From the NCBI GenBank assembly GCA_903901425.1, contig CAIURC010000069.1:1-47593 (forward strand): DNA of 47,593 bases. Reading direction: 5' to 3'. Under the pieces are notes generated by a model, which saw nothing but the letters and a program-made list of their open reading frames with translations, had not been told where the DNA came from and ran no database searches. The position numbers and the translations under genes were made by a program. Source of the stretch: an uncultured Spartobacteria bacterium. Lineage in GTDB: Bacteria; Verrucomicrobiota; Verrucomicrobiia; Chthoniobacterales; Chthoniobacteraceae. Positions 1-47,593 of this stretch are shown piece by piece (position 1 is the first letter of the stretch; the number at the start of each line of letters is the position of its first letter).

Positions 1-205
1 CCTCGCCTTTTCCCCGGTTCGCCTCATGCCGCAGCACGACTGCACCCGCCTGGGCCGCTGCTGGGGCTGTCCCGTCGGTGGACCCGTCATCCACGACGAG
101 CACGCGGCCCAGTTGCCCCAGAGCCCGCCTCACCACCTCGCCGATCCTCCGTTCCTCCTGGTACGCGGGAATCAACGCCACCAACCCACCCGTCTCCCGA
201 CTCAT
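1..205 (-). CDS. Glycosyltransferase family 2, N-terminal part (cut by window edge)
   Basis: The minus strand reads an open frame from an ATG at 205 to the window edge, 68 codons. It begins MSRETGGLVALIPAYQEERR and contains the nucleotide-sugar binding motif VVDDGSTDGT followed by A-x-x-G and a HEANRGKGE segment. This order (P-AYQEE, then VDDGSTDGT, then N-GKG) is that of GT-A fold family 2 transferases of the dolichyl-phosphate-mannose-synthase type, which move a sugar from an NDP-sugar to a lipid or glycan acceptor. The ATG overlaps the lipA TGA as ATGA, so translation is probably coupled to lipA. The acceptor cannot be told because the C-terminal half lies outside the window. Confidence 0.85.
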   Translation of the reverse strand, partial: MSRETGGLVALIPAYQEERRIGEVVRRALGQLGRVLVVDDGSTDGTAPAAAQAGAVVLRHEANRGKGE

Positions 206-1089
206 CGCGGCACGGGATGATAATCAGCAGCATGATAGGAACTCCGAACCAACGGCCCGGAAGACACGTGCTCGAACCCCTTCTGGTACGCCACGTCCCC
301 GTACATCTTGAACGTGTCCGGGTGCACATAGGCCACCACCGGCAGATGCTGTTTTGAAGGCCGCAAATACTGACCCAAGGTCAGCACCTGCACACCGGCT
401 TCCCGCAGATCGTCCATCGCCTGGAAAATTTCCGGCTCCGTCTCACCCAAACCCAGCATCATCCCGCTCTTGGTGACCACCTTCGGCGCAATCTCTTTCA
501 TCCGTTTGAGCACTTGGAGCGATACCCGGTACTTGGCCCGGGAACGCACCATCGGAGTCAACCGTTCCACGGTCTCAATGTTGTGGTTAAAAATCTGCGG
601 CCTCGCCTCCGCCACCACCTGCAGACACTCCTCGCGTGCATGGAAATCCGGCGTCAGCACCTCAATCACAATCTCCGGGTCCACCGCGCGGATTGCCTCG
701 ATCGTCCGCGCAAAGTGCCGCGCCCCGCCGTCTTTCAAATCGTCCCGGGCCACCGCAGTCACCACCACGTGCTTGAGGCGCATCCGGCTCACCGCCTGCG
801 CCACCCGGTCCGGCTCGTCTTCCTCCAAAGGAAACGGCTTGGCGGTCGTCACCGCGCAGAACCCGCAGGCCCGTGTGCACCGTTCCCCGGCAATCATGAA
901 TGTGGCCGTCCCCTGGCTCCAGCACTCCCAGCGGTTCGGGCACTGCGCCTCCTCGCACACCGTGTGAAGACGCAAATCCGAGATCAACGCCTTCGTCGAA
1001 AAAAAGACGGGATTCGACGGCAGACGCACCTTGATCCATTCCGGCTTGCGCTCCTGGTGCAGGGCAGGGTCGATTTTGGTACAGGACAT
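202..1089 (-). CDS. lipA: Lipoyl synthase LipA
   Basis: A radical-SAM enzyme that inserts two sulfur atoms into protein-bound octanoyl chains to make lipoyl cofactor. The 295-residue protein has both iron-sulfur sites: the auxiliary cluster motif C45-x4-C50-x5-C56 (CEEAQCPNRWEC), and the radical-SAM motif C71-x3-C75-x2-C78 (CTRACGFC). The C-terminal RSSY near residues 282-285 supplies the conserved serine ligand of the auxiliary cluster. Other family motifs are HNIETV, SGMMLGLGE and LTLGQYLRPS. Length is normal for LipA. It lies 62 nt downstream of pdxA on the same strand and overlaps the glycosyltransferase start by ATGA, so the three may be one transcript. No LipB is visible in the window. 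Confidence 0.97.
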   Translation of the reverse strand: MSCTKIDPALHQERKPEWIKVRLPSNPVFFSTKALISDLRLHTVCEEAQCPNRWECWSQGTATFMIAGERCTRACGFCAVTTAKPFPLEEDEPDRVAQAVSRMRLKHVVVTAVARDDLKDGGARHFARTIEAIRAVDPEIVIEVLTPDFHAREECLQVVAEARPQIFNHNIETVERLTPMVRSRAKYRVSLQVLKRMKEIAPKVVTKSGMMLGLGETEPEIFQAMDDLREAGVQVLTLGQYLRPSKQHLPVVAYVHPDTFKMYGDVAYQKGFEHVSSGPLVRSSYHAADYHPVPR

Positions 1090-1151
1090 AACGCCCCAAC
1101 CCTAGGCCGCCCACAGCCCTGAAAGCAACCCCTCCCGTTCCGGCCCCACCC

Positions 1152-2198
1152 TCATTCCGGGACCAGACGCGCAGCCAACCCCAGCGCGCTCACCAGGCTG
1201 TCCACCCGGGCCTTGCCCTGCCAGGCAATGTCCAGCGCCGTCCCGTGATCCACGCTCGTCCGGATGATCGGCAGCCCCAAGGTCGTGTTCACCGCCGAAT
1301 CAAACGCCAGCGCTTTCAACGGAATGTGCCCCTGGTCATGGTACATGCACACATACGCGTCGGTTTCCCGCCGTTTCCACGGCAGAAACGCCGTGTCCGG
1401 CGGCACCGGCCCCTCCACCCAGTGCCCACGCCGCCGCGCCTCCTCCATCGCCGGCTCCAAAATCCGTTCCTCCTCCCGTTCCCCAAACAACCCATGCTCC
1501 CCCGCGTGCGGATTCAACCCGCATACCACCATCCGCGGTTTCCGCCCCCGGATCCGACCCACCCCCTCCGCCGTCAACTCGATCACCTCCAACACCCGTT
1601 CCCGGGTCAATAGACCGGGCACCTCGGCGTACCCCACATGCACCGTGACAAACGTGCAGGTGATCTCCTCTGAATACTGCATCATGCACGTCCGAACCGA
1701 TCCCGTTCGCTCCGCGTAAATCTCCGTGTGTCCAGGAAACCGGATCCCGGCCAGATGCAGCGCCTCCTTGTTCAAAGGACACGTCGTCACCCCGTCCACC
1801 CGCCGCGCCACCGCCAACTCAATGGACCGCTCCACGTACGCAAACGCCGCACGCCCCGTCGCCGCATTGATCCGCCCCGGCACAAAGTCCGACATCCGGA
1901 CCGCGCCCAAATCCCAGACCCCGGGCGCGTTTCCGTCCCACCACCGGTCTGGATCCACCGCTCCGCCAAAAACCGGACTCTGGAACGGCAGCCCGGTCTG
2001 TTCGGAACACGCCCTGAGCACAGCGGCGTCTCCGAGCACCAGCGGGATGCACACCGCCCGAACCCCTGGGTCCTCCAGCACCCGCAAACAAAGCTCCGGC
2101 CCCACCCCGGCCGGGTCGCCCATCGTGATGGCGATCCGCGGCAGCCTTTTTTGACCCGTCACCGGCACTGTTTGATTCCCCTCCATTTGGCCCAACAT
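1152..2198 (-). CDS. pdxA: 4-hydroxythreonine-4-phosphate dehydrogenase PdxA
   Basis: NAD-dependent, metal-dependent dehydrogenase of the DXP-dependent vitamin B6 (pyridoxal phosphate) pathway. The N-terminal signature ITMGDPAGVGPE is followed by GHTEIYAERTG, GLNPHAGEHGLFGEREEE, GPVPPDTAF, MYHDQGHIPLKAL and TTLGLPIIRTSVDHGTA. The three histidines known to bind metal in this family fall in GHTE, NPHAGE and HDQG. I chose the ATG at 2198 (about 348 residues) because GGAGAAGG lies 7 nt before it. An upstream in-frame start at 2225 and a downstream ATG at 2186 are alternatives. It is first in a minus-strand run with lipA and the glycosyltransferase. Confidence 0.95.
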   Translation of the reverse strand: MLGQMEGNQTVPVTGQKRLPRIAITMGDPAGVGPELCLRVLEDPGVRAVCIPLVLGDAAVLRACSEQTGLPFQSPVFGGAVDPDRWWDGNAPGVWDLGAVRMSDFVPGRINAATGRAAFAYVERSIELAVARRVDGVTTCPLNKEALHLAGIRFPGHTEIYAERTGSVRTCMMQYSEEITCTFVTVHVGYAEVPGLLTRERVLEVIELTAEGVGRIRGRKPRMVVCGLNPHAGEHGLFGEREEERILEPAMEEARRRGHWVEGPVPPDTAFLPWKRRETDAYVCMYHDQGHIPLKALAFDSAVNTTLGLPIIRTSVDHGTALDIAWQGKARVDSLVSALGLAARLVPE

Positions 2199-2309
2199 CC
2201 CGCAACCTTCTCCGCCGCTTCTCAAGCTCCAATTTGGGATGCCGCATCACCGACTCCCTAACAAAGCCGGCAGGAGATGGTTAACACCCAAAACCCACAC
2301 GCCCCCCCT

Positions 2310-2894
2310 ATGCGATTTGTTTCCCCGCTCGCTCTGCTGTTTTCCTGCCTCCCGCTTTTCGGCGCTGACAACCAACCCCCGGAAGGATTCCGCGCCCTGT
2401 TCAACGGCTCGGACCTCGCTGGCTGGAAAGAAAACCAGCAACCCGCCTCCCACTGGACCGCCCAGAACGGTGAACTGCTCTACGACGGAAAAGGCACCCA
2501 TCTTTACCACTCCGACCCGTTCTCCAATTTCGTCCTCCTTGTGGATTGGAAAGTACCGGAAAACGGCAACAGCGGCGTGTTTCTGCGGGGCGGCGGCACC
2601 CAGGTGGAAATCAATGATGCCGACAAACCCCCGCGCACCGTCTGGAACGGCACCTCGGGCGGACTCTACCCCCACCTTCCCCCGCTGCAACGCGCCGCCA
2701 AGCCCGCCGGGGAATGGAACCACTACGAGATCCGGGTCGAGAAAGGACTCGTGACCGTTCTCCTCAACGGGGAAAAAACCGTGGATGCATTTGCGGTGCC
2801 GTGGAACAAACACCAGAGCGGTCCGATTGGATTCCAGCACCATGGCACCCCGCTGGCCTTCAAAAACATCTACATCAAACCTCTGGCGGACTAG
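2310..2894 (+). CDS. Exported DUF1080 (3-keto-disaccharide hydrolase-like) protein
   Basis: A protein of about 194 residues with a typical signal peptide (MRFVSPLALLFSCLPLFGA) followed directly by the DUF1080 fold. Family marks are GFRALFNGSDLAGWKE near the start, FVLLVDWKVPENGNSGVFLRG in the middle, and GEWNHYEIRVEKG and GPIGFQHHGTPLAFKNIYIK at the end. This concanavalin-like fold is abundant in Planctomycetota and Verrucomicrobiota, and some members hydrolyse 3-keto-glycosides; the substrate here is unknown. The frame is open upstream to an ATG at 2277 with AGGAG abutting it, but the signal peptide begins cleanly at 2310, so I prefer that start. It diverges from pdxA and appears to stand alone. 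Confidence 0.9.
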   Translation: MRFVSPLALLFSCLPLFGADNQPPEGFRALFNGSDLAGWKENQQPASHWTAQNGELLYDGKGTHLYHSDPFSNFVLLVDWKVPENGNSGVFLRGGGTQVEINDADKPPRTVWNGTSGGLYPHLPPLQRAAKPAGEWNHYEIRVEKGLVTVLLNGEKTVDAFAVPWNKHQSGPIGFQHHGTPLAFKNIYIKPLAD

Positions 2895-3137
2895 CTCCAC
2901 ACCAAACTGATCACAACGGCTCCCGCTGCATCGGGCCGCCGAATCAGGGCAACACCACCTTCAGAGCAGTCCTCTCCTTTTTTAATATTCCCGGGAACTC
3001 CAAACTCCGTTGCCCAATCCACCAGCGCTCACCCAAAGTGGAACCCGCAAAGTGGAACCCGTAGCGTCGGGTTGGGATGTTTCAAGGTCAGTCAGCCACT
3101 GAACACCCCGCTTTGAGTCGCTTTGGCGTTTGTTTGG

Positions 3138-3524
3138 TCACGCTTCCTTGGAATTTAACTCCAACCAAATTCCATATTCCTTTTCCCCGATTTCCCCAGC
3201 GGCAAGACCCAATGTCTGAATCACCGCCTCCACTTCCGTCGCCACCAAAACCCGACCGTTGAGTTCCAGAAAAAGCGCACTCACCGCAAAGCCGATCCGC
3301 TTGTTGCCATCCACAAACGGATGGTTCTTTACCAACCCGAATGCGTACGCCGCCGCAAGATCGCCAAGGGTTGGGCGGCCATATGCGCTCAGATTCATGG
3401 GCCGCCCCAACGCGGAGTCCAGCGCTCCTTCATCCCGCAATCCATCCGGGCCGCCAAACTCGGCCAGCAGTTGCTCATGCAGAGCAAGGACTGTTTCACG
3501 CAAAACCCATTCTGGTTGCGTCAC
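3138..3524 (-). CDS. Doc-type Fic toxin (death-on-curing family)
   Basis: A 128-residue protein of the Doc subfamily of Fic proteins. The catalytic loop reads HPFVDGNKRIGFA near residues 67-79, matching the Fic core HPFxDGNKR. The N-terminal GGPDGLRDEGALDSALGRP is the usual Doc feature. Doc toxins phosphorylate elongation factor Tu and stop translation, whereas other Fic enzymes transfer AMP. The ATG overlaps the TGA of the AbrB-like gene (3521-3524), the normal antitoxin-first coupled arrangement. The active-site loop is intact, so the toxin is probably functional. Confidence 0.93.
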   Translation of the reverse strand: MTQPEWVLRETVLALHEQLLAEFGGPDGLRDEGALDSALGRPMNLSAYGRPTLGDLAAAYAFGLVKNHPFVDGNKRIGFAVSALFLELNGRVLVATEVEAVIQTLGLAAGEIGEKEYGIWLELNSKEA

Positions 3525-3751
3525 TTGGCAAGTTCTCTGAGCGCGTTCCGATACCGCGCAACCACGTCCTGCGCCACCTGCATCTGCCGACTAAAATCGG
3601 ACTTGGCTGGGCTCAGACGCAGGCTGCCTTCTGCCGACTCGGTCGCGCAAAGAACATCCCCTTCGCCCACTTTCAAATAACTCAGAGCCTCTTTGGGCAA
3701 CACAACGCCCACGGAATTCCCAACTTTGCGAAGTTTGAGTTCAAGAAGCAT
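3521..3751 (-). CDS. AbrB/MazE-type antitoxin paired with Doc
   Basis: A 76-residue protein starting MLLELKLRKVGNSVGVVLPK, the swapped-hairpin SpoVT/AbrB DNA-binding motif used by MazE- and Phd-like antitoxins. The C-terminal half (QMQVAQDVVARYRNALRELAK) is a likely helix that would bind the toxin. The ATG at 3751 has GGAAAGG about 4 nt upstream; a longer GTG start at 3772 has no better site. By analogy the protein would neutralise the Doc toxin and repress its own promoter; that is inferred from the family and the ATGA overlap. Confidence 0.9.
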   Translation of the reverse strand: MLLELKLRKVGNSVGVVLPKEALSYLKVGEGDVLCATESAEGSLRLSPAKSDFSRQMQVAQDVVARYRNALRELAK

Positions 3752-3848
3752 AAGACCTTTCCGTTGACACACCCGTAATAACAGCGGTGGCGCATCAAAT
3801 GCAACCGCCGCTCCCGGAAAACATCACCCGCTCCGGAGCAACCGCCCT

Positions 3849-5141
3849 CTATTTCCCCCCGTCCACACGGTACACGTGGCTCCGCGAACGCAGAAAAAGC
3901 GCGTCGCCCGCCACCGCCGGACTCGCCAGAAATCCATCCTCAAACCGGTTCTCGGCCAGTTTCTCAAACTCCCGTCCCGCCTTGAGCACGGTCACCACCC
4001 CCTTTTCGCCGCAAAGATAAATCCTGCCCCCGGCATACACGGGCGATGCCGAGTACGCACCCTCCACCCGCTGACGCCAGATCACCTTCCCATCCGCCGC
4101 ATCCAGACAGGCCGCAAACCCGCCGTCTTCCACCAGATAAATCAGCCCGTCCACGAGCAGAAGCGAGGGTTTGATCGGGATCCCCTTCTGGACCCGGTAG
4201 GTCAGGGCGGAGTCGTCCAAAAGCCCGCGGCTGGTCAGTTTCACGGCGTGCAACTGGCTTTTCCCGTAGCCGCTGGTGAACAACCCCAGTTCCCCATGGA
4301 CCAACGGCCGGGCACTGGTGCTGTGGTTGCCGTGCTCGTACCGCCAGAGTTCCCGGCCCGTCGCCAGCTCGTACGCATAGTGCGCCTTGGCCCCCGCACT
4401 GAGCACCATCTCCACCCCTTGGACCACCGCCACCTGCGGCGTCCCAAATGCCTTGCGGAAATCCCCTTCCCCAGTCGGTTTGCCCTCGGCATTCAAATCC
4501 CTGTAATCGCAGGACCGCGCCGTCTTCCACACGGTCTTTCCGGTCTGTTTGTCGAGAGCCACCACGTACTGGAAGTCGCTCCCGTCAAAGTTCATCAAAA
4601 GCAGGTTGCCATGGATCACCGGCGACGAACCCGCTCCCCGGAAATGGTTGCACTCCAAATCCCGCCGCTCCCAAAGCACCGTCCCGGTTTTTGTGTCCAA
4701 ACAGGCCGTGCCGGGCGATCCAAAGGAGGCGTACAAACGCCCATCCTCAAGAATGGGTGTCGGCGAGGCGTACGAGTTGAATTCGTGACAAAACTGGGGA
4801 TTCTCGACCTCAAACAGCACTTTTTGTAGTTCCACCGCTCCGGTTTCCCGGTTCAGACGCACCACCGACAACTTGTGCCCGTCCGCCGTCGCGTTGGTCA
4901 GCCAGACCTGGCTTCCCCACACCACCGGCGAAGACCACGCCTTGCCTTCCAACGCCGTTTTCCAACGCACCCCGTTCCCCTCCCCAAACTCCACCGGAAG
5001 ATTCTTCGATTCCGCCACTCCGTCTCCGCGCGGCCCCCGAAACTGCGGCCATTCCCCGCCAGAAACCGGTTCCACTCCGGAACCAACATACGGGTACAAA
5101 AAGAAAAGGCCTAAGCAGGAGAGGACGCGGGGGAATTTCAT
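3849..5141 (-). CDS. Exported PQQ-like beta-propeller protein
   Basis: About 430 residues. A signal peptide (MKFPRVLSCLGLFFLYPYVG) is followed by WPQFRGPRGDGVAE, the entry motif of the exported PQQ-like propellers of Planctomycetota and Verrucomicrobiota. Propeller blades recur as W-x-T or G-x-V-W-K/R units: TGTVLWERRDL, TGKTVWKTAR, TGRELWRYEHG and DGKVIWRQRVEG. These match the quinoprotein and BamB repeat. No catalytic dehydrogenase residues can be assigned, so it may be a binding or structural propeller, not an enzyme. The frame is open to 5189, but the signal peptide starts at 5141. No partner gene is adjacent on this strand. Confidence 0.88.
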   Translation of the reverse strand: MKFPRVLSCLGLFFLYPYVGSGVEPVSGGEWPQFRGPRGDGVAESKNLPVEFGEGNGVRWKTALEGKAWSSPVVWGSQVWLTNATADGHKLSVVRLNRETGAVELQKVLFEVENPQFCHEFNSYASPTPILEDGRLYASFGSPGTACLDTKTGTVLWERRDLECNHFRGAGSSPVIHGNLLLMNFDGSDFQYVVALDKQTGKTVWKTARSCDYRDLNAEGKPTGEGDFRKAFGTPQVAVVQGVEMVLSAGAKAHYAYELATGRELWRYEHGNHSTSARPLVHGELGLFTSGYGKSQLHAVKLTSRGLLDDSALTYRVQKGIPIKPSLLLVDGLIYLVEDGGFAACLDAADGKVIWRQRVEGAYSASPVYAGGRIYLCGEKGVVTVLKAGREFEKLAENRFEDGFLASPAVAGDALFLRSRSHVYRVDGGK

Positions 5142-5353
5142 GGGGAACACTGGCGGCAAGTAAAACCCAGAAACTACCCAGAAACCCATCCGCTTGAAAA
5201 GCCGTCAAAACCTTCTGCAATTGCCGACTCTGACATCGGTTGCAGGTTGAAATCCTCGCACTGTCACCCAGTCACCCGCTAACCTCACATTCCCTTGAAC
5301 CCTGCACCACCAGTTGCCGCCCCTTCCCGGGGACGTCCCAAGACCTGAGGCCC

Positions 5354-8300
5354 ATGTGGATCGTACGCCTCGCTCTCCGACGCCCATACACCTTCGTGGT
5401 GGCCGCCCTCGTGCTCATTCTGCTCAGCCCGTTCATCCTGCTCAGAACGCCCACCGACATCTTTCCGTCCATCGATATCCCGGTGATCTCGGTCATCTGG
5501 CAATACTCCGGTCTCAATGCCCAGGAAATCGAACAGCGGATCCTGTACAGCCACGAAAGGTCCCTGAGCGCCACGGTCAACGACATCGAGCACATCGAGT
5601 CCAATTCCTACGCCGGCGTGGGCATCATCAAAGTCTTCCTCCGGGAAGGCGCCTCGGTCGATGCCGGGGTCTCCCAGATCACCGCGGTCGCCCAGACCAT
5701 CCTTCGCCAAATGCCCCCGGGCCAGACGCCGCCCCTCGTCATCCGGTACAACGCATCCACCGTTCCCATCCTCCAGTACAGCCTCAGCAGCCCGACCCTG
5801 TCTGAGCAGGAACTTTACGACCTAGGCCAGAACCAGGTCCGGATCGGACTGTCCACCATCCAAGGTGCCCAGATCCCGTGGCCCTATGGCGGGAAAACCC
5901 GGGTGGTTTCCGTCGACCTCGACCTCAACGCCCTCAAAGCCCACCACCTCAGGCCTCAGGACGTGGTCGATGCCATCGGCAACCAAAACCTCATCCTCCC
6001 GGGGGGCACCGCCAAGATTGGCGGCACCGAGTACGCTGTGGAACTGAACGGGAGCCCCAAACTGCTCGACGACCTCAACCAACTCCCCATCCGGCGCACC
6101 CAAGGCGCCACCCTCACCCTCGGCGAGGTCGCCCATGTCCGGGACGGCTACCTCCCGCAACAAAACGTGGTCCGCCAGGACGGCCGTCGCGGCTCCCTGC
6201 TCACCATCATGAAAAGCGGGATGGCTTCCACCCTCGACGTGGTGCGTTCCGTCAAAACCGAGATGCCCAGAATCCTGGCCGGGCTCACGCCGGAACTCGA
6301 GGTCCGGACCTTCGCCGACCAGTCCCTGTTTGTCCGGGCCGCCATCTCGGGCGTGCTCAAGGAAGCGGTCATCGCTGCGGCGCTCACCGCACTGATGATC
6401 CTCCTCTTCCTGGGCTCCTGGCGCAGCACCCTGATCATCGCCCTCTCCATCCCGCTCTCTGTCCTCTGTTCCCTCGCGGTTCTCAGTGCGCTCGGCGAAA
6501 CCATCAACCTCATGACCCTCGGCGGCCTTGCTCTCGCCGTCGGAATCCTCGTCGACGATGCCACTGTCGAAATCGAGAACGTCCACCGCCAGATGGATTC
6601 CGGGCTCCCTTTGGAAAAGGCGATTCTGGCCGGCGCCCAAGAGATCGCCCTGCCGGCCCTTGTTTCCACCCTCTGCATCTGCATCGTGTTTGTGCCGATG
6701 TTCCTCCTGGAGGGCGTTGCACGGCACCTGTTTGTGCCGCTGGCCGAAGCCGTGGTGTTCGCCATGCTGGCCAGCTACCTCCTCTCCCGGACTCTCATCC
6801 CGACACTCGTCATGTGGTTCTACCGGAACGTCGATCCGCACGGCAAAAAAGAGGTCCCGGACCGGCCCCAAGGCGTTTTCTCCCGGATCCAGTGCCGGTT
6901 TGAGACCGGATTTGAATCCCTCCGCCGACAGTACCGCAGCCTTCTTGGCGCCTGCCTTGCCCGGCCCGGACGCACCGTCCTCGTTCTCCTCGGGTTCTGC
7001 GGCGCATCGCTTCTGCTCATTCCGCTCCTTGGCGAAGATTTCTTTCCCTCTGTCGATGCCGGCCAGATCCGGCTTCATCTCCGGGCACGGTCCGGCACCC
7101 GGATCGAGGAAACGGTCCGTCTGGTGGATTCGGTGGAAGACGCGATCCGGCAGACCATTCCCAAGGAGGAACTGGGCGGGATCCTGGACAACATCGGCAT
7201 CCCCAATTCCGGCATCAGCCTGAGCTACTCCAACAGCGGTCTCATCGGCACCGGGGACGCCGACATCCTCATCTCGCTCAACCACGGACACGCTCCCACC
7301 GATTCTCATATCCACAACCTCCGGCTCGAATTGCACCGTCGGTTTCCCGAAACCACTTTCTATTTCCTTCCCGCGGACATCGTCAGCCAGACGCTTAACT
7401 TCGGGCTCCCGGCTCCCTTGGACGTCCAGATCTACGGCCGCAACCAAACCGGCAACCGCGCCGTTGCTGCGCGGCTTGCCGAAAAAATCCGCAAAATCCC
7501 GGGAGCCGTTGATGTCCGGGTCCAGCAACCGGCCGACCTGCCCCGGCTCGAGCTCCAGGTGGACCGGGAACGCGCCTCCGAAATCGGCCTGAGCGAAAAG
7601 GACGTTGCCAGTTCCGTCCTCCTTTCCCTTTCCGGCAGCGGCCAGATCCAGCCCCAGTTCTGGCTCAACCCGCAGATCGGCATCCAATACGCGCTGAATG
7701 TCCGCGCCCCGGAACACACGCTCGATTCCCTCTCTGCTCTGGAGTCCATTCCGGTCAGTGCCGCGCCGGAACAAGTTTTGCCTGGGGAAAAACCGGCAGC
7801 CAAGACCGCCGACCAGCTTTTGGCCAACGTCGCCTCCTTCCGCCGGACCCAAGGCCCGGCCGTGGTTTCCCACCACAATGTGCTCCCGGTGATCGACGTG
7901 TTTGCCGCCCCAGGCGGCCGCGACTTGGGCAGCCTGACCCGGGCCGTCCTGCCTCTCGTGGAAGAAGCGCGCCGGGACATGCCCCGGGGCAGCTTTATGG
8001 TGGTCCGCGGCCAAGCCGAAACCATGCGCCAAAGTTTCCGCGGCTTGGGCTGGGGCCTCGTCGGTGCGCTGGCACTCGTCTATCTCCTGCTCGTGGTCAA
8101 CTTCCAGAGCTGGCTCGATCCGTTCATCATCATCAGCGCATTGCCCGCGGCGCTTGCCGGCTGCATCTGGGCCCTGTTTGTGTGCCTCACCCCAATCAGC
8201 GTTCCTGCCCTCATGGGCACCATCATGTCGCTGGGTGTGGCCACCGCCAATTCCGTGCTGGTCGTCAGCTTCGCCCGGGAACGCCTCGCCCAAGGCCTCA

Positions 8301-8584
8301 GCCCTCTGGAAGCAGCACTCGAAGCCGGCAACACCCGGCTCCGCGCCGTCTTGATGACCGCCCTCGCCATGATGCTCGGGATGTTGCCCATGAGCCTCGG
8401 GCTCGGCGAAGGTGGCGAACAGAACGCGCCCCTGGCCCGGGCCGTTCTGGGTGGCCTCTTTTTCGCCACCTTGGCCACGCTGTTGTTTGTGCCCTGCGTT
8501 TTCCGGTTGCTGCACAGAAACTCCGCCGCGCCCTCCAGTTCAGACCCCCTGCCCGCCGCCGCGCTCCCTGCCTCCTCTTTTTAG
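5354..8584 (+). CDS. RND efflux pump, inner-membrane transporter (AcrB/HAE1-like)
   Basis: A proton-driven exporter of about 1076 residues, the usual AcrB-family length. It opens with a membrane helix (RRPYTFVVAALVLILLSPF) and the family segment TPTDIFPSIDIPVISVIW. The proton-relay acidic pair sits in GILVDDATVEIENVHRQM near residues 400-402, with A-T where many pumps have A-I. The second half repeats the layout with membrane helices around 930-1060, including MLPMSLGLGEGGEQNAPLA and GGLFFATLATLLFVPCVF. The ATG at 5354 has GAGG just upstream; the frame is open to 5240, but that part does not look like pump sequence. The adaptor gene follows after 4 nt. The substrate cannot be told. Confidence 0.95.
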   Translation: MWIVRLALRRPYTFVVAALVLILLSPFILLRTPTDIFPSIDIPVISVIWQYSGLNAQEIEQRILYSHERSLSATVNDIEHIESNSYAGVGIIKVFLREGASVDAGVSQITAVAQTILRQMPPGQTPPLVIRYNASTVPILQYSLSSPTLSEQELYDLGQNQVRIGLSTIQGAQIPWPYGGKTRVVSVDLDLNALKAHHLRPQDVVDAIGNQNLILPGGTAKIGGTEYAVELNGSPKLLDDLNQLPIRRTQGATLTLGEVAHVRDGYLPQQNVVRQDGRRGSLLTIMKSGMASTLDVVRSVKTEMPRILAGLTPELEVRTFADQSLFVRAAISGVLKEAVIAAALTALMILLFLGSWRSTLIIALSIPLSVLCSLAVLSALGETINLMTLGGLALAVGILVDDATVEIENVHRQMDSGLPLEKAILAGAQEIALPALVSTLCICIVFVPMFLLEGVARHLFVPLAEAVVFAMLASYLLSRTLIPTLVMWFYRNVDPHGKKEVPDRPQGVFSRIQCRFETGFESLRRQYRSLLGACLARPGRTVLVLLGFCGASLLLIPLLGEDFFPSVDAGQIRLHLRARSGTRIEETVRLVDSVEDAIRQTIPKEELGGILDNIGIPNSGISLSYSNSGLIGTGDADILISLNHGHAPTDSHIHNLRLELHRRFPETTFYFLPADIVSQTLNFGLPAPLDVQIYGRNQTGNRAVAARLAEKIRKIPGAVDVRVQQPADLPRLELQVDRERASEIGLSEKDVASSVLLSLSGSGQIQPQFWLNPQIGIQYALNVRAPEHTLDSLSALESIPVSAAPEQVLPGEKPAAKTADQLLANVASFRRTQGPAVVSHHNVLPVIDVFAAPGGRDLGSLTRAVLPLVEEARRDMPRGSFMVVRGQAETMRQSFRGLGWGLVGALALVYLLLVVNFQSWLDPFIIISALPAALAGCIWALFVCLTPISVPALMGTIMSLGVATANSVLVVSFARERLAQGLSPLEAALEAGNTRLRAVLMTALAMMLGMLPMSLGLGEGGEQNAPLARAVLGGLFFATLATLLFVPCVFRLLHRNSAAPSSSDPLPAAALPASSF

Positions 8585-8588
8585 ACCC

Positions 8589-9755
8589 GTGGAAACACCT
8601 CACGCCTCACCCACCACCCATCCGATCCCATCCGTCCCCCCTGCAGCACTCGGACGCCCCCTCTGGATCGCCGGCACCGCCGTCGTTGCCGCTCTCTGCA
8701 TCGGCCTCATTCCCCGGTGGACACGCACCCAGCGCGTCGCCTCTCAAACCGCCGAACTCTCCCTGACCCGGGTTCGCCTCGTCCATCCCGCCCCTCCACC
8801 GGCCGCACCGCCCATCACGCTTTCGGGCGAAATCCGGCCCGCCTCGGAAGCGGCAATCTACGCGCGCGTCAGCGGGTATGTCCGGAAATGGCATGTGGAC
8901 CTCGGCTCCCGCGTCGAACCTGGCCAACTCCTCGCCGAACTCGACACCCCGGACCTCGACCGCCAGATCGCGCAGGCCAAGGCCGAGGTTGCTCAGGCCA
9001 GGGCTGCCCTTCAACTCGCCGAAGCCACCACCCGGCGCTGGGCCGAGATGCTCAAATCCCGGACGGTCAGCCAGCAGGAAGCCGAGGAAAAAGCGGGGGA
9101 CGCCCAACTGAAAAAGGCTGCCTTGGAAGCCGCGCTCTCCGGCCTCCAGCGATTGGAGGAAGTCCAACGGTTCGCCCGGATCACCGCCCCGTTTGCCGGC
9201 ACCATCGTCGAGCGCAGGCTCGACATCGGGCAACTCGTCGCAGCCGGCACCGATCAACCCCTGTTCCGACTCGCGGAAACCAGCCATGTCCGGATCTATG
9301 TCCGGGTCCCGCAAAACCTGGCCCGGTCCGTGGCTCCGGGCCAGAACGCCGAGGTACTCGTTTCCGAACTGCCGGGCCAAGCGATTCCGGCCAAAGTCGC
9401 CCGGACTGCGGGTGCCATGGACCCTGCCTCGCGCACGCTGCTCATCGAACTTGAGACGGAGAATCCAGAGGGGAAACTCCTCGCCGGAAGCTACGCCCGG
9501 GTCCGGCTTCAGGAAACCGCGACCGACACCCCAATGGCGCTCCCCGCCAACTGCCTGGTTTTCCGCTCCGAAGGCCCCCAGGTGGTCCTCCGCGACGCGC
9601 AGGGTCTCGCGGTGTTCCGCCCCGTCACGCTGGGGCGCGACTTCGGCACCTGGATCGAACTGCTCTCCGGCGTCGCCCCGGCTGACGCCGTGGTCGTTTC
9701 TCCACCAGACTCCCTCGCCGAAGGAACCCTCATCACTCCCGCCGCAGAGCCCTAG
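8589..9755 (+). CDS. RND efflux periplasmic adaptor (HlyD/MFP family)
   Basis: A membrane-fusion protein of about 388 residues that links the RND pump to an outer-membrane channel. An N-terminal anchor (LWIAGTAVVAALCIGLIPRW) is followed by a lipoyl half (GYVRKWHVDLGSRVEPGQLL), an alpha-hairpin rich in A/E/Q (AQAKAEVAQARAALQLAEA), the second lipoyl half (ITAPFAGTIVERRLDIGQLV) and beta-barrel motifs (LFRLAETSHVRIYVRVPQ, GAMDPASRTLLIELE). I chose the GTG at 8589, 4 nt after the pump stop; the earlier part of this frame overlaps the pump and is not adaptor-like. No TolC-type channel gene follows, so the outer-membrane partner must be encoded elsewhere. Confidence 0.93.
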   Translation: METPHASPTTHPIPSVPPAALGRPLWIAGTAVVAALCIGLIPRWTRTQRVASQTAELSLTRVRLVHPAPPPAAPPITLSGEIRPASEAAIYARVSGYVRKWHVDLGSRVEPGQLLAELDTPDLDRQIAQAKAEVAQARAALQLAEATTRRWAEMLKSRTVSQQEAEEKAGDAQLKKAALEAALSGLQRLEEVQRFARITAPFAGTIVERRLDIGQLVAAGTDQPLFRLAETSHVRIYVRVPQNLARSVAPGQNAEVLVSELPGQAIPAKVARTAGAMDPASRTLLIELETENPEGKLLAGSYARVRLQETATDTPMALPANCLVFRSEGPQVVLRDAQGLAVFRPVTLGRDFGTWIELLSGVAPADAVVVSPPDSLAEGTLITPAAEP

Positions 9756-9770
9756 CCGCCGCGCAGCCAG

Positions 9771-9806
9771 CGTCCATACCGTCCATACCGTCCATCCAGT
9801 CCATCC
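9771..9806. repeat. Four tandem 9-mers (NGTCCATNC) between convergent genes
   Basis: Four 9-nt units lie end to end: CGTCCATAC twice, then CGTCCATCC and AGTCCATCC. They start 16 nt after the adaptor stop, in the gap before the convergent gene ending at 9822. The same unit occurs twice at 21699-21716, also between convergent genes. No stem-loop is obvious. The function is unknown; it could be slippage-prone filler or a termination-related element. Confidence 0.7.
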
Positions 9807-9821
9807 CACTCCCTCCCCCCT

Positions 9822-12053
9822 TCACCGGAAAGCTTCTCCCAGTCGGTGCACCGAGCCCACCACCTCGCCGCGGATCTCTTTTCCCGAGGCACTTTCCAGC
9901 CCGTATTCCAGGCTCAGCTGCATTACCGGCTTGAACCCCTGGATCTCCAAAAACACCGAGCGTTCGTCCGTGGAAACCGTCGCCCTTTTGACCTCCAGCA
10001 CGTCGTGTTCGGCCTTGGCCAACTCTTCCTTCGTGTACTCGCGTTCCCCTGCCTCTCCGGCTTTCCCTCCTCCCAGCGTCGAAACCTCCGGCGACCCGTA
10101 GGCCGCTGACCACACATAATTCCAAACCGACACCCGGTAGTTCTCAGGATCCGCCGCCGACTTCGTGTCCAGATCCTGGTCAAACCGCAGCTCGACTCCA
10201 TCCGCGTGGGTCTTCATCTCCACCGGCATCCACAGCGGTTTGCCCGTGTAACGCACCCTCTGGATACAGCCGTTCTTGAGCGCTGTGGTCTGCCACCCCC
10301 GGAGCCCGGACACATACAACTGTCCATCCAAAGGGTTCACGCGCCCCCGCATGATCCCACTCTGAAATTTGAGGGGAAACCGCACCACGCCTCCCTGCAC
10401 CACCCCGTTCACCTCTTCCTTCAGCACCCCAAAGAGCGAGCAGGTCCCGTAACTGAGATGCAGCAAACGGCCGCTCCACGGTCCCCACCGTTCCGGATCC
10501 GACCAGACCTGGCCGCCACTGGAGTTGTCCACGCGTTTGGGTAGCCAGCACAACGGCGGATCGTAGGTCTTCGGCGGCTCCGGCCGGTGCGCCAAATCCA
10601 CCACCCCGTAAAAACCACCGGGCCGGATCCAGTTGAGCCGGCAGGTGGGAGTCCAGGTTCCTTCGTTGTCGCCCCCGCTCAACTCCCCCGAAGGCCCGCA
10701 GCCAATCCCGTTTGGGGCACGGAACCCGGTGGCCACGGTCTCCATCCGGCTCCCGTCCTTGCTCACCCGGATCAGGGTGCCGTGATCCGCCATGATCTGT
10801 TCAAAACCGCGTCCCCCTTTCCGGACGGGCCCAGCCTTGGCGAAGTAAAAATTCCCGGCGGGATCGGTTTGCAGATCGAAAAGGTACTCGTGGAAGTTGG
10901 GAGTGATTTTGACGTCATGGTTGAACGCCTCATAAACGTCCGCCTCGCCGTCCCCGTTCACGTCGCGCAACCGGGTGATCCCGTCGCGCCCCGCCACGTA
11001 CACCAAGCCATCCACCACGCGTACCCCGAGGGGATGATACAAGCCCGCAGCAAACCGCCGCCATTTCACGGACCGCAGCCCGGCATCGATCCCTTCCCCA
11101 ACCCAGACATCCCCGTGAAACGTGCAAAACGCCAGGCGGCCATCGGCAAAAAAGTCGTGTCCCCCAACATACATCGGCGAATTCCACGGGTTGGCCTCCG
11201 GTAACCGCACCGTGTCCACCACATAGGCCGCGTTTTGATCCGTGGAAACTTCCCCGGCCGTTTCGACCGTCTCGGCCCAGTGCGGTTTTCCTCCAGCAAG
11301 CATCCGTTCAAAGGGTGTGCCTGAAACGCTGCCCTCTGATTTGCCAATGCGCACCTCCACTTCCAACGTCTTTTCCGAGGCGGGAACCTTGAGCACCCAT
11401 TCCGCAGCCTCCCGCTCCAACCGGCATACCCCGGAATCCGCCCCGCCCATCACCACCTCCAACGTCCGACCGGATCCTGCCGCGCCTTCGGAAGGACACA
11501 CCCCCACCCGCGTTTCTTTCCCCGCTGCCGCGAACCGGAACCGACGAACCAACGCCTCAGCCCCCCCCAACTCCGGCTGTTCCCAGACCGTCCGCCCTGC
11601 CACATCCCACTGCACCAACGTCGATCCCTCGTACACATGAAACCCTTTGCAGCGCAGATCGGCGGCCGGCAACGGCCCAAACGGTTCCGGACGCGGGTCC
11701 GCCCAAACACCGCCTCCCGCGTTCCAGCCCGGTTTTTCCGCGGTGGCGAATACCACTTCGCCGAGCGCCGTTGGGTATTCGCCGCGTGACATCAAATTCA
11801 CCGGACTCACAAATTTGCCCGTCCAAAACCCTGCCACCCGACCCAGATCCAAATCGTACGCGATCCCGGCCCCAGGTTCAGTACCCCGACCGCCCAACCG
11901 CACAGCCAGGCCGCGGAGCGCCACGGTGTTTCCCACGCCGATGGTCCCGCACAGCCAACGTCCTGGGGCCTGACCAGCGGGGTCCTCGTCCTTGAACGGA
12001 GAAGCGGCTCCCGCAGAACACGCAATCACGGCCAGAAAAAGGGCAATCCTCAT
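9822..12053 (-). CDS. Exported DUF6797-like protein with sorbosone-dehydrogenase-type propeller
   Basis: 743 residues with a signal peptide (MRIALFLAVIACSAGAA). The first part (ALRGLAVRLG, VAGFWTGKFVSPVNL, YPTALGEVVFATAEKPGW) fits the DUF6797 domain of planctomycetal and verrucomicrobial cytochrome proteins. The central part is a propeller like L-sorbosone dehydrogenase or PVL proteins: YHPLGVRVVDGLVYVAGRDG, RLRDVNGDGEADVYEAFN and FRAPNGIGCGPSGE. No CxxCH haem motif is present, although relatives often end with one, so this version may depend on a separate electron carrier. It could instead be a non-catalytic glycan-binding protein. Its 3' end faces the RND adaptor across the 9-mer repeats. 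Confidence 0.75.
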   Translation of the reverse strand: MRIALFLAVIACSAGAASPFKDEDPAGQAPGRWLCGTIGVGNTVALRGLAVRLGGRGTEPGAGIAYDLDLGRVAGFWTGKFVSPVNLMSRGEYPTALGEVVFATAEKPGWNAGGGVWADPRPEPFGPLPAADLRCKGFHVYEGSTLVQWDVAGRTVWEQPELGGAEALVRRFRFAAAGKETRVGVCPSEGAAGSGRTLEVVMGGADSGVCRLEREAAEWVLKVPASEKTLEVEVRIGKSEGSVSGTPFERMLAGGKPHWAETVETAGEVSTDQNAAYVVDTVRLPEANPWNSPMYVGGHDFFADGRLAFCTFHGDVWVGEGIDAGLRSVKWRRFAAGLYHPLGVRVVDGLVYVAGRDGITRLRDVNGDGEADVYEAFNHDVKITPNFHEYLFDLQTDPAGNFYFAKAGPVRKGGRGFEQIMADHGTLIRVSKDGSRMETVATGFRAPNGIGCGPSGELSGGDNEGTWTPTCRLNWIRPGGFYGVVDLAHRPEPPKTYDPPLCWLPKRVDNSSGGQVWSDPERWGPWSGRLLHLSYGTCSLFGVLKEEVNGVVQGGVVRFPLKFQSGIMRGRVNPLDGQLYVSGLRGWQTTALKNGCIQRVRYTGKPLWMPVEMKTHADGVELRFDQDLDTKSAADPENYRVSVWNYVWSAAYGSPEVSTLGGGKAGEAGEREYTKEELAKAEHDVLEVKRATVSTDERSVFLEIQGFKPVMQLSLEYGLESASGKEIRGEVVGSVHRLGEAFR

Positions 12054-12123
12054 GCGCCCTCTTTAGAGCGCCCGCCCGCCCCGGGCAAGCCCGTCTGTCC
12101 CGGGATCGAACCCGCCTCTTTGA

Positions 12124-12978
12124 TCAATCGCGGATGGACTCGCGGACGAGCAATTCAATGCCGTCGCCTTCAAAGCGAATCTGGCGTTGTCGCAAGAGCG
12201 CACCCACCGCCTGTTTGAAGGCCTTCTTGCTGACTCCGAAGGTTTCCCGGATGGCTTCCGGAGAACTCTGATCGTTGAACTCCAAGCGTCCGGCGTTGGC
12301 CTTGAGCGCATCCAGGATTTCGTCGGTCAGGGGAGCGACCCGCTGATAGCCCGACTGGTCCAAACTGAGATCAATTTTCCCATCTAGACGAATCGTCCGG
12401 ATAAAGCCCTGAAGCCGCTGACCGATCGCCAGCGGAGAGGCCATCTCGCCTTGATAAAGCAACCCCCAGTGGGCCCCCTCGATGATCGCCTTGAACCCGA
12501 GCCGAGTCTGCTCGGCAACCAGCAAATCCACCGCCTGCCCAACCTTGTAACTGGCCGGCGTGCGGTCCAGATGTCGATCCAACCGCGTACTGGCATAAAT
12601 CCGGCCGCTTCGCGGATCAATTGCCACCGCAGCCACCACCCATTCTCCGTTCCGCACCCGCCGGACCTGTTCTCGCATCGGCAGAAGCAAATCCTTGCTC
12701 AAGCCCCAGTCCAAGAATGCCCCGACGCCGGGCTTCAGGCTCACCACCTGGAGCAAAGCAAAGCCGCCCACTTTTACATAGGGCTGCTCGGTTGTAGCCA
12801 CCAAGCGATCCTCTGAATCCAGATAAACAAAGACATCCAGTTGATCGCCAGGACCAACCCCCTGGGTGATGTAACGGTTGGGCAGCAGGATTTCCCCAAG
12901 GTTGCCGCCATCGAGGTAAAGCCCGGGTGGTGCTTCCCGAACCACTGCTAAGAGGTTGCGCTGACCAAGTGCCGCCAT
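12124..12978 (-). CDS. S1-like RNA-binding protein, CvfB/YitL family
   Basis: 284 residues with tandem OB/S1-type modules and a C-terminal winged helix, the layout of CvfB (conserved virulence factor B). The N-terminal module has GLYLDGGNLGEILLPNRYI; the second has VGGFALLQVV and VGAFLDWGLSKDLLLP, the hallmark of this family; the third has LGFKAIIEGAHWGLLYQGE; the winged helix has SPEAIRETFGVSKKAFKQAV. Family members bind RNA and affect expression broadly, but the target here is unknown. It stands alone, 70 nt upstream of the 743-residue propeller gene on the same strand. Confidence 0.88.
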   Translation of the reverse strand: MAALGQRNLLAVVREAPPGLYLDGGNLGEILLPNRYITQGVGPGDQLDVFVYLDSEDRLVATTEQPYVKVGGFALLQVVSLKPGVGAFLDWGLSKDLLLPMREQVRRVRNGEWVVAAVAIDPRSGRIYASTRLDRHLDRTPASYKVGQAVDLLVAEQTRLGFKAIIEGAHWGLLYQGEMASPLAIGQRLQGFIRTIRLDGKIDLSLDQSGYQRVAPLTDEILDALKANAGRLEFNDQSSPEAIRETFGVSKKAFKQAVGALLRQRQIRFEGDGIELLVRESIRD

Positions 12979-13180
12979 AGGCGGACCACCCTAAGCCCCG
13001 ATCGCTCACCGGCAAACCCCCAAATTTCGGCTCTTCCGTGAGAAATCGCCCTCTTGACCTCTCATAATCCCATTTCGCCGGCCCCACACCCAATGCCATC
13101 GGCCTTTCGCCGCTGGTTTCACAAAAAAACTTGGGTCACCCCCCGCAGATGTCCTACCCCATGGTGTTTACTTCCGCACC

Positions 13181-13738
13181 ATGACGAACACACGGCCCGA
13201 ACCATCCCGATCCATCGCCACCTCTAAACCCACCGTTGCCCGGTCCCTCCGATTGCTTGCCTTGGCCGGAATCACGGTCCTGTCCGGTTGCACCACGCGC
13301 CTGACCGATTTCACCGTCATTTCGACCAAGAACATCGATTTCACCCAACTGAGCCGGGCCCGCCGCGGCGCCACCCGGGTCCGGGGTGAGGACGTCGCCC
13401 ACATCATCATCCTTTTCCCCACCAAAATTCCCAACCTCAAGGAAGCCATCGACCGCACCATCGAAGCCTCCCCGGGTGCCGTCGGCCTTGTGGACGGCGT
13501 GGTCTACCAGCGGGCATTCTATATCCCGTATATTTACGGCCAGACCGCCTACGTCGTCGAAGGCACGCCATTGCACCTCGATGCCCACAAAACCAGCGCG
13601 ACCGGCAACCGGCAGGGTGCCCGGTCCGGTGACCGCTACCTGGCCGCCACGTTGGATCCTGAGGGGAAATCCGTCCGCCTCAAACCCATTGACGCTCAGG
13701 AGTTTACACGCCTCGCAGGTCTACCGCCTCGTCACTGA
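13181..13738 (+). CDS. Lipoprotein of unknown function
   Basis: 185 residues. An N-terminal basic region and hydrophobic stretch end in a lipobox (VLSGC, Cys37), so the mature protein is probably lipid-anchored. The rest has a compact alpha/beta look: LTDFTVISTKNIDF, HIIILFPTKIPNLKEAIDR, then VGLVDGVVYQRAFYIPYIYG and AYVVEGTPLHLD. I have seen similar short lipoproteins with a YIPYIYGQ-type segment, but I cannot name a function. It diverges from the CvfB-like gene across a 202-bp gap in which I see no clear promoter. Confidence 0.75.
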   Translation: MTNTRPEPSRSIATSKPTVARSLRLLALAGITVLSGCTTRLTDFTVISTKNIDFTQLSRARRGATRVRGEDVAHIIILFPTKIPNLKEAIDRTIEASPGAVGLVDGVVYQRAFYIPYIYGQTAYVVEGTPLHLDAHKTSATGNRQGARSGDRYLAATLDPEGKSVRLKPIDAQEFTRLAGLPPRH

Positions 13739-13937
13739 TCAAATCCTTTGATTCGGAGGGGCCGTCCAAAAGCCCGAAGCGCACGCCTTTCATCCTTTGT
13801 TCGATGCCGGATCGCGTGGTATCGAAAACGCTCCGTCGATAAACCCACCTCTCGTCTAGCGCTCCAAAGCAAAATCGAACGTGCTCAAAACGCTCAAAGA
13901 CGGCCCCGTTGCGGTCTGAAGCTACCAGATTCCTCCC

Positions 13938-14343
13938 ATGCCCCTGCCGCTTTCACTCCCAGAACTCCTCCACGGAAACACCGTGGAATGGGAGCGGCTC
14001 GAATTAAACAAGGGCTGGAACCCTGCGGCCGTAATGGTCCGGCTGCCCGTGCATCCGGCTGCCTTGGAAGTGGTGCAGCAAAAGCCCAGGCCAGAGTCGC
14101 AGCCAGAGGTCGCAGCCAGAGTCGCGGCTAGAGTCACAGCTAGAGTCGGGGCCGGCATCCGACTTGTTGAGAGCTCTCTCAAAAGGACCTCTGAGTCGTG
14201 CTGAGATCGCCAAAAGTATCGGCCACAGGCGCATCTCGGGCGCCGTAAATCGTCTAATTCGTCGCCTCATCCGGTCGGGCAAAATCGTCCGCACCCTCCC
14301 CGACAAACCCAACAGCCGGCTCCAGAAATACCGCCTGCCGTAA
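13938..14343 (+). pseudogene. AlbA_2/Schlafen-type ATP-binding regulator, internally deleted and frameshifted
   Basis: Remains of a COG2865-type gene (AlbA_2 domain plus winged helix, normally several hundred residues). The start is intact in character: MPLPLSLPELLHGN, then VEWERLELNKGWNPAAV. It then jumps in frame to VRLPVHPAALE, which in intact members sits just before the C-terminal linker; the ATPase centre is missing. The linker is a tandem 12-nt repeat encoding P-E-S-Q. Its second unit (14103-14115) has 13 nt, so reading must shift from the first frame to the next. In that frame the C-terminal winged helix is recognisable: GPLSRAEIAKSIG, SGAVNRLIRRL and PDKPNSRLQKYRLP, then TAA at 14341-14343. 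Family identity is from memory of the motifs. Confidence 0.8.
14091..14151 (+). repeat. Five tandem 12-nt units in the AlbA_2 pseudogene, one with an extra base
   Basis: The units are CCAGAGTCGCAG, CCAGAGGTCGCAG (13 nt), CCAGAGTCGCGG, CTAGAGTCACAG and CTAGAGTCGGGG. In the intended frame they encode PESQ-like tetrapeptides of the linker before the winged helix. The extra G at 14108/14109 explains the frameshift. Confidence 0.85.
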
Positions 14344-14497
14344 TCCTCCCCACTTTTCCACCACCCCATGGCCGCCGCCACCCTTCCGCGCGACCTCAGC
14401 AACACCCTCGCCGACTCCACGGTCCACGCCCGTGTCGCATCGGAACGCGCCTGCCACTCTGCCAGAACGCTTCCGGCCACAGAAAACTGCGTGTCAT

Positions 14498-16768
14498 TCA
14501 TCGAAGCACTGCAATCAACTCTCCCAGCACCTTCCGATCGTCTGCCGCTTCCGCCACCCGGGCCAGATTGGTGCTCTGCTCCACAGCATACACATCCCCA
14601 AACCCGCTCCGATGCCGTACCAACACCGGCCTTCGTGCATCCGCACACACCCGGGAAAACAAACACCATCCACTGCCACTCTCCCTCGATGTGCCAAACG
14701 GTTCCACCCAAACCACAAAATATTCGACCCGGCACCGGAAAGCCTCGGGAAGCTCCGCCCATTGAACCGGTCCCGGACGGCCATCTAGAAACTCGGCCGC
14801 GACTGCGCTCGGATCCGAAAAATACCGGACTTTCTCGGGCACAGACATGGCCTCTTCCTCAGACAGCAGTTTAAACGGCGCACTCGTTGCAGAATCGATC
14901 GCCACAGATTTGGCTGGAGTCCCCATCGCCTTCCGAAGATGGGCCCGGGTTTCCGGATCCACGGAATAAACGTAACATCCTCGCGAACCCCGGGTCATCA
15001 GGGTCCGGTATGTGTTGCGAATGATCTCTGCAAGACGTTGCGCGCCAGCCTCAGGATCCTTTTCCATCAACTTTTTGGCTCCGTGTACAGATCGGTCCTG
15101 CCTTGAACGGTTCTGAGGAAGAGCCTGCCAACGGCCATCCCGAACTACGAAATCGTTCCCTATTATCACGCCGATGTAATCCACCTCCAGCCCCTGACAG
15201 GTATGGATGCACCCGACCTGCCGGACTGAATCCGGACGCAGAATCCATGTCATTCCGTCCTGAGTAAGATTCCACTGTGCGGAAAAACCTCCGATCTCAA
15301 TGTCCATGGCCCCGCGCTTTTTTTTGCTTTTCCAATCCCAGCAGTAACCCGCCACCATCCGGGCCTTGTTTGCCACCCGGTTGCGCTCCTCTATCAATTC
15401 GCGAAGTTCAACGGGATCCTCGCACACCCGGAAGTCGTACTCCACACCCTCCAAAGTGGAATTCGCCGTGGACCGGATCCCGAGCGTGTGGTCCACCCAG
15501 CCCAGAAATCCATCCGAGCCGTTGCACCGGAACTGCGACTCGAGCCGGGCCTCAGTCAATTCAGCCCCCTCGGCTTTGGCCAAACGCCGGATCTCGCCCA
15601 CGGTACCGATGTCCTTCAGCGTCACCTGTTGTGCGTCGTCCACAAAAAACACAGTGAACCGCGATGCCCGGATTGCCTCGGCAATTTGATTCTCACCTAG
15701 ATTTGCGAACATCCCGGACTTCGCCCGGAGCCGGTGGGCCTCATCGAGAATCAACGCATCAAACGTCTTGGCTTTGGCAGAGTGCAATGTATCTGGACCA
15801 CTAAACAGGTTGCTGATCTCGTTTATCGTAAATTCACCCTTGAGTCGGGCTTCGTAAACGGCTCTCGGCGCCTGATTCTTGGTAATGTAACGGGCATTCA
15901 ACCGCGCCTCGATGAACCGCACCAGAAGGTTGATCGCCACCACGCTCTTGCCGGTTCCGGGCCCACCCTCGACCAACAAAACCTGCCGCCGTCCGCTCAG
16001 CGCCTTCTGCGCAAGGATCCGTGCAGTCTCAAAAACAAGTTTCTGGTCGTCGATCAACGTGAACTCGGGTTTTCCGCGCAGCAGCGACAACAGGCTGTCC
16101 GCGAGGTTCTTCGAAGGCCGAACCGCCCCGTGCAGCACCTCGTACATCACCTTCTTTCGGTCTCCGTGGCGGATGTATTTCTGGATGAACTCCCGAAGTC
16201 GAACAGCATCGTCTCTGAGAAAAACAGGGGCGCGATCCAAATGTTCCCGGTAAAAAGGATGGCGGATTACTGAATCGCTTTCGCAGTTATGCAGATAGGC
16301 GCAGGGCTGGATGCGGATCGGGATTTCCTGAACTGCCTGATTGAAATCCTTAAGCAGCGATGCGTAGGACCATGCCTGGTACGAGGGATGACTGGTCTCG
16401 CGCGGGCCGCCTCCTAACACCGTCTCCACAATCGCGTCTTTCTCCGTCTTGGCAACCGACTCCCACTGTTTGAGTTCCACCAGCACCACCGTCTTCTCGT
16501 TTTCCGGGCTCAGCCCGGTCAGCACAAAGTCGATCCTCTTTGCGCTGCCCGGTATGAAAAACTCAACCGCCACACCGACATCCCCGGGAACAGCCTGATC
16601 CGCAAGGACGCGGTCCATGTGAACCAAGGAATTCTGCCATGAGCGGACTTCGTTCATTGCGACGCTCCTACCAACCGCAGCCTCGTACCGGGCCCGGATC
16701 TGTTCTTCAATCCGGTTCCCGAGCACATCCTGCCGAAACCCGGTTACGTCTGACTCATAAACAATCAT
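14498..16768 (-). CDS. DUF2075 helicase with PD-(D/E)xK-like N-terminus and degenerate S24-like tail
   Basis: About 756 residues. The start MIVYESDVTGFRQDV matches the usual opening of DUF2075 (Schlafen group 3-like helicase) proteins; the frame is open to 16957, but the extra part is not conserved-looking. The N-terminal D80 ... E98-L-K100 (RIDFVLTG, VELKQW) resembles a PD-(D/E)xK nuclease core. Walker A is GGPGTGKS at 268-275 and Walker B is ALILDEAHRL around 338-347; SQFRCNGSDGFL and IHTCQGLEVDYIGV are helicase motifs. Residues about 665-730 align by eye with the S24/LexA-like tail of some relatives, but the GESM serine and the VK lysine are replaced. The role is probably nucleic-acid processing or defence; this is inferred. 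Confidence 0.85.
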   Translation of the reverse strand: MIVYESDVTGFRQDVLGNRIEEQIRARYEAAVGRSVAMNEVRSWQNSLVHMDRVLADQAVPGDVGVAVEFFIPGSAKRIDFVLTGLSPENEKTVVLVELKQWESVAKTEKDAIVETVLGGGPRETSHPSYQAWSYASLLKDFNQAVQEIPIRIQPCAYLHNCESDSVIRHPFYREHLDRAPVFLRDDAVRLREFIQKYIRHGDRKKVMYEVLHGAVRPSKNLADSLLSLLRGKPEFTLIDDQKLVFETARILAQKALSGRRQVLLVEGGPGTGKSVVAINLLVRFIEARLNARYITKNQAPRAVYEARLKGEFTINEISNLFSGPDTLHSAKAKTFDALILDEAHRLRAKSGMFANLGENQIAEAIRASRFTVFFVDDAQQVTLKDIGTVGEIRRLAKAEGAELTEARLESQFRCNGSDGFLGWVDHTLGIRSTANSTLEGVEYDFRVCEDPVELRELIEERNRVANKARMVAGYCWDWKSKKKRGAMDIEIGGFSAQWNLTQDGMTWILRPDSVRQVGCIHTCQGLEVDYIGVIIGNDFVVRDGRWQALPQNRSRQDRSVHGAKKLMEKDPEAGAQRLAEIIRNTYRTLMTRGSRGCYVYSVDPETRAHLRKAMGTPAKSVAIDSATSAPFKLLSEEEAMSVPEKVRYFSDPSAVAAEFLDGRPGPVQWAELPEAFRCRVEYFVVWVEPFGTSRESGSGWCLFSRVCADARRPVLVRHRSGFGDVYAVEQSTNLARVAEAADDRKVLGELIAVLR

Positions 16769-17266
16769 CAGTACAAGAAAAACACACACCGACCCTCCAA
16801 ACTCCATCGGAAAATAGCAATGTACTTCGCTTTGGATGCCCACCCCAAGTGGGCATCCCCCCAAGATTCGCCTCCCCCGCCTGCCCCAAAACGCAGGAAG
16901 TCCAAGGGCTTTTGACACCCGGCTCACTGATTTGAATCGCAAGGACTCGCAATGCACGATAGCCAGATCTTGCCTTTAACCGCTCTCCCGGAGGGTCCAT
17001 ACTCTGCCCAACCGGCCGGTCTCTCCCCCGGCTTCAACCGCTCTCCAAACGTTCACCGTGACCCGGTCAAAAAAGCGTTGTCCTCGCAGGAATCCCGCAT
17101 GAACCCTTTTTACAGACACGCCAAACGTGTGGGCAACTGCGGTTCTCCCGAAATGGTAATGCTCCGGCCAAAGACCCGTCTTGCCGCGCGCTATCGGCAC
17201 CATGCGCCGGGCAGGGCCCCGGCGGTGAACGTACGGCTTCACTTGGACACAACAGGTTCTCCCACC
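16769..17266. other. Noncoding gap between the divergent DUF2075 and DUF4838 genes
   Basis: About 500 bp without a supported gene. Open frames from both neighbours extend into it but lack family-like sequence. The only structure I see is the inverted repeat at 16834-16858. It should hold promoters for both genes, but I cannot place convincing -35/-10 boxes. Confidence 0.6.
16834..16858. promoter_or_regulatory. Perfect 10-bp inverted repeat
   Basis: GGATGCCCAC, a 5-nt spacer CCCAA, then GTGGGCATCC form a perfect dyad about 66 bp upstream of the DUF2075 start. No T-run follows on either strand, so it is more likely an operator or RNA hairpin than a terminator. Confidence 0.6.
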
Positions 17267-20200
17267 ATGAAAACACTCTTGGCTTTGTTCCTTGGGGTCT
17301 CGGTGCTGAACGCGCAGCCCTTTCTCGTCGAGAACCAGCAACCGCGCGCGGAAATCGTTATCGCGGGAAACCCCACCCGCATGCAGCAAGTCGCTGCGCA
17401 TGAGTTTCGGCAGCAGATCGAGAAGATCAGCGGTGCACGGCTCCCCATCGTGAAACGCCCATCCGGCACGGCAGTGAAAGTGTTCATTGGGGCCAGCGAA
17501 TCCTGCCCGGTGAGTCCGGAGGGCCTCAAACATGGCGCGTATCGCATCGCCAGCGGCGCGGACTGGCTCGCACTCATCGGCGAGGACAGCGAGTTCGAGC
17601 CCGTAGGGCCGTTCGCACGAAACAACAGCGACATCCCGCGAGCCCAAGCGGAATGGGAAAAAATTGTCGGCGCACCGTATGGATTGCCCATGCCCGGCTT
17701 GTATAAAAACCGGGTCAAACTTCCCCTTGAAGCGGCCCCCCTCGAAGTCTGGGGCCTGGACGAACGCGGCAGTTTTAATGCCGTGTCCGGATTCCTGTAC
17801 CGGCTCGGTGCCCGCTGGTATCTGCCGGGCGCACTGGGCGAGGTGCTTCCCTCCTTGAAAACAATCGAACTGCCACAGCTCGATGAGACCGTTCGACCGG
17901 ACTTCCGGCTGCGCCAGTTCAATTTCCGGTTCGGAGTCGTCGGACCGGAAACCGCCCTGTGGACGATGCGTCTCGGCATGCGCAATGACGAGCGTCTGCA
18001 AATCGCGCACGGCATGGCGACCATGACAAACCGCGATGCGGTGTTCGCAAAGCATCCTGGATGGTTCGCCCTCTACGGCGGCAAGCCTGACTTCCGTTCT
18101 GGCGACTCGAAATGCCAGCTCTGTTACTCGAACGAAGAACTCTTCCACGAAACCCTGCGCTGGGCGCGGGCGCAGCTCGACACGTATCCGTTTGAAACCG
18201 TTTCCATCATGCCGCCGGATGGTTACACGGCCATCTGCAAATGCGAAAAGTGCAAAGGCAAGGATTCACCGGAACGCAACGACCGCGGTCTGCTGAGCGA
18301 TTACGTCTGGGACTTTGTCAATCGGGTGGCGAAGGAGTTGGCGAAGACGCATCCCAACGCCAAAGTGCTGAACTGCGCCTACGGTGCCTACACGCTGCCG
18401 CCGTTGAAGATCAGCCACCTGGAACCAAACGTGCAGGTTTGCATCGTCGGCGGGCGCCGCCCCATCAACAAAGCCGGCGCAAAAAGCGAAGGTGAAGCGG
18501 CACCTGAAGCCCTGCGTCGAGCCTGGCAGCAAAAGACCACACTGCCCCTGCTCATTTTCGAAAACTATCCCTTCACTGATCGCGGCTGGTACTTGCCAGG
18601 CTATGCGGCACATGCCCTGGTGGACACGGTCAATGCCACAAAGGGGCAATCCGAGGGCGAGGACATCTGGCTCACCGTGAAGCCGGACTTCGACACGGTT
18701 GGCATCGGATTCAATCACTTCCCCGTTTACTTTACCGCCCGTGCGTACTGGGGCGGTACGGACACGAATGCCGGGGACATGTTGCGCGAATATTGCCGGC
18801 TTTTCTACGGTCCTGCAGAACACGAGATGCTGGCCTTCTTCGATTACTGCGAAGCCCACTGGGCATCAATGGACGAGGACAAATCGAAAGCCGACGAAGC
18901 ACTGGCCCTTTTCGAACGAGCCAAGGTCATGGCCGACCCAGCGAGTGTTTTTGGAAAACGCATCGCCTTGATCGATGAGTTCCTCAAAGGCCTTCGCATG
19001 AAATCCGTGCAGCTTGGCCAAAAACGCGGACCGGTCCCCACACTGCGTCTCGTGGGCGATGCAAAAGGTGTGGTTGTCGATGGGAGACTCGATGACGACT
19101 ACTGGCAAAACTGCCCCCCGGCCGCCACGGGCAAACTCCGCGAACTGCAAACCGGTCGCACACCCACCTTTGGCACCTCCTTTAAAGCTGGCTGGCAGGG
19201 CAACAACCTCGTCTTTGCAATCCGCTGTGAGGAGCGACGCGGCGAAACACCCGTGAGCGCTTCAACCCGCGATGACGACCAATCCATCTGGCAGGGCGAT
19301 GCCGTTGAGCTGGAGATCGCAACGGAGACACATTCGTATTATCAGATCGCCGTCAGTCCGGCGGGTCATATCACCGATCTGGACCGCGGTGCGTCCCGCG
19401 ACCAACGGTCCACATGGGATTCGAAGGCGTTGGTCGCCACGCGCATCGCCGAGGATCACTGGACCCTTGAGATCAGCCTGCCCGTGACGGAGGATGAAAA
19501 CGATCCGCTGCATCAACTGATCGGCCGCAAGCCCACGCAAAGCCTACCCTGGCACATCAACGTCTGCCGCCAGCGCCTCCGCAAGGATGGCCGTGAGCAG
19601 ACCGCATTCTCTCCCACCGGAGCCGAGGGCTTCCACGAACCGATGAAGTTCGCGCGTTTTTATAACGGCCGCTCGCATCCTTTTGAGGCAGATCCGAGCG
19701 TCACCGATTTCGCGTTGGGCTTTCAGGCTGCGATGCAGGAACGCAAATCGGCGCCTTTTCTCGCCCTTGCCGAGGGTCCGGCCACCGATTTTCAAAGAGC
19801 CGCCGCGTTTGAGCAGGCCGCGTTGTACGACAAGAAAGGAGCCTTCATTGACCGGATCCCCGTCGAATCCGTTCGGAAAACCGCGCAGATGCAAAACCTG
19901 CTCGCCAACGCTAATGCAGCCGAGGTCGTGAAAAGGTTCCAGACCGAGGATTTCGCCACATGGCCTTTTTGGAAGCGTGGGGATGGTTTGCAGCATCGCG
20001 GACGCGCTTATTCCATCGTTAAAAACGGCCCCCGAGCTGAGTCCGATCTCAGCGCTGCTTTGGAATGGATTGGAGATCCCCGCACACGCGAGGCCACGCT
20101 GCTGGCGCTCGCCCAAAATCGCGAAACGAACCTGAGAGACGATGCGAGAGCCCATGAAGCCTACGAGGCAATTCTCGCAGGAAAAACCCGTCTCGGCGGC

Positions 20201-20368
20201 GCCGACGAGTATTCGGCCCTGCAAGGCATCGCCCGCATCCAAACTCGGCGAGGTCAGTTTGAGGAGGCACTAAAGACCTTGAACCGTGCCGAACCCCAAA
20301 AGCTGCAAGGGGTGTGGAAAACGAACATCCACGAGTCGATCGAAGCGATTCGAAAAGCGCGCAAGTGA
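17267..20368 (+). CDS. Exported DUF4838 protein with CBM9-like domain and helical tail
   Basis: About 1033 residues, with the start placed at the signal peptide MKTLLALFLGVSVLNA (the frame is open to 16952). Residues about 20-120 form a GH20/GH67-type N-terminal domain (AAHEFRQQIEKISGARLPIV). A TIM-barrel-like DUF4838 region follows, with SIMPPDGYTAICKCEKCKGK near 315-330 and DYVWDFVNRVAKELAK. Residues about 590-800 read as a CBM9-like domain (GVVVDGRLDDDYW, SIWQGDAVELEI). The last 220 residues look helical and TPR-like (LALAQNRETNLRDDARAHEAYEAIL). Such proteins are thought to act on complex glycans, but no activity can be given. The GH43-like gene follows on the same strand after 303 bp. Confidence 0.88.
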   Translation: MKTLLALFLGVSVLNAQPFLVENQQPRAEIVIAGNPTRMQQVAAHEFRQQIEKISGARLPIVKRPSGTAVKVFIGASESCPVSPEGLKHGAYRIASGADWLALIGEDSEFEPVGPFARNNSDIPRAQAEWEKIVGAPYGLPMPGLYKNRVKLPLEAAPLEVWGLDERGSFNAVSGFLYRLGARWYLPGALGEVLPSLKTIELPQLDETVRPDFRLRQFNFRFGVVGPETALWTMRLGMRNDERLQIAHGMATMTNRDAVFAKHPGWFALYGGKPDFRSGDSKCQLCYSNEELFHETLRWARAQLDTYPFETVSIMPPDGYTAICKCEKCKGKDSPERNDRGLLSDYVWDFVNRVAKELAKTHPNAKVLNCAYGAYTLPPLKISHLEPNVQVCIVGGRRPINKAGAKSEGEAAPEALRRAWQQKTTLPLLIFENYPFTDRGWYLPGYAAHALVDTVNATKGQSEGEDIWLTVKPDFDTVGIGFNHFPVYFTARAYWGGTDTNAGDMLREYCRLFYGPAEHEMLAFFDYCEAHWASMDEDKSKADEALALFERAKVMADPASVFGKRIALIDEFLKGLRMKSVQLGQKRGPVPTLRLVGDAKGVVVDGRLDDDYWQNCPPAATGKLRELQTGRTPTFGTSFKAGWQGNNLVFAIRCEERRGETPVSASTRDDDQSIWQGDAVELEIATETHSYYQIAVSPAGHITDLDRGASRDQRSTWDSKALVATRIAEDHWTLEISLPVTEDENDPLHQLIGRKPTQSLPWHINVCRQRLRKDGREQTAFSPTGAEGFHEPMKFARFYNGRSHPFEADPSVTDFALGFQAAMQERKSAPFLALAEGPATDFQRAAAFEQAALYDKKGAFIDRIPVESVRKTAQMQNLLANANAAEVVKRFQTEDFATWPFWKRGDGLQHRGRAYSIVKNGPRAESDLSAALEWIGDPRTREATLLALAQNRETNLRDDARAHEAYEAILAGKTRLGGADEYSALQGIARIQTRRGQFEEALKTLNRAEPQKLQGVWKTNIHESIEAIRKARK

Positions 20369-20671
20369 GAAAGCCGGGGATGTCATCGTGAAAATTCCAA
20401 GCAGCCTGTGCCTCGGCGAAAACTGGACTTTCCTGAGATCTTCATGGCAAAGGATCGGGTCGTCGGGATTTTCCAAAAGGTCCGGTTTGCCATGCTTCCC
20501 TTGACCTCTGTCCAGCCATGAAAACAAGATGTCTCCCAATCTAGCCCCTGTCGTTCCCAAACCAAAGACCGCCGTTTTCATCCAATACCTGGTGAGCCGG
20601 GGACCGGTACGCTCTTCGCCATTTCGCTCGCAGCTCCTTCCCCTGCACTCTTCACGACAGATCACCTCACC
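20369..20671. other. 303-bp noncoding gap
   Basis: No gene, repeat or terminator can be supported. A TTGACC at 20501-20506 has no good -10 partner at 17 nt. The gap lies between two plus-strand exported glycan-active proteins. Confidence 0.5.
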
Positions 20672-21691
20672 ATGCCCCGCCACGCTCTCCCGATCGTCGT
20701 CGCCGCTCTACTGGCCAGCGGTTCCGTCTCTGCCCAGCAACCAAACACCGCCCCGGATGTCGCACCCCTGATTCCAAAAATCGTGGGCGGTTGGGTCCAT
20801 GTCTACCAACCGGCTGCCGATGTTTTTCCGGGCCCAGACTCGACCCGGTTCAAGGCGGGACAGAGTTATCCCAAGTGGCAGGTGAACGACCACGCCATCC
20901 TCAAAGGCCCGGACGGCCGCTGGCATGCGTTCGGAATCACGCATCCTGCCGTTCCGCACGGTGAACCCAACCCCCATGAGGCGGAGTGGCTTTTGTTTCA
21001 TGCGGCCGCGCCCTCCGGCGCCCTCAAACAGCATTGTCTCCCGGGCCAGTGGACGGATGAACCCAAAGTTCTTCCCCCAGCGGAGCGACCGGGCGAGATT
21101 CGTGAAATCCATTCGCCCTCCATCCTCCGGCATGCGGACCGCTATTGGATGTTCTACGGCTACAGTCCGATCCGACTTGCAGTTTCTCAGGACCTGAAAA
21201 CCTGGCAGCCGCAGGGGGAAGTTTTCCGGCAGGAAGGAAGCGCCCGGGATCCATCGGTGTCTCAGCACGATGGGAAGTTCTACATGTGCTACACCACGCG
21301 TCAGAGCATCCTGATGCGCACCTCCTCAGACCTCCTGCACTGGAGCCAACCCTCCACCGTGTTCTCTCTCGCCCCGGGCGAGACCGGAGGGCCGGAGTCC
21401 CCCACCCTGCTCCCTCTGCACGGAGGGTTTTACCTCGTCTGGTGCCGCTGGGACGCGAAGTTGAGCGCTGTGGGAAGCACCTATCAGAGCCGGAGCTTCG
21501 TTTATTTCTCGAAGGATCCCCTCAATTTCCGAGACCGCGCTCCCATCGCCGAACTGGAAGGACACGCCCCGGAACTCTTTCAGGATGAGGAAGGCGACTG
21601 GTGGATTTCCAGCGCCGAACACCCCAACCCCGGCCTCAGCCTTGCACCGGTAAGATGGGAGCCCCCCACCGGGGCCGCTCCCCGCCCGTAG
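20672..21691 (+). CDS. Exported GH43/GH32-like five-bladed propeller hydrolase
   Basis: 339 residues with signal peptide MPRHALPIVVAALLASGSVSA. Blades carry the acidic residues expected for clan GH-F/GH-J enzymes: D73 in WQVNDHAILKGPDGRWHAFG, D193 in SARDPSVSQHDGKFYMCYT, and E242 in TGGPESPTLLPLHGGFYLVW. SPSILRHADRYWMFYG and SQDLKTWQP are also typical. These three match the usual base, pKa-modulator and acid positions by order, not by structure. The substrate is probably a fructo-, arabino- or xylo-configured glycan; this is inferred. It lies downstream of the DUF4838 gene and may work with it. Confidence 0.8.
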   Translation: MPRHALPIVVAALLASGSVSAQQPNTAPDVAPLIPKIVGGWVHVYQPAADVFPGPDSTRFKAGQSYPKWQVNDHAILKGPDGRWHAFGITHPAVPHGEPNPHEAEWLLFHAAAPSGALKQHCLPGQWTDEPKVLPPAERPGEIREIHSPSILRHADRYWMFYGYSPIRLAVSQDLKTWQPQGEVFRQEGSARDPSVSQHDGKFYMCYTTRQSILMRTSSDLLHWSQPSTVFSLAPGETGGPESPTLLPLHGGFYLVWCRWDAKLSAVGSTYQSRSFVYFSKDPLNFRDRAPIAELEGHAPELFQDEEGDWWISSAEHPNPGLSLAPVRWEPPTGAAPRP

Positions 21692-21698
21692 CCCCCGG

Positions 21699-21716
21699 CG
21701 TCCATCCAGTCCATCC
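21699..21716. repeat. Two tandem 9-mers (CGTCCATCC, AGTCCATCC) between convergent genes
   Basis: The same 9-nt unit as at 9771-9806, again a few bases past a plus-strand stop (21691) and before a convergent minus-strand gene ending at 21744. Confidence 0.65.
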
Positions 21717-21743
21717 CATCGCCCCCCCCCCGCAAGAGCGCTT

Positions 21744-24353
21744 TCAGGGGGTCCTGAATGTTTCGCTTTCCACCAGCGCCAGGAGAAGGTCTCTGAAACC
21801 GTTGCCGGCTTCGTGGTTGCGCTTCACCAAATCGCGAACCTCGCGTTTCTCGGCAAAGTTTAGCGGCCGGCCCGTGCCGTAGGTGAGGAGTTTCTCCGCG
21901 ACGCACTGGGAAAACTGGTCGATGTGGGCCACCAACCACGCCTTGAGATCCACGGGACCACGGATCACTGTTCCGTCTGGAAGCACGCAGCCCGGATCAA
22001 TTGCAAGGCCGGCTCCGGGCCATTGCTCCCGCCAGTGGCCCACCGGGTCGTAGTTTTCCAAAGCCAGTCCGAGCGGATCGATCCGCTGATGGCATACCGC
22101 ACACGCCGCATCTTTGGTATGCGCCGCCAGTAACTCCCGGGGCGACTTGCTCCCACGCGTGTCCGGAGTCAGTGCAGGAACATTTTTTGGCGGCGGCGGC
22201 GGCGGCGTTCCCAGAATGTTTTCCAGCACCCAAACCCCGCGGATCACAGGCTGTGTGTCCACGCCGTTGGCGGTGGCCATGAGGATCGCCGACTGCCCGA
22301 GCAGTCCGCCGAAACGTCCACCGCGCTCCATCGGGATCCGCGTCATCGCCTTGTCCGGCCTGCTCCCCCCGCCAGTCGGCGCTTGAATCCCGTAGACAGC
22401 CCGCAGGAATTCGGGCGTTGAGAAGGTGAAATCCGGGTCGATGAAATCTGTCATCGGCAGGTTGCGGACCAGCATCTCGGTGAAAAACATCTCCGTCTCT
22501 TTCCGGGCCGTGGCGATTTTGTCGTCCTCAAACTTGAACCGCGGATCGGGCATGATGGTTGCCAGACGCTGCGTGTCCAACCATTGGCCCACAAAGCTCT
22601 GCACAAAGGCCGCGTGATGGCTTTTTGGCATCAACCGCACTGCTTCCTTCTGCAGTTCGCCGCGTTTCAACAAACGCCCTTCCGCCGCCAGTCCGCTCAA
22701 GCGTTCGTCCGGCGGGCTTTGGGTAAGGAAATATGCCAACCGGTTGGCCAATAGATGTTCGGAGCCCTCTTCCACGCCGTGGTACAGGAACCGGGGCGAC
22801 ACCAGCACGTTGCGCACCAGCAAGTGCATGGCTTCCTCAAAGGAATGACCGGCTTCCAGATGCCGTTCCACAAGCCCCTGGTAATCCCGGATGGTCTCCG
22901 CAGACACGGGCCGACGGAACGCGCGCGGCAACACCCGGCGCAGGATCCCGTTCACAGCAGCCTCCATGGACTCCCCCGCCTGCCGCTCGCCCACCCAATG
23001 CTGACGCAGTTTCGCACGCAGGCTGTCCCTCGGACTCTCCGCAGGCCGCAGTGGCCCTTCAAGCGAAAGACGATGCACCTCCATGGCCGGACCGCGCTCA
23101 TGATAGAAATGGCAGAGCGCATCAGCAAAAGACGTGGTGCCGCTCAACGAATTGGCGAGTTCAAGGATCTTCTGGGTGGGCTCGGCCTCCATGGTGGCCT
23201 GGCTCAAATCGAGCCCCGGGTTTTCCCAGTGTTTGCGCACCACTTCCCATCCGTTAAGGCCGCGCAAACGGGTCAACTCGGGACGCAGCGTGCCCGTGGG
23301 GAAAATCGCCTTCTGCCAGGCTGCGAGGAACCGTTTGTCCTCCTCAAACCAGCGCCGATAGACGTCAGCAAGCTCCGGCGCATCGTGGTTCATCTCCGCG
23401 TTTGCCCAGCGGAATAACACCGTTTGCCCCTCGTAGAGTTCCGCCTCAAACACCGTATGCTCCGGGGCGTCTGAACGCACCTCGATCGTCTTCAAAAGAC
23501 GGAACGTGTTCACATTCGTCCGGTCCGATGCCGTCAAATCCCGGGCCCGGACCTCGAGCAGCATCGGTACTGAAAACGGGCGCCCTGCCGGGGTGTTGAA
23601 CTGCGAGGCATCCACGGTAATCCGGTACACACCGGAATCTTTCACCTCAATCCGGCTCGGCCAAGTGCAGCTCCTGAAAGCCGTGGCACTCTTGGAAACA
23701 AGCCTTAAAGCGTCTTCCCACACCGATGCCGCCGAAAAACTCAGCACCATGTCCCGAGGCCCCGCCTCCCAGCGCTGCGATTGTGCCCCCTGCTTTTTGG
23801 GAGGAAACAGTTCATCTGCAATCTCCAGAGCCACGCTTCTGTACGCCTCGAAATGGGCCGGAGAAATCGGGAGCCCATCACTCACCGTATCGAACCCGTG
23901 ACTCTCGCCGTCCCCGGGAAACCCCACGGGCAGTACAAAGCCGGGCCATTCAAACAGGGACCGGACCGTGGAGAGATACTCCCTCTGGTTGAGCCGCCTC
24001 GGCGCGGAACCCCCAATCTTGACGTGCTTCAACAACGCCTGCTCCCAGTACGCCAACGCGGCCCCGCGCTCGGAATCAGACGGCTGCGGCTTTTTGGGCG
24101 GCGGCATCAGTCCGCGTTCCACCGCATCAAAGGCGCGGATCCAAACATCCCGTTGCGCCGGGTCCGCCCAATCGACCGTTTCGTGATCCAGATTGACGTC
24201 CCCCTTTTTCTCGGAGGCATCATGGCAGTCTAGGCAGTGCCGGGCGAGCATTCCTCGGATCGGCTCCGGGACCGGTTGTGTGTCAGCGGCTTCCAAAGCT
24301 CCGAGGGAGACGAAAGCCAAACCCGCCCAGGCAGAACAAAAAGGGCGGTTCAT
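21744..24353 (-). CDS. PSCyt1-DUF1587/DUF1592/DUF1588-type secreted cytochrome protein
   Basis: 869 residues with signal peptide MNRPFCSAWAGLAFVSLGALEA. A first c-type haem motif C40-LD-C43-H44 (RHCLDCHDASEKKGDVNL) lies in a PSCyt1 domain. DUF1587 follows near 110-175 (RRLNQREYLSTVRSLFEWPG), then the DUF1592/1595 region (PDERLSGLAAEGRLLKRGEL, FVGQWLDTQRLATI), and DUF1588 with a second haem motif near residue 750 (ACAVCHQRIDPLGLALENYD). DUF1585 closes the protein (KLLTYGTGRPLNFAEKREV). These giant cytochromes are typical of Planctomycetota and Verrucomicrobiota; suggested roles are surface electron transfer linked to polysaccharide breakdown. The ATG at 24353 overlaps the DUF1552 stop (ATGA). 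Confidence 0.93.
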   Translation of the reverse strand: MNRPFCSAWAGLAFVSLGALEAADTQPVPEPIRGMLARHCLDCHDASEKKGDVNLDHETVDWADPAQRDVWIRAFDAVERGLMPPPKKPQPSDSERGAALAYWEQALLKHVKIGGSAPRRLNQREYLSTVRSLFEWPGFVLPVGFPGDGESHGFDTVSDGLPISPAHFEAYRSVALEIADELFPPKKQGAQSQRWEAGPRDMVLSFSAASVWEDALRLVSKSATAFRSCTWPSRIEVKDSGVYRITVDASQFNTPAGRPFSVPMLLEVRARDLTASDRTNVNTFRLLKTIEVRSDAPEHTVFEAELYEGQTVLFRWANAEMNHDAPELADVYRRWFEEDKRFLAAWQKAIFPTGTLRPELTRLRGLNGWEVVRKHWENPGLDLSQATMEAEPTQKILELANSLSGTTSFADALCHFYHERGPAMEVHRLSLEGPLRPAESPRDSLRAKLRQHWVGERQAGESMEAAVNGILRRVLPRAFRRPVSAETIRDYQGLVERHLEAGHSFEEAMHLLVRNVLVSPRFLYHGVEEGSEHLLANRLAYFLTQSPPDERLSGLAAEGRLLKRGELQKEAVRLMPKSHHAAFVQSFVGQWLDTQRLATIMPDPRFKFEDDKIATARKETEMFFTEMLVRNLPMTDFIDPDFTFSTPEFLRAVYGIQAPTGGGSRPDKAMTRIPMERGGRFGGLLGQSAILMATANGVDTQPVIRGVWVLENILGTPPPPPPKNVPALTPDTRGSKSPRELLAAHTKDAACAVCHQRIDPLGLALENYDPVGHWREQWPGAGLAIDPGCVLPDGTVIRGPVDLKAWLVAHIDQFSQCVAEKLLTYGTGRPLNFAEKREVRDLVKRNHEAGNGFRDLLLALVESETFRTP

Positions 24354-25624
24354 GAGAAAATCTGGTTCAGGTTGCGCGAAGCGTTGGAGAACTTGTCCAC
24401 CTCCATCCCGAGCCGCTGCATGACGGTCACGTAGAGGTCCCCGAGCAACGGCGCATCCGGCTGCTTGGGATCGATGGCAATGTGCCTGCCATGCTGGAAT
24501 CCGCCCCCGGCCACGAGGGTGGGCAGGTTCGCGTTGCTGTGGCGGCTCGCGTCCCCGGTCCCTGTCCCCAGCAGGACCACTGTCTCCTCCAACAGCGTTT
24601 TTCCACGCACGCTTTTCTTTTCCTTGAGCGCCTGCAAAAAGCCCGCAAAACAATGGATGTGGGCGGTTTCAATCGTGACCAAGTCCCGGATCATGCGGGG
24701 ATCGTTTCCATGATGGGAAAGCCCGTGGTAACCCGCTCCCAGCGTCCTGCCATCGAGTGAAAATACCTGCCCCAGACCGTCAAGCTGGAGCGTCAGCACC
24801 CGTGTGGATTCGGTTTCAAGAGCCAGCGCCATCAAATGGTACAGGATCGTTTCCGCCTCAATCTGGAGATTGGGCGTGATCGGGTCGTACGTGGGCAACT
24901 GGTACTCCGTCTCCGGGAGCGGCTCATGGAGCGCGTTCAACTGGCGTTCCATCCGTTTCTCCACCGCCCGAAACGACTCGAAATACTCCTCCAACCGGTC
25001 CTTGTCCCGGTTGGAAACCGCCGCCTGCAGCCGTTTTGCATCGTCCTTGAGCAGGTCCAAGCCGCTCCGGCCGCTCCGGAGCAGGTAGTCAGTCCGGGCC
25101 ATGTCCGACTTCGACACAAACAACCGCCGGTACAACACACTCGGCCTCTGGATCATCGGAAGCCCCACGCCGCGCCGGGTGAAGCTCATCGGATGCGGCA
25201 ACTCGCCGGAACCGGCCGTCAGTTCGATTGAGGGAAACCGCGAGTTCTGGCCGAGTTCATCCGCGATCCGTTGGTCGAGGGAATAGGAGTTGGGCGTCAC
25301 GCCGCTCAGGTAATTGCTCCATGCCGCGTGCCCGTTGGCCGCCCGGTGGTCCAACCCGGAAAACACCGTGAACGCATCCCGGTGCGGTTCCAGCGGCGAA
25401 AGAGTCTCGGGCATCGCGTACCCGGCTCCGGTCTGCTTCGGGAAAAACGCGTTCTGATGCCAGCCCAAGAAAGTGCCAACGGCCACGAAGTTTCTGGCTC
25501 CGGTCGGTGCGGAAGCGGCGCTCCAGGTTTCCAGCGGCGGCAACGCGAGTGCTGCAAGTGCGCCTCGCAAAAACTGTCGACGTCCAATGCTTGGGGCGTG
25601 AGGGAATGGATTCCGGGGGTTCAT
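24350..25624 (-). CDS. Tat-exported DUF1552 protein
   Basis: 424 residues. The N-terminus carries a twin-arginine motif (GRRQFLRGALAALALPPLE), so export in folded form is likely. DUF1552 marks are FVAVGTFLGWHQNAFFP, AFTVFSGLDHRAANGHAAWS, DQRIADELG and GAGYHGLSHHGNDPRM. DUF1552 is related to DUF1501 and the alkaline-phosphatase-like fold, and is nearly always encoded beside a PSCyt1-DUF1592 protein; its reaction is unknown. The stop overlaps the start of that partner here. A copy of the sigma-type promoter motif (25680-25706) lies about 56 nt upstream, so the pair could be transcribed independently of the upstream sigma/FecR genes. Confidence 0.93.
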   Translation of the reverse strand: MNPRNPFPHAPSIGRRQFLRGALAALALPPLETWSAASAPTGARNFVAVGTFLGWHQNAFFPKQTGAGYAMPETLSPLEPHRDAFTVFSGLDHRAANGHAAWSNYLSGVTPNSYSLDQRIADELGQNSRFPSIELTAGSGELPHPMSFTRRGVGLPMIQRPSVLYRRLFVSKSDMARTDYLLRSGRSGLDLLKDDAKRLQAAVSNRDKDRLEEYFESFRAVEKRMERQLNALHEPLPETEYQLPTYDPITPNLQIEAETILYHLMALALETESTRVLTLQLDGLGQVFSLDGRTLGAGYHGLSHHGNDPRMIRDLVTIETAHIHCFAGFLQALKEKKSVRGKTLLEETVVLLGTGTGDASRHSNANLPTLVAGGGFQHGRHIAIDPKQPDAPLLGDLYVTVMQRLGMEVDKFSNASRNLNQIFS

Positions 25625-25679
25625 GGGGATTTTATTTCACTGGGGGATTCAGACACGCTCTGCGCGTTGTCTGGGGCTC

Positions 25680-25706
25680 AATACCGTTTCTCTGCAAAAC
25701 GTCACA
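25680..25706 (-). promoter_or_regulatory. Bipartite promoter-like motif before DUF1552
   Basis: Read on the minus strand: TGTGACG, 13 nt, CGGTATT. The two boxes and the spacing are identical to those before the left-arm ECF sigma gene (27682-27708). It lies between the FecR stop and the DUF1552 start, about 56 nt before the ATG. The role as an ECF-dependent promoter is inferred. Confidence 0.6.
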
Positions 25707-25751
25707 TCGCGTCATACCGACCGCAAAAAATCGGCGCTTCAAGGCCAGTAC

Positions 25752-27143
25752 TCACAGGATTTCGGGCGACAAAAAAAACTCGAGTGCCGGTCCAGACGCA
25801 TCTGGATGAAAATCGGTGGCAAACGCGTGCACCAGGCTTCCGCTGGAAAGCGCCTTGGTTTCCCGCACCACCATGAAAAGCACAGGGCCGCCCTGGTTCT
25901 TTTTCAAAAACTCGAGGAGTGCGTCTCCCCCGATTGTGACTTTCCCCTTTTGCTGGGTCCGCGGCACCGTCACCGTCCCCAGCAACTGCCCGTCCGAAAC
26001 TGCCGGACAATCCTCCCATTTCCATGCCCGCCCCCACTCCGGCGTCTGGGCATCCGGGATCCCGTACACCTGAAACCGGATCTCAGAAGGCAAATGCACC
26101 GCCAAACCGTGTCCCGTGGGCACCATCGAAAACACCAGGCGCGCCGCCGCGAAGGCGTCTGCGCGGACGGACGACAGATCAAACGACAGGAACGCCCGCC
26201 TCTCGGATGGGTTCTCCGGCTCGACGGTGCTTTTCAAAAGCAGATAAGCGGGATTGAGCGCCGTCGGACTCCCACTCCGGATGATAGACTGGGTCCGGCC
26301 CCCGGTTCCGATCCGCAACGCCGGAACCGTGGCCCGCGTGTACTGGCCCGTGAAAGGGCTTTCCGTCCGGACAATGCCGCGTTCGGTGGCCGTTGCGGCT
26401 TCGTTCTTGCGAAGACGCTGCTCCTGCTTGGATCCTGGATGATGCACCGAGATCTCGCCGGACAACACTTCAAAGCCGGATTCCTGACCGGTGGCGGACA
26501 CCTCGATGGCAAATTTTGTCCCGTGATCCACCGCGTAACTGCTGGGAGTCTCCATGACAAAACCCGCTGCCGATCCCGGTGCCTCCACGATTGCCGCGCC
26601 CCGCGCCAACCGCCCCCGCATGGGACTCAGAATCTCCAATCGGGCCGGTGCCTCCAAAGTCACGGCCGCCCCGGAATCAAACCGGACCGTGGCCATCCCC
26701 TGCTTGAGCTCCAACGAACCTGGTTTCAAACGCGAGTTCAATGCGGTGGGCAACTCGCTCTCCCACGCGGCGTCTTCGCTCGAGACCAGAGTCGCAACGG
26801 AATCCCGGTCACGGATTGCGAACGCAAAAAACAATCCCAGCAAAACAGCCACAGATGCCGCCAGTTTCCAGACTGCCCCTTGTCCGAACCCTGTCGCCTG
26901 GGCACGGGCCCAGCTTCCCTCCGTCTCACGGGCAGGTGGCATCCCCAGCGGAATGCCGCCTCCGGCGTAAGCCAGATCCAGATCCGCATGCAGCCGGGCC
27001 TGTTCCCGGTAGTACCTCCTCGCACCGGGATCGGTCTTGAGCAACTCGTTCAGATCCCGTCTCCCATCCGCACTCAACGTTCCGTCGAAGAGATCTCCCA
27101 ACAACTCCCGGCACCGCGCCGGTTCCCTCGGTTCCTCCTTCAT
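25752..27143 (-). CDS. FecR-domain membrane protein with DNRLRE-type extracellular domain
   Basis: 463 residues from the ATG at 27143, which overlaps the sigma stop as ATGA (27140-27143). The cytoplasmic N-terminus is anti-sigma-like (CRELLGDLFDGTLSADGRRD). One membrane helix (VWKLAASVAVLLGLFFAFAI) spans 91-110. Residues about 135-245 form a FecR domain (PARLEILSPMRGRLARG, YAVDHGTKFAIEV, FEVLSGEISVHHP). From about 275 a DNRLRE/CBM-like sandwich follows (RRAFLSFDLSS, AARLVFSM, HAFATDFHPDASGPALEFF). It likely holds the co-encoded ECF sigma factor at the membrane and responds to an external ligand through the DNRLRE part; that is inferred from the layout. Confidence 0.87.
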   Translation of the reverse strand: MKEEPREPARCRELLGDLFDGTLSADGRRDLNELLKTDPGARRYYREQARLHADLDLAYAGGGIPLGMPPARETEGSWARAQATGFGQGAVWKLAASVAVLLGLFFAFAIRDRDSVATLVSSEDAAWESELPTALNSRLKPGSLELKQGMATVRFDSGAAVTLEAPARLEILSPMRGRLARGAAIVEAPGSAAGFVMETPSSYAVDHGTKFAIEVSATGQESGFEVLSGEISVHHPGSKQEQRLRKNEAATATERGIVRTESPFTGQYTRATVPALRIGTGGRTQSIIRSGSPTALNPAYLLLKSTVEPENPSERRAFLSFDLSSVRADAFAAARLVFSMVPTGHGLAVHLPSEIRFQVYGIPDAQTPEWGRAWKWEDCPAVSDGQLLGTVTVPRTQQKGKVTIGGDALLEFLKKNQGGPVLFMVVRETKALSSGSLVHAFATDFHPDASGPALEFFLSPEIL

Positions 27144-27667
27144 CCCGGTGTCACCTCCCGCAGTTTGGATTCCATGCAACCCAACAAAGTTTCCCGGATC
27201 CGCATCAGCGTCATTTTCAATGCGCTCTCCTTTTTTCCGAATCGGTCGCACATCTCCGTAATCGAACTTCCCTCCATGTAGCGGTCCCGGATCAGATCAG
27301 CCTGTTTGGCCGGCAACCGGCTCAGACAATCCCGAAGCGCCAGTTCCCGCTCCTCGGAAGCCTCCCGTTCCCCCTGCTCCGCCTCCTCGTCCGCCAAAAT
27401 CGCCAAAAGTTCCTCATCAAAAACATGCCGGTCCCGTTTCCGGTCCCGTAAAAACGCCCGGGCCTGGAAATAAGCGCACCGGCGGGCCCAGGCGCCAAAG
27501 TCTGTGCCCGGGCGGAACTCCTGAATTTTCTGCCAGAGCACGAGATTGGTTTCCTGGAGCACGTCCCGTGCGTCATGGACGCTGCCAAGAAGAGTCACCA
27601 GATACCCGTAAAGCCGGCTCTGGCAGGCAGTCAGTTCAAAGACAAATTCCTTGTCCTGTGGATTCAT
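27140..27667 (-). CDS. ECF-type RNA polymerase sigma factor (left arm)
   Basis: 175 residues. Region 2 covers about 10-80 (YGYLVTLLGSVHDARDVLQETNLVLWQK, GAWARRCAYFQARAFLRDRK), including the core-binding DVLQE motif. Region 4 is the helix-turn-helix near 120-165 (CLSRLPAKQADLIRDRYME, SITEMCDRFGKKESALKMTL). It resembles the sigma-70 family common in Rhodopirellula and verrucomicrobial genomes. It is first in the left operon and overlaps the FecR-DNRLRE gene. The promoter motif at 27682-27708 suggests autoregulation. Confidence 0.93.
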   Translation of the reverse strand: MNPQDKEFVFELTACQSRLYGYLVTLLGSVHDARDVLQETNLVLWQKIQEFRPGTDFGAWARRCAYFQARAFLRDRKRDRHVFDEELLAILADEEAEQGEREASEERELALRDCLSRLPAKQADLIRDRYMEGSSITEMCDRFGKKESALKMTLMRIRETLLGCMESKLREVTPG

Positions 27668-27681
27668 GGGGGTCGCGTTTA

Positions 27682-27708
27682 AATACCGCAGATTGGGAGC
27701 GCGTCACA
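27682..27708 (-). promoter_or_regulatory. Bipartite promoter-like motif before the left ECF sigma gene
   Basis: Read on the minus strand: TGTGACG, 13 nt, CGGTATT. The CGGTATT box ends 15 nt before the sigma ATG, so the leader would be under 10 nt. It matches 25680-25706 exactly in both boxes and 46212-46238 in 10 of 14 box positions, always with 13 nt between. Confidence 0.6.
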
Positions 27709-27770
27709 GGTTTCCCGAAAAAAGCTCAAAAAAACCAGCGTGGTGCAGCTAAGATTCTGGAGGGGCGAGG

Positions 27771-27776
27771 TATACT
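27771..27776 (+). promoter_or_regulatory. TATACT -10-like box just before the right ECF sigma gene
   Basis: TATACT lies 8 nt before the ATG at 27785. If it is a -10 box, transcription would start at or within a few bases of the ATG, giving a leaderless message. No good -35 is visible at 16-18 nt, and the TKTGACR box of the left arm is absent on this side. Confidence 0.35.
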
Positions 27777-27784
27777 GCCCGTGA

Positions 27785-28306
27785 ATGTCGAACCCATCGC
27801 ACGAGCAGAAAGTCCTCCAGCTCTTTGTGAGCCACCAGTCACAGATCAAGGGGTTTATTCTAGCCCTCCTGCCCGACTTTGCTTCGGCCGAGGACGTGCT
27901 TCAGGAAACTTTCCTCGTGGTCCAGCGAAAGGCGTCTGAGTTTGACCTGACGACCAGTTTCACGGCTTGGGCTTTCCGGATCGCCAAGTTTCAGGTCATG
28001 AAGGCACAGACCGCCTACCGACGAAAAGCCGACCGGTTTTCCGATGCCACCCTTGAAGCGCTTGCGGAATGCGCACCGGCTGACCTGTTTGAGGACCGCC
28101 GTCTGTCCGTTCTTCCAGCATGCCTTGCCCAGCTCGCCCCGCAGGCCCGGAAGATCATGGATCTTTTCTATGGTGAAGAGCACAAACCCCGGGAGATCGC
28201 GGCCCGTCTGGGCTGGAGCGCAGGAGCCGTCAGCGTCGCCTTGAGCCGTTCCCGCAAGATGCTCCGGGAATGCATCCAGAGCAAAATCACCCCATCTGTC
28301 CCATGA
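27785..28306 (+). CDS. ECF-type RNA polymerase sigma factor (right arm)
   Basis: 173 residues. Region 2 includes LFVSHQSQIKGFILALLPDF, SAEDVLQETFLVVQRKASEF and TSFTAWAFRIAKFQVMK. Region 4 includes ACLAQLAPQARKIMDLFYGE and KPREIAARLGWSAGAVSVAL. It is the same subtype as the left-arm sigma but clearly diverged in sequence. It diverges from that gene across 117 bp. Its TGA overlaps the ATG of the membrane partner (28303-28306). Confidence 0.93.
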   Translation: MSNPSHEQKVLQLFVSHQSQIKGFILALLPDFASAEDVLQETFLVVQRKASEFDLTTSFTAWAFRIAKFQVMKAQTAYRRKADRFSDATLEALAECAPADLFEDRRLSVLPACLAQLAPQARKIMDLFYGEEHKPREIAARLGWSAGAVSVALSRSRKMLRECIQSKITPSVP

Positions 28307-29274
28307 ACGACGAGCATCTTGACCGACTCATCCAAGGACATCTCAACGGCACGTTGACCGAGGAAGAACGCCTGGAGCTTGAGCACCGGCTCCAGCATTC
28401 TGCAAAAGACAGGCAGCATTTCTGGGAAGAGGCCGGTACCCATGCCTTGATTCATTCCCATTTCAAGAGCCAACTGGGCGCGGAAAACGCCTCCGGCGAT
28501 CCCAGACCGGCTCCCACATTCAGAATGTGGCGGTCCCGCTGGCATCCGTTTGCAGCCGCTGCAGCCGGCCTGGTCATGGGCCTCGTCAGCGCCTCCCTCG
28601 TTTTTGGCTTTGTCGTGCCCTCCCTAAAACCCCGGATCGAGGTGTTCTCGGAAAACTTCGAGTCCGGCGTCCAGCCCAAAACCGATGGGATCCAGCCGCT
28701 GGATACCGGCTACTGGGGGGGAGACTTTGTCGAGGTTGTGGGTCCGCAGCCAGCGCTCCGGCCGGCGGATGGGACGCACATGCTGCGTCTGGTCCGGGCG
28801 GATCATGAGGGCCGCCACATTCCGGAAAGCTTCAGTTGCGACTCGTTCCGGCTGGTGGACCTCCGCCCATACCGGAAAGAACTCACCGGCGGCGAAGCCG
28901 TGGTCCGGTTCTCGGCGCTCTTCAACGGCTTGGCCCCCAACGGACAGGGCCCGTACATCTGCACATTAAAGCTCTATGCGTTGGACGCCGCTTTGGTGGA
29001 GGACCGGAAATCGGGGTCGTTCCAAGCGAGCATCCGCAAACGCATGCTGGCGGATTCGAGTTGTACCCGGGTCCAGTTGGACGGCGATCCGGCCACCTGG
29101 CAATCGGCGGACAACGAACTGCGGCTTCCCCCGGAAACCGAGTACCTTCTGCTCCAAGTGGGAATGAGCGACCACAACCTCCAGCCAGGCGCCCAAAGGG
29201 ACGCGTTTGGCGCCCAGTTTGTGGACGGCATCCGGCTGATTCTCGCGCAGTCCCCCAAAATCCCCCTCCGCTGA
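28303..29274 (+). CDS. Anti-sigma-like membrane protein with extracellular sandwich domain
   Basis: 323 residues from the ATG that overlaps the sigma stop. The N-terminal 55 residues (DRLIQGHLNGTLTEEERLEL, HRLQHSAKDRQHFWEEAG) look like the short cytoplasmic anti-sigma segment of these families. One membrane helix lies near 82-105 (PFAAAAAGLVMGLVSASLVF). The extracellular part (EVFSENFESG, AVVRFSALFNGLAPNGQG, EYLLLQVGMSDHN) looks like a beta-sandwich, possibly carbohydrate-binding; no FecR domain is visible, unlike the left arm. It would control the co-encoded sigma factor in response to an outside signal; that is inferred from the gene order. Confidence 0.75.
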   Translation: MNDEHLDRLIQGHLNGTLTEEERLELEHRLQHSAKDRQHFWEEAGTHALIHSHFKSQLGAENASGDPRPAPTFRMWRSRWHPFAAAAAGLVMGLVSASLVFGFVVPSLKPRIEVFSENFESGVQPKTDGIQPLDTGYWGGDFVEVVGPQPALRPADGTHMLRLVRADHEGRHIPESFSCDSFRLVDLRPYRKELTGGEAVVRFSALFNGLAPNGQGPYICTLKLYALDAALVEDRKSGSFQASIRKRMLADSSCTRVQLDGDPATWQSADNELRLPPETEYLLLQVGMSDHNLQPGAQRDAFGAQFVDGIRLILAQSPKIPLR

Positions 29275-29300
29275 GCGATCCACCGCTGAGCCCCCCCTCC

Positions 29301-31595
29301 ATGCGCCATCTCCTCTGCATTCTCTGGATCTGCCTGCTCACATCCACCGCACCTGCAGCATCCGCCCCGGATTTCGAGCGTGAAGTGATCCCGATTCTCT
29401 ACAACCACTGCTGGAGTTGCCACAGCGAGAAACAGGCCAAGGCTGGGCTCCGCCTCGACTCCGTCCATGGGATCCGTACCGGAGACGTTCTGGAGCCAGG
29501 CCATCCGGAGGACAGCGAGCTCTTTGCCCGCGTGAGTCTGAATGTAACAGACAAAGACGTCATGCCCCCGCTCAAAGGAGGGGCACAGCCCTTGAACGAC
29601 AAAGAAAGGGACGTTCTCAGAAGATGGATTGCTGCGGGCGCACAGTTCGGCACATGGAAGCGCTTCGAGCACCGGGGCACCGTCCGGGAACCCCAACTGC
29701 ACTCTGAGACACCCCAAGCGTTTGCCGAACGGGTCGACCGGTTTGTGGAAAACCACCACCAGAAAAACGGAACCGCACTGAACCCGCCGATCTCGGATGA
29801 GGCCTTTGTGCGCCGGATTTACCTCGATGTGGCCGGCCGGATTCCCACCCTGGAAGAACGGACCCGCTTTCTCGAAAACAAAGCGCCTGACCGCCGGGGA
29901 ATCCTGATCGACCAACTCCTCAACAGCGCGGGTTTCACGAGTCATTTCTTCAACTGGAAAGCCGACCAACTCCGTCTGATTTCCCTCGGGATCCAAGGTC
30001 AACCCGGGTGGCTTTATGACGAATGGGTGAAAAATGCTGTCCGCTCCCGGATGCCGTACGACGAGTTTGTGCGGCAGTTGCTCACGGCAAAGGGTTACCT
30101 CTGGGACACTGGCGCCGTCGGATTCTTCATCCGCGACCTGGGCATGCCACTCGATCACATGTCCAACCTGTCCCGGATTTTCCTCGGCACACGGATGGAA
30201 TGCGCCCAGTGCCATGATCATCCCCTGCAGCCCGTCACCCAGAAGGACTTCTTTCAGATGACCGCCTTTACCGCGGGTGTCACCAACCTTGCCAGTTCCA
30301 CCGGGTACTCGGAAAAAAACGTCCGCCAGTGGCCTGAACTCAAGGAAAAGATGGATGCGGTCCATGCCGATTCCGCCCTGCGGCAGAGTGTCAGCCGCAC
30401 GATTTCTTTCCTCAAACGCATCACCGCAGACACCGACACCCCCCTGCTTTTTCCCGGCACCGCAGAGAAATCGCTGCGCGGCCGCCCAGCACAACCACAA
30501 ACCTTTTTCGGCGATCCCGTTTCCGCCGAAAAACCGCGCGAGGCGTTTGCACAGTGGATGACCTCACCGAGGAACCCGAGGTTCTCCAAAAATATCGCGA
30601 ACCGTCTGTGGCGGTTCGTATTCGGCGCGGGTCTGGTGGAACCGGTCGACAGCCTTTCCGCGCTCCCGGACGGCGCCCACTCCGAGTTGCTCCAGTGCAT
30701 CTCGGACGCCATGACCTCCTTCCGCTACGATGAACGGGCACTTCTGGCTGGGCTTCTCAGGACGCGCCTCTACCAAAGCCAGTCCGTCCGCGAACCTCAG
30801 GATCCCGGCACTTCCCTCGAACTTCGGGGCCCGCTCCTCCGCCGTCTTTCCGCAGAACAAATCTGGGACTCCCTCCTCTCCTTCCTTGTCCCAGATCTCG
30901 ACGAGCGCGCATCGCTCCGTCGGAATGACGGCACCATGCTCGACCCGGACCGCCTCCGGAACCTGACCACCATGACGGCCGATGAACTTCTCCAGAGGGC
31001 CAGAGACGAGAAGGACTACCGGGAACGCGATCGGCAGTTCAAACTGCGCCTCCGTGAGCAGGAAGATGAGCTCAAATCCGCCGGCCCGGACCCAGCCCGG
31101 CTCAAATCCCTGAAAGCTGACCATGCCCGGGAAAACGCCGCATTTTTCTCCCCCCGTCTAAAAACCCTCTCGATGGGCCCCGCGTACCATGCGGAAGAAA
31201 CCGACCCGCGCTGGCTGCGCCTGCCCAGCGACTGGGTCCGGGCCTCCGAGACACCGCTGCCGCTTCCACCCAGCCATTTCCTGCGCCTATTCGGACAATC
31301 CGACCGGCGTGAAATCGACGCATTCAATCGGGACCCGCAGATCACCCATGCTCTGGCTCTGATGAACGGCAAACTCACCTCGAGTATTCTTGCACCGGAC
31401 TCCTTCCTGAACAGGCAACTGAGTTCCCTCAAAGGCCCGGCTCTCTTCGAGAAGATCTTCGAAGCCGTGCTGATCCGTTCGGCGACACCGGAGGAATTCG
31501 GTGTTGTATCGGCCCCCGCCATGAACGCGCAAACCTCCGCACAAGCTCTGGTGTGGGCACTGCTCAACTCCCCTGAATTCCTCTTCCAGTACTGA
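29301..31595 (+). CDS. PSCyt1-DUF1549-DUF1553 secreted cytochrome protein
   Basis: 764 residues with signal peptide MRHLLCILWICLLTSTAPAA. A PSCyt1 haem motif C37-WS-C40-H41 (YNHCWSCHSEKQAKAGLRLD) is followed by MPPLKGGAQPLNDKE. DUF1549 spans about 145-350 (FVRRIYLDVAGRIPTLEER) and holds a second CxxCH near residue 303 (RMECAQCHDHPLQPV). DUF1553 spans about 405-750 (FAQWMTSPRNPRFSKNIANR, LWRFVFGAGLVEPVDSLS). The family is thought to take part in surface redox chemistry, often linked to sulfated polysaccharide use; the substrate is unknown. DUF1501 starts 5 nt after its stop. Confidence 0.94.
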   Translation: MRHLLCILWICLLTSTAPAASAPDFEREVIPILYNHCWSCHSEKQAKAGLRLDSVHGIRTGDVLEPGHPEDSELFARVSLNVTDKDVMPPLKGGAQPLNDKERDVLRRWIAAGAQFGTWKRFEHRGTVREPQLHSETPQAFAERVDRFVENHHQKNGTALNPPISDEAFVRRIYLDVAGRIPTLEERTRFLENKAPDRRGILIDQLLNSAGFTSHFFNWKADQLRLISLGIQGQPGWLYDEWVKNAVRSRMPYDEFVRQLLTAKGYLWDTGAVGFFIRDLGMPLDHMSNLSRIFLGTRMECAQCHDHPLQPVTQKDFFQMTAFTAGVTNLASSTGYSEKNVRQWPELKEKMDAVHADSALRQSVSRTISFLKRITADTDTPLLFPGTAEKSLRGRPAQPQTFFGDPVSAEKPREAFAQWMTSPRNPRFSKNIANRLWRFVFGAGLVEPVDSLSALPDGAHSELLQCISDAMTSFRYDERALLAGLLRTRLYQSQSVREPQDPGTSLELRGPLLRRLSAEQIWDSLLSFLVPDLDERASLRRNDGTMLDPDRLRNLTTMTADELLQRARDEKDYRERDRQFKLRLREQEDELKSAGPDPARLKSLKADHARENAAFFSPRLKTLSMGPAYHAEETDPRWLRLPSDWVRASETPLPLPPSHFLRLFGQSDRREIDAFNRDPQITHALALMNGKLTSSILAPDSFLNRQLSSLKGPALFEKIFEAVLIRSATPEEFGVVSAPAMNAQTSAQALVWALLNSPEFLFQY

Positions 31596-31600
31596 CCCGT

Positions 31601-32869
31601 ATGAAACACCGAATTTCCGACCTCAGCCGTCGCCAATTTCTGGAACGGTTCTCCAGCGCATTCCTTGGAGTGACTCTGGCTCCCCAGACGCTCCAGGCAG
31701 GAACCCAGTCTTCGGGAAAGGCTCGCAGCGTGATCTGCCTTTATCTTCGCGGTGGACTCTCCCATGTCGACACCTTCGACCCCAAACCCGGCACACCCGA
31801 AATGGCCGGTGTCAAAGCCATCGCGACCTCCGCCGACGGGATTCAAATCTCGGAATGGTTTCCGCGCATGGCAGCACAAATGCACCGGGTCACTTTGGTG
31901 CGTTCGATGACCTCCACACTCGGCATCCATGAACTGGGTGCCTACACCGCACACACCAGTTATTTCATGACGCCGACCCTCCGGCATCCGGGCCTTTCTT
32001 CGTGGGCGGTCAAACAACTCGGCTCCCACAACCGCCTGCTGCCCGGAAACATCCTCATCAACGGAAGCCCCCAGCATCCAGGCTGCGGTTATCTGGAATC
32101 GCATTTTGCCCCGCTGCCCGTCTCCAACCCCGGAAACGGCCTTCAGGATTCCTCACTTCCCGCCGGCCTTGCCGCGGACGAGTTTGAGCGCCGTTCCCAG
32201 ATTGCGCAGGCTTTGGGTAACCGTTTCCTTGCTCAAACCCGGCACCGCGATGCGGCTGCGTACCTCAAAATGCGCGAAGAGGCTGCCGCCCTGATGAAAA
32301 GCGAAGACCTCAAGGCGTTTGACATCGGCCAGGAATCGGAAGCCACGCGGGAAGCCTACGGAAGCAGCATCTTTGGAAAGGGGTGCCTGCTTGCGCGGCG
32401 CCTGGTCGAGTCAGGTGTCCGTTTTGTGGAGGTGGAAGACCAGAACAACTGGGACACCCACAACGACCAGATCGAATCGATGAAGAAAATGACCCCCAGC
32501 ACCGATCAAGCCATGGCTGCGCTTCTGGCGGATCTTGGCCAACGAGGCCTGCTCGACAGCACTCTGGTCATGATGATCACCGAGTTTGGACGCACCCCAA
32601 AAATCAACCCAGCCACTGCGGGCCGCGGACATCATCCCGGCGTTTTCACCTGGTGGCTTGCAGGCGCCGGAATCAAGTCGGGAACGGTGTACGGGGAATC
32701 CGATCCGACCGGGGAACGCGTTGCCCGGAACCCGGTGACGATGGCCGATTTCAACGCCACCGTGGCCCATGCGATGGGGTTGGACATCGCACACACCGAA
32801 CATTCCCCCTCTGGACGTCCGTTCACGGTTGCAGACAAAGGTAAACCCGTGCTTGAGCTCTTTGCCTAG
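31601..32869 (+). CDS. Tat-exported DUF1501 protein
   Basis: 422 residues. The N-terminus has a twin-arginine motif (LSRRQFLERFSSAFLGVTLA). DUF1501 marks are VICLYLRGGLSHVDTFDPKP, LVRSMTSTLGIHELGAYTAH, RFVEVEDQNNWDTHNDQ, DSTLVMMITEFGRTPKIN and GRGHHPGVFTWWLAGAGIKSG. The fold is related to alkaline phosphatase/sulfatase proteins, but the reaction is not known. It is translationally close to the DUF1549/1553 gene, its usual partner. A decayed copy of its last quarter, together with the sequence just after its stop, lies at 40415-40690. Confidence 0.95.
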   Translation: MKHRISDLSRRQFLERFSSAFLGVTLAPQTLQAGTQSSGKARSVICLYLRGGLSHVDTFDPKPGTPEMAGVKAIATSADGIQISEWFPRMAAQMHRVTLVRSMTSTLGIHELGAYTAHTSYFMTPTLRHPGLSSWAVKQLGSHNRLLPGNILINGSPQHPGCGYLESHFAPLPVSNPGNGLQDSSLPAGLAADEFERRSQIAQALGNRFLAQTRHRDAAAYLKMREEAAALMKSEDLKAFDIGQESEATREAYGSSIFGKGCLLARRLVESGVRFVEVEDQNNWDTHNDQIESMKKMTPSTDQAMAALLADLGQRGLLDSTLVMMITEFGRTPKINPATAGRGHHPGVFTWWLAGAGIKSGTVYGESDPTGERVARNPVTMADFNATVAHAMGLDIAHTEHSPSGRPFTVADKGKPVLELFA

Positions 32870-32928
32870 CGCCGCCCGAAGAACTCAGCCGAAACCGGGA
32901 GCGCAGCCCCTCACCGGGATTTGGATCT

Positions 32929-33105
32929 TCAGCGCCGTCTTCCCGCCGGTTTTCTCTCAACCCGGTTCTCCGTGAAAAGACGATCCAACTGCACATGGTC
33001 CAGCGCACACCCAAACACGTGCACTCCCCCCCTCTCTGCCGCCCTTCACCGCTCCGGAAACATCCGTGCATGGCCTTCCATTGAGCACCACGGCACGATG
33101 GACTC
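32929..33105 (-). pseudogene. Remnant of a FecR-LamG gene 3' end
   Basis: The minus strand here is a decayed copy of the end of the gene at 44014-45582. One frame reads VFGCALDHVQLDRLF, TENRV and KPAGRRR then stop, against VFGCALDHVQVDRLF, RENRV and KPAGKGR in the intact gene, with the stop codon in the same place. Further in, CCGTGGTGCTC matches the intact AVVL segment after a deletion of about 140 bp, and the frame is broken in a G-run. It begins about 60 bp after the DUF1501 stop, convergent with it. Confidence 0.85.
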
Positions 33106-33199
33106 ACCCTAGACTGTTCGACCCTCCGGTTGCCACAGGCAAACCGGGCAGTCTATGGCCTCCTCAAAGACGGTATCATACCCTCTCACTCCCCGGTAC

Positions 33200-33640
33200 G
33201 CTCCCCACAGATTCCCAGCACACCGGCTGAAAAAGCAATTTCATAGCTTTTGGGGCAAGGCAGGTGCCGACGCGGAATTCGGCAACAGCCTCTTCCTCGC
33301 GGAATACGCCGATGGGTTCATCATCGACAACGAATTGATGCAGGATCAGACCGGCGGGGATCTTTTTGACGGACCGGCGCAACCTTGGCGACTGCATGAA
33401 GGACTCGACCTTTGGCGGAGCAATCCAAAGCCGGGGGCGGTCCCAGAGCCGTGGGGGAATGATCAAGAAAGTATTCCTTGGTGGAACACCCCTCAAGGGT
33501 CTCAAGAGGCGACAGATTCAGGCGCCGTGGGCTGTGCTGGCGCACAACCCGTGGGTGGAGGCGAGGCTGCTGAGAGAGTGCAAGCTGGAGGGCCGTGCCC
33601 AAAAACAGCGATTTACCAGAGCAAAACACTGGAAATTCGG
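33200..33640 (+). pseudogene. Transposase remnant, frameshifted
   Basis: Two frames give pieces of one transposase. The first reads FWGKAGADAEFGNSLFLAEY then GFIIDNELMQD; the next frame reads GGMIKKVFLGGTPLKGL, RRQIQAPWAVLAHNPWVEAR. This order (GKAGxxxEFGN, then KNVFLGG, then WAVLAHN) is that of a DDE transposase end that I recognise from related genomes but cannot assign to a named IS family. The middle with the catalytic acidic residues is eroded. I see no terminal inverted repeats. The flank 33641-33876 shows nothing else. Confidence 0.65.
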
Positions 33641-33876
33641 CTCACCGGTTCATTCAGATCGGGTGGTTAACAGCCACCAAGCCATTCGCCGCTAAGAAAA
33701 ATCATGAAAATCCTAAAACCCGGCTTCTGCCGAAAAATCCGCCGGTAATGTCACCCTACCTACACCCAGGAAGGCAAAACTGAACTTCCCAGCAGGCCTT
33801 GATCTCCCCCCCATGATGCAACACTGGATTCATCCACAATGATCCGTGAAGTGCCGTTATTTGGGTTGAATCGCTT

Positions 33877-35508
33877 TCAGTGGCCTATCTTCTTTTCTTC
33901 CTTGTCTTTGGCTTTCCGATCCGATGCCGGCACGCCCTGCGTCGGCTTGACCGGAGGTGCGGGCTTTGATTCGGACCGCATGGGTGGCTGCGGCGCTTTT
34001 GGTTTGCGCTTCACCTGTGTCGTGTCCGGCCCCTCCACCGGCTTCACCGGCCTAGGACGGGCCTGACGATCCCCCAGGGAGCGCGCCACCGCTTTGGGGG
34101 CCACCGCTTTGGGGGCCACCGCTTTGGGGGCCACCGCTTTGGGGGCCACCGCTTTGGGGGCCACGGCTTTGGGGGCCACGGCTTTGGGGGCCACGGCTTT
34201 GGGGGCCACGGCTTTGGGGGCCACAGCTTTGGGGGCCACGGCTTTGGGGGCTGCGGCTTTGGGCGCGGCTGACAGCGGTGGCCGGTTGCTTTTCGCTTCC
34301 GGAACGGGGGCGATCGGCTGCCGCACATGTTCCCGCGCTAGATCCGGAATTTGTGCCGGCTCGGGCTGTGGTCGGCCATCGTTTTTTTTCTTCAAAGGCA
34401 GCGGTATTGCCTCTGTCTTGTTGGACGGCAACGGTTCGGGCTTCACCAACCGCCCGGAATGGGTCGGAGGTTTTTGCGGGGGCGGCCGCAGCGGCGCGGA
34501 GCGCTGGGAATCCATTGGCTTTTGTTGCACCTCAGAACGGGAGCGCGCGGCGGGATCCCGCTCAGGTTTTGTTGTGCCAATTGGCGGCACAACGGCTCGC
34601 GTTCCGGCCGACTCGCCCTTGATCTTGTGGCGCACCTTGGCCACCTCGGCGGGCGGCCCATCGTTTTTCCATCCATGATCGATCTCAATCGCCGCAGTCT
34701 TCGGCCCGAGTTTTTTCGGGACGGCTTTGGTTCTGGTCTCGAACGGCACGGCAACCACCCGGAGCGAGTTACCCTCGACTTGGGAGCTCAATTGCCCGGG
34801 CCCCGGCCGCCCGCCTTCGAGCCCACCGCCCTCGAGCCGCTTGCGCCGATCCAGCTTCAGGCGCCGGATCGGCGCAGCACTTTGACGGGAGGTCGCCTCA
34901 TAGCTTGGCCCGGCATTGTAGACCACGTCATGCACATAGGTCACCCGGGTGATGTTGATGGTTTGTTGGATGATGGTGAGGTTTTCGTGCTGCGGCCGGA
35001 GGTAATTCCGCAAGCGCGACGCGCCAAAATTACGCACGTCCACAAAGTTATAGTTTCCGGGACCAATATCGTATTGCGCATCGACGTGGCCATCAAATCC
35101 AGACGCGCGAAGAAACTCGGCCTCGGGCGGCAGCGGCGCCCAGCCGACATGACGCGAGCTACGACGCCAAGCGACCCAAGCCGGGCCCCATTCTCCACCC
35201 GGCACCCAGACCCAGCCGATGGGGTGAACGCGTGCCCAGCGCCCGTAATGATAGACCGCCCAGGAATAAGGTGCCTCGGAATCCCAGGTCCACCCGGCAT
35301 CGGTATAGATCCAGCGCCCATCGCTGTAGGGCCGCCAGTCCCAGTCCACCTCCCTCGGTTGCCAGCAATAACCATAATGATCGAGCTCCACCCAGTCGCC
35401 ATAGGGGGCGAGACTTTCGTAGAAGAATTCCACGGACAGATTGTCCTCTGCCCGGGAGGCAATGGCAAAAAAGAGCAGAAGCACCACCAGCGAACAGATG
35501 CGTTTCAT
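33877..35508 (-). CDS. Exported DUF6600 protein with Ala-Pro-Lys repeat region
   Basis: 543 residues with signal peptide MKRICSLVVLLLFFAIASRA. Residues about 27-145 form a tryptophan-rich DUF6600 domain (LAPYGDWVELDHYGYCWQP, DWRPYSDGRWIYTDAGWTW, WAVYHYGRWARVHPIGWVW, GWAPLPPEAEF). Residues 300-540 are low-complexity, rich in P, K, A and R, and contain a run of 12 APKAV-type pentapeptides (DNA 34085-34264). The tail is strongly basic, so it may bind the cell wall, polyanionic glycan or nucleic acid outside the membrane; that is inferred. Function of DUF6600 is unknown. The small lipoprotein gene is 100 bp upstream on the same strand. Confidence 0.87.
   Translation of the reverse strand: MKRICSLVVLLLFFAIASRAEDNLSVEFFYESLAPYGDWVELDHYGYCWQPREVDWDWRPYSDGRWIYTDAGWTWDSEAPYSWAVYHYGRWARVHPIGWVWVPGGEWGPAWVAWRRSSRHVGWAPLPPEAEFLRASGFDGHVDAQYDIGPGNYNFVDVRNFGASRLRNYLRPQHENLTIIQQTINITRVTYVHDVVYNAGPSYEATSRQSAAPIRRLKLDRRKRLEGGGLEGGRPGPGQLSSQVEGNSLRVVAVPFETRTKAVPKKLGPKTAAIEIDHGWKNDGPPAEVAKVRHKIKGESAGTRAVVPPIGTTKPERDPAARSRSEVQQKPMDSQRSAPLRPPPQKPPTHSGRLVKPEPLPSNKTEAIPLPLKKKNDGRPQPEPAQIPDLAREHVRQPIAPVPEAKSNRPPLSAAPKAAAPKAVAPKAVAPKAVAPKAVAPKAVAPKAVAPKAVAPKAVAPKAVAPKAVAPKAVARSLGDRQARPRPVKPVEGPDTTQVKRKPKAPQPPMRSESKPAPPVKPTQGVPASDRKAKDKEEKKIGH
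34085..34264 (-). repeat. 12-unit 15-nt tandem repeat coding APKAV
   Basis: Twelve 15-nt units, GCCACCGCTTTGGGG on the plus strand, lie inside the DUF6600 gene. The first five (plus order) carry GCCACC, the next ones GCCACG, one GCCACA, and the last is GCTGCG. This blockwise pattern points to expansion by slippage from within the array. Confidence 0.95.
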
Positions 35509-35608
35509 GGAAGGAATTCCCGGAGTCTATTGAGGCGCTTGATCCCGCAAGGGAGGAAGCCGCCGCGGATACGCTGCACGAGGGCCATCGAGGATCTCAA
35601 TAAGTACG

Positions 35609-35797
35609 CTACGTGCGCGTCTCGATGCCGTTCCTGCTTGGATAACGACCGTTCCGCATCGACCGGCGGAAGGTGCTTTCGCTGGTTGTTGTCGTGTTCC
35701 TATGGAACGAAGGCTCACGCTTTTCGACAACGGTGGTGCAGGCGGAGAACGAAAACAAAGGTGCGGCAGTGAGACCGGCAAGAATCAGGCTTTTCAT
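35609..35797 (-). CDS. Small lipoprotein
   Basis: 62 residues: MKSLILAGLTAAPLFSFSAC is a lipoprotein signal with the lipobox ending at Cys20, followed by a short T/R/S-rich tail (TTVVEKREPSFHRNTTTT). It precedes the DUF6600 gene on the same strand by 100 bp, and small lipoproteins of this style are common near surface proteins. There is no clear ribosome-binding site and no family I can name, so a chance frame cannot be excluded. Confidence 0.5.
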   Translation of the reverse strand: MKSLILAGLTAAPLFSFSACTTVVEKREPSFHRNTTTTSESTFRRSMRNGRYPSRNGIETRT

Positions 35798-35934
35798 AAT
35801 ATGGAATTCGCAATTTGGTTCCGCGGGTTATTTACTTCTGGCTAAATATTCATCGGCGCTGGGTCGTTGTTTGGCCGCACGAAAAACGCAGATTTTTCAT
35901 CGGGCCGGAGGCCACTGGCTCGGCAACACCTAGA

Positions 35935-36075
35935 AAGAATGATGAGCTCAAGGGGGCGGCGACCGTCCGACAGATCGCCGCCGAGAACCACCGGCATCCA
36001 GTGCAAGTCACCCAATCAAAAACGGTGGAGTCGGCGTCTAGAGTTTTTGCGAGCGGCCGGGGACCGGAGAACTAG
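35935..36075 (+). pseudogene. IS3-type OrfA remnant
   Basis: The frame reads KNDELKGAATVRQIAAENHR, then HPVQVTQSKTVESASRVFA and stops after GRGPEN. This matches the helix-turn-helix part of IS3-family OrfA (T-x-x-IA-x-x-x-x-HP-x-QVTQWK), with the W of QVTQWK changed to S and a few residues missing after it. No OrfB follows. The rest of 35798-36420 has no supported gene apart from the terminator. Confidence 0.65.
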
Positions 36076-36312
36076 GAGGCCAGCAGACCATCTTGATCGT
36101 ACGGCTTTGGCGGTCAGGAACGCACAAGGCAGTGGCGCGATGGGCCCACGAAACGATGGATGAACTCGGGAGTGCCTTGGCCAAATGGCTCTAGGAATAC
36201 AACCGCCCAGCACACACACAAACTTCGGCTCTCCATGGTTGCACGACAAGCCAGCTTTGGCCTGCACTTTCCCCTGGCTTGCCCCGTTTCCAGCAAAGCT
36301 TCGCAGCCCTGA

Positions 36313-36360
36313 TTTAAAAAAGACCGATTGCACCGGGCCCATTCGAGCCACGGTGCAATC
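36313..36360 (-). terminator. Rho-independent terminator of the beta-helix gene
   Basis: Read on the minus strand, GATTGCACCG and CGGTGCAATC form a perfect 10-bp stem around a 15-nt loop, followed by GGTC and a run of six T. It lies about 60 nt past the stop of the gene at 36421-40008. Confidence 0.88.
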
Positions 36361-36420
36361 CTGGTTTCTCTCACGGATCCACTGCTTTGGATCCGGCTGC
36401 CCCGTGCGCCGGGGCCGATT

Positions 36421-39400
36421 TTATCGGACGCCGAGGATGCGTCGGTCCTCGGGCTGGCCTTTCTGTGCAGGGATGAGCAGATCTGCCTGGCCCGCCATCC
36501 TGCCCGTCACCGGATCCCGCTTCAGGACCCCCATCATCGAACCCACCGTGCCGTTTGTTCGGTTCATGGGCGTGTATACGAGAAGTTCCCCGGCAGCTCC
36601 TGCACCGTAGACATAGTGGAGAAAGCCGAGCCCGCCCGCCAGCGAACCCTTGAGCGTGCTCTGACGACCCGTTGCGTCAGCCCCATTTTTCTGAAGCGTC
36701 CATGCCTCAGCGGACCCGCTTCCATCGGCCAATCCCACCTGAAACTGAGCTTCACCGGCTGCGGTCGTGCAGCGCCACCCGCTTACTGCAAGGGTTTCCG
36801 CTCCATCCGGTGACACCAGACGCCCCACCATTTTCCCTTTAGAATCGAGCTGCAGATCCAGAAACCCGGAAAAGACCGGTGACGGAGCCCCTATTGCAGT
36901 CTGGCGCAGATCTGCCTGGAGCACACTGGTGCCAGAGGGGCTGGCGAAGAGCCTTCCCGCCTTTGAGTTGAAGAGACTTGCCGCGGAACGCAACTGGAGC
37001 GAGTAAGCGCCCGTGGAGGTGACCTGAAGGATCACCCGGTGTCCCATCTGAGCATTTAAAGCGCCACGCTCGATCAACCCGACATAGCTGCCCTCAGCGA
37101 CAATCGGAAAGACCTTCATCTGTCCGGGATGATACTTGAACACATAGTTCCCGAGAGCCGCTGCGCCCGTGGCATTGATCTGGTAAGTGCCCGCCGCGCT
37201 TGCAGGGCCGGCATCCGTCTGCATCGCGACCTCCGCCCGAGGAAGCCCGGCGCTGTCTCCATTGCGGAGCCCGAACCAACGCCCGGTGAACCCGGGGTTT
37301 TCCTCGCCGACAAACCGGGCGGCTGTGTCTACATACCATTCCGCGAGAGCCGGCCGCACAGTCAACACTCCATCCACTGGAGTGACTTTGTATCTTTCCA
37401 AAACTGCGCGCTGCGCTTCACCAAGTGAAGCGGAATCCAGTGGCTGCACCATCAACTGGAACCGACCGGCAGGGAGGGGCGCGTTGATTGCCACGGCCTT
37501 CCCATCCGCTGCTGCGCGAATTCCCACCCGGAACGCTGCCCGCAAGGCAGTACGGTCACTTTCGACGGCGCCATCGTCTTCACACACAAATTGGGGCAAC
37601 GCATCCCCGTAGGTCATCTCCCGGGAGACCACCTTTATTTTGACCGGTTTGGGCGTTGTGGTCAACCGGATCTCACGACTTACTGCAGCGTAACTCGCAT
37701 CAGACGGGGTGAACGTACAGACGAGGTAATTCTGGCCAGCGCGCGCAATCCGCTGGTAGGTCCACGCACCAGCCACCGGGGGAACCTTTGAGCAGGGCTG
37801 TGCGGTTGCGTCTGCCGCACCGTATTCAACCGCAACCTGGTCCACCCACTCCAGTCTCAGCTGCCGCTTCGGCGCCACGGGAGCCGGCATCCGGGGCCAG
37901 GCCGGACAGGAAACACTGCTTTCCACGAGCTCCAAGGAGAGTTGCCAGTCGCCTGCCTGTGGCTTCACAGGCTGCATTCTTCCGAGGCGGGGAGCCACCA
38001 CCGGCGTGAACGAAAGCGTCACCTGCTCCGGGAGCACCTCCCCGGAAAGCAGCACCTCGGTCAGAACCGGCCCCAAATCCGAACAATTCTGCTCCGGCCA
38101 GCCGTTCCTCGGAAGCCAGCCGAACAGACTATTTGTCAAACTCCCGTCCGATTTTTTACCCCGGACATAATACCAGCTATCATCGGGATTTACCGCTCCT
38201 TCAGAAAGATTGGGCACTTTGAGGGACGCCTTCCAAATCCGGGTGCCACGGGTGAGAGCGTCCATGAGTTCGCGGGTCACCTGGAATCGAATTTCTGTCG
38301 GGTTCCGCGGGTCGTGGGAAAATATGGTTGCGGGATTCCGGCTTGTGAGAACGGGAGTCGGAGCGATCCGCGTGGGGCTGTTTGGAAGGACGCCGGCCGG
38401 CGCATATGGCTCCGCGACAGGCACACCCACTTCCGCGAGGTACTGGCGAGCCCTCTGGTAGGGAGTCTTGGACCTGTCGGGATTCGTCCTACTGACCAGC
38501 ACCTCCAGCCGGCCCACATCGACGCGTCTCACGTTGTCCGTCGCCACCCTCTCATTCTCCGCCGCCATGTTGCGGGCTTTGACCCATGCACTGTCATTCA
38601 AAGAGCGCTGAGCCACGTTTTTTTCGGCCTCAGTCAACACATCCTCCGCCTGCGCGCCCTTCGGATACAAATTGTCCTTGGCCAGCCCTTCGAAGGTCAG
38701 CCTCGGGTCCGTCAGTGAAACGCAACGGCTCCATTGACCCCCGGATTTCGCCGGGAGATCATAGCCGCGGTTGTTGTGGACCCGTATCCCCTCTTTTGTG
38801 GAGAAATCGCCCGCCCCGCTCCGGGCGCAAACGTCCACCGAGACCGCAGTCGTCCAGCTTGGGGTATCCTGCCGGGTTCGGACAGCGGTGTTGTTCAGAA
38901 ATTGAACATTCCTTGCTGGCGCGCGCCCGTTCTTTTCCTTGTTGAACTCGGCGAGAGCAAACTGCGTCTTTTCCACACCCACCACCAGATTGGAATGGAC
39001 GGTGATGGAATCGACGAGATTCATGAGTTCGTTGGAAACCACGATGCCGGCACCACATCCAAAGACAACGTTGTTGTAGACGGTTATCTCCTGGTTGATG
39101 CCCTCGTACGAGTCGATATAAATCCCCGCCCTTCCAATTGCCGGATCGGTCTTCACGCCTGGCGAGATGGGAGGCAGGACCTTTACAGGCAACACCTGAA
39201 GACCGTGCACCACGTTGTCGTGCACCGCGATAAACCGGGAGCCACTCACGCCAATCCCCTCACCGCCCTTATTCACTGCGACATTTTCCCGGTCGCAGAC
39301 CTCGTTGAATGCCACCTCGATGTTCTCAGAGGCTTTTACCGTGATGCATTCGCCGGAGCCCCGACTCACAGCGTTCCTCACCACGTTCCCAATCACCGAC

Positions 39401-40008
39401 GACTCTCTGCAGGAGGTCAGCCGGATCCCATTTTTGTCGGGCCCTTTCTGGGTGGTGCCCACCTGGTTCTCTTCCACCCTCACGCCACTCGCGTTCTCGA
39501 CGACAACACTGCCGGCACCGCCCGTGAGCACATTTCGGAAAATGCGGACATCGCGGCCCCCCTCTACTTTGATACCGACGTCCTTGAGCGGCAGGCATTC
39601 CACAGAAACATAGTTCACTTTCGTGAGCTGCACCTTCGTAAACTTAAGATCCGTGCTTTTCACCCCTGGTGCAATCGTCAAGCGCAGCCGATTCACCGTG
39701 CTCCGGCTGGAATGGTTATGGTCATCCGCTTTAAGATCCAGCTCGTATTGACCGGCCCCGAATTGAATCTCGGAAACGGTGCCGGCCTTGACTCCGCCCA
39801 AGGCCTGGGTGAGGTCGGCCTGTGACCTGACGGTCACCGTTTTCAGGGAGGCTGCACGAGCCACTGGTGGTGCAGCGACGGCGGGCGCCGCTTCCAGCCA
39901 TAGCGGCCCAGTCAGCCGTGTGAGCATGAGGCAGCAGGCCAGGTGTTTCAGAATGCGTGGGGCAGGCGTCTTGGCGATGCCTGTCGCCCCGGTGGGATTT
40001 AGGTTCAT
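36421..40008 (-). CDS. Large exported beta-helix protein with MBG domains
   Basis: About 1195 residues from the ATG at 40008, chosen because a signal-like segment follows (ILKHLACCLMLTRLTGPLWL); in-frame ATGs at 40080 and 40116 are alternatives. Residues about 70-420 form a right-handed parallel beta-helix of the pectate-lyase/PbH1 type, with repeated N/V units (VRIFRNVLTGGAGSVVVEN, ITVYNNVVFGCGAGIVVSN, DSITVHSNLVVG). Residues about 785-960 contain MBG-type Ig-like modules (VKIKVVSREMTYGDALPQF; YKVTPVDGVLTVRPA). The last 220 residues are a beta-rich domain (GSYVGLIERGALNAQMGHR). It may be an adhesin or a polysaccharide lyase; no catalytic residues can be assigned. A strong terminator follows. 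Confidence 0.85.
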   Translation of the reverse strand: MNLNPTGATGIAKTPAPRILKHLACCLMLTRLTGPLWLEAAPAVAAPPVARAASLKTVTVRSQADLTQALGGVKAGTVSEIQFGAGQYELDLKADDHNHSSRSTVNRLRLTIAPGVKSTDLKFTKVQLTKVNYVSVECLPLKDVGIKVEGGRDVRIFRNVLTGGAGSVVVENASGVRVEENQVGTTQKGPDKNGIRLTSCRESSVIGNVVRNAVSRGSGECITVKASENIEVAFNEVCDRENVAVNKGGEGIGVSGSRFIAVHDNVVHGLQVLPVKVLPPISPGVKTDPAIGRAGIYIDSYEGINQEITVYNNVVFGCGAGIVVSNELMNLVDSITVHSNLVVGVEKTQFALAEFNKEKNGRAPARNVQFLNNTAVRTRQDTPSWTTAVSVDVCARSGAGDFSTKEGIRVHNNRGYDLPAKSGGQWSRCVSLTDPRLTFEGLAKDNLYPKGAQAEDVLTEAEKNVAQRSLNDSAWVKARNMAAENERVATDNVRRVDVGRLEVLVSRTNPDRSKTPYQRARQYLAEVGVPVAEPYAPAGVLPNSPTRIAPTPVLTSRNPATIFSHDPRNPTEIRFQVTRELMDALTRGTRIWKASLKVPNLSEGAVNPDDSWYYVRGKKSDGSLTNSLFGWLPRNGWPEQNCSDLGPVLTEVLLSGEVLPEQVTLSFTPVVAPRLGRMQPVKPQAGDWQLSLELVESSVSCPAWPRMPAPVAPKRQLRLEWVDQVAVEYGAADATAQPCSKVPPVAGAWTYQRIARAGQNYLVCTFTPSDASYAAVSREIRLTTTPKPVKIKVVSREMTYGDALPQFVCEDDGAVESDRTALRAAFRVGIRAAADGKAVAINAPLPAGRFQLMVQPLDSASLGEAQRAVLERYKVTPVDGVLTVRPALAEWYVDTAARFVGEENPGFTGRWFGLRNGDSAGLPRAEVAMQTDAGPASAAGTYQINATGAAALGNYVFKYHPGQMKVFPIVAEGSYVGLIERGALNAQMGHRVILQVTSTGAYSLQLRSAASLFNSKAGRLFASPSGTSVLQADLRQTAIGAPSPVFSGFLDLQLDSKGKMVGRLVSPDGAETLAVSGWRCTTAAGEAQFQVGLADGSGSAEAWTLQKNGADATGRQSTLKGSLAGGLGFLHYVYGAGAAGELLVYTPMNRTNGTVGSMMGVLKRDPVTGRMAGQADLLIPAQKGQPEDRRILGVR

Positions 40009-40121
40009 GGGAGGTTTGGTTCTGGGTTGGCTGCCCGCCGCTCTTGACGGTTTCCGTCTGCGGCGGGAAACGAGTTTCATTGGGAGGTGCCCCCCCCCAC
40101 TTGCAGACTGCAGCATTTTTG

Positions 40122-40132
40122 AATACCGCAGA
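40122..40132 (-). promoter_or_regulatory. Half-match of the sigma-type motif upstream of the beta-helix gene
   Basis: The minus strand reads TCTGCGGTATT, an 11-nt match to the -10 half of the motif before the left sigma gene. The -35 box at 13 nt is not TKTGACR (it reads TAAAACA), so this could be a different promoter class or chance. Confidence 0.3.
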
Positions 40133-40210
40133 CCTGTTCGATGTTTTAAGGGGGGCGCAGGATCTGTGTCGCGATTTCAAACCTTAATGGCTCCCGACGT
40201 TTTTTCATTC

Positions 40211-40263
40211 CCCCTTTCGGGTGAAACCCGCGAGGGGGCCCTCCATTTGTGGCGCCGCCACAG
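40211..40263. other. Two adjacent stem-loops
   Basis: The first is CCCCCT/AGGGGG with an inner CGGGT/ACCCG stem around GAA (40211-40239). The second is TGTGGC/GCCACA around GCC (40249-40263). Neither is followed by a T-run in a useful orientation. Confidence 0.5.
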
Positions 40264-40414
40264 ATTGCATTGGAAGAGGCTGCAGGCCATCGGAGGGAAC
40301 GCCAAGCCCCCCGGAACTCACTCTGAGTGCTGTGCTACTCACACGCAGAAACCTGCACCCATGGGGAACGCTGTAGAGCCTCCTTTCAGAAACTCAGGGA
40401 CAGGGTACGCCCTC

Positions 40415-40632
40415 GCGTTCAGGGGCTTTGAGGATATCAATGCGGGAACAGTGCACGGGGAGTCCCCCTCACCACGAAACGCGTTGCCCGGAGCCCGGCG
40501 CCCATGGCCGACCACGTCGCCACCGTGGCCGAATCGATAGGCCTGGACATCGCGCACATCGAACATCTTCCCTCCGGGAGCCCCTTCACCGTCGCAGACA
40601 AAGGCAGACCGGTGCTCGAACTCTTTACCTGA
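40415..40632 (+). pseudogene. Remnant of a DUF1501 gene 3' end
   Basis: This stretch aligns with the last part of the intact DUF1501 gene at 31601-32869. The end reads IGLDIAHIEHLPSGSPFTVA then DKGRPVLELFT and stop, against MGLDIAHTEHSPSGRPFTVA, DKGKPVLELFA. Upstream, GGAACAGTGCACGGGGAGTC matches GGAACGGTGTACGGGGAATC. The similarity continues about 55 bp past the stop (GCCCGAAGAAC, GCGAAGCCCCTGACCGGGAT against GCCCGAAGAAC, GCGCAGCCCCTCACCGGGAT). The first three quarters are missing. The remainder of 40009-40845 has no supported gene. Confidence 0.85.
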
Positions 40633-40845
40633 AACTGCCCGAAGAACCAAGTCGACCCAAGGAGCGAAGCCCCTGACCGGGATTGCTTCAATCCACTGCA
40701 AAAAATCGGCTCCAAGGACTTGGCCGGCCGGGTCGGATCGACCAGATCTCATCCGCCGTTGCTGTCTGTGCGCACTGCGTGGCAAAGAGCTCCGCGCTGG
40801 CTGGGGGGGCGGTGATTTTGAAAAAATCCAAAAAGATGATTTCCC

Positions 40846-41997
40846 TCATCTTGAGAGGGCTTCGAGCACCGAATAATACGCAGGCTTCGGCTGGCCCGCG
40901 GTGTCAAACATCAGGGGGTGCAGTGGTTTCACGGTCTCCGAGGGGAGATCGTTCAGCCAAGTGTACTTGTCGTACAACCCCCACTGGAGAACCCCTTTGA
41001 AACGCGGTTGAGTCCGGCACGCCTGGAGAATCTTTGCATACACCTCCGCCTGACGCCGCAACGAGGCGGGCGAAGCATCCTCCAGTTTCATGTCTAGTTC
41101 CGTGATGTAGATATCGAGACCCAAGTCGGCAAACCGCTGCATATTCGCCTTCAAACTCTCCACATTAATTGTCCCTGGCACCCACCAGCCATCCGCCCCC
41201 TCCTTGCTCAAGTGCATCTGGAATCCCACCGCGTCCACCGGCACCTTCCGTGACTTGAGCCCTTTGAGCAGGCTGTAGATGAAGTCTGACTTTCCATTTA
41301 TTTCTGAGTTCGCAAAGTCATTGTAGATCAGGACCGCCCCGCGGTCAGCATTTCGGGCTGTGGTGAAAGCCTCTTCGATATACGCCGCCTCCGGCTTCCC
41401 ATTCTGCGCAAATGCCTTCTGCCAAAGGTTGCGGGTCAACCCCCACCCGTTGGTTGTGGCCTCGTAATCCACCGCCTCGTTCACCACAATCCAGGAACGC
41501 ACTTTTCCGAGGTAATGCCCAACCACCGAGGCGACCTGGTTCTTCATTGCGACCCGCAGCGGCTCCCATGCCTGCTTTACCTCCAACTGCTTGACCCATT
41601 CGGGCAAGGTCGCTGGCATCGCATAAACCAGCGGTGTTCCCTGAACCGCCATACCCGCCTTCTGCGCGTACTTCATGGTGTAGTCGGGATAAAACCAGTC
41701 GTAGTGGTTCGGCTTTAAAGTAATGCTCGACATGAAAACCGGCATCGCCACCACGTTAAACTCGCGCGCCGCCACCCGGTTCAGCAAATCCGTGTATGGC
41801 CCGACCGTCGCACGGCACTTCGGATCCCCCTCCCGCAGAAACCAGTAGTGCGAGATGAAGAACCCAACCCCAAGCCCATGCCGATCCGCAGCCTGCCTCA
41901 GGGTTTGTGCCCCCCCCTGCGACTTTGCCAGCGGCACCTGCCCCATCACCCCTTGCCAAAACCCTCCCAAAAAAACTGCCAGAAACGCGGAGCCCAT
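40846..41997 (-). CDS. Exported GH10-like glycoside hydrolase (divergent xylanase family)
   Basis: About 383 residues from the ATG at 41997 (signal MGSAFLAVFLGGFWQGVMG); an ATG at 42036 is also in frame. The fold is GH10: acid/base Glu in SWIVVNEAVDYE (E174), nucleophile Glu in LDIYITELDMKL (E300), GFQMHL before it, and VLQWGLYDKYTWL near the end. Two segments that line the xylan -1 to -3 subsites look changed: the usual ENxMKW region reads FMSSITLKPNHYDWF, and the usual HTLVWH reads GTPLVYAMPATLPEW. The catalytic pair is kept, so it should be a glycosidase, but its substrate may not be xylan. No CBM is attached. Confidence 0.87.
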   Translation of the reverse strand: MGSAFLAVFLGGFWQGVMGQVPLAKSQGGAQTLRQAADRHGLGVGFFISHYWFLREGDPKCRATVGPYTDLLNRVAAREFNVVAMPVFMSSITLKPNHYDWFYPDYTMKYAQKAGMAVQGTPLVYAMPATLPEWVKQLEVKQAWEPLRVAMKNQVASVVGHYLGKVRSWIVVNEAVDYEATTNGWGLTRNLWQKAFAQNGKPEAAYIEEAFTTARNADRGAVLIYNDFANSEINGKSDFIYSLLKGLKSRKVPVDAVGFQMHLSKEGADGWWVPGTINVESLKANMQRFADLGLDIYITELDMKLEDASPASLRRQAEVYAKILQACRTQPRFKGVLQWGLYDKYTWLNDLPSETVKPLHPLMFDTAGQPKPAYYSVLEALSR

Positions 41998-42476
41998 ATG
42001 CCTGTGCCACCTGGAATACGGTGAAGAGGTCCCCATACGCGCAGTAAAGTAGCACCCTTAAACTGGGCCCTCAAGAAGTCTCAAGATCGGTCCGAAGTCG
42101 CCACGCTCGCTCCCTCCGCCCACCAACCCGCGCCGTTTTCACACGGCCGCTCTCGATTTACCTGCGTGTCGTTTTTCGGGCTCCGAACGACTCTTCCAGC
42201 CGATTCGGCATGCTGAGGATCTGCTGTGGTTAGCAGCCGCCTTGTCGCTCTCCGCTCCGTCCTTGGCTCCGGCTGACCCCATCGCCTCGTCAAGCGCCGC
42301 TGGCAAAAACGCGGATCGAGTCAAAAGGTTGTAAGGCATCCAAAAAATGACCACCGTCTCCGAGTGCGTGTGCCACCAAATCTCACGATTTGAGGGACAC
42401 CCCTGCGTCTGCACCTTTCCCTGCACTGGCGGATGATGCAGGACCATCTCATCATCGAACCTTGCCCTCCCATCCC
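41998..42476. other. Gap between the divergent GH10-like and SGNH genes
   Basis: About 480 bp with no gene I can support. Open frames on both strands lack family features. It must hold promoters for both neighbours, but no clear boxes are visible. Confidence 0.5.
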
Positions 42477-43931
42477 ATGCGTATCCCCCCAGTCCCCCGC
42501 ACCTTCTGGAGTCTTTGTCTGGCTGTTGTTGCTGTCGCCGCCCCTCTCCACGCCGGGGAATCCACCGCGCCGCAGTTCCAATCCGATTCCCGCGTCTGCT
42601 TTATCGGCGACAGCATTACCGCGGGCGGTGTCTATTCCACCTACCTCAAGATTTTCTATGCCACCCGGTATCCCGACCGGGAAATCGCATTTTTTAACGC
42701 CGGCAAATCCGGGGGAAGCGCCGGAGACGCCGTAAACCGGCTGGCATGGGATATCTTGGTCCATCGTCCCACCGCAGCCACGGTTTCGTTTGGGATGAAC
42801 GACATGAGCCGGTTGCATCTGGGCATCAGCGGAACCCCAGAAGCGCTGGAGCAAGCTATTCAAGAGCGAATGAAATCCGTGGAAACGAACTACAACACGC
42901 TGCTCGACGCTCTGACCAAAGCGAATGTCACACTGACTCTGATCGGCCCTTCGCCCTACGACGATACGCTTCAGGTCGAAACCAAGATCGAGCGTTCCAA
43001 CGTGGCCATGGCCCGGTGGACCGCGCGGATCGCGGAAATCGCCAAAAAACGCGGCGCGGGTTTTGTCGACATGGGCGCCGCGCTCAACCCGGTGAACCAA
43101 CGCCTTCAGGCCGTGGACCCCGCAGCCAGTATCGTGGGCAAAGACCGGGTCCATCCCGGGCCCGCCGGGCATCTGGTGATGGCCATGGCCATTCTCAAAG
43201 CTCAGAATGTGGCTCCCGAAGTTTCCCGGATCCAGGTCGATGCCAAGACCGGCAAACCCGGTCCTCTGATCCACTGCACAGTGGAAGCGGTTCGGACCAG
43301 CGCGCAGGGAGTCGAGTTTCTCTGCCGTGAGAACGCTCTGCCCTTTGTTTTGCCGCAGGAAAGTGGAACGCAGGCATTCTGGGGCATCGCGGAGAAAGCG
43401 GCGGCCCAGATCCAGTTGGCAGGCGGACCGGAACTGATCCCGTTTCAGCGCGAGCTCAACCGCGAGACGCTGCATGTCACCGGACTTGAGTCGGGGCGCT
43501 ACCAAGTCCGGATTGATGAGCAGTGGATTGGCGAGTACGGGGCCGAGGAACTTGCCGAGGGCGTCAACCTGTCTGAAAATCCAAAGACTCCGCAATACAC
43601 CCAAGCGCTGGCTCTTGCAAAATCGCTGGAGGCCGTTCGTGGGTTGGAGGGTTCGTTTTTCCGACTCGTCGCCCATGTCCGGGGCAGTTTCCTTGAACCT
43701 GCAAAGGTGGACATCCAAGACGATGCTGCCGTGGAACACTGCCTGCGAGAGGCGATTGCGAAACTTCCACCTGATAACTACGGCCGCGCCATGGCGGAGC
43801 GTTATCTCAAGACCGTGCCCGGCCAGACAGCCGGCAAACTCGAGGAACTCGAGAAATTGCTCCTCCAAATCCGAGAGCAGCGCGTGCTCAAGCCCCACCG
43901 GTTCAGCGTGACCCGCAAATCGGAAGGCTAA
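42477..43931 (+). CDS. Exported SGNH/GDSL-family hydrolase
   Basis: 484 residues with signal peptide MRIPPVPRTFWSLCLAVVAV and Ala-rich cleavage region. SGNH blocks are in order: VCFIGDSITAGGVYSTYL (nucleophile Ser), FNAGKSGGSAGDAVNRL (block II Gly), SFGMNDMSRL (block III Asn) and KDRVHPGPAGHLVMA (Asp and His). The C-terminal 220 residues (YGAEELAEGVNLSENPKTPQ, EGSFFRLVAHVRG) are an accessory region seen in verrucomicrobial relatives. Such enzymes often remove acetyl or other ester groups from glycans. Divergence from the GH10-like gene fits a shared polysaccharide role; that is inferred. Confidence 0.9.
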   Translation: MRIPPVPRTFWSLCLAVVAVAAPLHAGESTAPQFQSDSRVCFIGDSITAGGVYSTYLKIFYATRYPDREIAFFNAGKSGGSAGDAVNRLAWDILVHRPTAATVSFGMNDMSRLHLGISGTPEALEQAIQERMKSVETNYNTLLDALTKANVTLTLIGPSPYDDTLQVETKIERSNVAMARWTARIAEIAKKRGAGFVDMGAALNPVNQRLQAVDPAASIVGKDRVHPGPAGHLVMAMAILKAQNVAPEVSRIQVDAKTGKPGPLIHCTVEAVRTSAQGVEFLCRENALPFVLPQESGTQAFWGIAEKAAAQIQLAGGPELIPFQRELNRETLHVTGLESGRYQVRIDEQWIGEYGAEELAEGVNLSENPKTPQYTQALALAKSLEAVRGLEGSFFRLVAHVRGSFLEPAKVDIQDDAAVEHCLREAIAKLPPDNYGRAMAERYLKTVPGQTAGKLEELEKLLLQIREQRVLKPHRFSVTRKSEG

Positions 43932-44013
43932 GTACTCCGGTTGGACGTCCGCCAGCGGTGCAGTTGGTTCCGAAGCTAACCACCACCCGCCCGCTGCTCA
44001 GCACAACAAACCT

Positions 44014-45582
44014 TCAGCGCCCTTTGCCCGCCGGTTTCCCATCCACCCGGTTCTCCCGGAACAACCGGTCGACCTGCACATGGTCCAAGGCACATCCGAA
44101 CACGTACACCTCGTCCACCCCGCCCCGGAACCCCTTCACCGCTCCGGAGATGTTCCGTCCGAGCCAGACTCCCCGATTGGGTCCCTGAAGGTCTGTGTTC
44201 ACCTCCATCACCGCTTTTCGTGCGGCGGGCTCGAGCCTGCCGTCGACGTAGAGCAGGACATGCGTGGAAATATCCGCGCCCGGTCCCCCGTAGAGCACCA
44301 CGGCACAGTGGTGCCAGTTGCCATCCCGCAAATCGGTGGTGCCCACCACCGGCGCCCGGTTCACCCCCACCCGCAAACGGCCAATCGGCCCCTCCGCCTC
44401 CGCAGGATTGATTGAAATCTGCCAGGCCGATCCCGGCTCCGCATGGCTCCCCCACCCGATCACGCCGTAGCCGTGCCCGACATCAAAATCGGCAGGCACT
44501 TTCACCCAGAAGGCCACCGTCCGCGCATCAGACCCGCCAATTCCTGGAAAATCGCTGCGGGCATAACTGCCTTCCCCCGTGAACTCCACGCCCTGGCCAA
44601 AACGTCCCGCCACTCTGACAGGCAACCCCAGCGCAGCCGTGACCCGCACCAACTCCAAGTCCCGGATCCCATCCGTCCCTGCCAAGTCCCGGCCACGGTC
44701 GGGAATCACGGACTCGGTGCCCTCAAAATCCCAATGCACATACCCGGTCTGGTTCTCCGGGACCGGCGGCAGAGTGCGCACAAACGCGCCCCGGTTGGAC
44801 GCGAGGCGCAGAGGCGCATCGGACAACCGCAACGCCTGGTCACGTTCGAGCCGCACCTTGCCGCCTCCGGCACTCGGATGGGCCTCCACAACGCCCTCCA
44901 AGACATGGACTTCCATCCCCTCTTTGTCCCCGACGGAGACGCCGAACTCCGTTCCCAGATCCACAAGTTTACCGCCCCGCCCTTCGATGGTGAACCCGTG
45001 AGCCTTTTCAGGCACCCGCGCCACCACCCGCCCTCGTTCCAACCGGGCGCTCCACCCGTTCTGCACCCAAAGTTCCGCAGGCCCCTCCACAATCACCTGC
45101 GCCCCGCACCCAAAACGCAACTCCACCAGACCCGACTCCAGAGAAATCTTCCGGCCCGGTTCAAACTTCTGGCCGGGTTCAAGCGCCGCCCAGCTTTCCA
45201 CCCGGAGCACCTCTGCCCCCTGGGGTTTGCGCATCGCGAACCAGCCCGCGCCACAGACCAAAAGACAGGCCGCCAATTTCAACCAGAACCCTTGTCGTCT
45301 CCGGGCCACGACCCGCGCCTTGACGCGCTCGGCGAACTCCGCCCCGCCTCCTGCTGCAAGCCCCATCAACACCTCCCGGCGCAGCATCTCGCCCCCGGGA
45401 TCCCGTGCAGCAACACCCAGCAACCTTTCCACCAGGACATGTTCACCCAAACGCGCCGCCAGTTCAGGATCCCGCCGGCACTGTTCCACCAACCGGCTCA
45501 GATCGGCCGCGCCCAGTTCCCCGGCAACCCCCCGCGCCAGAAGTTCCTCCTGTTCCTCACTGTTTTGGCCGTTCGGTTCCAT
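44014..45582 (-). CDS. FecR-domain membrane protein with LamG extracellular domain
   Basis: 522 residues. The N-terminal 95 residues are a cytoplasmic anti-sigma-like segment (LLARGVAGELGAADLSRLVE). One membrane helix lies near 99-116 (FWLKLAACLLVCGAGWFA). A FecR domain follows at about 130-260 (GLVELRFGCGAQVIVEGPAE, GGKLVDLGTEFGVSVGD, EVHVLEGVVEAHP). A LamG/concanavalin-like domain occupies about 345-510 (FTGEGSYARSDFPGIG, RTVAFWVKVPADF, NWHHCAVVLYGG, FRGGVDEVYVFGCALDHVQV). It is 16 nt downstream of the ECF sigma gene. It probably senses a surface ligand, perhaps glycan, and controls that sigma factor. A decayed relative of its 3' end is at 32929-33105. Confidence 0.92.
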   Translation of the reverse strand: MEPNGQNSEEQEELLARGVAGELGAADLSRLVEQCRRDPELAARLGEHVLVERLLGVAARDPGGEMLRREVLMGLAAGGGAEFAERVKARVVARRRQGFWLKLAACLLVCGAGWFAMRKPQGAEVLRVESWAALEPGQKFEPGRKISLESGLVELRFGCGAQVIVEGPAELWVQNGWSARLERGRVVARVPEKAHGFTIEGRGGKLVDLGTEFGVSVGDKEGMEVHVLEGVVEAHPSAGGGKVRLERDQALRLSDAPLRLASNRGAFVRTLPPVPENQTGYVHWDFEGTESVIPDRGRDLAGTDGIRDLELVRVTAALGLPVRVAGRFGQGVEFTGEGSYARSDFPGIGGSDARTVAFWVKVPADFDVGHGYGVIGWGSHAEPGSAWQISINPAEAEGPIGRLRVGVNRAPVVGTTDLRDGNWHHCAVVLYGGPGADISTHVLLYVDGRLEPAARKAVMEVNTDLQGPNRGVWLGRNISGAVKGFRGGVDEVYVFGCALDHVQVDRLFRENRVDGKPAGKGR

Positions 45583-45598
45583 GCGTTTCTCCCAAGTT

Positions 45599-46174
45599 TC
45601 AGGCGGTTTTGAGCCGACCGTTCATGCACGCCGCAAGCGCGCTCCTGAGCCGGTGCAACCGCATGGTGAGTGCCGAGTGCCGCGTCCCATGCCTCTCGGT
45701 CAGTTCCCGGATCGACAACCCCTCCCCGTACCGCGCTTCCACCAAGGCTCGGGCTTCGGGATCCATCTCCCCCAAACATTCCCGCAGCGCCTCGGTGCGA
45801 GTGTCTTCCCGGGCCACCTCGCACAAACGTTCCACCTGAACTCCAATGAGTTCCTCCAGTTCCTGCTGGGCACCGACCGGTTCCGGACGGAATTTCCTCT
45901 GGTAATTGCGCAGCAGGTTCATCGCAATCGTCCGCAACCAGGGACCCAGAGGATCTCCCGGCCTGAATTCGCGGAGCCGACGGTGCGCCACCAAAAATGT
46001 CTCCTGCGCCAGGTCCTCGGCATGGTCCATGGACCCCAAACGCGCCGCCAGCATCCCGCGCACCCCCCGCTCATAACGCACCACCAACTCCCCAAATGCT
46101 TCCAAATCCCCGGATACGGAAGCCAAAACCAGCTCCGTCTCAGACAGCCCGCCGCGTTGCATCGTCGTCTCCAT
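45599..46174 (-). CDS. ECF-type RNA polymerase sigma factor (third)
   Basis: 191 residues from the ATG at 46174, which has AGGAG 2 nt upstream; an ATG at 46162 is an alternative and the frame is open to 46354. Region 2 includes AFGELVVRYERGVRGMLAAR, DHAEDLAQETFLVAHRRLRE and LGPWLRTIAMNLLRNYQRK. Region 4 includes CLGEMDPEARALVEARYGEG and SIRELTERHGTRHSALTMRL. It pairs with the FecR-LamG gene just downstream. A promoter-like motif related to those of the left arm lies at 46212-46238. Confidence 0.93.
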   Translation of the reverse strand: METTMQRGGLSETELVLASVSGDLEAFGELVVRYERGVRGMLAARLGSMDHAEDLAQETFLVAHRRLREFRPGDPLGPWLRTIAMNLLRNYQRKFRPEPVGAQQELEELIGVQVERLCEVAREDTRTEALRECLGEMDPEARALVEARYGEGLSIRELTERHGTRHSALTMRLHRLRSALAACMNGRLKTA

Positions 46175-46211
46175 AGCTCCTATTCTTTTGATGTCTTGCC
46201 CCCTTTTTTCT

Positions 46212-46238
46212 GACACCGCGATTTTTTTGTGTGTCAAA
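46212..46238 (-). promoter_or_regulatory. Bipartite promoter-like motif before the third ECF sigma gene
   Basis: Read on the minus strand: TTTGACA, 13 nt, CGGTGTC. It agrees with the TGTGACG-13-CGGTATT motif at 10 of 14 box positions, all four differences being single substitutions, with identical spacing. The -10-like box ends 38 nt before the ATG at 46174. The same stretch contains a TGACAC/GTGTCA dyad. Confidence 0.5.
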
Positions 46239-46328
46239 ACTGCAGTCTGGGAACATCCCCTTCCAAGAACCCCCCATTTTAACTCTCCCCCCTCCTCCGC
46301 CGTGTTGTTTTCCACCCACCATCCCACC

Positions 46329-46739
46329 ATGCACCACCACCGACTCCGATTCATCCTCTGCCTGCTTCCCGTCCTTCTGGCGGGATTCGCCTCCTCCCTC
46401 CTCGCTCAGGCGCCCGCTGCCAGAATCCAGGATGTCTCTCCCGACAAAGCCACGGAGCTGATTGCCAAACAAAAACCGCTCATTTTGGATGTCCGCACCC
46501 CGGAGGAGTTCGCCGACGGCCATTTGGCGGGTGCCGTGAACATCAGTTCTGCGGATCCTGAGTTTTCAAAAAAGATCGCGGCACTCGACCAGACGCGCCC
46601 GGTTTTGGTGCATTGCGCCGCCGGTGGCCGCAGCCGGCGGGTTTTACCAGCGCTTGAGGCACTGAAATTTCCATCCATCCATCATCTGGCAGCCGGATTC
46701 AACGGCTGGCTGGATGCCGGCAAACCTGTCCAAAAGTAA
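46329..46739 (+). CDS. Exported rhodanese-domain protein
   Basis: 136 residues with signal peptide (HRLRFILCLLPVLLAGFASS). A single rhodanese domain follows: ILDVRTPEEFADGHLAGAVN, then the active-site loop VLVHCAAGGRSRR with Cys at its head, then HHLAAGFNGWLDAGKPV. The loop CAAGGRS is the right length for a sulfurtransferase, so persulfide chemistry in the envelope is plausible. The frame is open to 46188, but the signal peptide starts at 46329. The FAD oxidoreductase gene starts 20 nt downstream and may be cotranscribed. Confidence 0.92.
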   Translation: MHHHRLRFILCLLPVLLAGFASSLLAQAPAARIQDVSPDKATELIAKQKPLILDVRTPEEFADGHLAGAVNISSADPEFSKKIAALDQTRPVLVHCAAGGRSRRVLPALEALKFPSIHHLAAGFNGWLDAGKPVQK

Positions 46740-46759
46740 CTCCCATCGAACCCCATATC

Positions 46760-47593
46760 ATGACCCCTCGCTTCTCCACCCTGCTCCTGCTGGCCACGGC
46801 TTCCACCGGATTCAGCGCATCCGACCTCCTTGTTGAAACCGAGAGTTTCAAGAACCCAGGCGGCTGGGTGCTGGACACCCAGTTTGTCTCGATCATGGGT
46901 TCCCCCTACCTGATGGCTCACGGCCTCGGGACCCCGGTCAAAGACGCGTCCACCACCGTCCAGTTGCCTGCCCCGGGCAAGTACCGGGTCTGGGTCAGGA
47001 CCAAAGACTGGGTTGCCCGCTGGAAGGCGCAGGGCGCTCCCGGCAAGTTTCAGGTGCTCGTGAACGGCAAACCGCTGACGCCCACGTTCGGGACCGAAGG
47101 CGCCGACTGGCACTGGCAGGATGGCGGTTCTTTTGAAGCCACCTCCAACTCCCTCGAAGTCGCCCTACACGATCTCTCCGGCTTCAATGGCCGCTGCGAT
47201 GCCCTCTATTTTGCCAAGGAAGGCTCCGCCCCCCCTCCCAATGATGCCAGCCTCACCGCATGGCGCCTCGAAAAACTCGGGTTCCCCGCCAAACCCTCTG
47301 TCGAGGGCGAGTTTGATCTAGTGGTCGTGGGCGGCGGGTATGCCGGTATGGGATCGGCCATTTCCGCCGCACGCATGGGTTGCAAGGTCGCCCTGCTTCA
47401 GGACCGCGCGGTGTTGGGCGGCAACGGCTCCAGCGAAGTCCGGGTCTGGGCCAAGGGCGGCATCCGACGCGGTCTTTATCCCAACATTGGCGAAATCGTG
47501 GAAGAATTTGAGGACCAAGCCAAGGCCTCCCCGGGAACCTACGAGGAGTTTGGGGACGCCAAGAAAGAAGCCGGGGTTCGGGCGGAAAAGAAC
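46760..47593 (+). CDS. Exported FAD-dependent oxidoreductase, N-terminal part (cut by window edge)
   Basis: 278 codons from the ATG at 46760 to the edge of the window with no stop. A signal peptide (MTPRFSTLLLLATASTGFSA) is followed by a beta-sandwich-like domain (LLVETESFKNPGGWVLDTQF; YRVWVRTKDWVARWKAQG; NSLEVALHDLSGFNGRCDAL). Near residue 188 the FAD-binding Rossmann motif begins: FDLVVVGGGYAGMGSAISAA, then GCKVALLQDRAVLGGNGSSE. This sandwich plus FAD_oxidored layout is frequent in Verrucomicrobiota and Planctomycetota near glycan genes; the substrate is unknown. The C-terminal part is outside the window. Confidence 0.92.
   Translation, partial: MTPRFSTLLLLATASTGFSASDLLVETESFKNPGGWVLDTQFVSIMGSPYLMAHGLGTPVKDASTTVQLPAPGKYRVWVRTKDWVARWKAQGAPGKFQVLVNGKPLTPTFGTEGADWHWQDGGSFEATSNSLEVALHDLSGFNGRCDALYFAKEGSAPPPNDASLTAWRLEKLGFPAKPSVEGEFDLVVVGGGYAGMGSAISAARMGCKVALLQDRAVLGGNGSSEVRVWAKGGIRRGLYPNIGEIVEEFEDQAKASPGTYEEFGDAKKEAGVRAEKN

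Follow-up and report, generated by a model that had tools for sequence, protein, structure and literature searches.

Does the decayed tail of a gene, found together with a little of the noncoding DNA that follows it, mark the site of a whole operon that has since been lost, or does it record the copying of something smaller? The question is raised by a scrap of a DUF1501 gene at 40.4 kb in a 47,593-nucleotide stretch of DNA (hereafter, the window) that constitutes contig 69 of the 5.1-Mb draft genome (224 contigs, 96% complete) of an uncultured Spartobacteria bacterium. A sequence-only reading of the window had attributed the scrap to a segmental duplication and had concluded that a second sigma-cytochrome-DUF1501 cassette once stood near 40 kb. 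The intact DUF1501 gene (31601..32869, plus strand) matches PF07394 over positions 1-390 of 390 (E 1.4e-108) and lies downstream of a cytochrome gene with PSCyt1, PSCyt2 and PSD1 domains, of ORF 28270 and of a sigma factor gene. Genes with PSCyt and PSD domains have been described in the Verrucomicrobia and, according to passages of that account, PSCyt2 and PSCyt3 genes usually neighbor two families of unknown genes (PMC5615132). In the window, two divergent sigma factor genes stand back to back (27140-27667 and 27785-28306), and each has a cytochrome-type gene set of its own behind it, comprising FecR, DUF1552 and PSCyt3-type genes after the left sigma gene, and ORF 28270, PSCyt2 and DUF1501 after the right one. 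A literature search on this locus turned up no paper.

The duplication of the DUF1501 3' end, with many substitutions, is real. On the plus strand, positions 40436..40684 align with 32672..32921 by blastn at 190 of 250 columns (76%, one gap, E about 1e-46), a match that takes in the final 65 DUF1501 codons and 52 bp past the stop. The duplicated stretch had been placed at 40415-40690; its start moves to 40436 and its end to 40684, leaving CTTCA at 40686-40690 as perhaps one more shared word beyond the match. The scrap starts at about codon 358 of 422, and the one-base gap in the alignment falls just before the part that lies in the DUF1501 frame (40471..40632, plus strand), which ends in TGA and has the same translation as the intact gene in 39 of 54 codons, the stop counted. 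When the two copies are compared at a constant offset of 7763, 36 of 159 bases differ in the coding part (32708-32866). Past the stop, the noncoding flank (40633..40684, plus strand) is identical at 40 of 52 positions, and identity drops to the background level of 15/59 in the next 59 bp, so that a shared flank estimated beforehand at some 55 bp is confirmed with an extent of 52 bp. No other ungapped 52-mer in the window exceeds 30/52, and none of 256 control regions scores as high as the 40436-40684 match. Taken with the alignment itself, these figures support a segmental duplication that included noncoding DNA.

Searches for further DNA copies of the scrap found none. When 40201-41000 was compared with the whole window, this match and a 17-base word (E 0.38) were the sole hits besides self, and a search of the draft genome with 40360-40760 added just a 19-base word (E 0.95) and hence no third copy. 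The same search with 32600-33130 returned, beyond both copies, a match at 44012-44148 and eight short hits with E of at least 0.015. At the protein level the scrap resembles the intact sister gene over 52 residues (73%, E 1.6e-18), and the PF07394 profile has no match at 40.4 kb among the 61 genome matches listed at E<=0.001. Some of those 61 DUF1501 matches are themselves broken or truncated: the piece at C134:23455-24190 carries two TAG codons and a frame break, further such pieces occur at C106:33694-33849 and C193:22968-23123, and those at C154:59202-59555 and C30:1-105 lie at contig ends. In the stretches examined, C106 and C193 contain no self-repeat and C134 contains a single 56-base inverted repeat; a habit of junction duplication at broken DUF1501 genes was accordingly not seen in these pieces.

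The observation on which the interpretation turns, and which was absent from the sequence-only reading, lies past the stop of the intact DUF1501 gene. The match at 44012-44148 belongs to an intact gene on the minus strand (44014..45582) with LamG (PF13385) over the cut-off and FecR just under it (E 1.4e-4), and the left-hand copy holds a decayed 3' end of this FecR-LamG gene (32927..33101, minus strand) that matches within 44012-44311 and is interrupted by an internal deletion of about 120 bp. A repeat search aligns 32927-33024 with 44012-44109 at 80% and 33056-33101 with 44266-44311 at 76%; the gapped alignment of 32927-33058 with 44012-44148 reaches 76.6% (E 4e-21), and the relic preserves 34 residues of the FecR-LamG C-terminus at 76% identity. 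Control regions reach these two matches in 0 of 256 and 0 of 221 cases, respectively. In the left-hand copy the FecR-LamG tail, beginning at 32927, follows closely on the DUF1501 flank, which ends at 32921, with 59 bp between the two stop codons, and the pieces are collinear in the two copies: an intact DUF1501 gene facing a FecR-LamG tail on the left, and a DUF1501 tail facing an intact FecR-LamG gene on the right. Beside the latter lies a sigma factor gene (45599..46354, minus strand; Sigma70_r2 and Sigma70_r4_2), presumably of the ECF type given its layout next to FecR-LamG.

These mirrored relics are probably the outcome of a duplication of the convergent junction between the DUF1501 and FecR-LamG genes, with both ends of the duplicated segment inside the genes, so that each copy was left with one truncated tail. 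The ancestor would have carried DUF1501 (plus strand) and FecR-LamG (minus strand) in a tail-to-tail arrangement, their stop codons about 59 bp apart. A segment spanning the junction, with putative breakpoints within both genes, would then have been duplicated, presumably in a single event, to give copies now 7763 bp apart, the left with the whole of DUF1501 and the FecR-LamG tail and the right with the DUF1501 tail and the whole of FecR-LamG. Deprived of its own start, and presumably of a promoter, the DUF1501 tail at 40.4 kb would have decayed freely, while the FecR-LamG tail would at some stage have lost its 120 bp. The similar divergence of adjacent pieces, with identities of 123/159 in the DUF1501 tail, 40/52 in the flank and 76.6% in the FecR-LamG tail, counts in favor of one duplication. 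Against a simple duplication, the truncated ends would be expected side by side and are now 7.3 kb apart; therefore, a further insertion or a longer duplicated unit is needed.

The right-hand copy has itself been divided. Its two halves are separated by 3327 bp (40685..44011) holding a GH10 gene (40846-42036, minus strand; Pfam GH10) and a GDSL lipase/esterase gene (42390-43931, plus strand; Lipase_GDSL_2). As the left copy has just 59 bp between the stop codons, this segment was probably inserted later into the right copy, rather than deleted from the left one, and would thus have split the right copy after the duplication. The word CTTCA occurs at both ends of the segment (40686 and 44012), and a comparison of 60 and 55 bp there for common words 5 to 11 bases long yielded no other, although one so short may be shared by chance. 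Between the two copies (33877..40116, minus strand) lie a DUF6600 gene (33877-35508), in which about 12 repeats of a 15-bp unit, GCCACCGCTTTGGGG and its variants, encode Ala-Pro-Lys-Ala-Val (34085-34264, minus strand), and an MBG/NosD-repeat gene (36421-40116) of 1231 amino acids that is long, open, unrelated and directly upstream of the scrap. The FecR-LamG relic is adjoined by a frameshifted DDE transposase remnant (33254..33569, plus strand), detected by tblastn with a 517-aa frame (L089) from contig C39 of the same genome in two frames, at 33254-33361 (69% over 36 aa, E 1.6e-11) and 33357-33569 (54% over 72 aa, E 4e-18); PF05598 (DUF772) is over the cut-off in L089 and PF01609 (DDE_Tnp_1) just below it. 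L089 is among the relatives of the open frame 33155-33670, in which Pfam finds nothing up to E 0.1. The remnant may be read as a decayed insertion element at one border of the DNA that separates the copies.

The substitutions in the DUF1501 scrap are informative about its history, within the limits of 162 coding and 52 flanking bases. Genes of the same kind were found in G002, a genome of the same genus (69% identical), and at loci L091 (67%) and L123 (65%). In a tree of the 162-base tail (GTR+G), the two window copies are sisters with respect to these three genes (support 90), and the branch of the scrap (0.256) is longer than that of the intact copy (0.087). When G002 serves as outgroup and the stop codon is excluded, 31 of the 36 differences can be assigned, falling at codon positions 1, 2 and 3 in numbers of 0, 1 and 11 in the intact copy and 10, 6 and 3 in the scrap. 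Synonymous and amino-acid-changing substitutions number 10 and 2 in the intact copy, and 2 and 17 in the scrap (Fisher p 8e-5), against an amino-acid-changing share of 75% expected without constraint. The observed amino-acid-changing share is inflated by third positions that are poorly polarized, 7 of 17 being unresolved with three outgroups. Taking the majority of the three outgroups assigns 27 of the 36 differences (intact 6 and 2, scrap 2 and 17; p 0.002), and requiring all three to agree assigns 18, of which the intact copy accounts for 3, two of them at position 3, and the scrap for 15, all at positions 1 and 2 (p 0.02). The 11 third-position changes assigned to the intact copy and the mere 3 assigned to the scrap, where equal mutation would be expected, form an unexplained asymmetry that counts against an unconstrained scrap and may reflect poor polarization or chance. 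At positions 1 and 2 the scrap has changed at 16 of 106 sites (0.15) along one branch, while the flanks differ at 12 of 52 over two branches, half of which is 0.12; the scrap rate is not below this half, so that hardly any period of function, if any, has to be assumed. On these few sites the scrap appears to be without visible coding constraint, and it looks to have been dead since birth or soon after. The stop codon is TGA in G002, L091, L123 and the scrap, and TAG in the intact copy, which is, on this comparison, the derived state. The FecR-LamG tail offers 20 differences in 96 bases (7, 2 and 11 at codon positions 1, 2 and 3), a pattern that, with no usable outgroup, neither supports nor excludes the same history as the DUF1501 scrap.

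Relatives were also considered as witnesses of the ancestral gene order. The DUF1501 gene of G002 is accompanied by cytochrome, ORF 28270 and sigma genes and is followed by a BNR-repeat gene. Its downstream flank matches neither flank in the window (287 and 325 of 500 shuffles score as high), while for the two window flanks against each other no shuffle of 500 is as good. In G002, L091 and L123, whose DUF1501 genes match best, the DNA examined downstream of DUF1501 (about 1.3 and 2.2 kb in L091 and L123, respectively) contains no FecR-LamG match, and a FecR-type hit was obtained at one (L121) of the best 80 DUF1501 loci. FecR-LamG matches at 1e-50 are present in 7 of 40 family genomes, the window's own included, and the contig of the best relative (48%, in G034) runs out before the junction is reached. 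The ancestral DUF1501/FecR-LamG junction was thus seen in no relative and is one that we infer. Other genes of the window were tried as markers of an older gene order and set aside, the relatives of none being decisive. GH10 relatives at 1e-60 occur in 2 of 40 genomes, own included, with one close relative (L176, on contig C69 of G002), a locus where nothing but GH10 aligns as DNA; the MBG gene has one further locus (G000:C207, in the window's own genome); and DUF6600 relatives are widespread (31 of 38 genomes searched, own included). At most about 2.5 kb separates L176 from a DUF6600-type gene, and GH10 and DUF6600 genes are neighbors in the window too, where the DUF6600 protein is only about 37% identical to that beside L176.

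The first alternative to junction duplication is a larger event, in which a complete second cassette (sigma, ORF 28270, cytochrome and DUF1501) was copied to 40 kb and lost save for its tail, the FecR-LamG copy on the left being lost reciprocally. The segmental duplication is real, a large unit could cover both gene sets, and the decay of both relics is compatible with such a history; on so few sites a brief functional period of the second copy is possible as well, although the scrap shows no visible period of constraint. Against it, no trace of the sigma gene, ORF 28270, the cytochrome gene or the DUF1501 body is seen near 40 kb. The tblastn searches (E up to 1) gave no sigma, ORF 28270 or cytochrome hit beside the scrap: in the window, the cassette sigma factor matched the three sigma genes and, at 15.6 kb, a stretch of 35 residues (E 0.03), ORF 28270 one further hit (E 0.54) inside DUF1501, and the cytochrome gene one further hit, at 24 kb, in another PSCyt gene. 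In addition, the gaps were scanned with shuffles for relics of the DUF1501 body, the cytochrome gene, FecR-LamG and the sigma factor. Ten scan intervals were matched by at most 4 of 200 shuffles; one is the 33056-33101 match, one overlaps the known DUF1501 match, and the other eight were dropped, controls scoring as high for the same gaps. This was so for the DUF1501 body in the 319 bp upstream of the scrap (40117-40435; 18 of 238 control regions), for the cytochrome gene in the same 319 bp (68 of 194), and in two further comparisons (16/224 and 25/248). The comparisons for 33570-33880 and 35509-36420, whose controls took in the query's own position, were left out. A search of relatives for an intact cassette at this location found none. 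Two independent losses would presumably also have had to halt near the same junction. The complete cassette is an unlikely explanation, and the earlier conclusion that one once stood near 40 kb is not borne out.

A second alternative invokes a circular DNA of about 7.8 kb, bearing the DUF6600 and MBG genes, a transposase and a diverged version of the junction stretch, that entered the chromosomal junction by a single crossover, with the repeats forming the ends of the insert. Such an integration leaves the order that is seen (intact gene, repeat, other DNA, repeat, intact gene), needs no second event to account for the 7.3 kb that separate the copies, and agrees with the presence of a transposase remnant at one edge. 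The copies are sisters in the tail tree, however, and no donor of the segment was found elsewhere in the genome; the DUF6600 cargo, with its many relatives, is not obviously foreign; and the three frames between the copies that were scanned with Pfam (35.5-36.4 kb lying outside the scan) contain no integrase or replication gene. We regard this integration as quite improbable. The broader notion that circular DNA bearing a diverged junction integrated by homologous recombination at the convergent 3' ends and left both resident genes intact, in which case convergent gene ends would serve these genomes as safe docking sites for DNA, is very doubtful. Lastly, that the stretch is a functional repeated element, such as a bidirectional terminator or a 3' regulatory RNA, kept for its function is highly implausible: the flank has been conserved no less than the coding part, but its divergence is also that of a dead coding part, the folding of either flank is no better than that of shuffled sequence (z 0.88 and -0.26), and the genome searches yielded no further DNA copy.

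Duplication of the convergent junction hence remains the preferred reading, and the scar is most likely inert, with no function proposed for it. The locus cautions that the loss of a whole operon does not follow from a decayed gene tail and its flank, and that the neighbor on the far side needs inspection as well; in this case, the mirrored tail indicates that a junction was copied, and not a cassette. This is an ordinary, small piece of local history and, in our judgment, bears on no open question of wider interest. Relics of partial gene duplication typically combine a gene tail with noncoding flank, a frame break, lost coding constraint and an intact parent nearby, and the scrap has all of these in common with them. 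It departs from the usual relic in that two opposing genes have each left a tail, the relics mirroring each other, and in that the copies lie 7.8 kb apart, one of them split by other genes. The parent locus, in turn, is like the PSCyt2-PSD1 / DUF1501 pair of PVC bacteria, with a cytochrome gene (PF07635, PF07583, PF07587) followed by DUF1501 (PF07394), and also has a sigma factor gene upstream, whereas the scrap at 40.4 kb consists of the DUF1501 tail alone, without the cassette.
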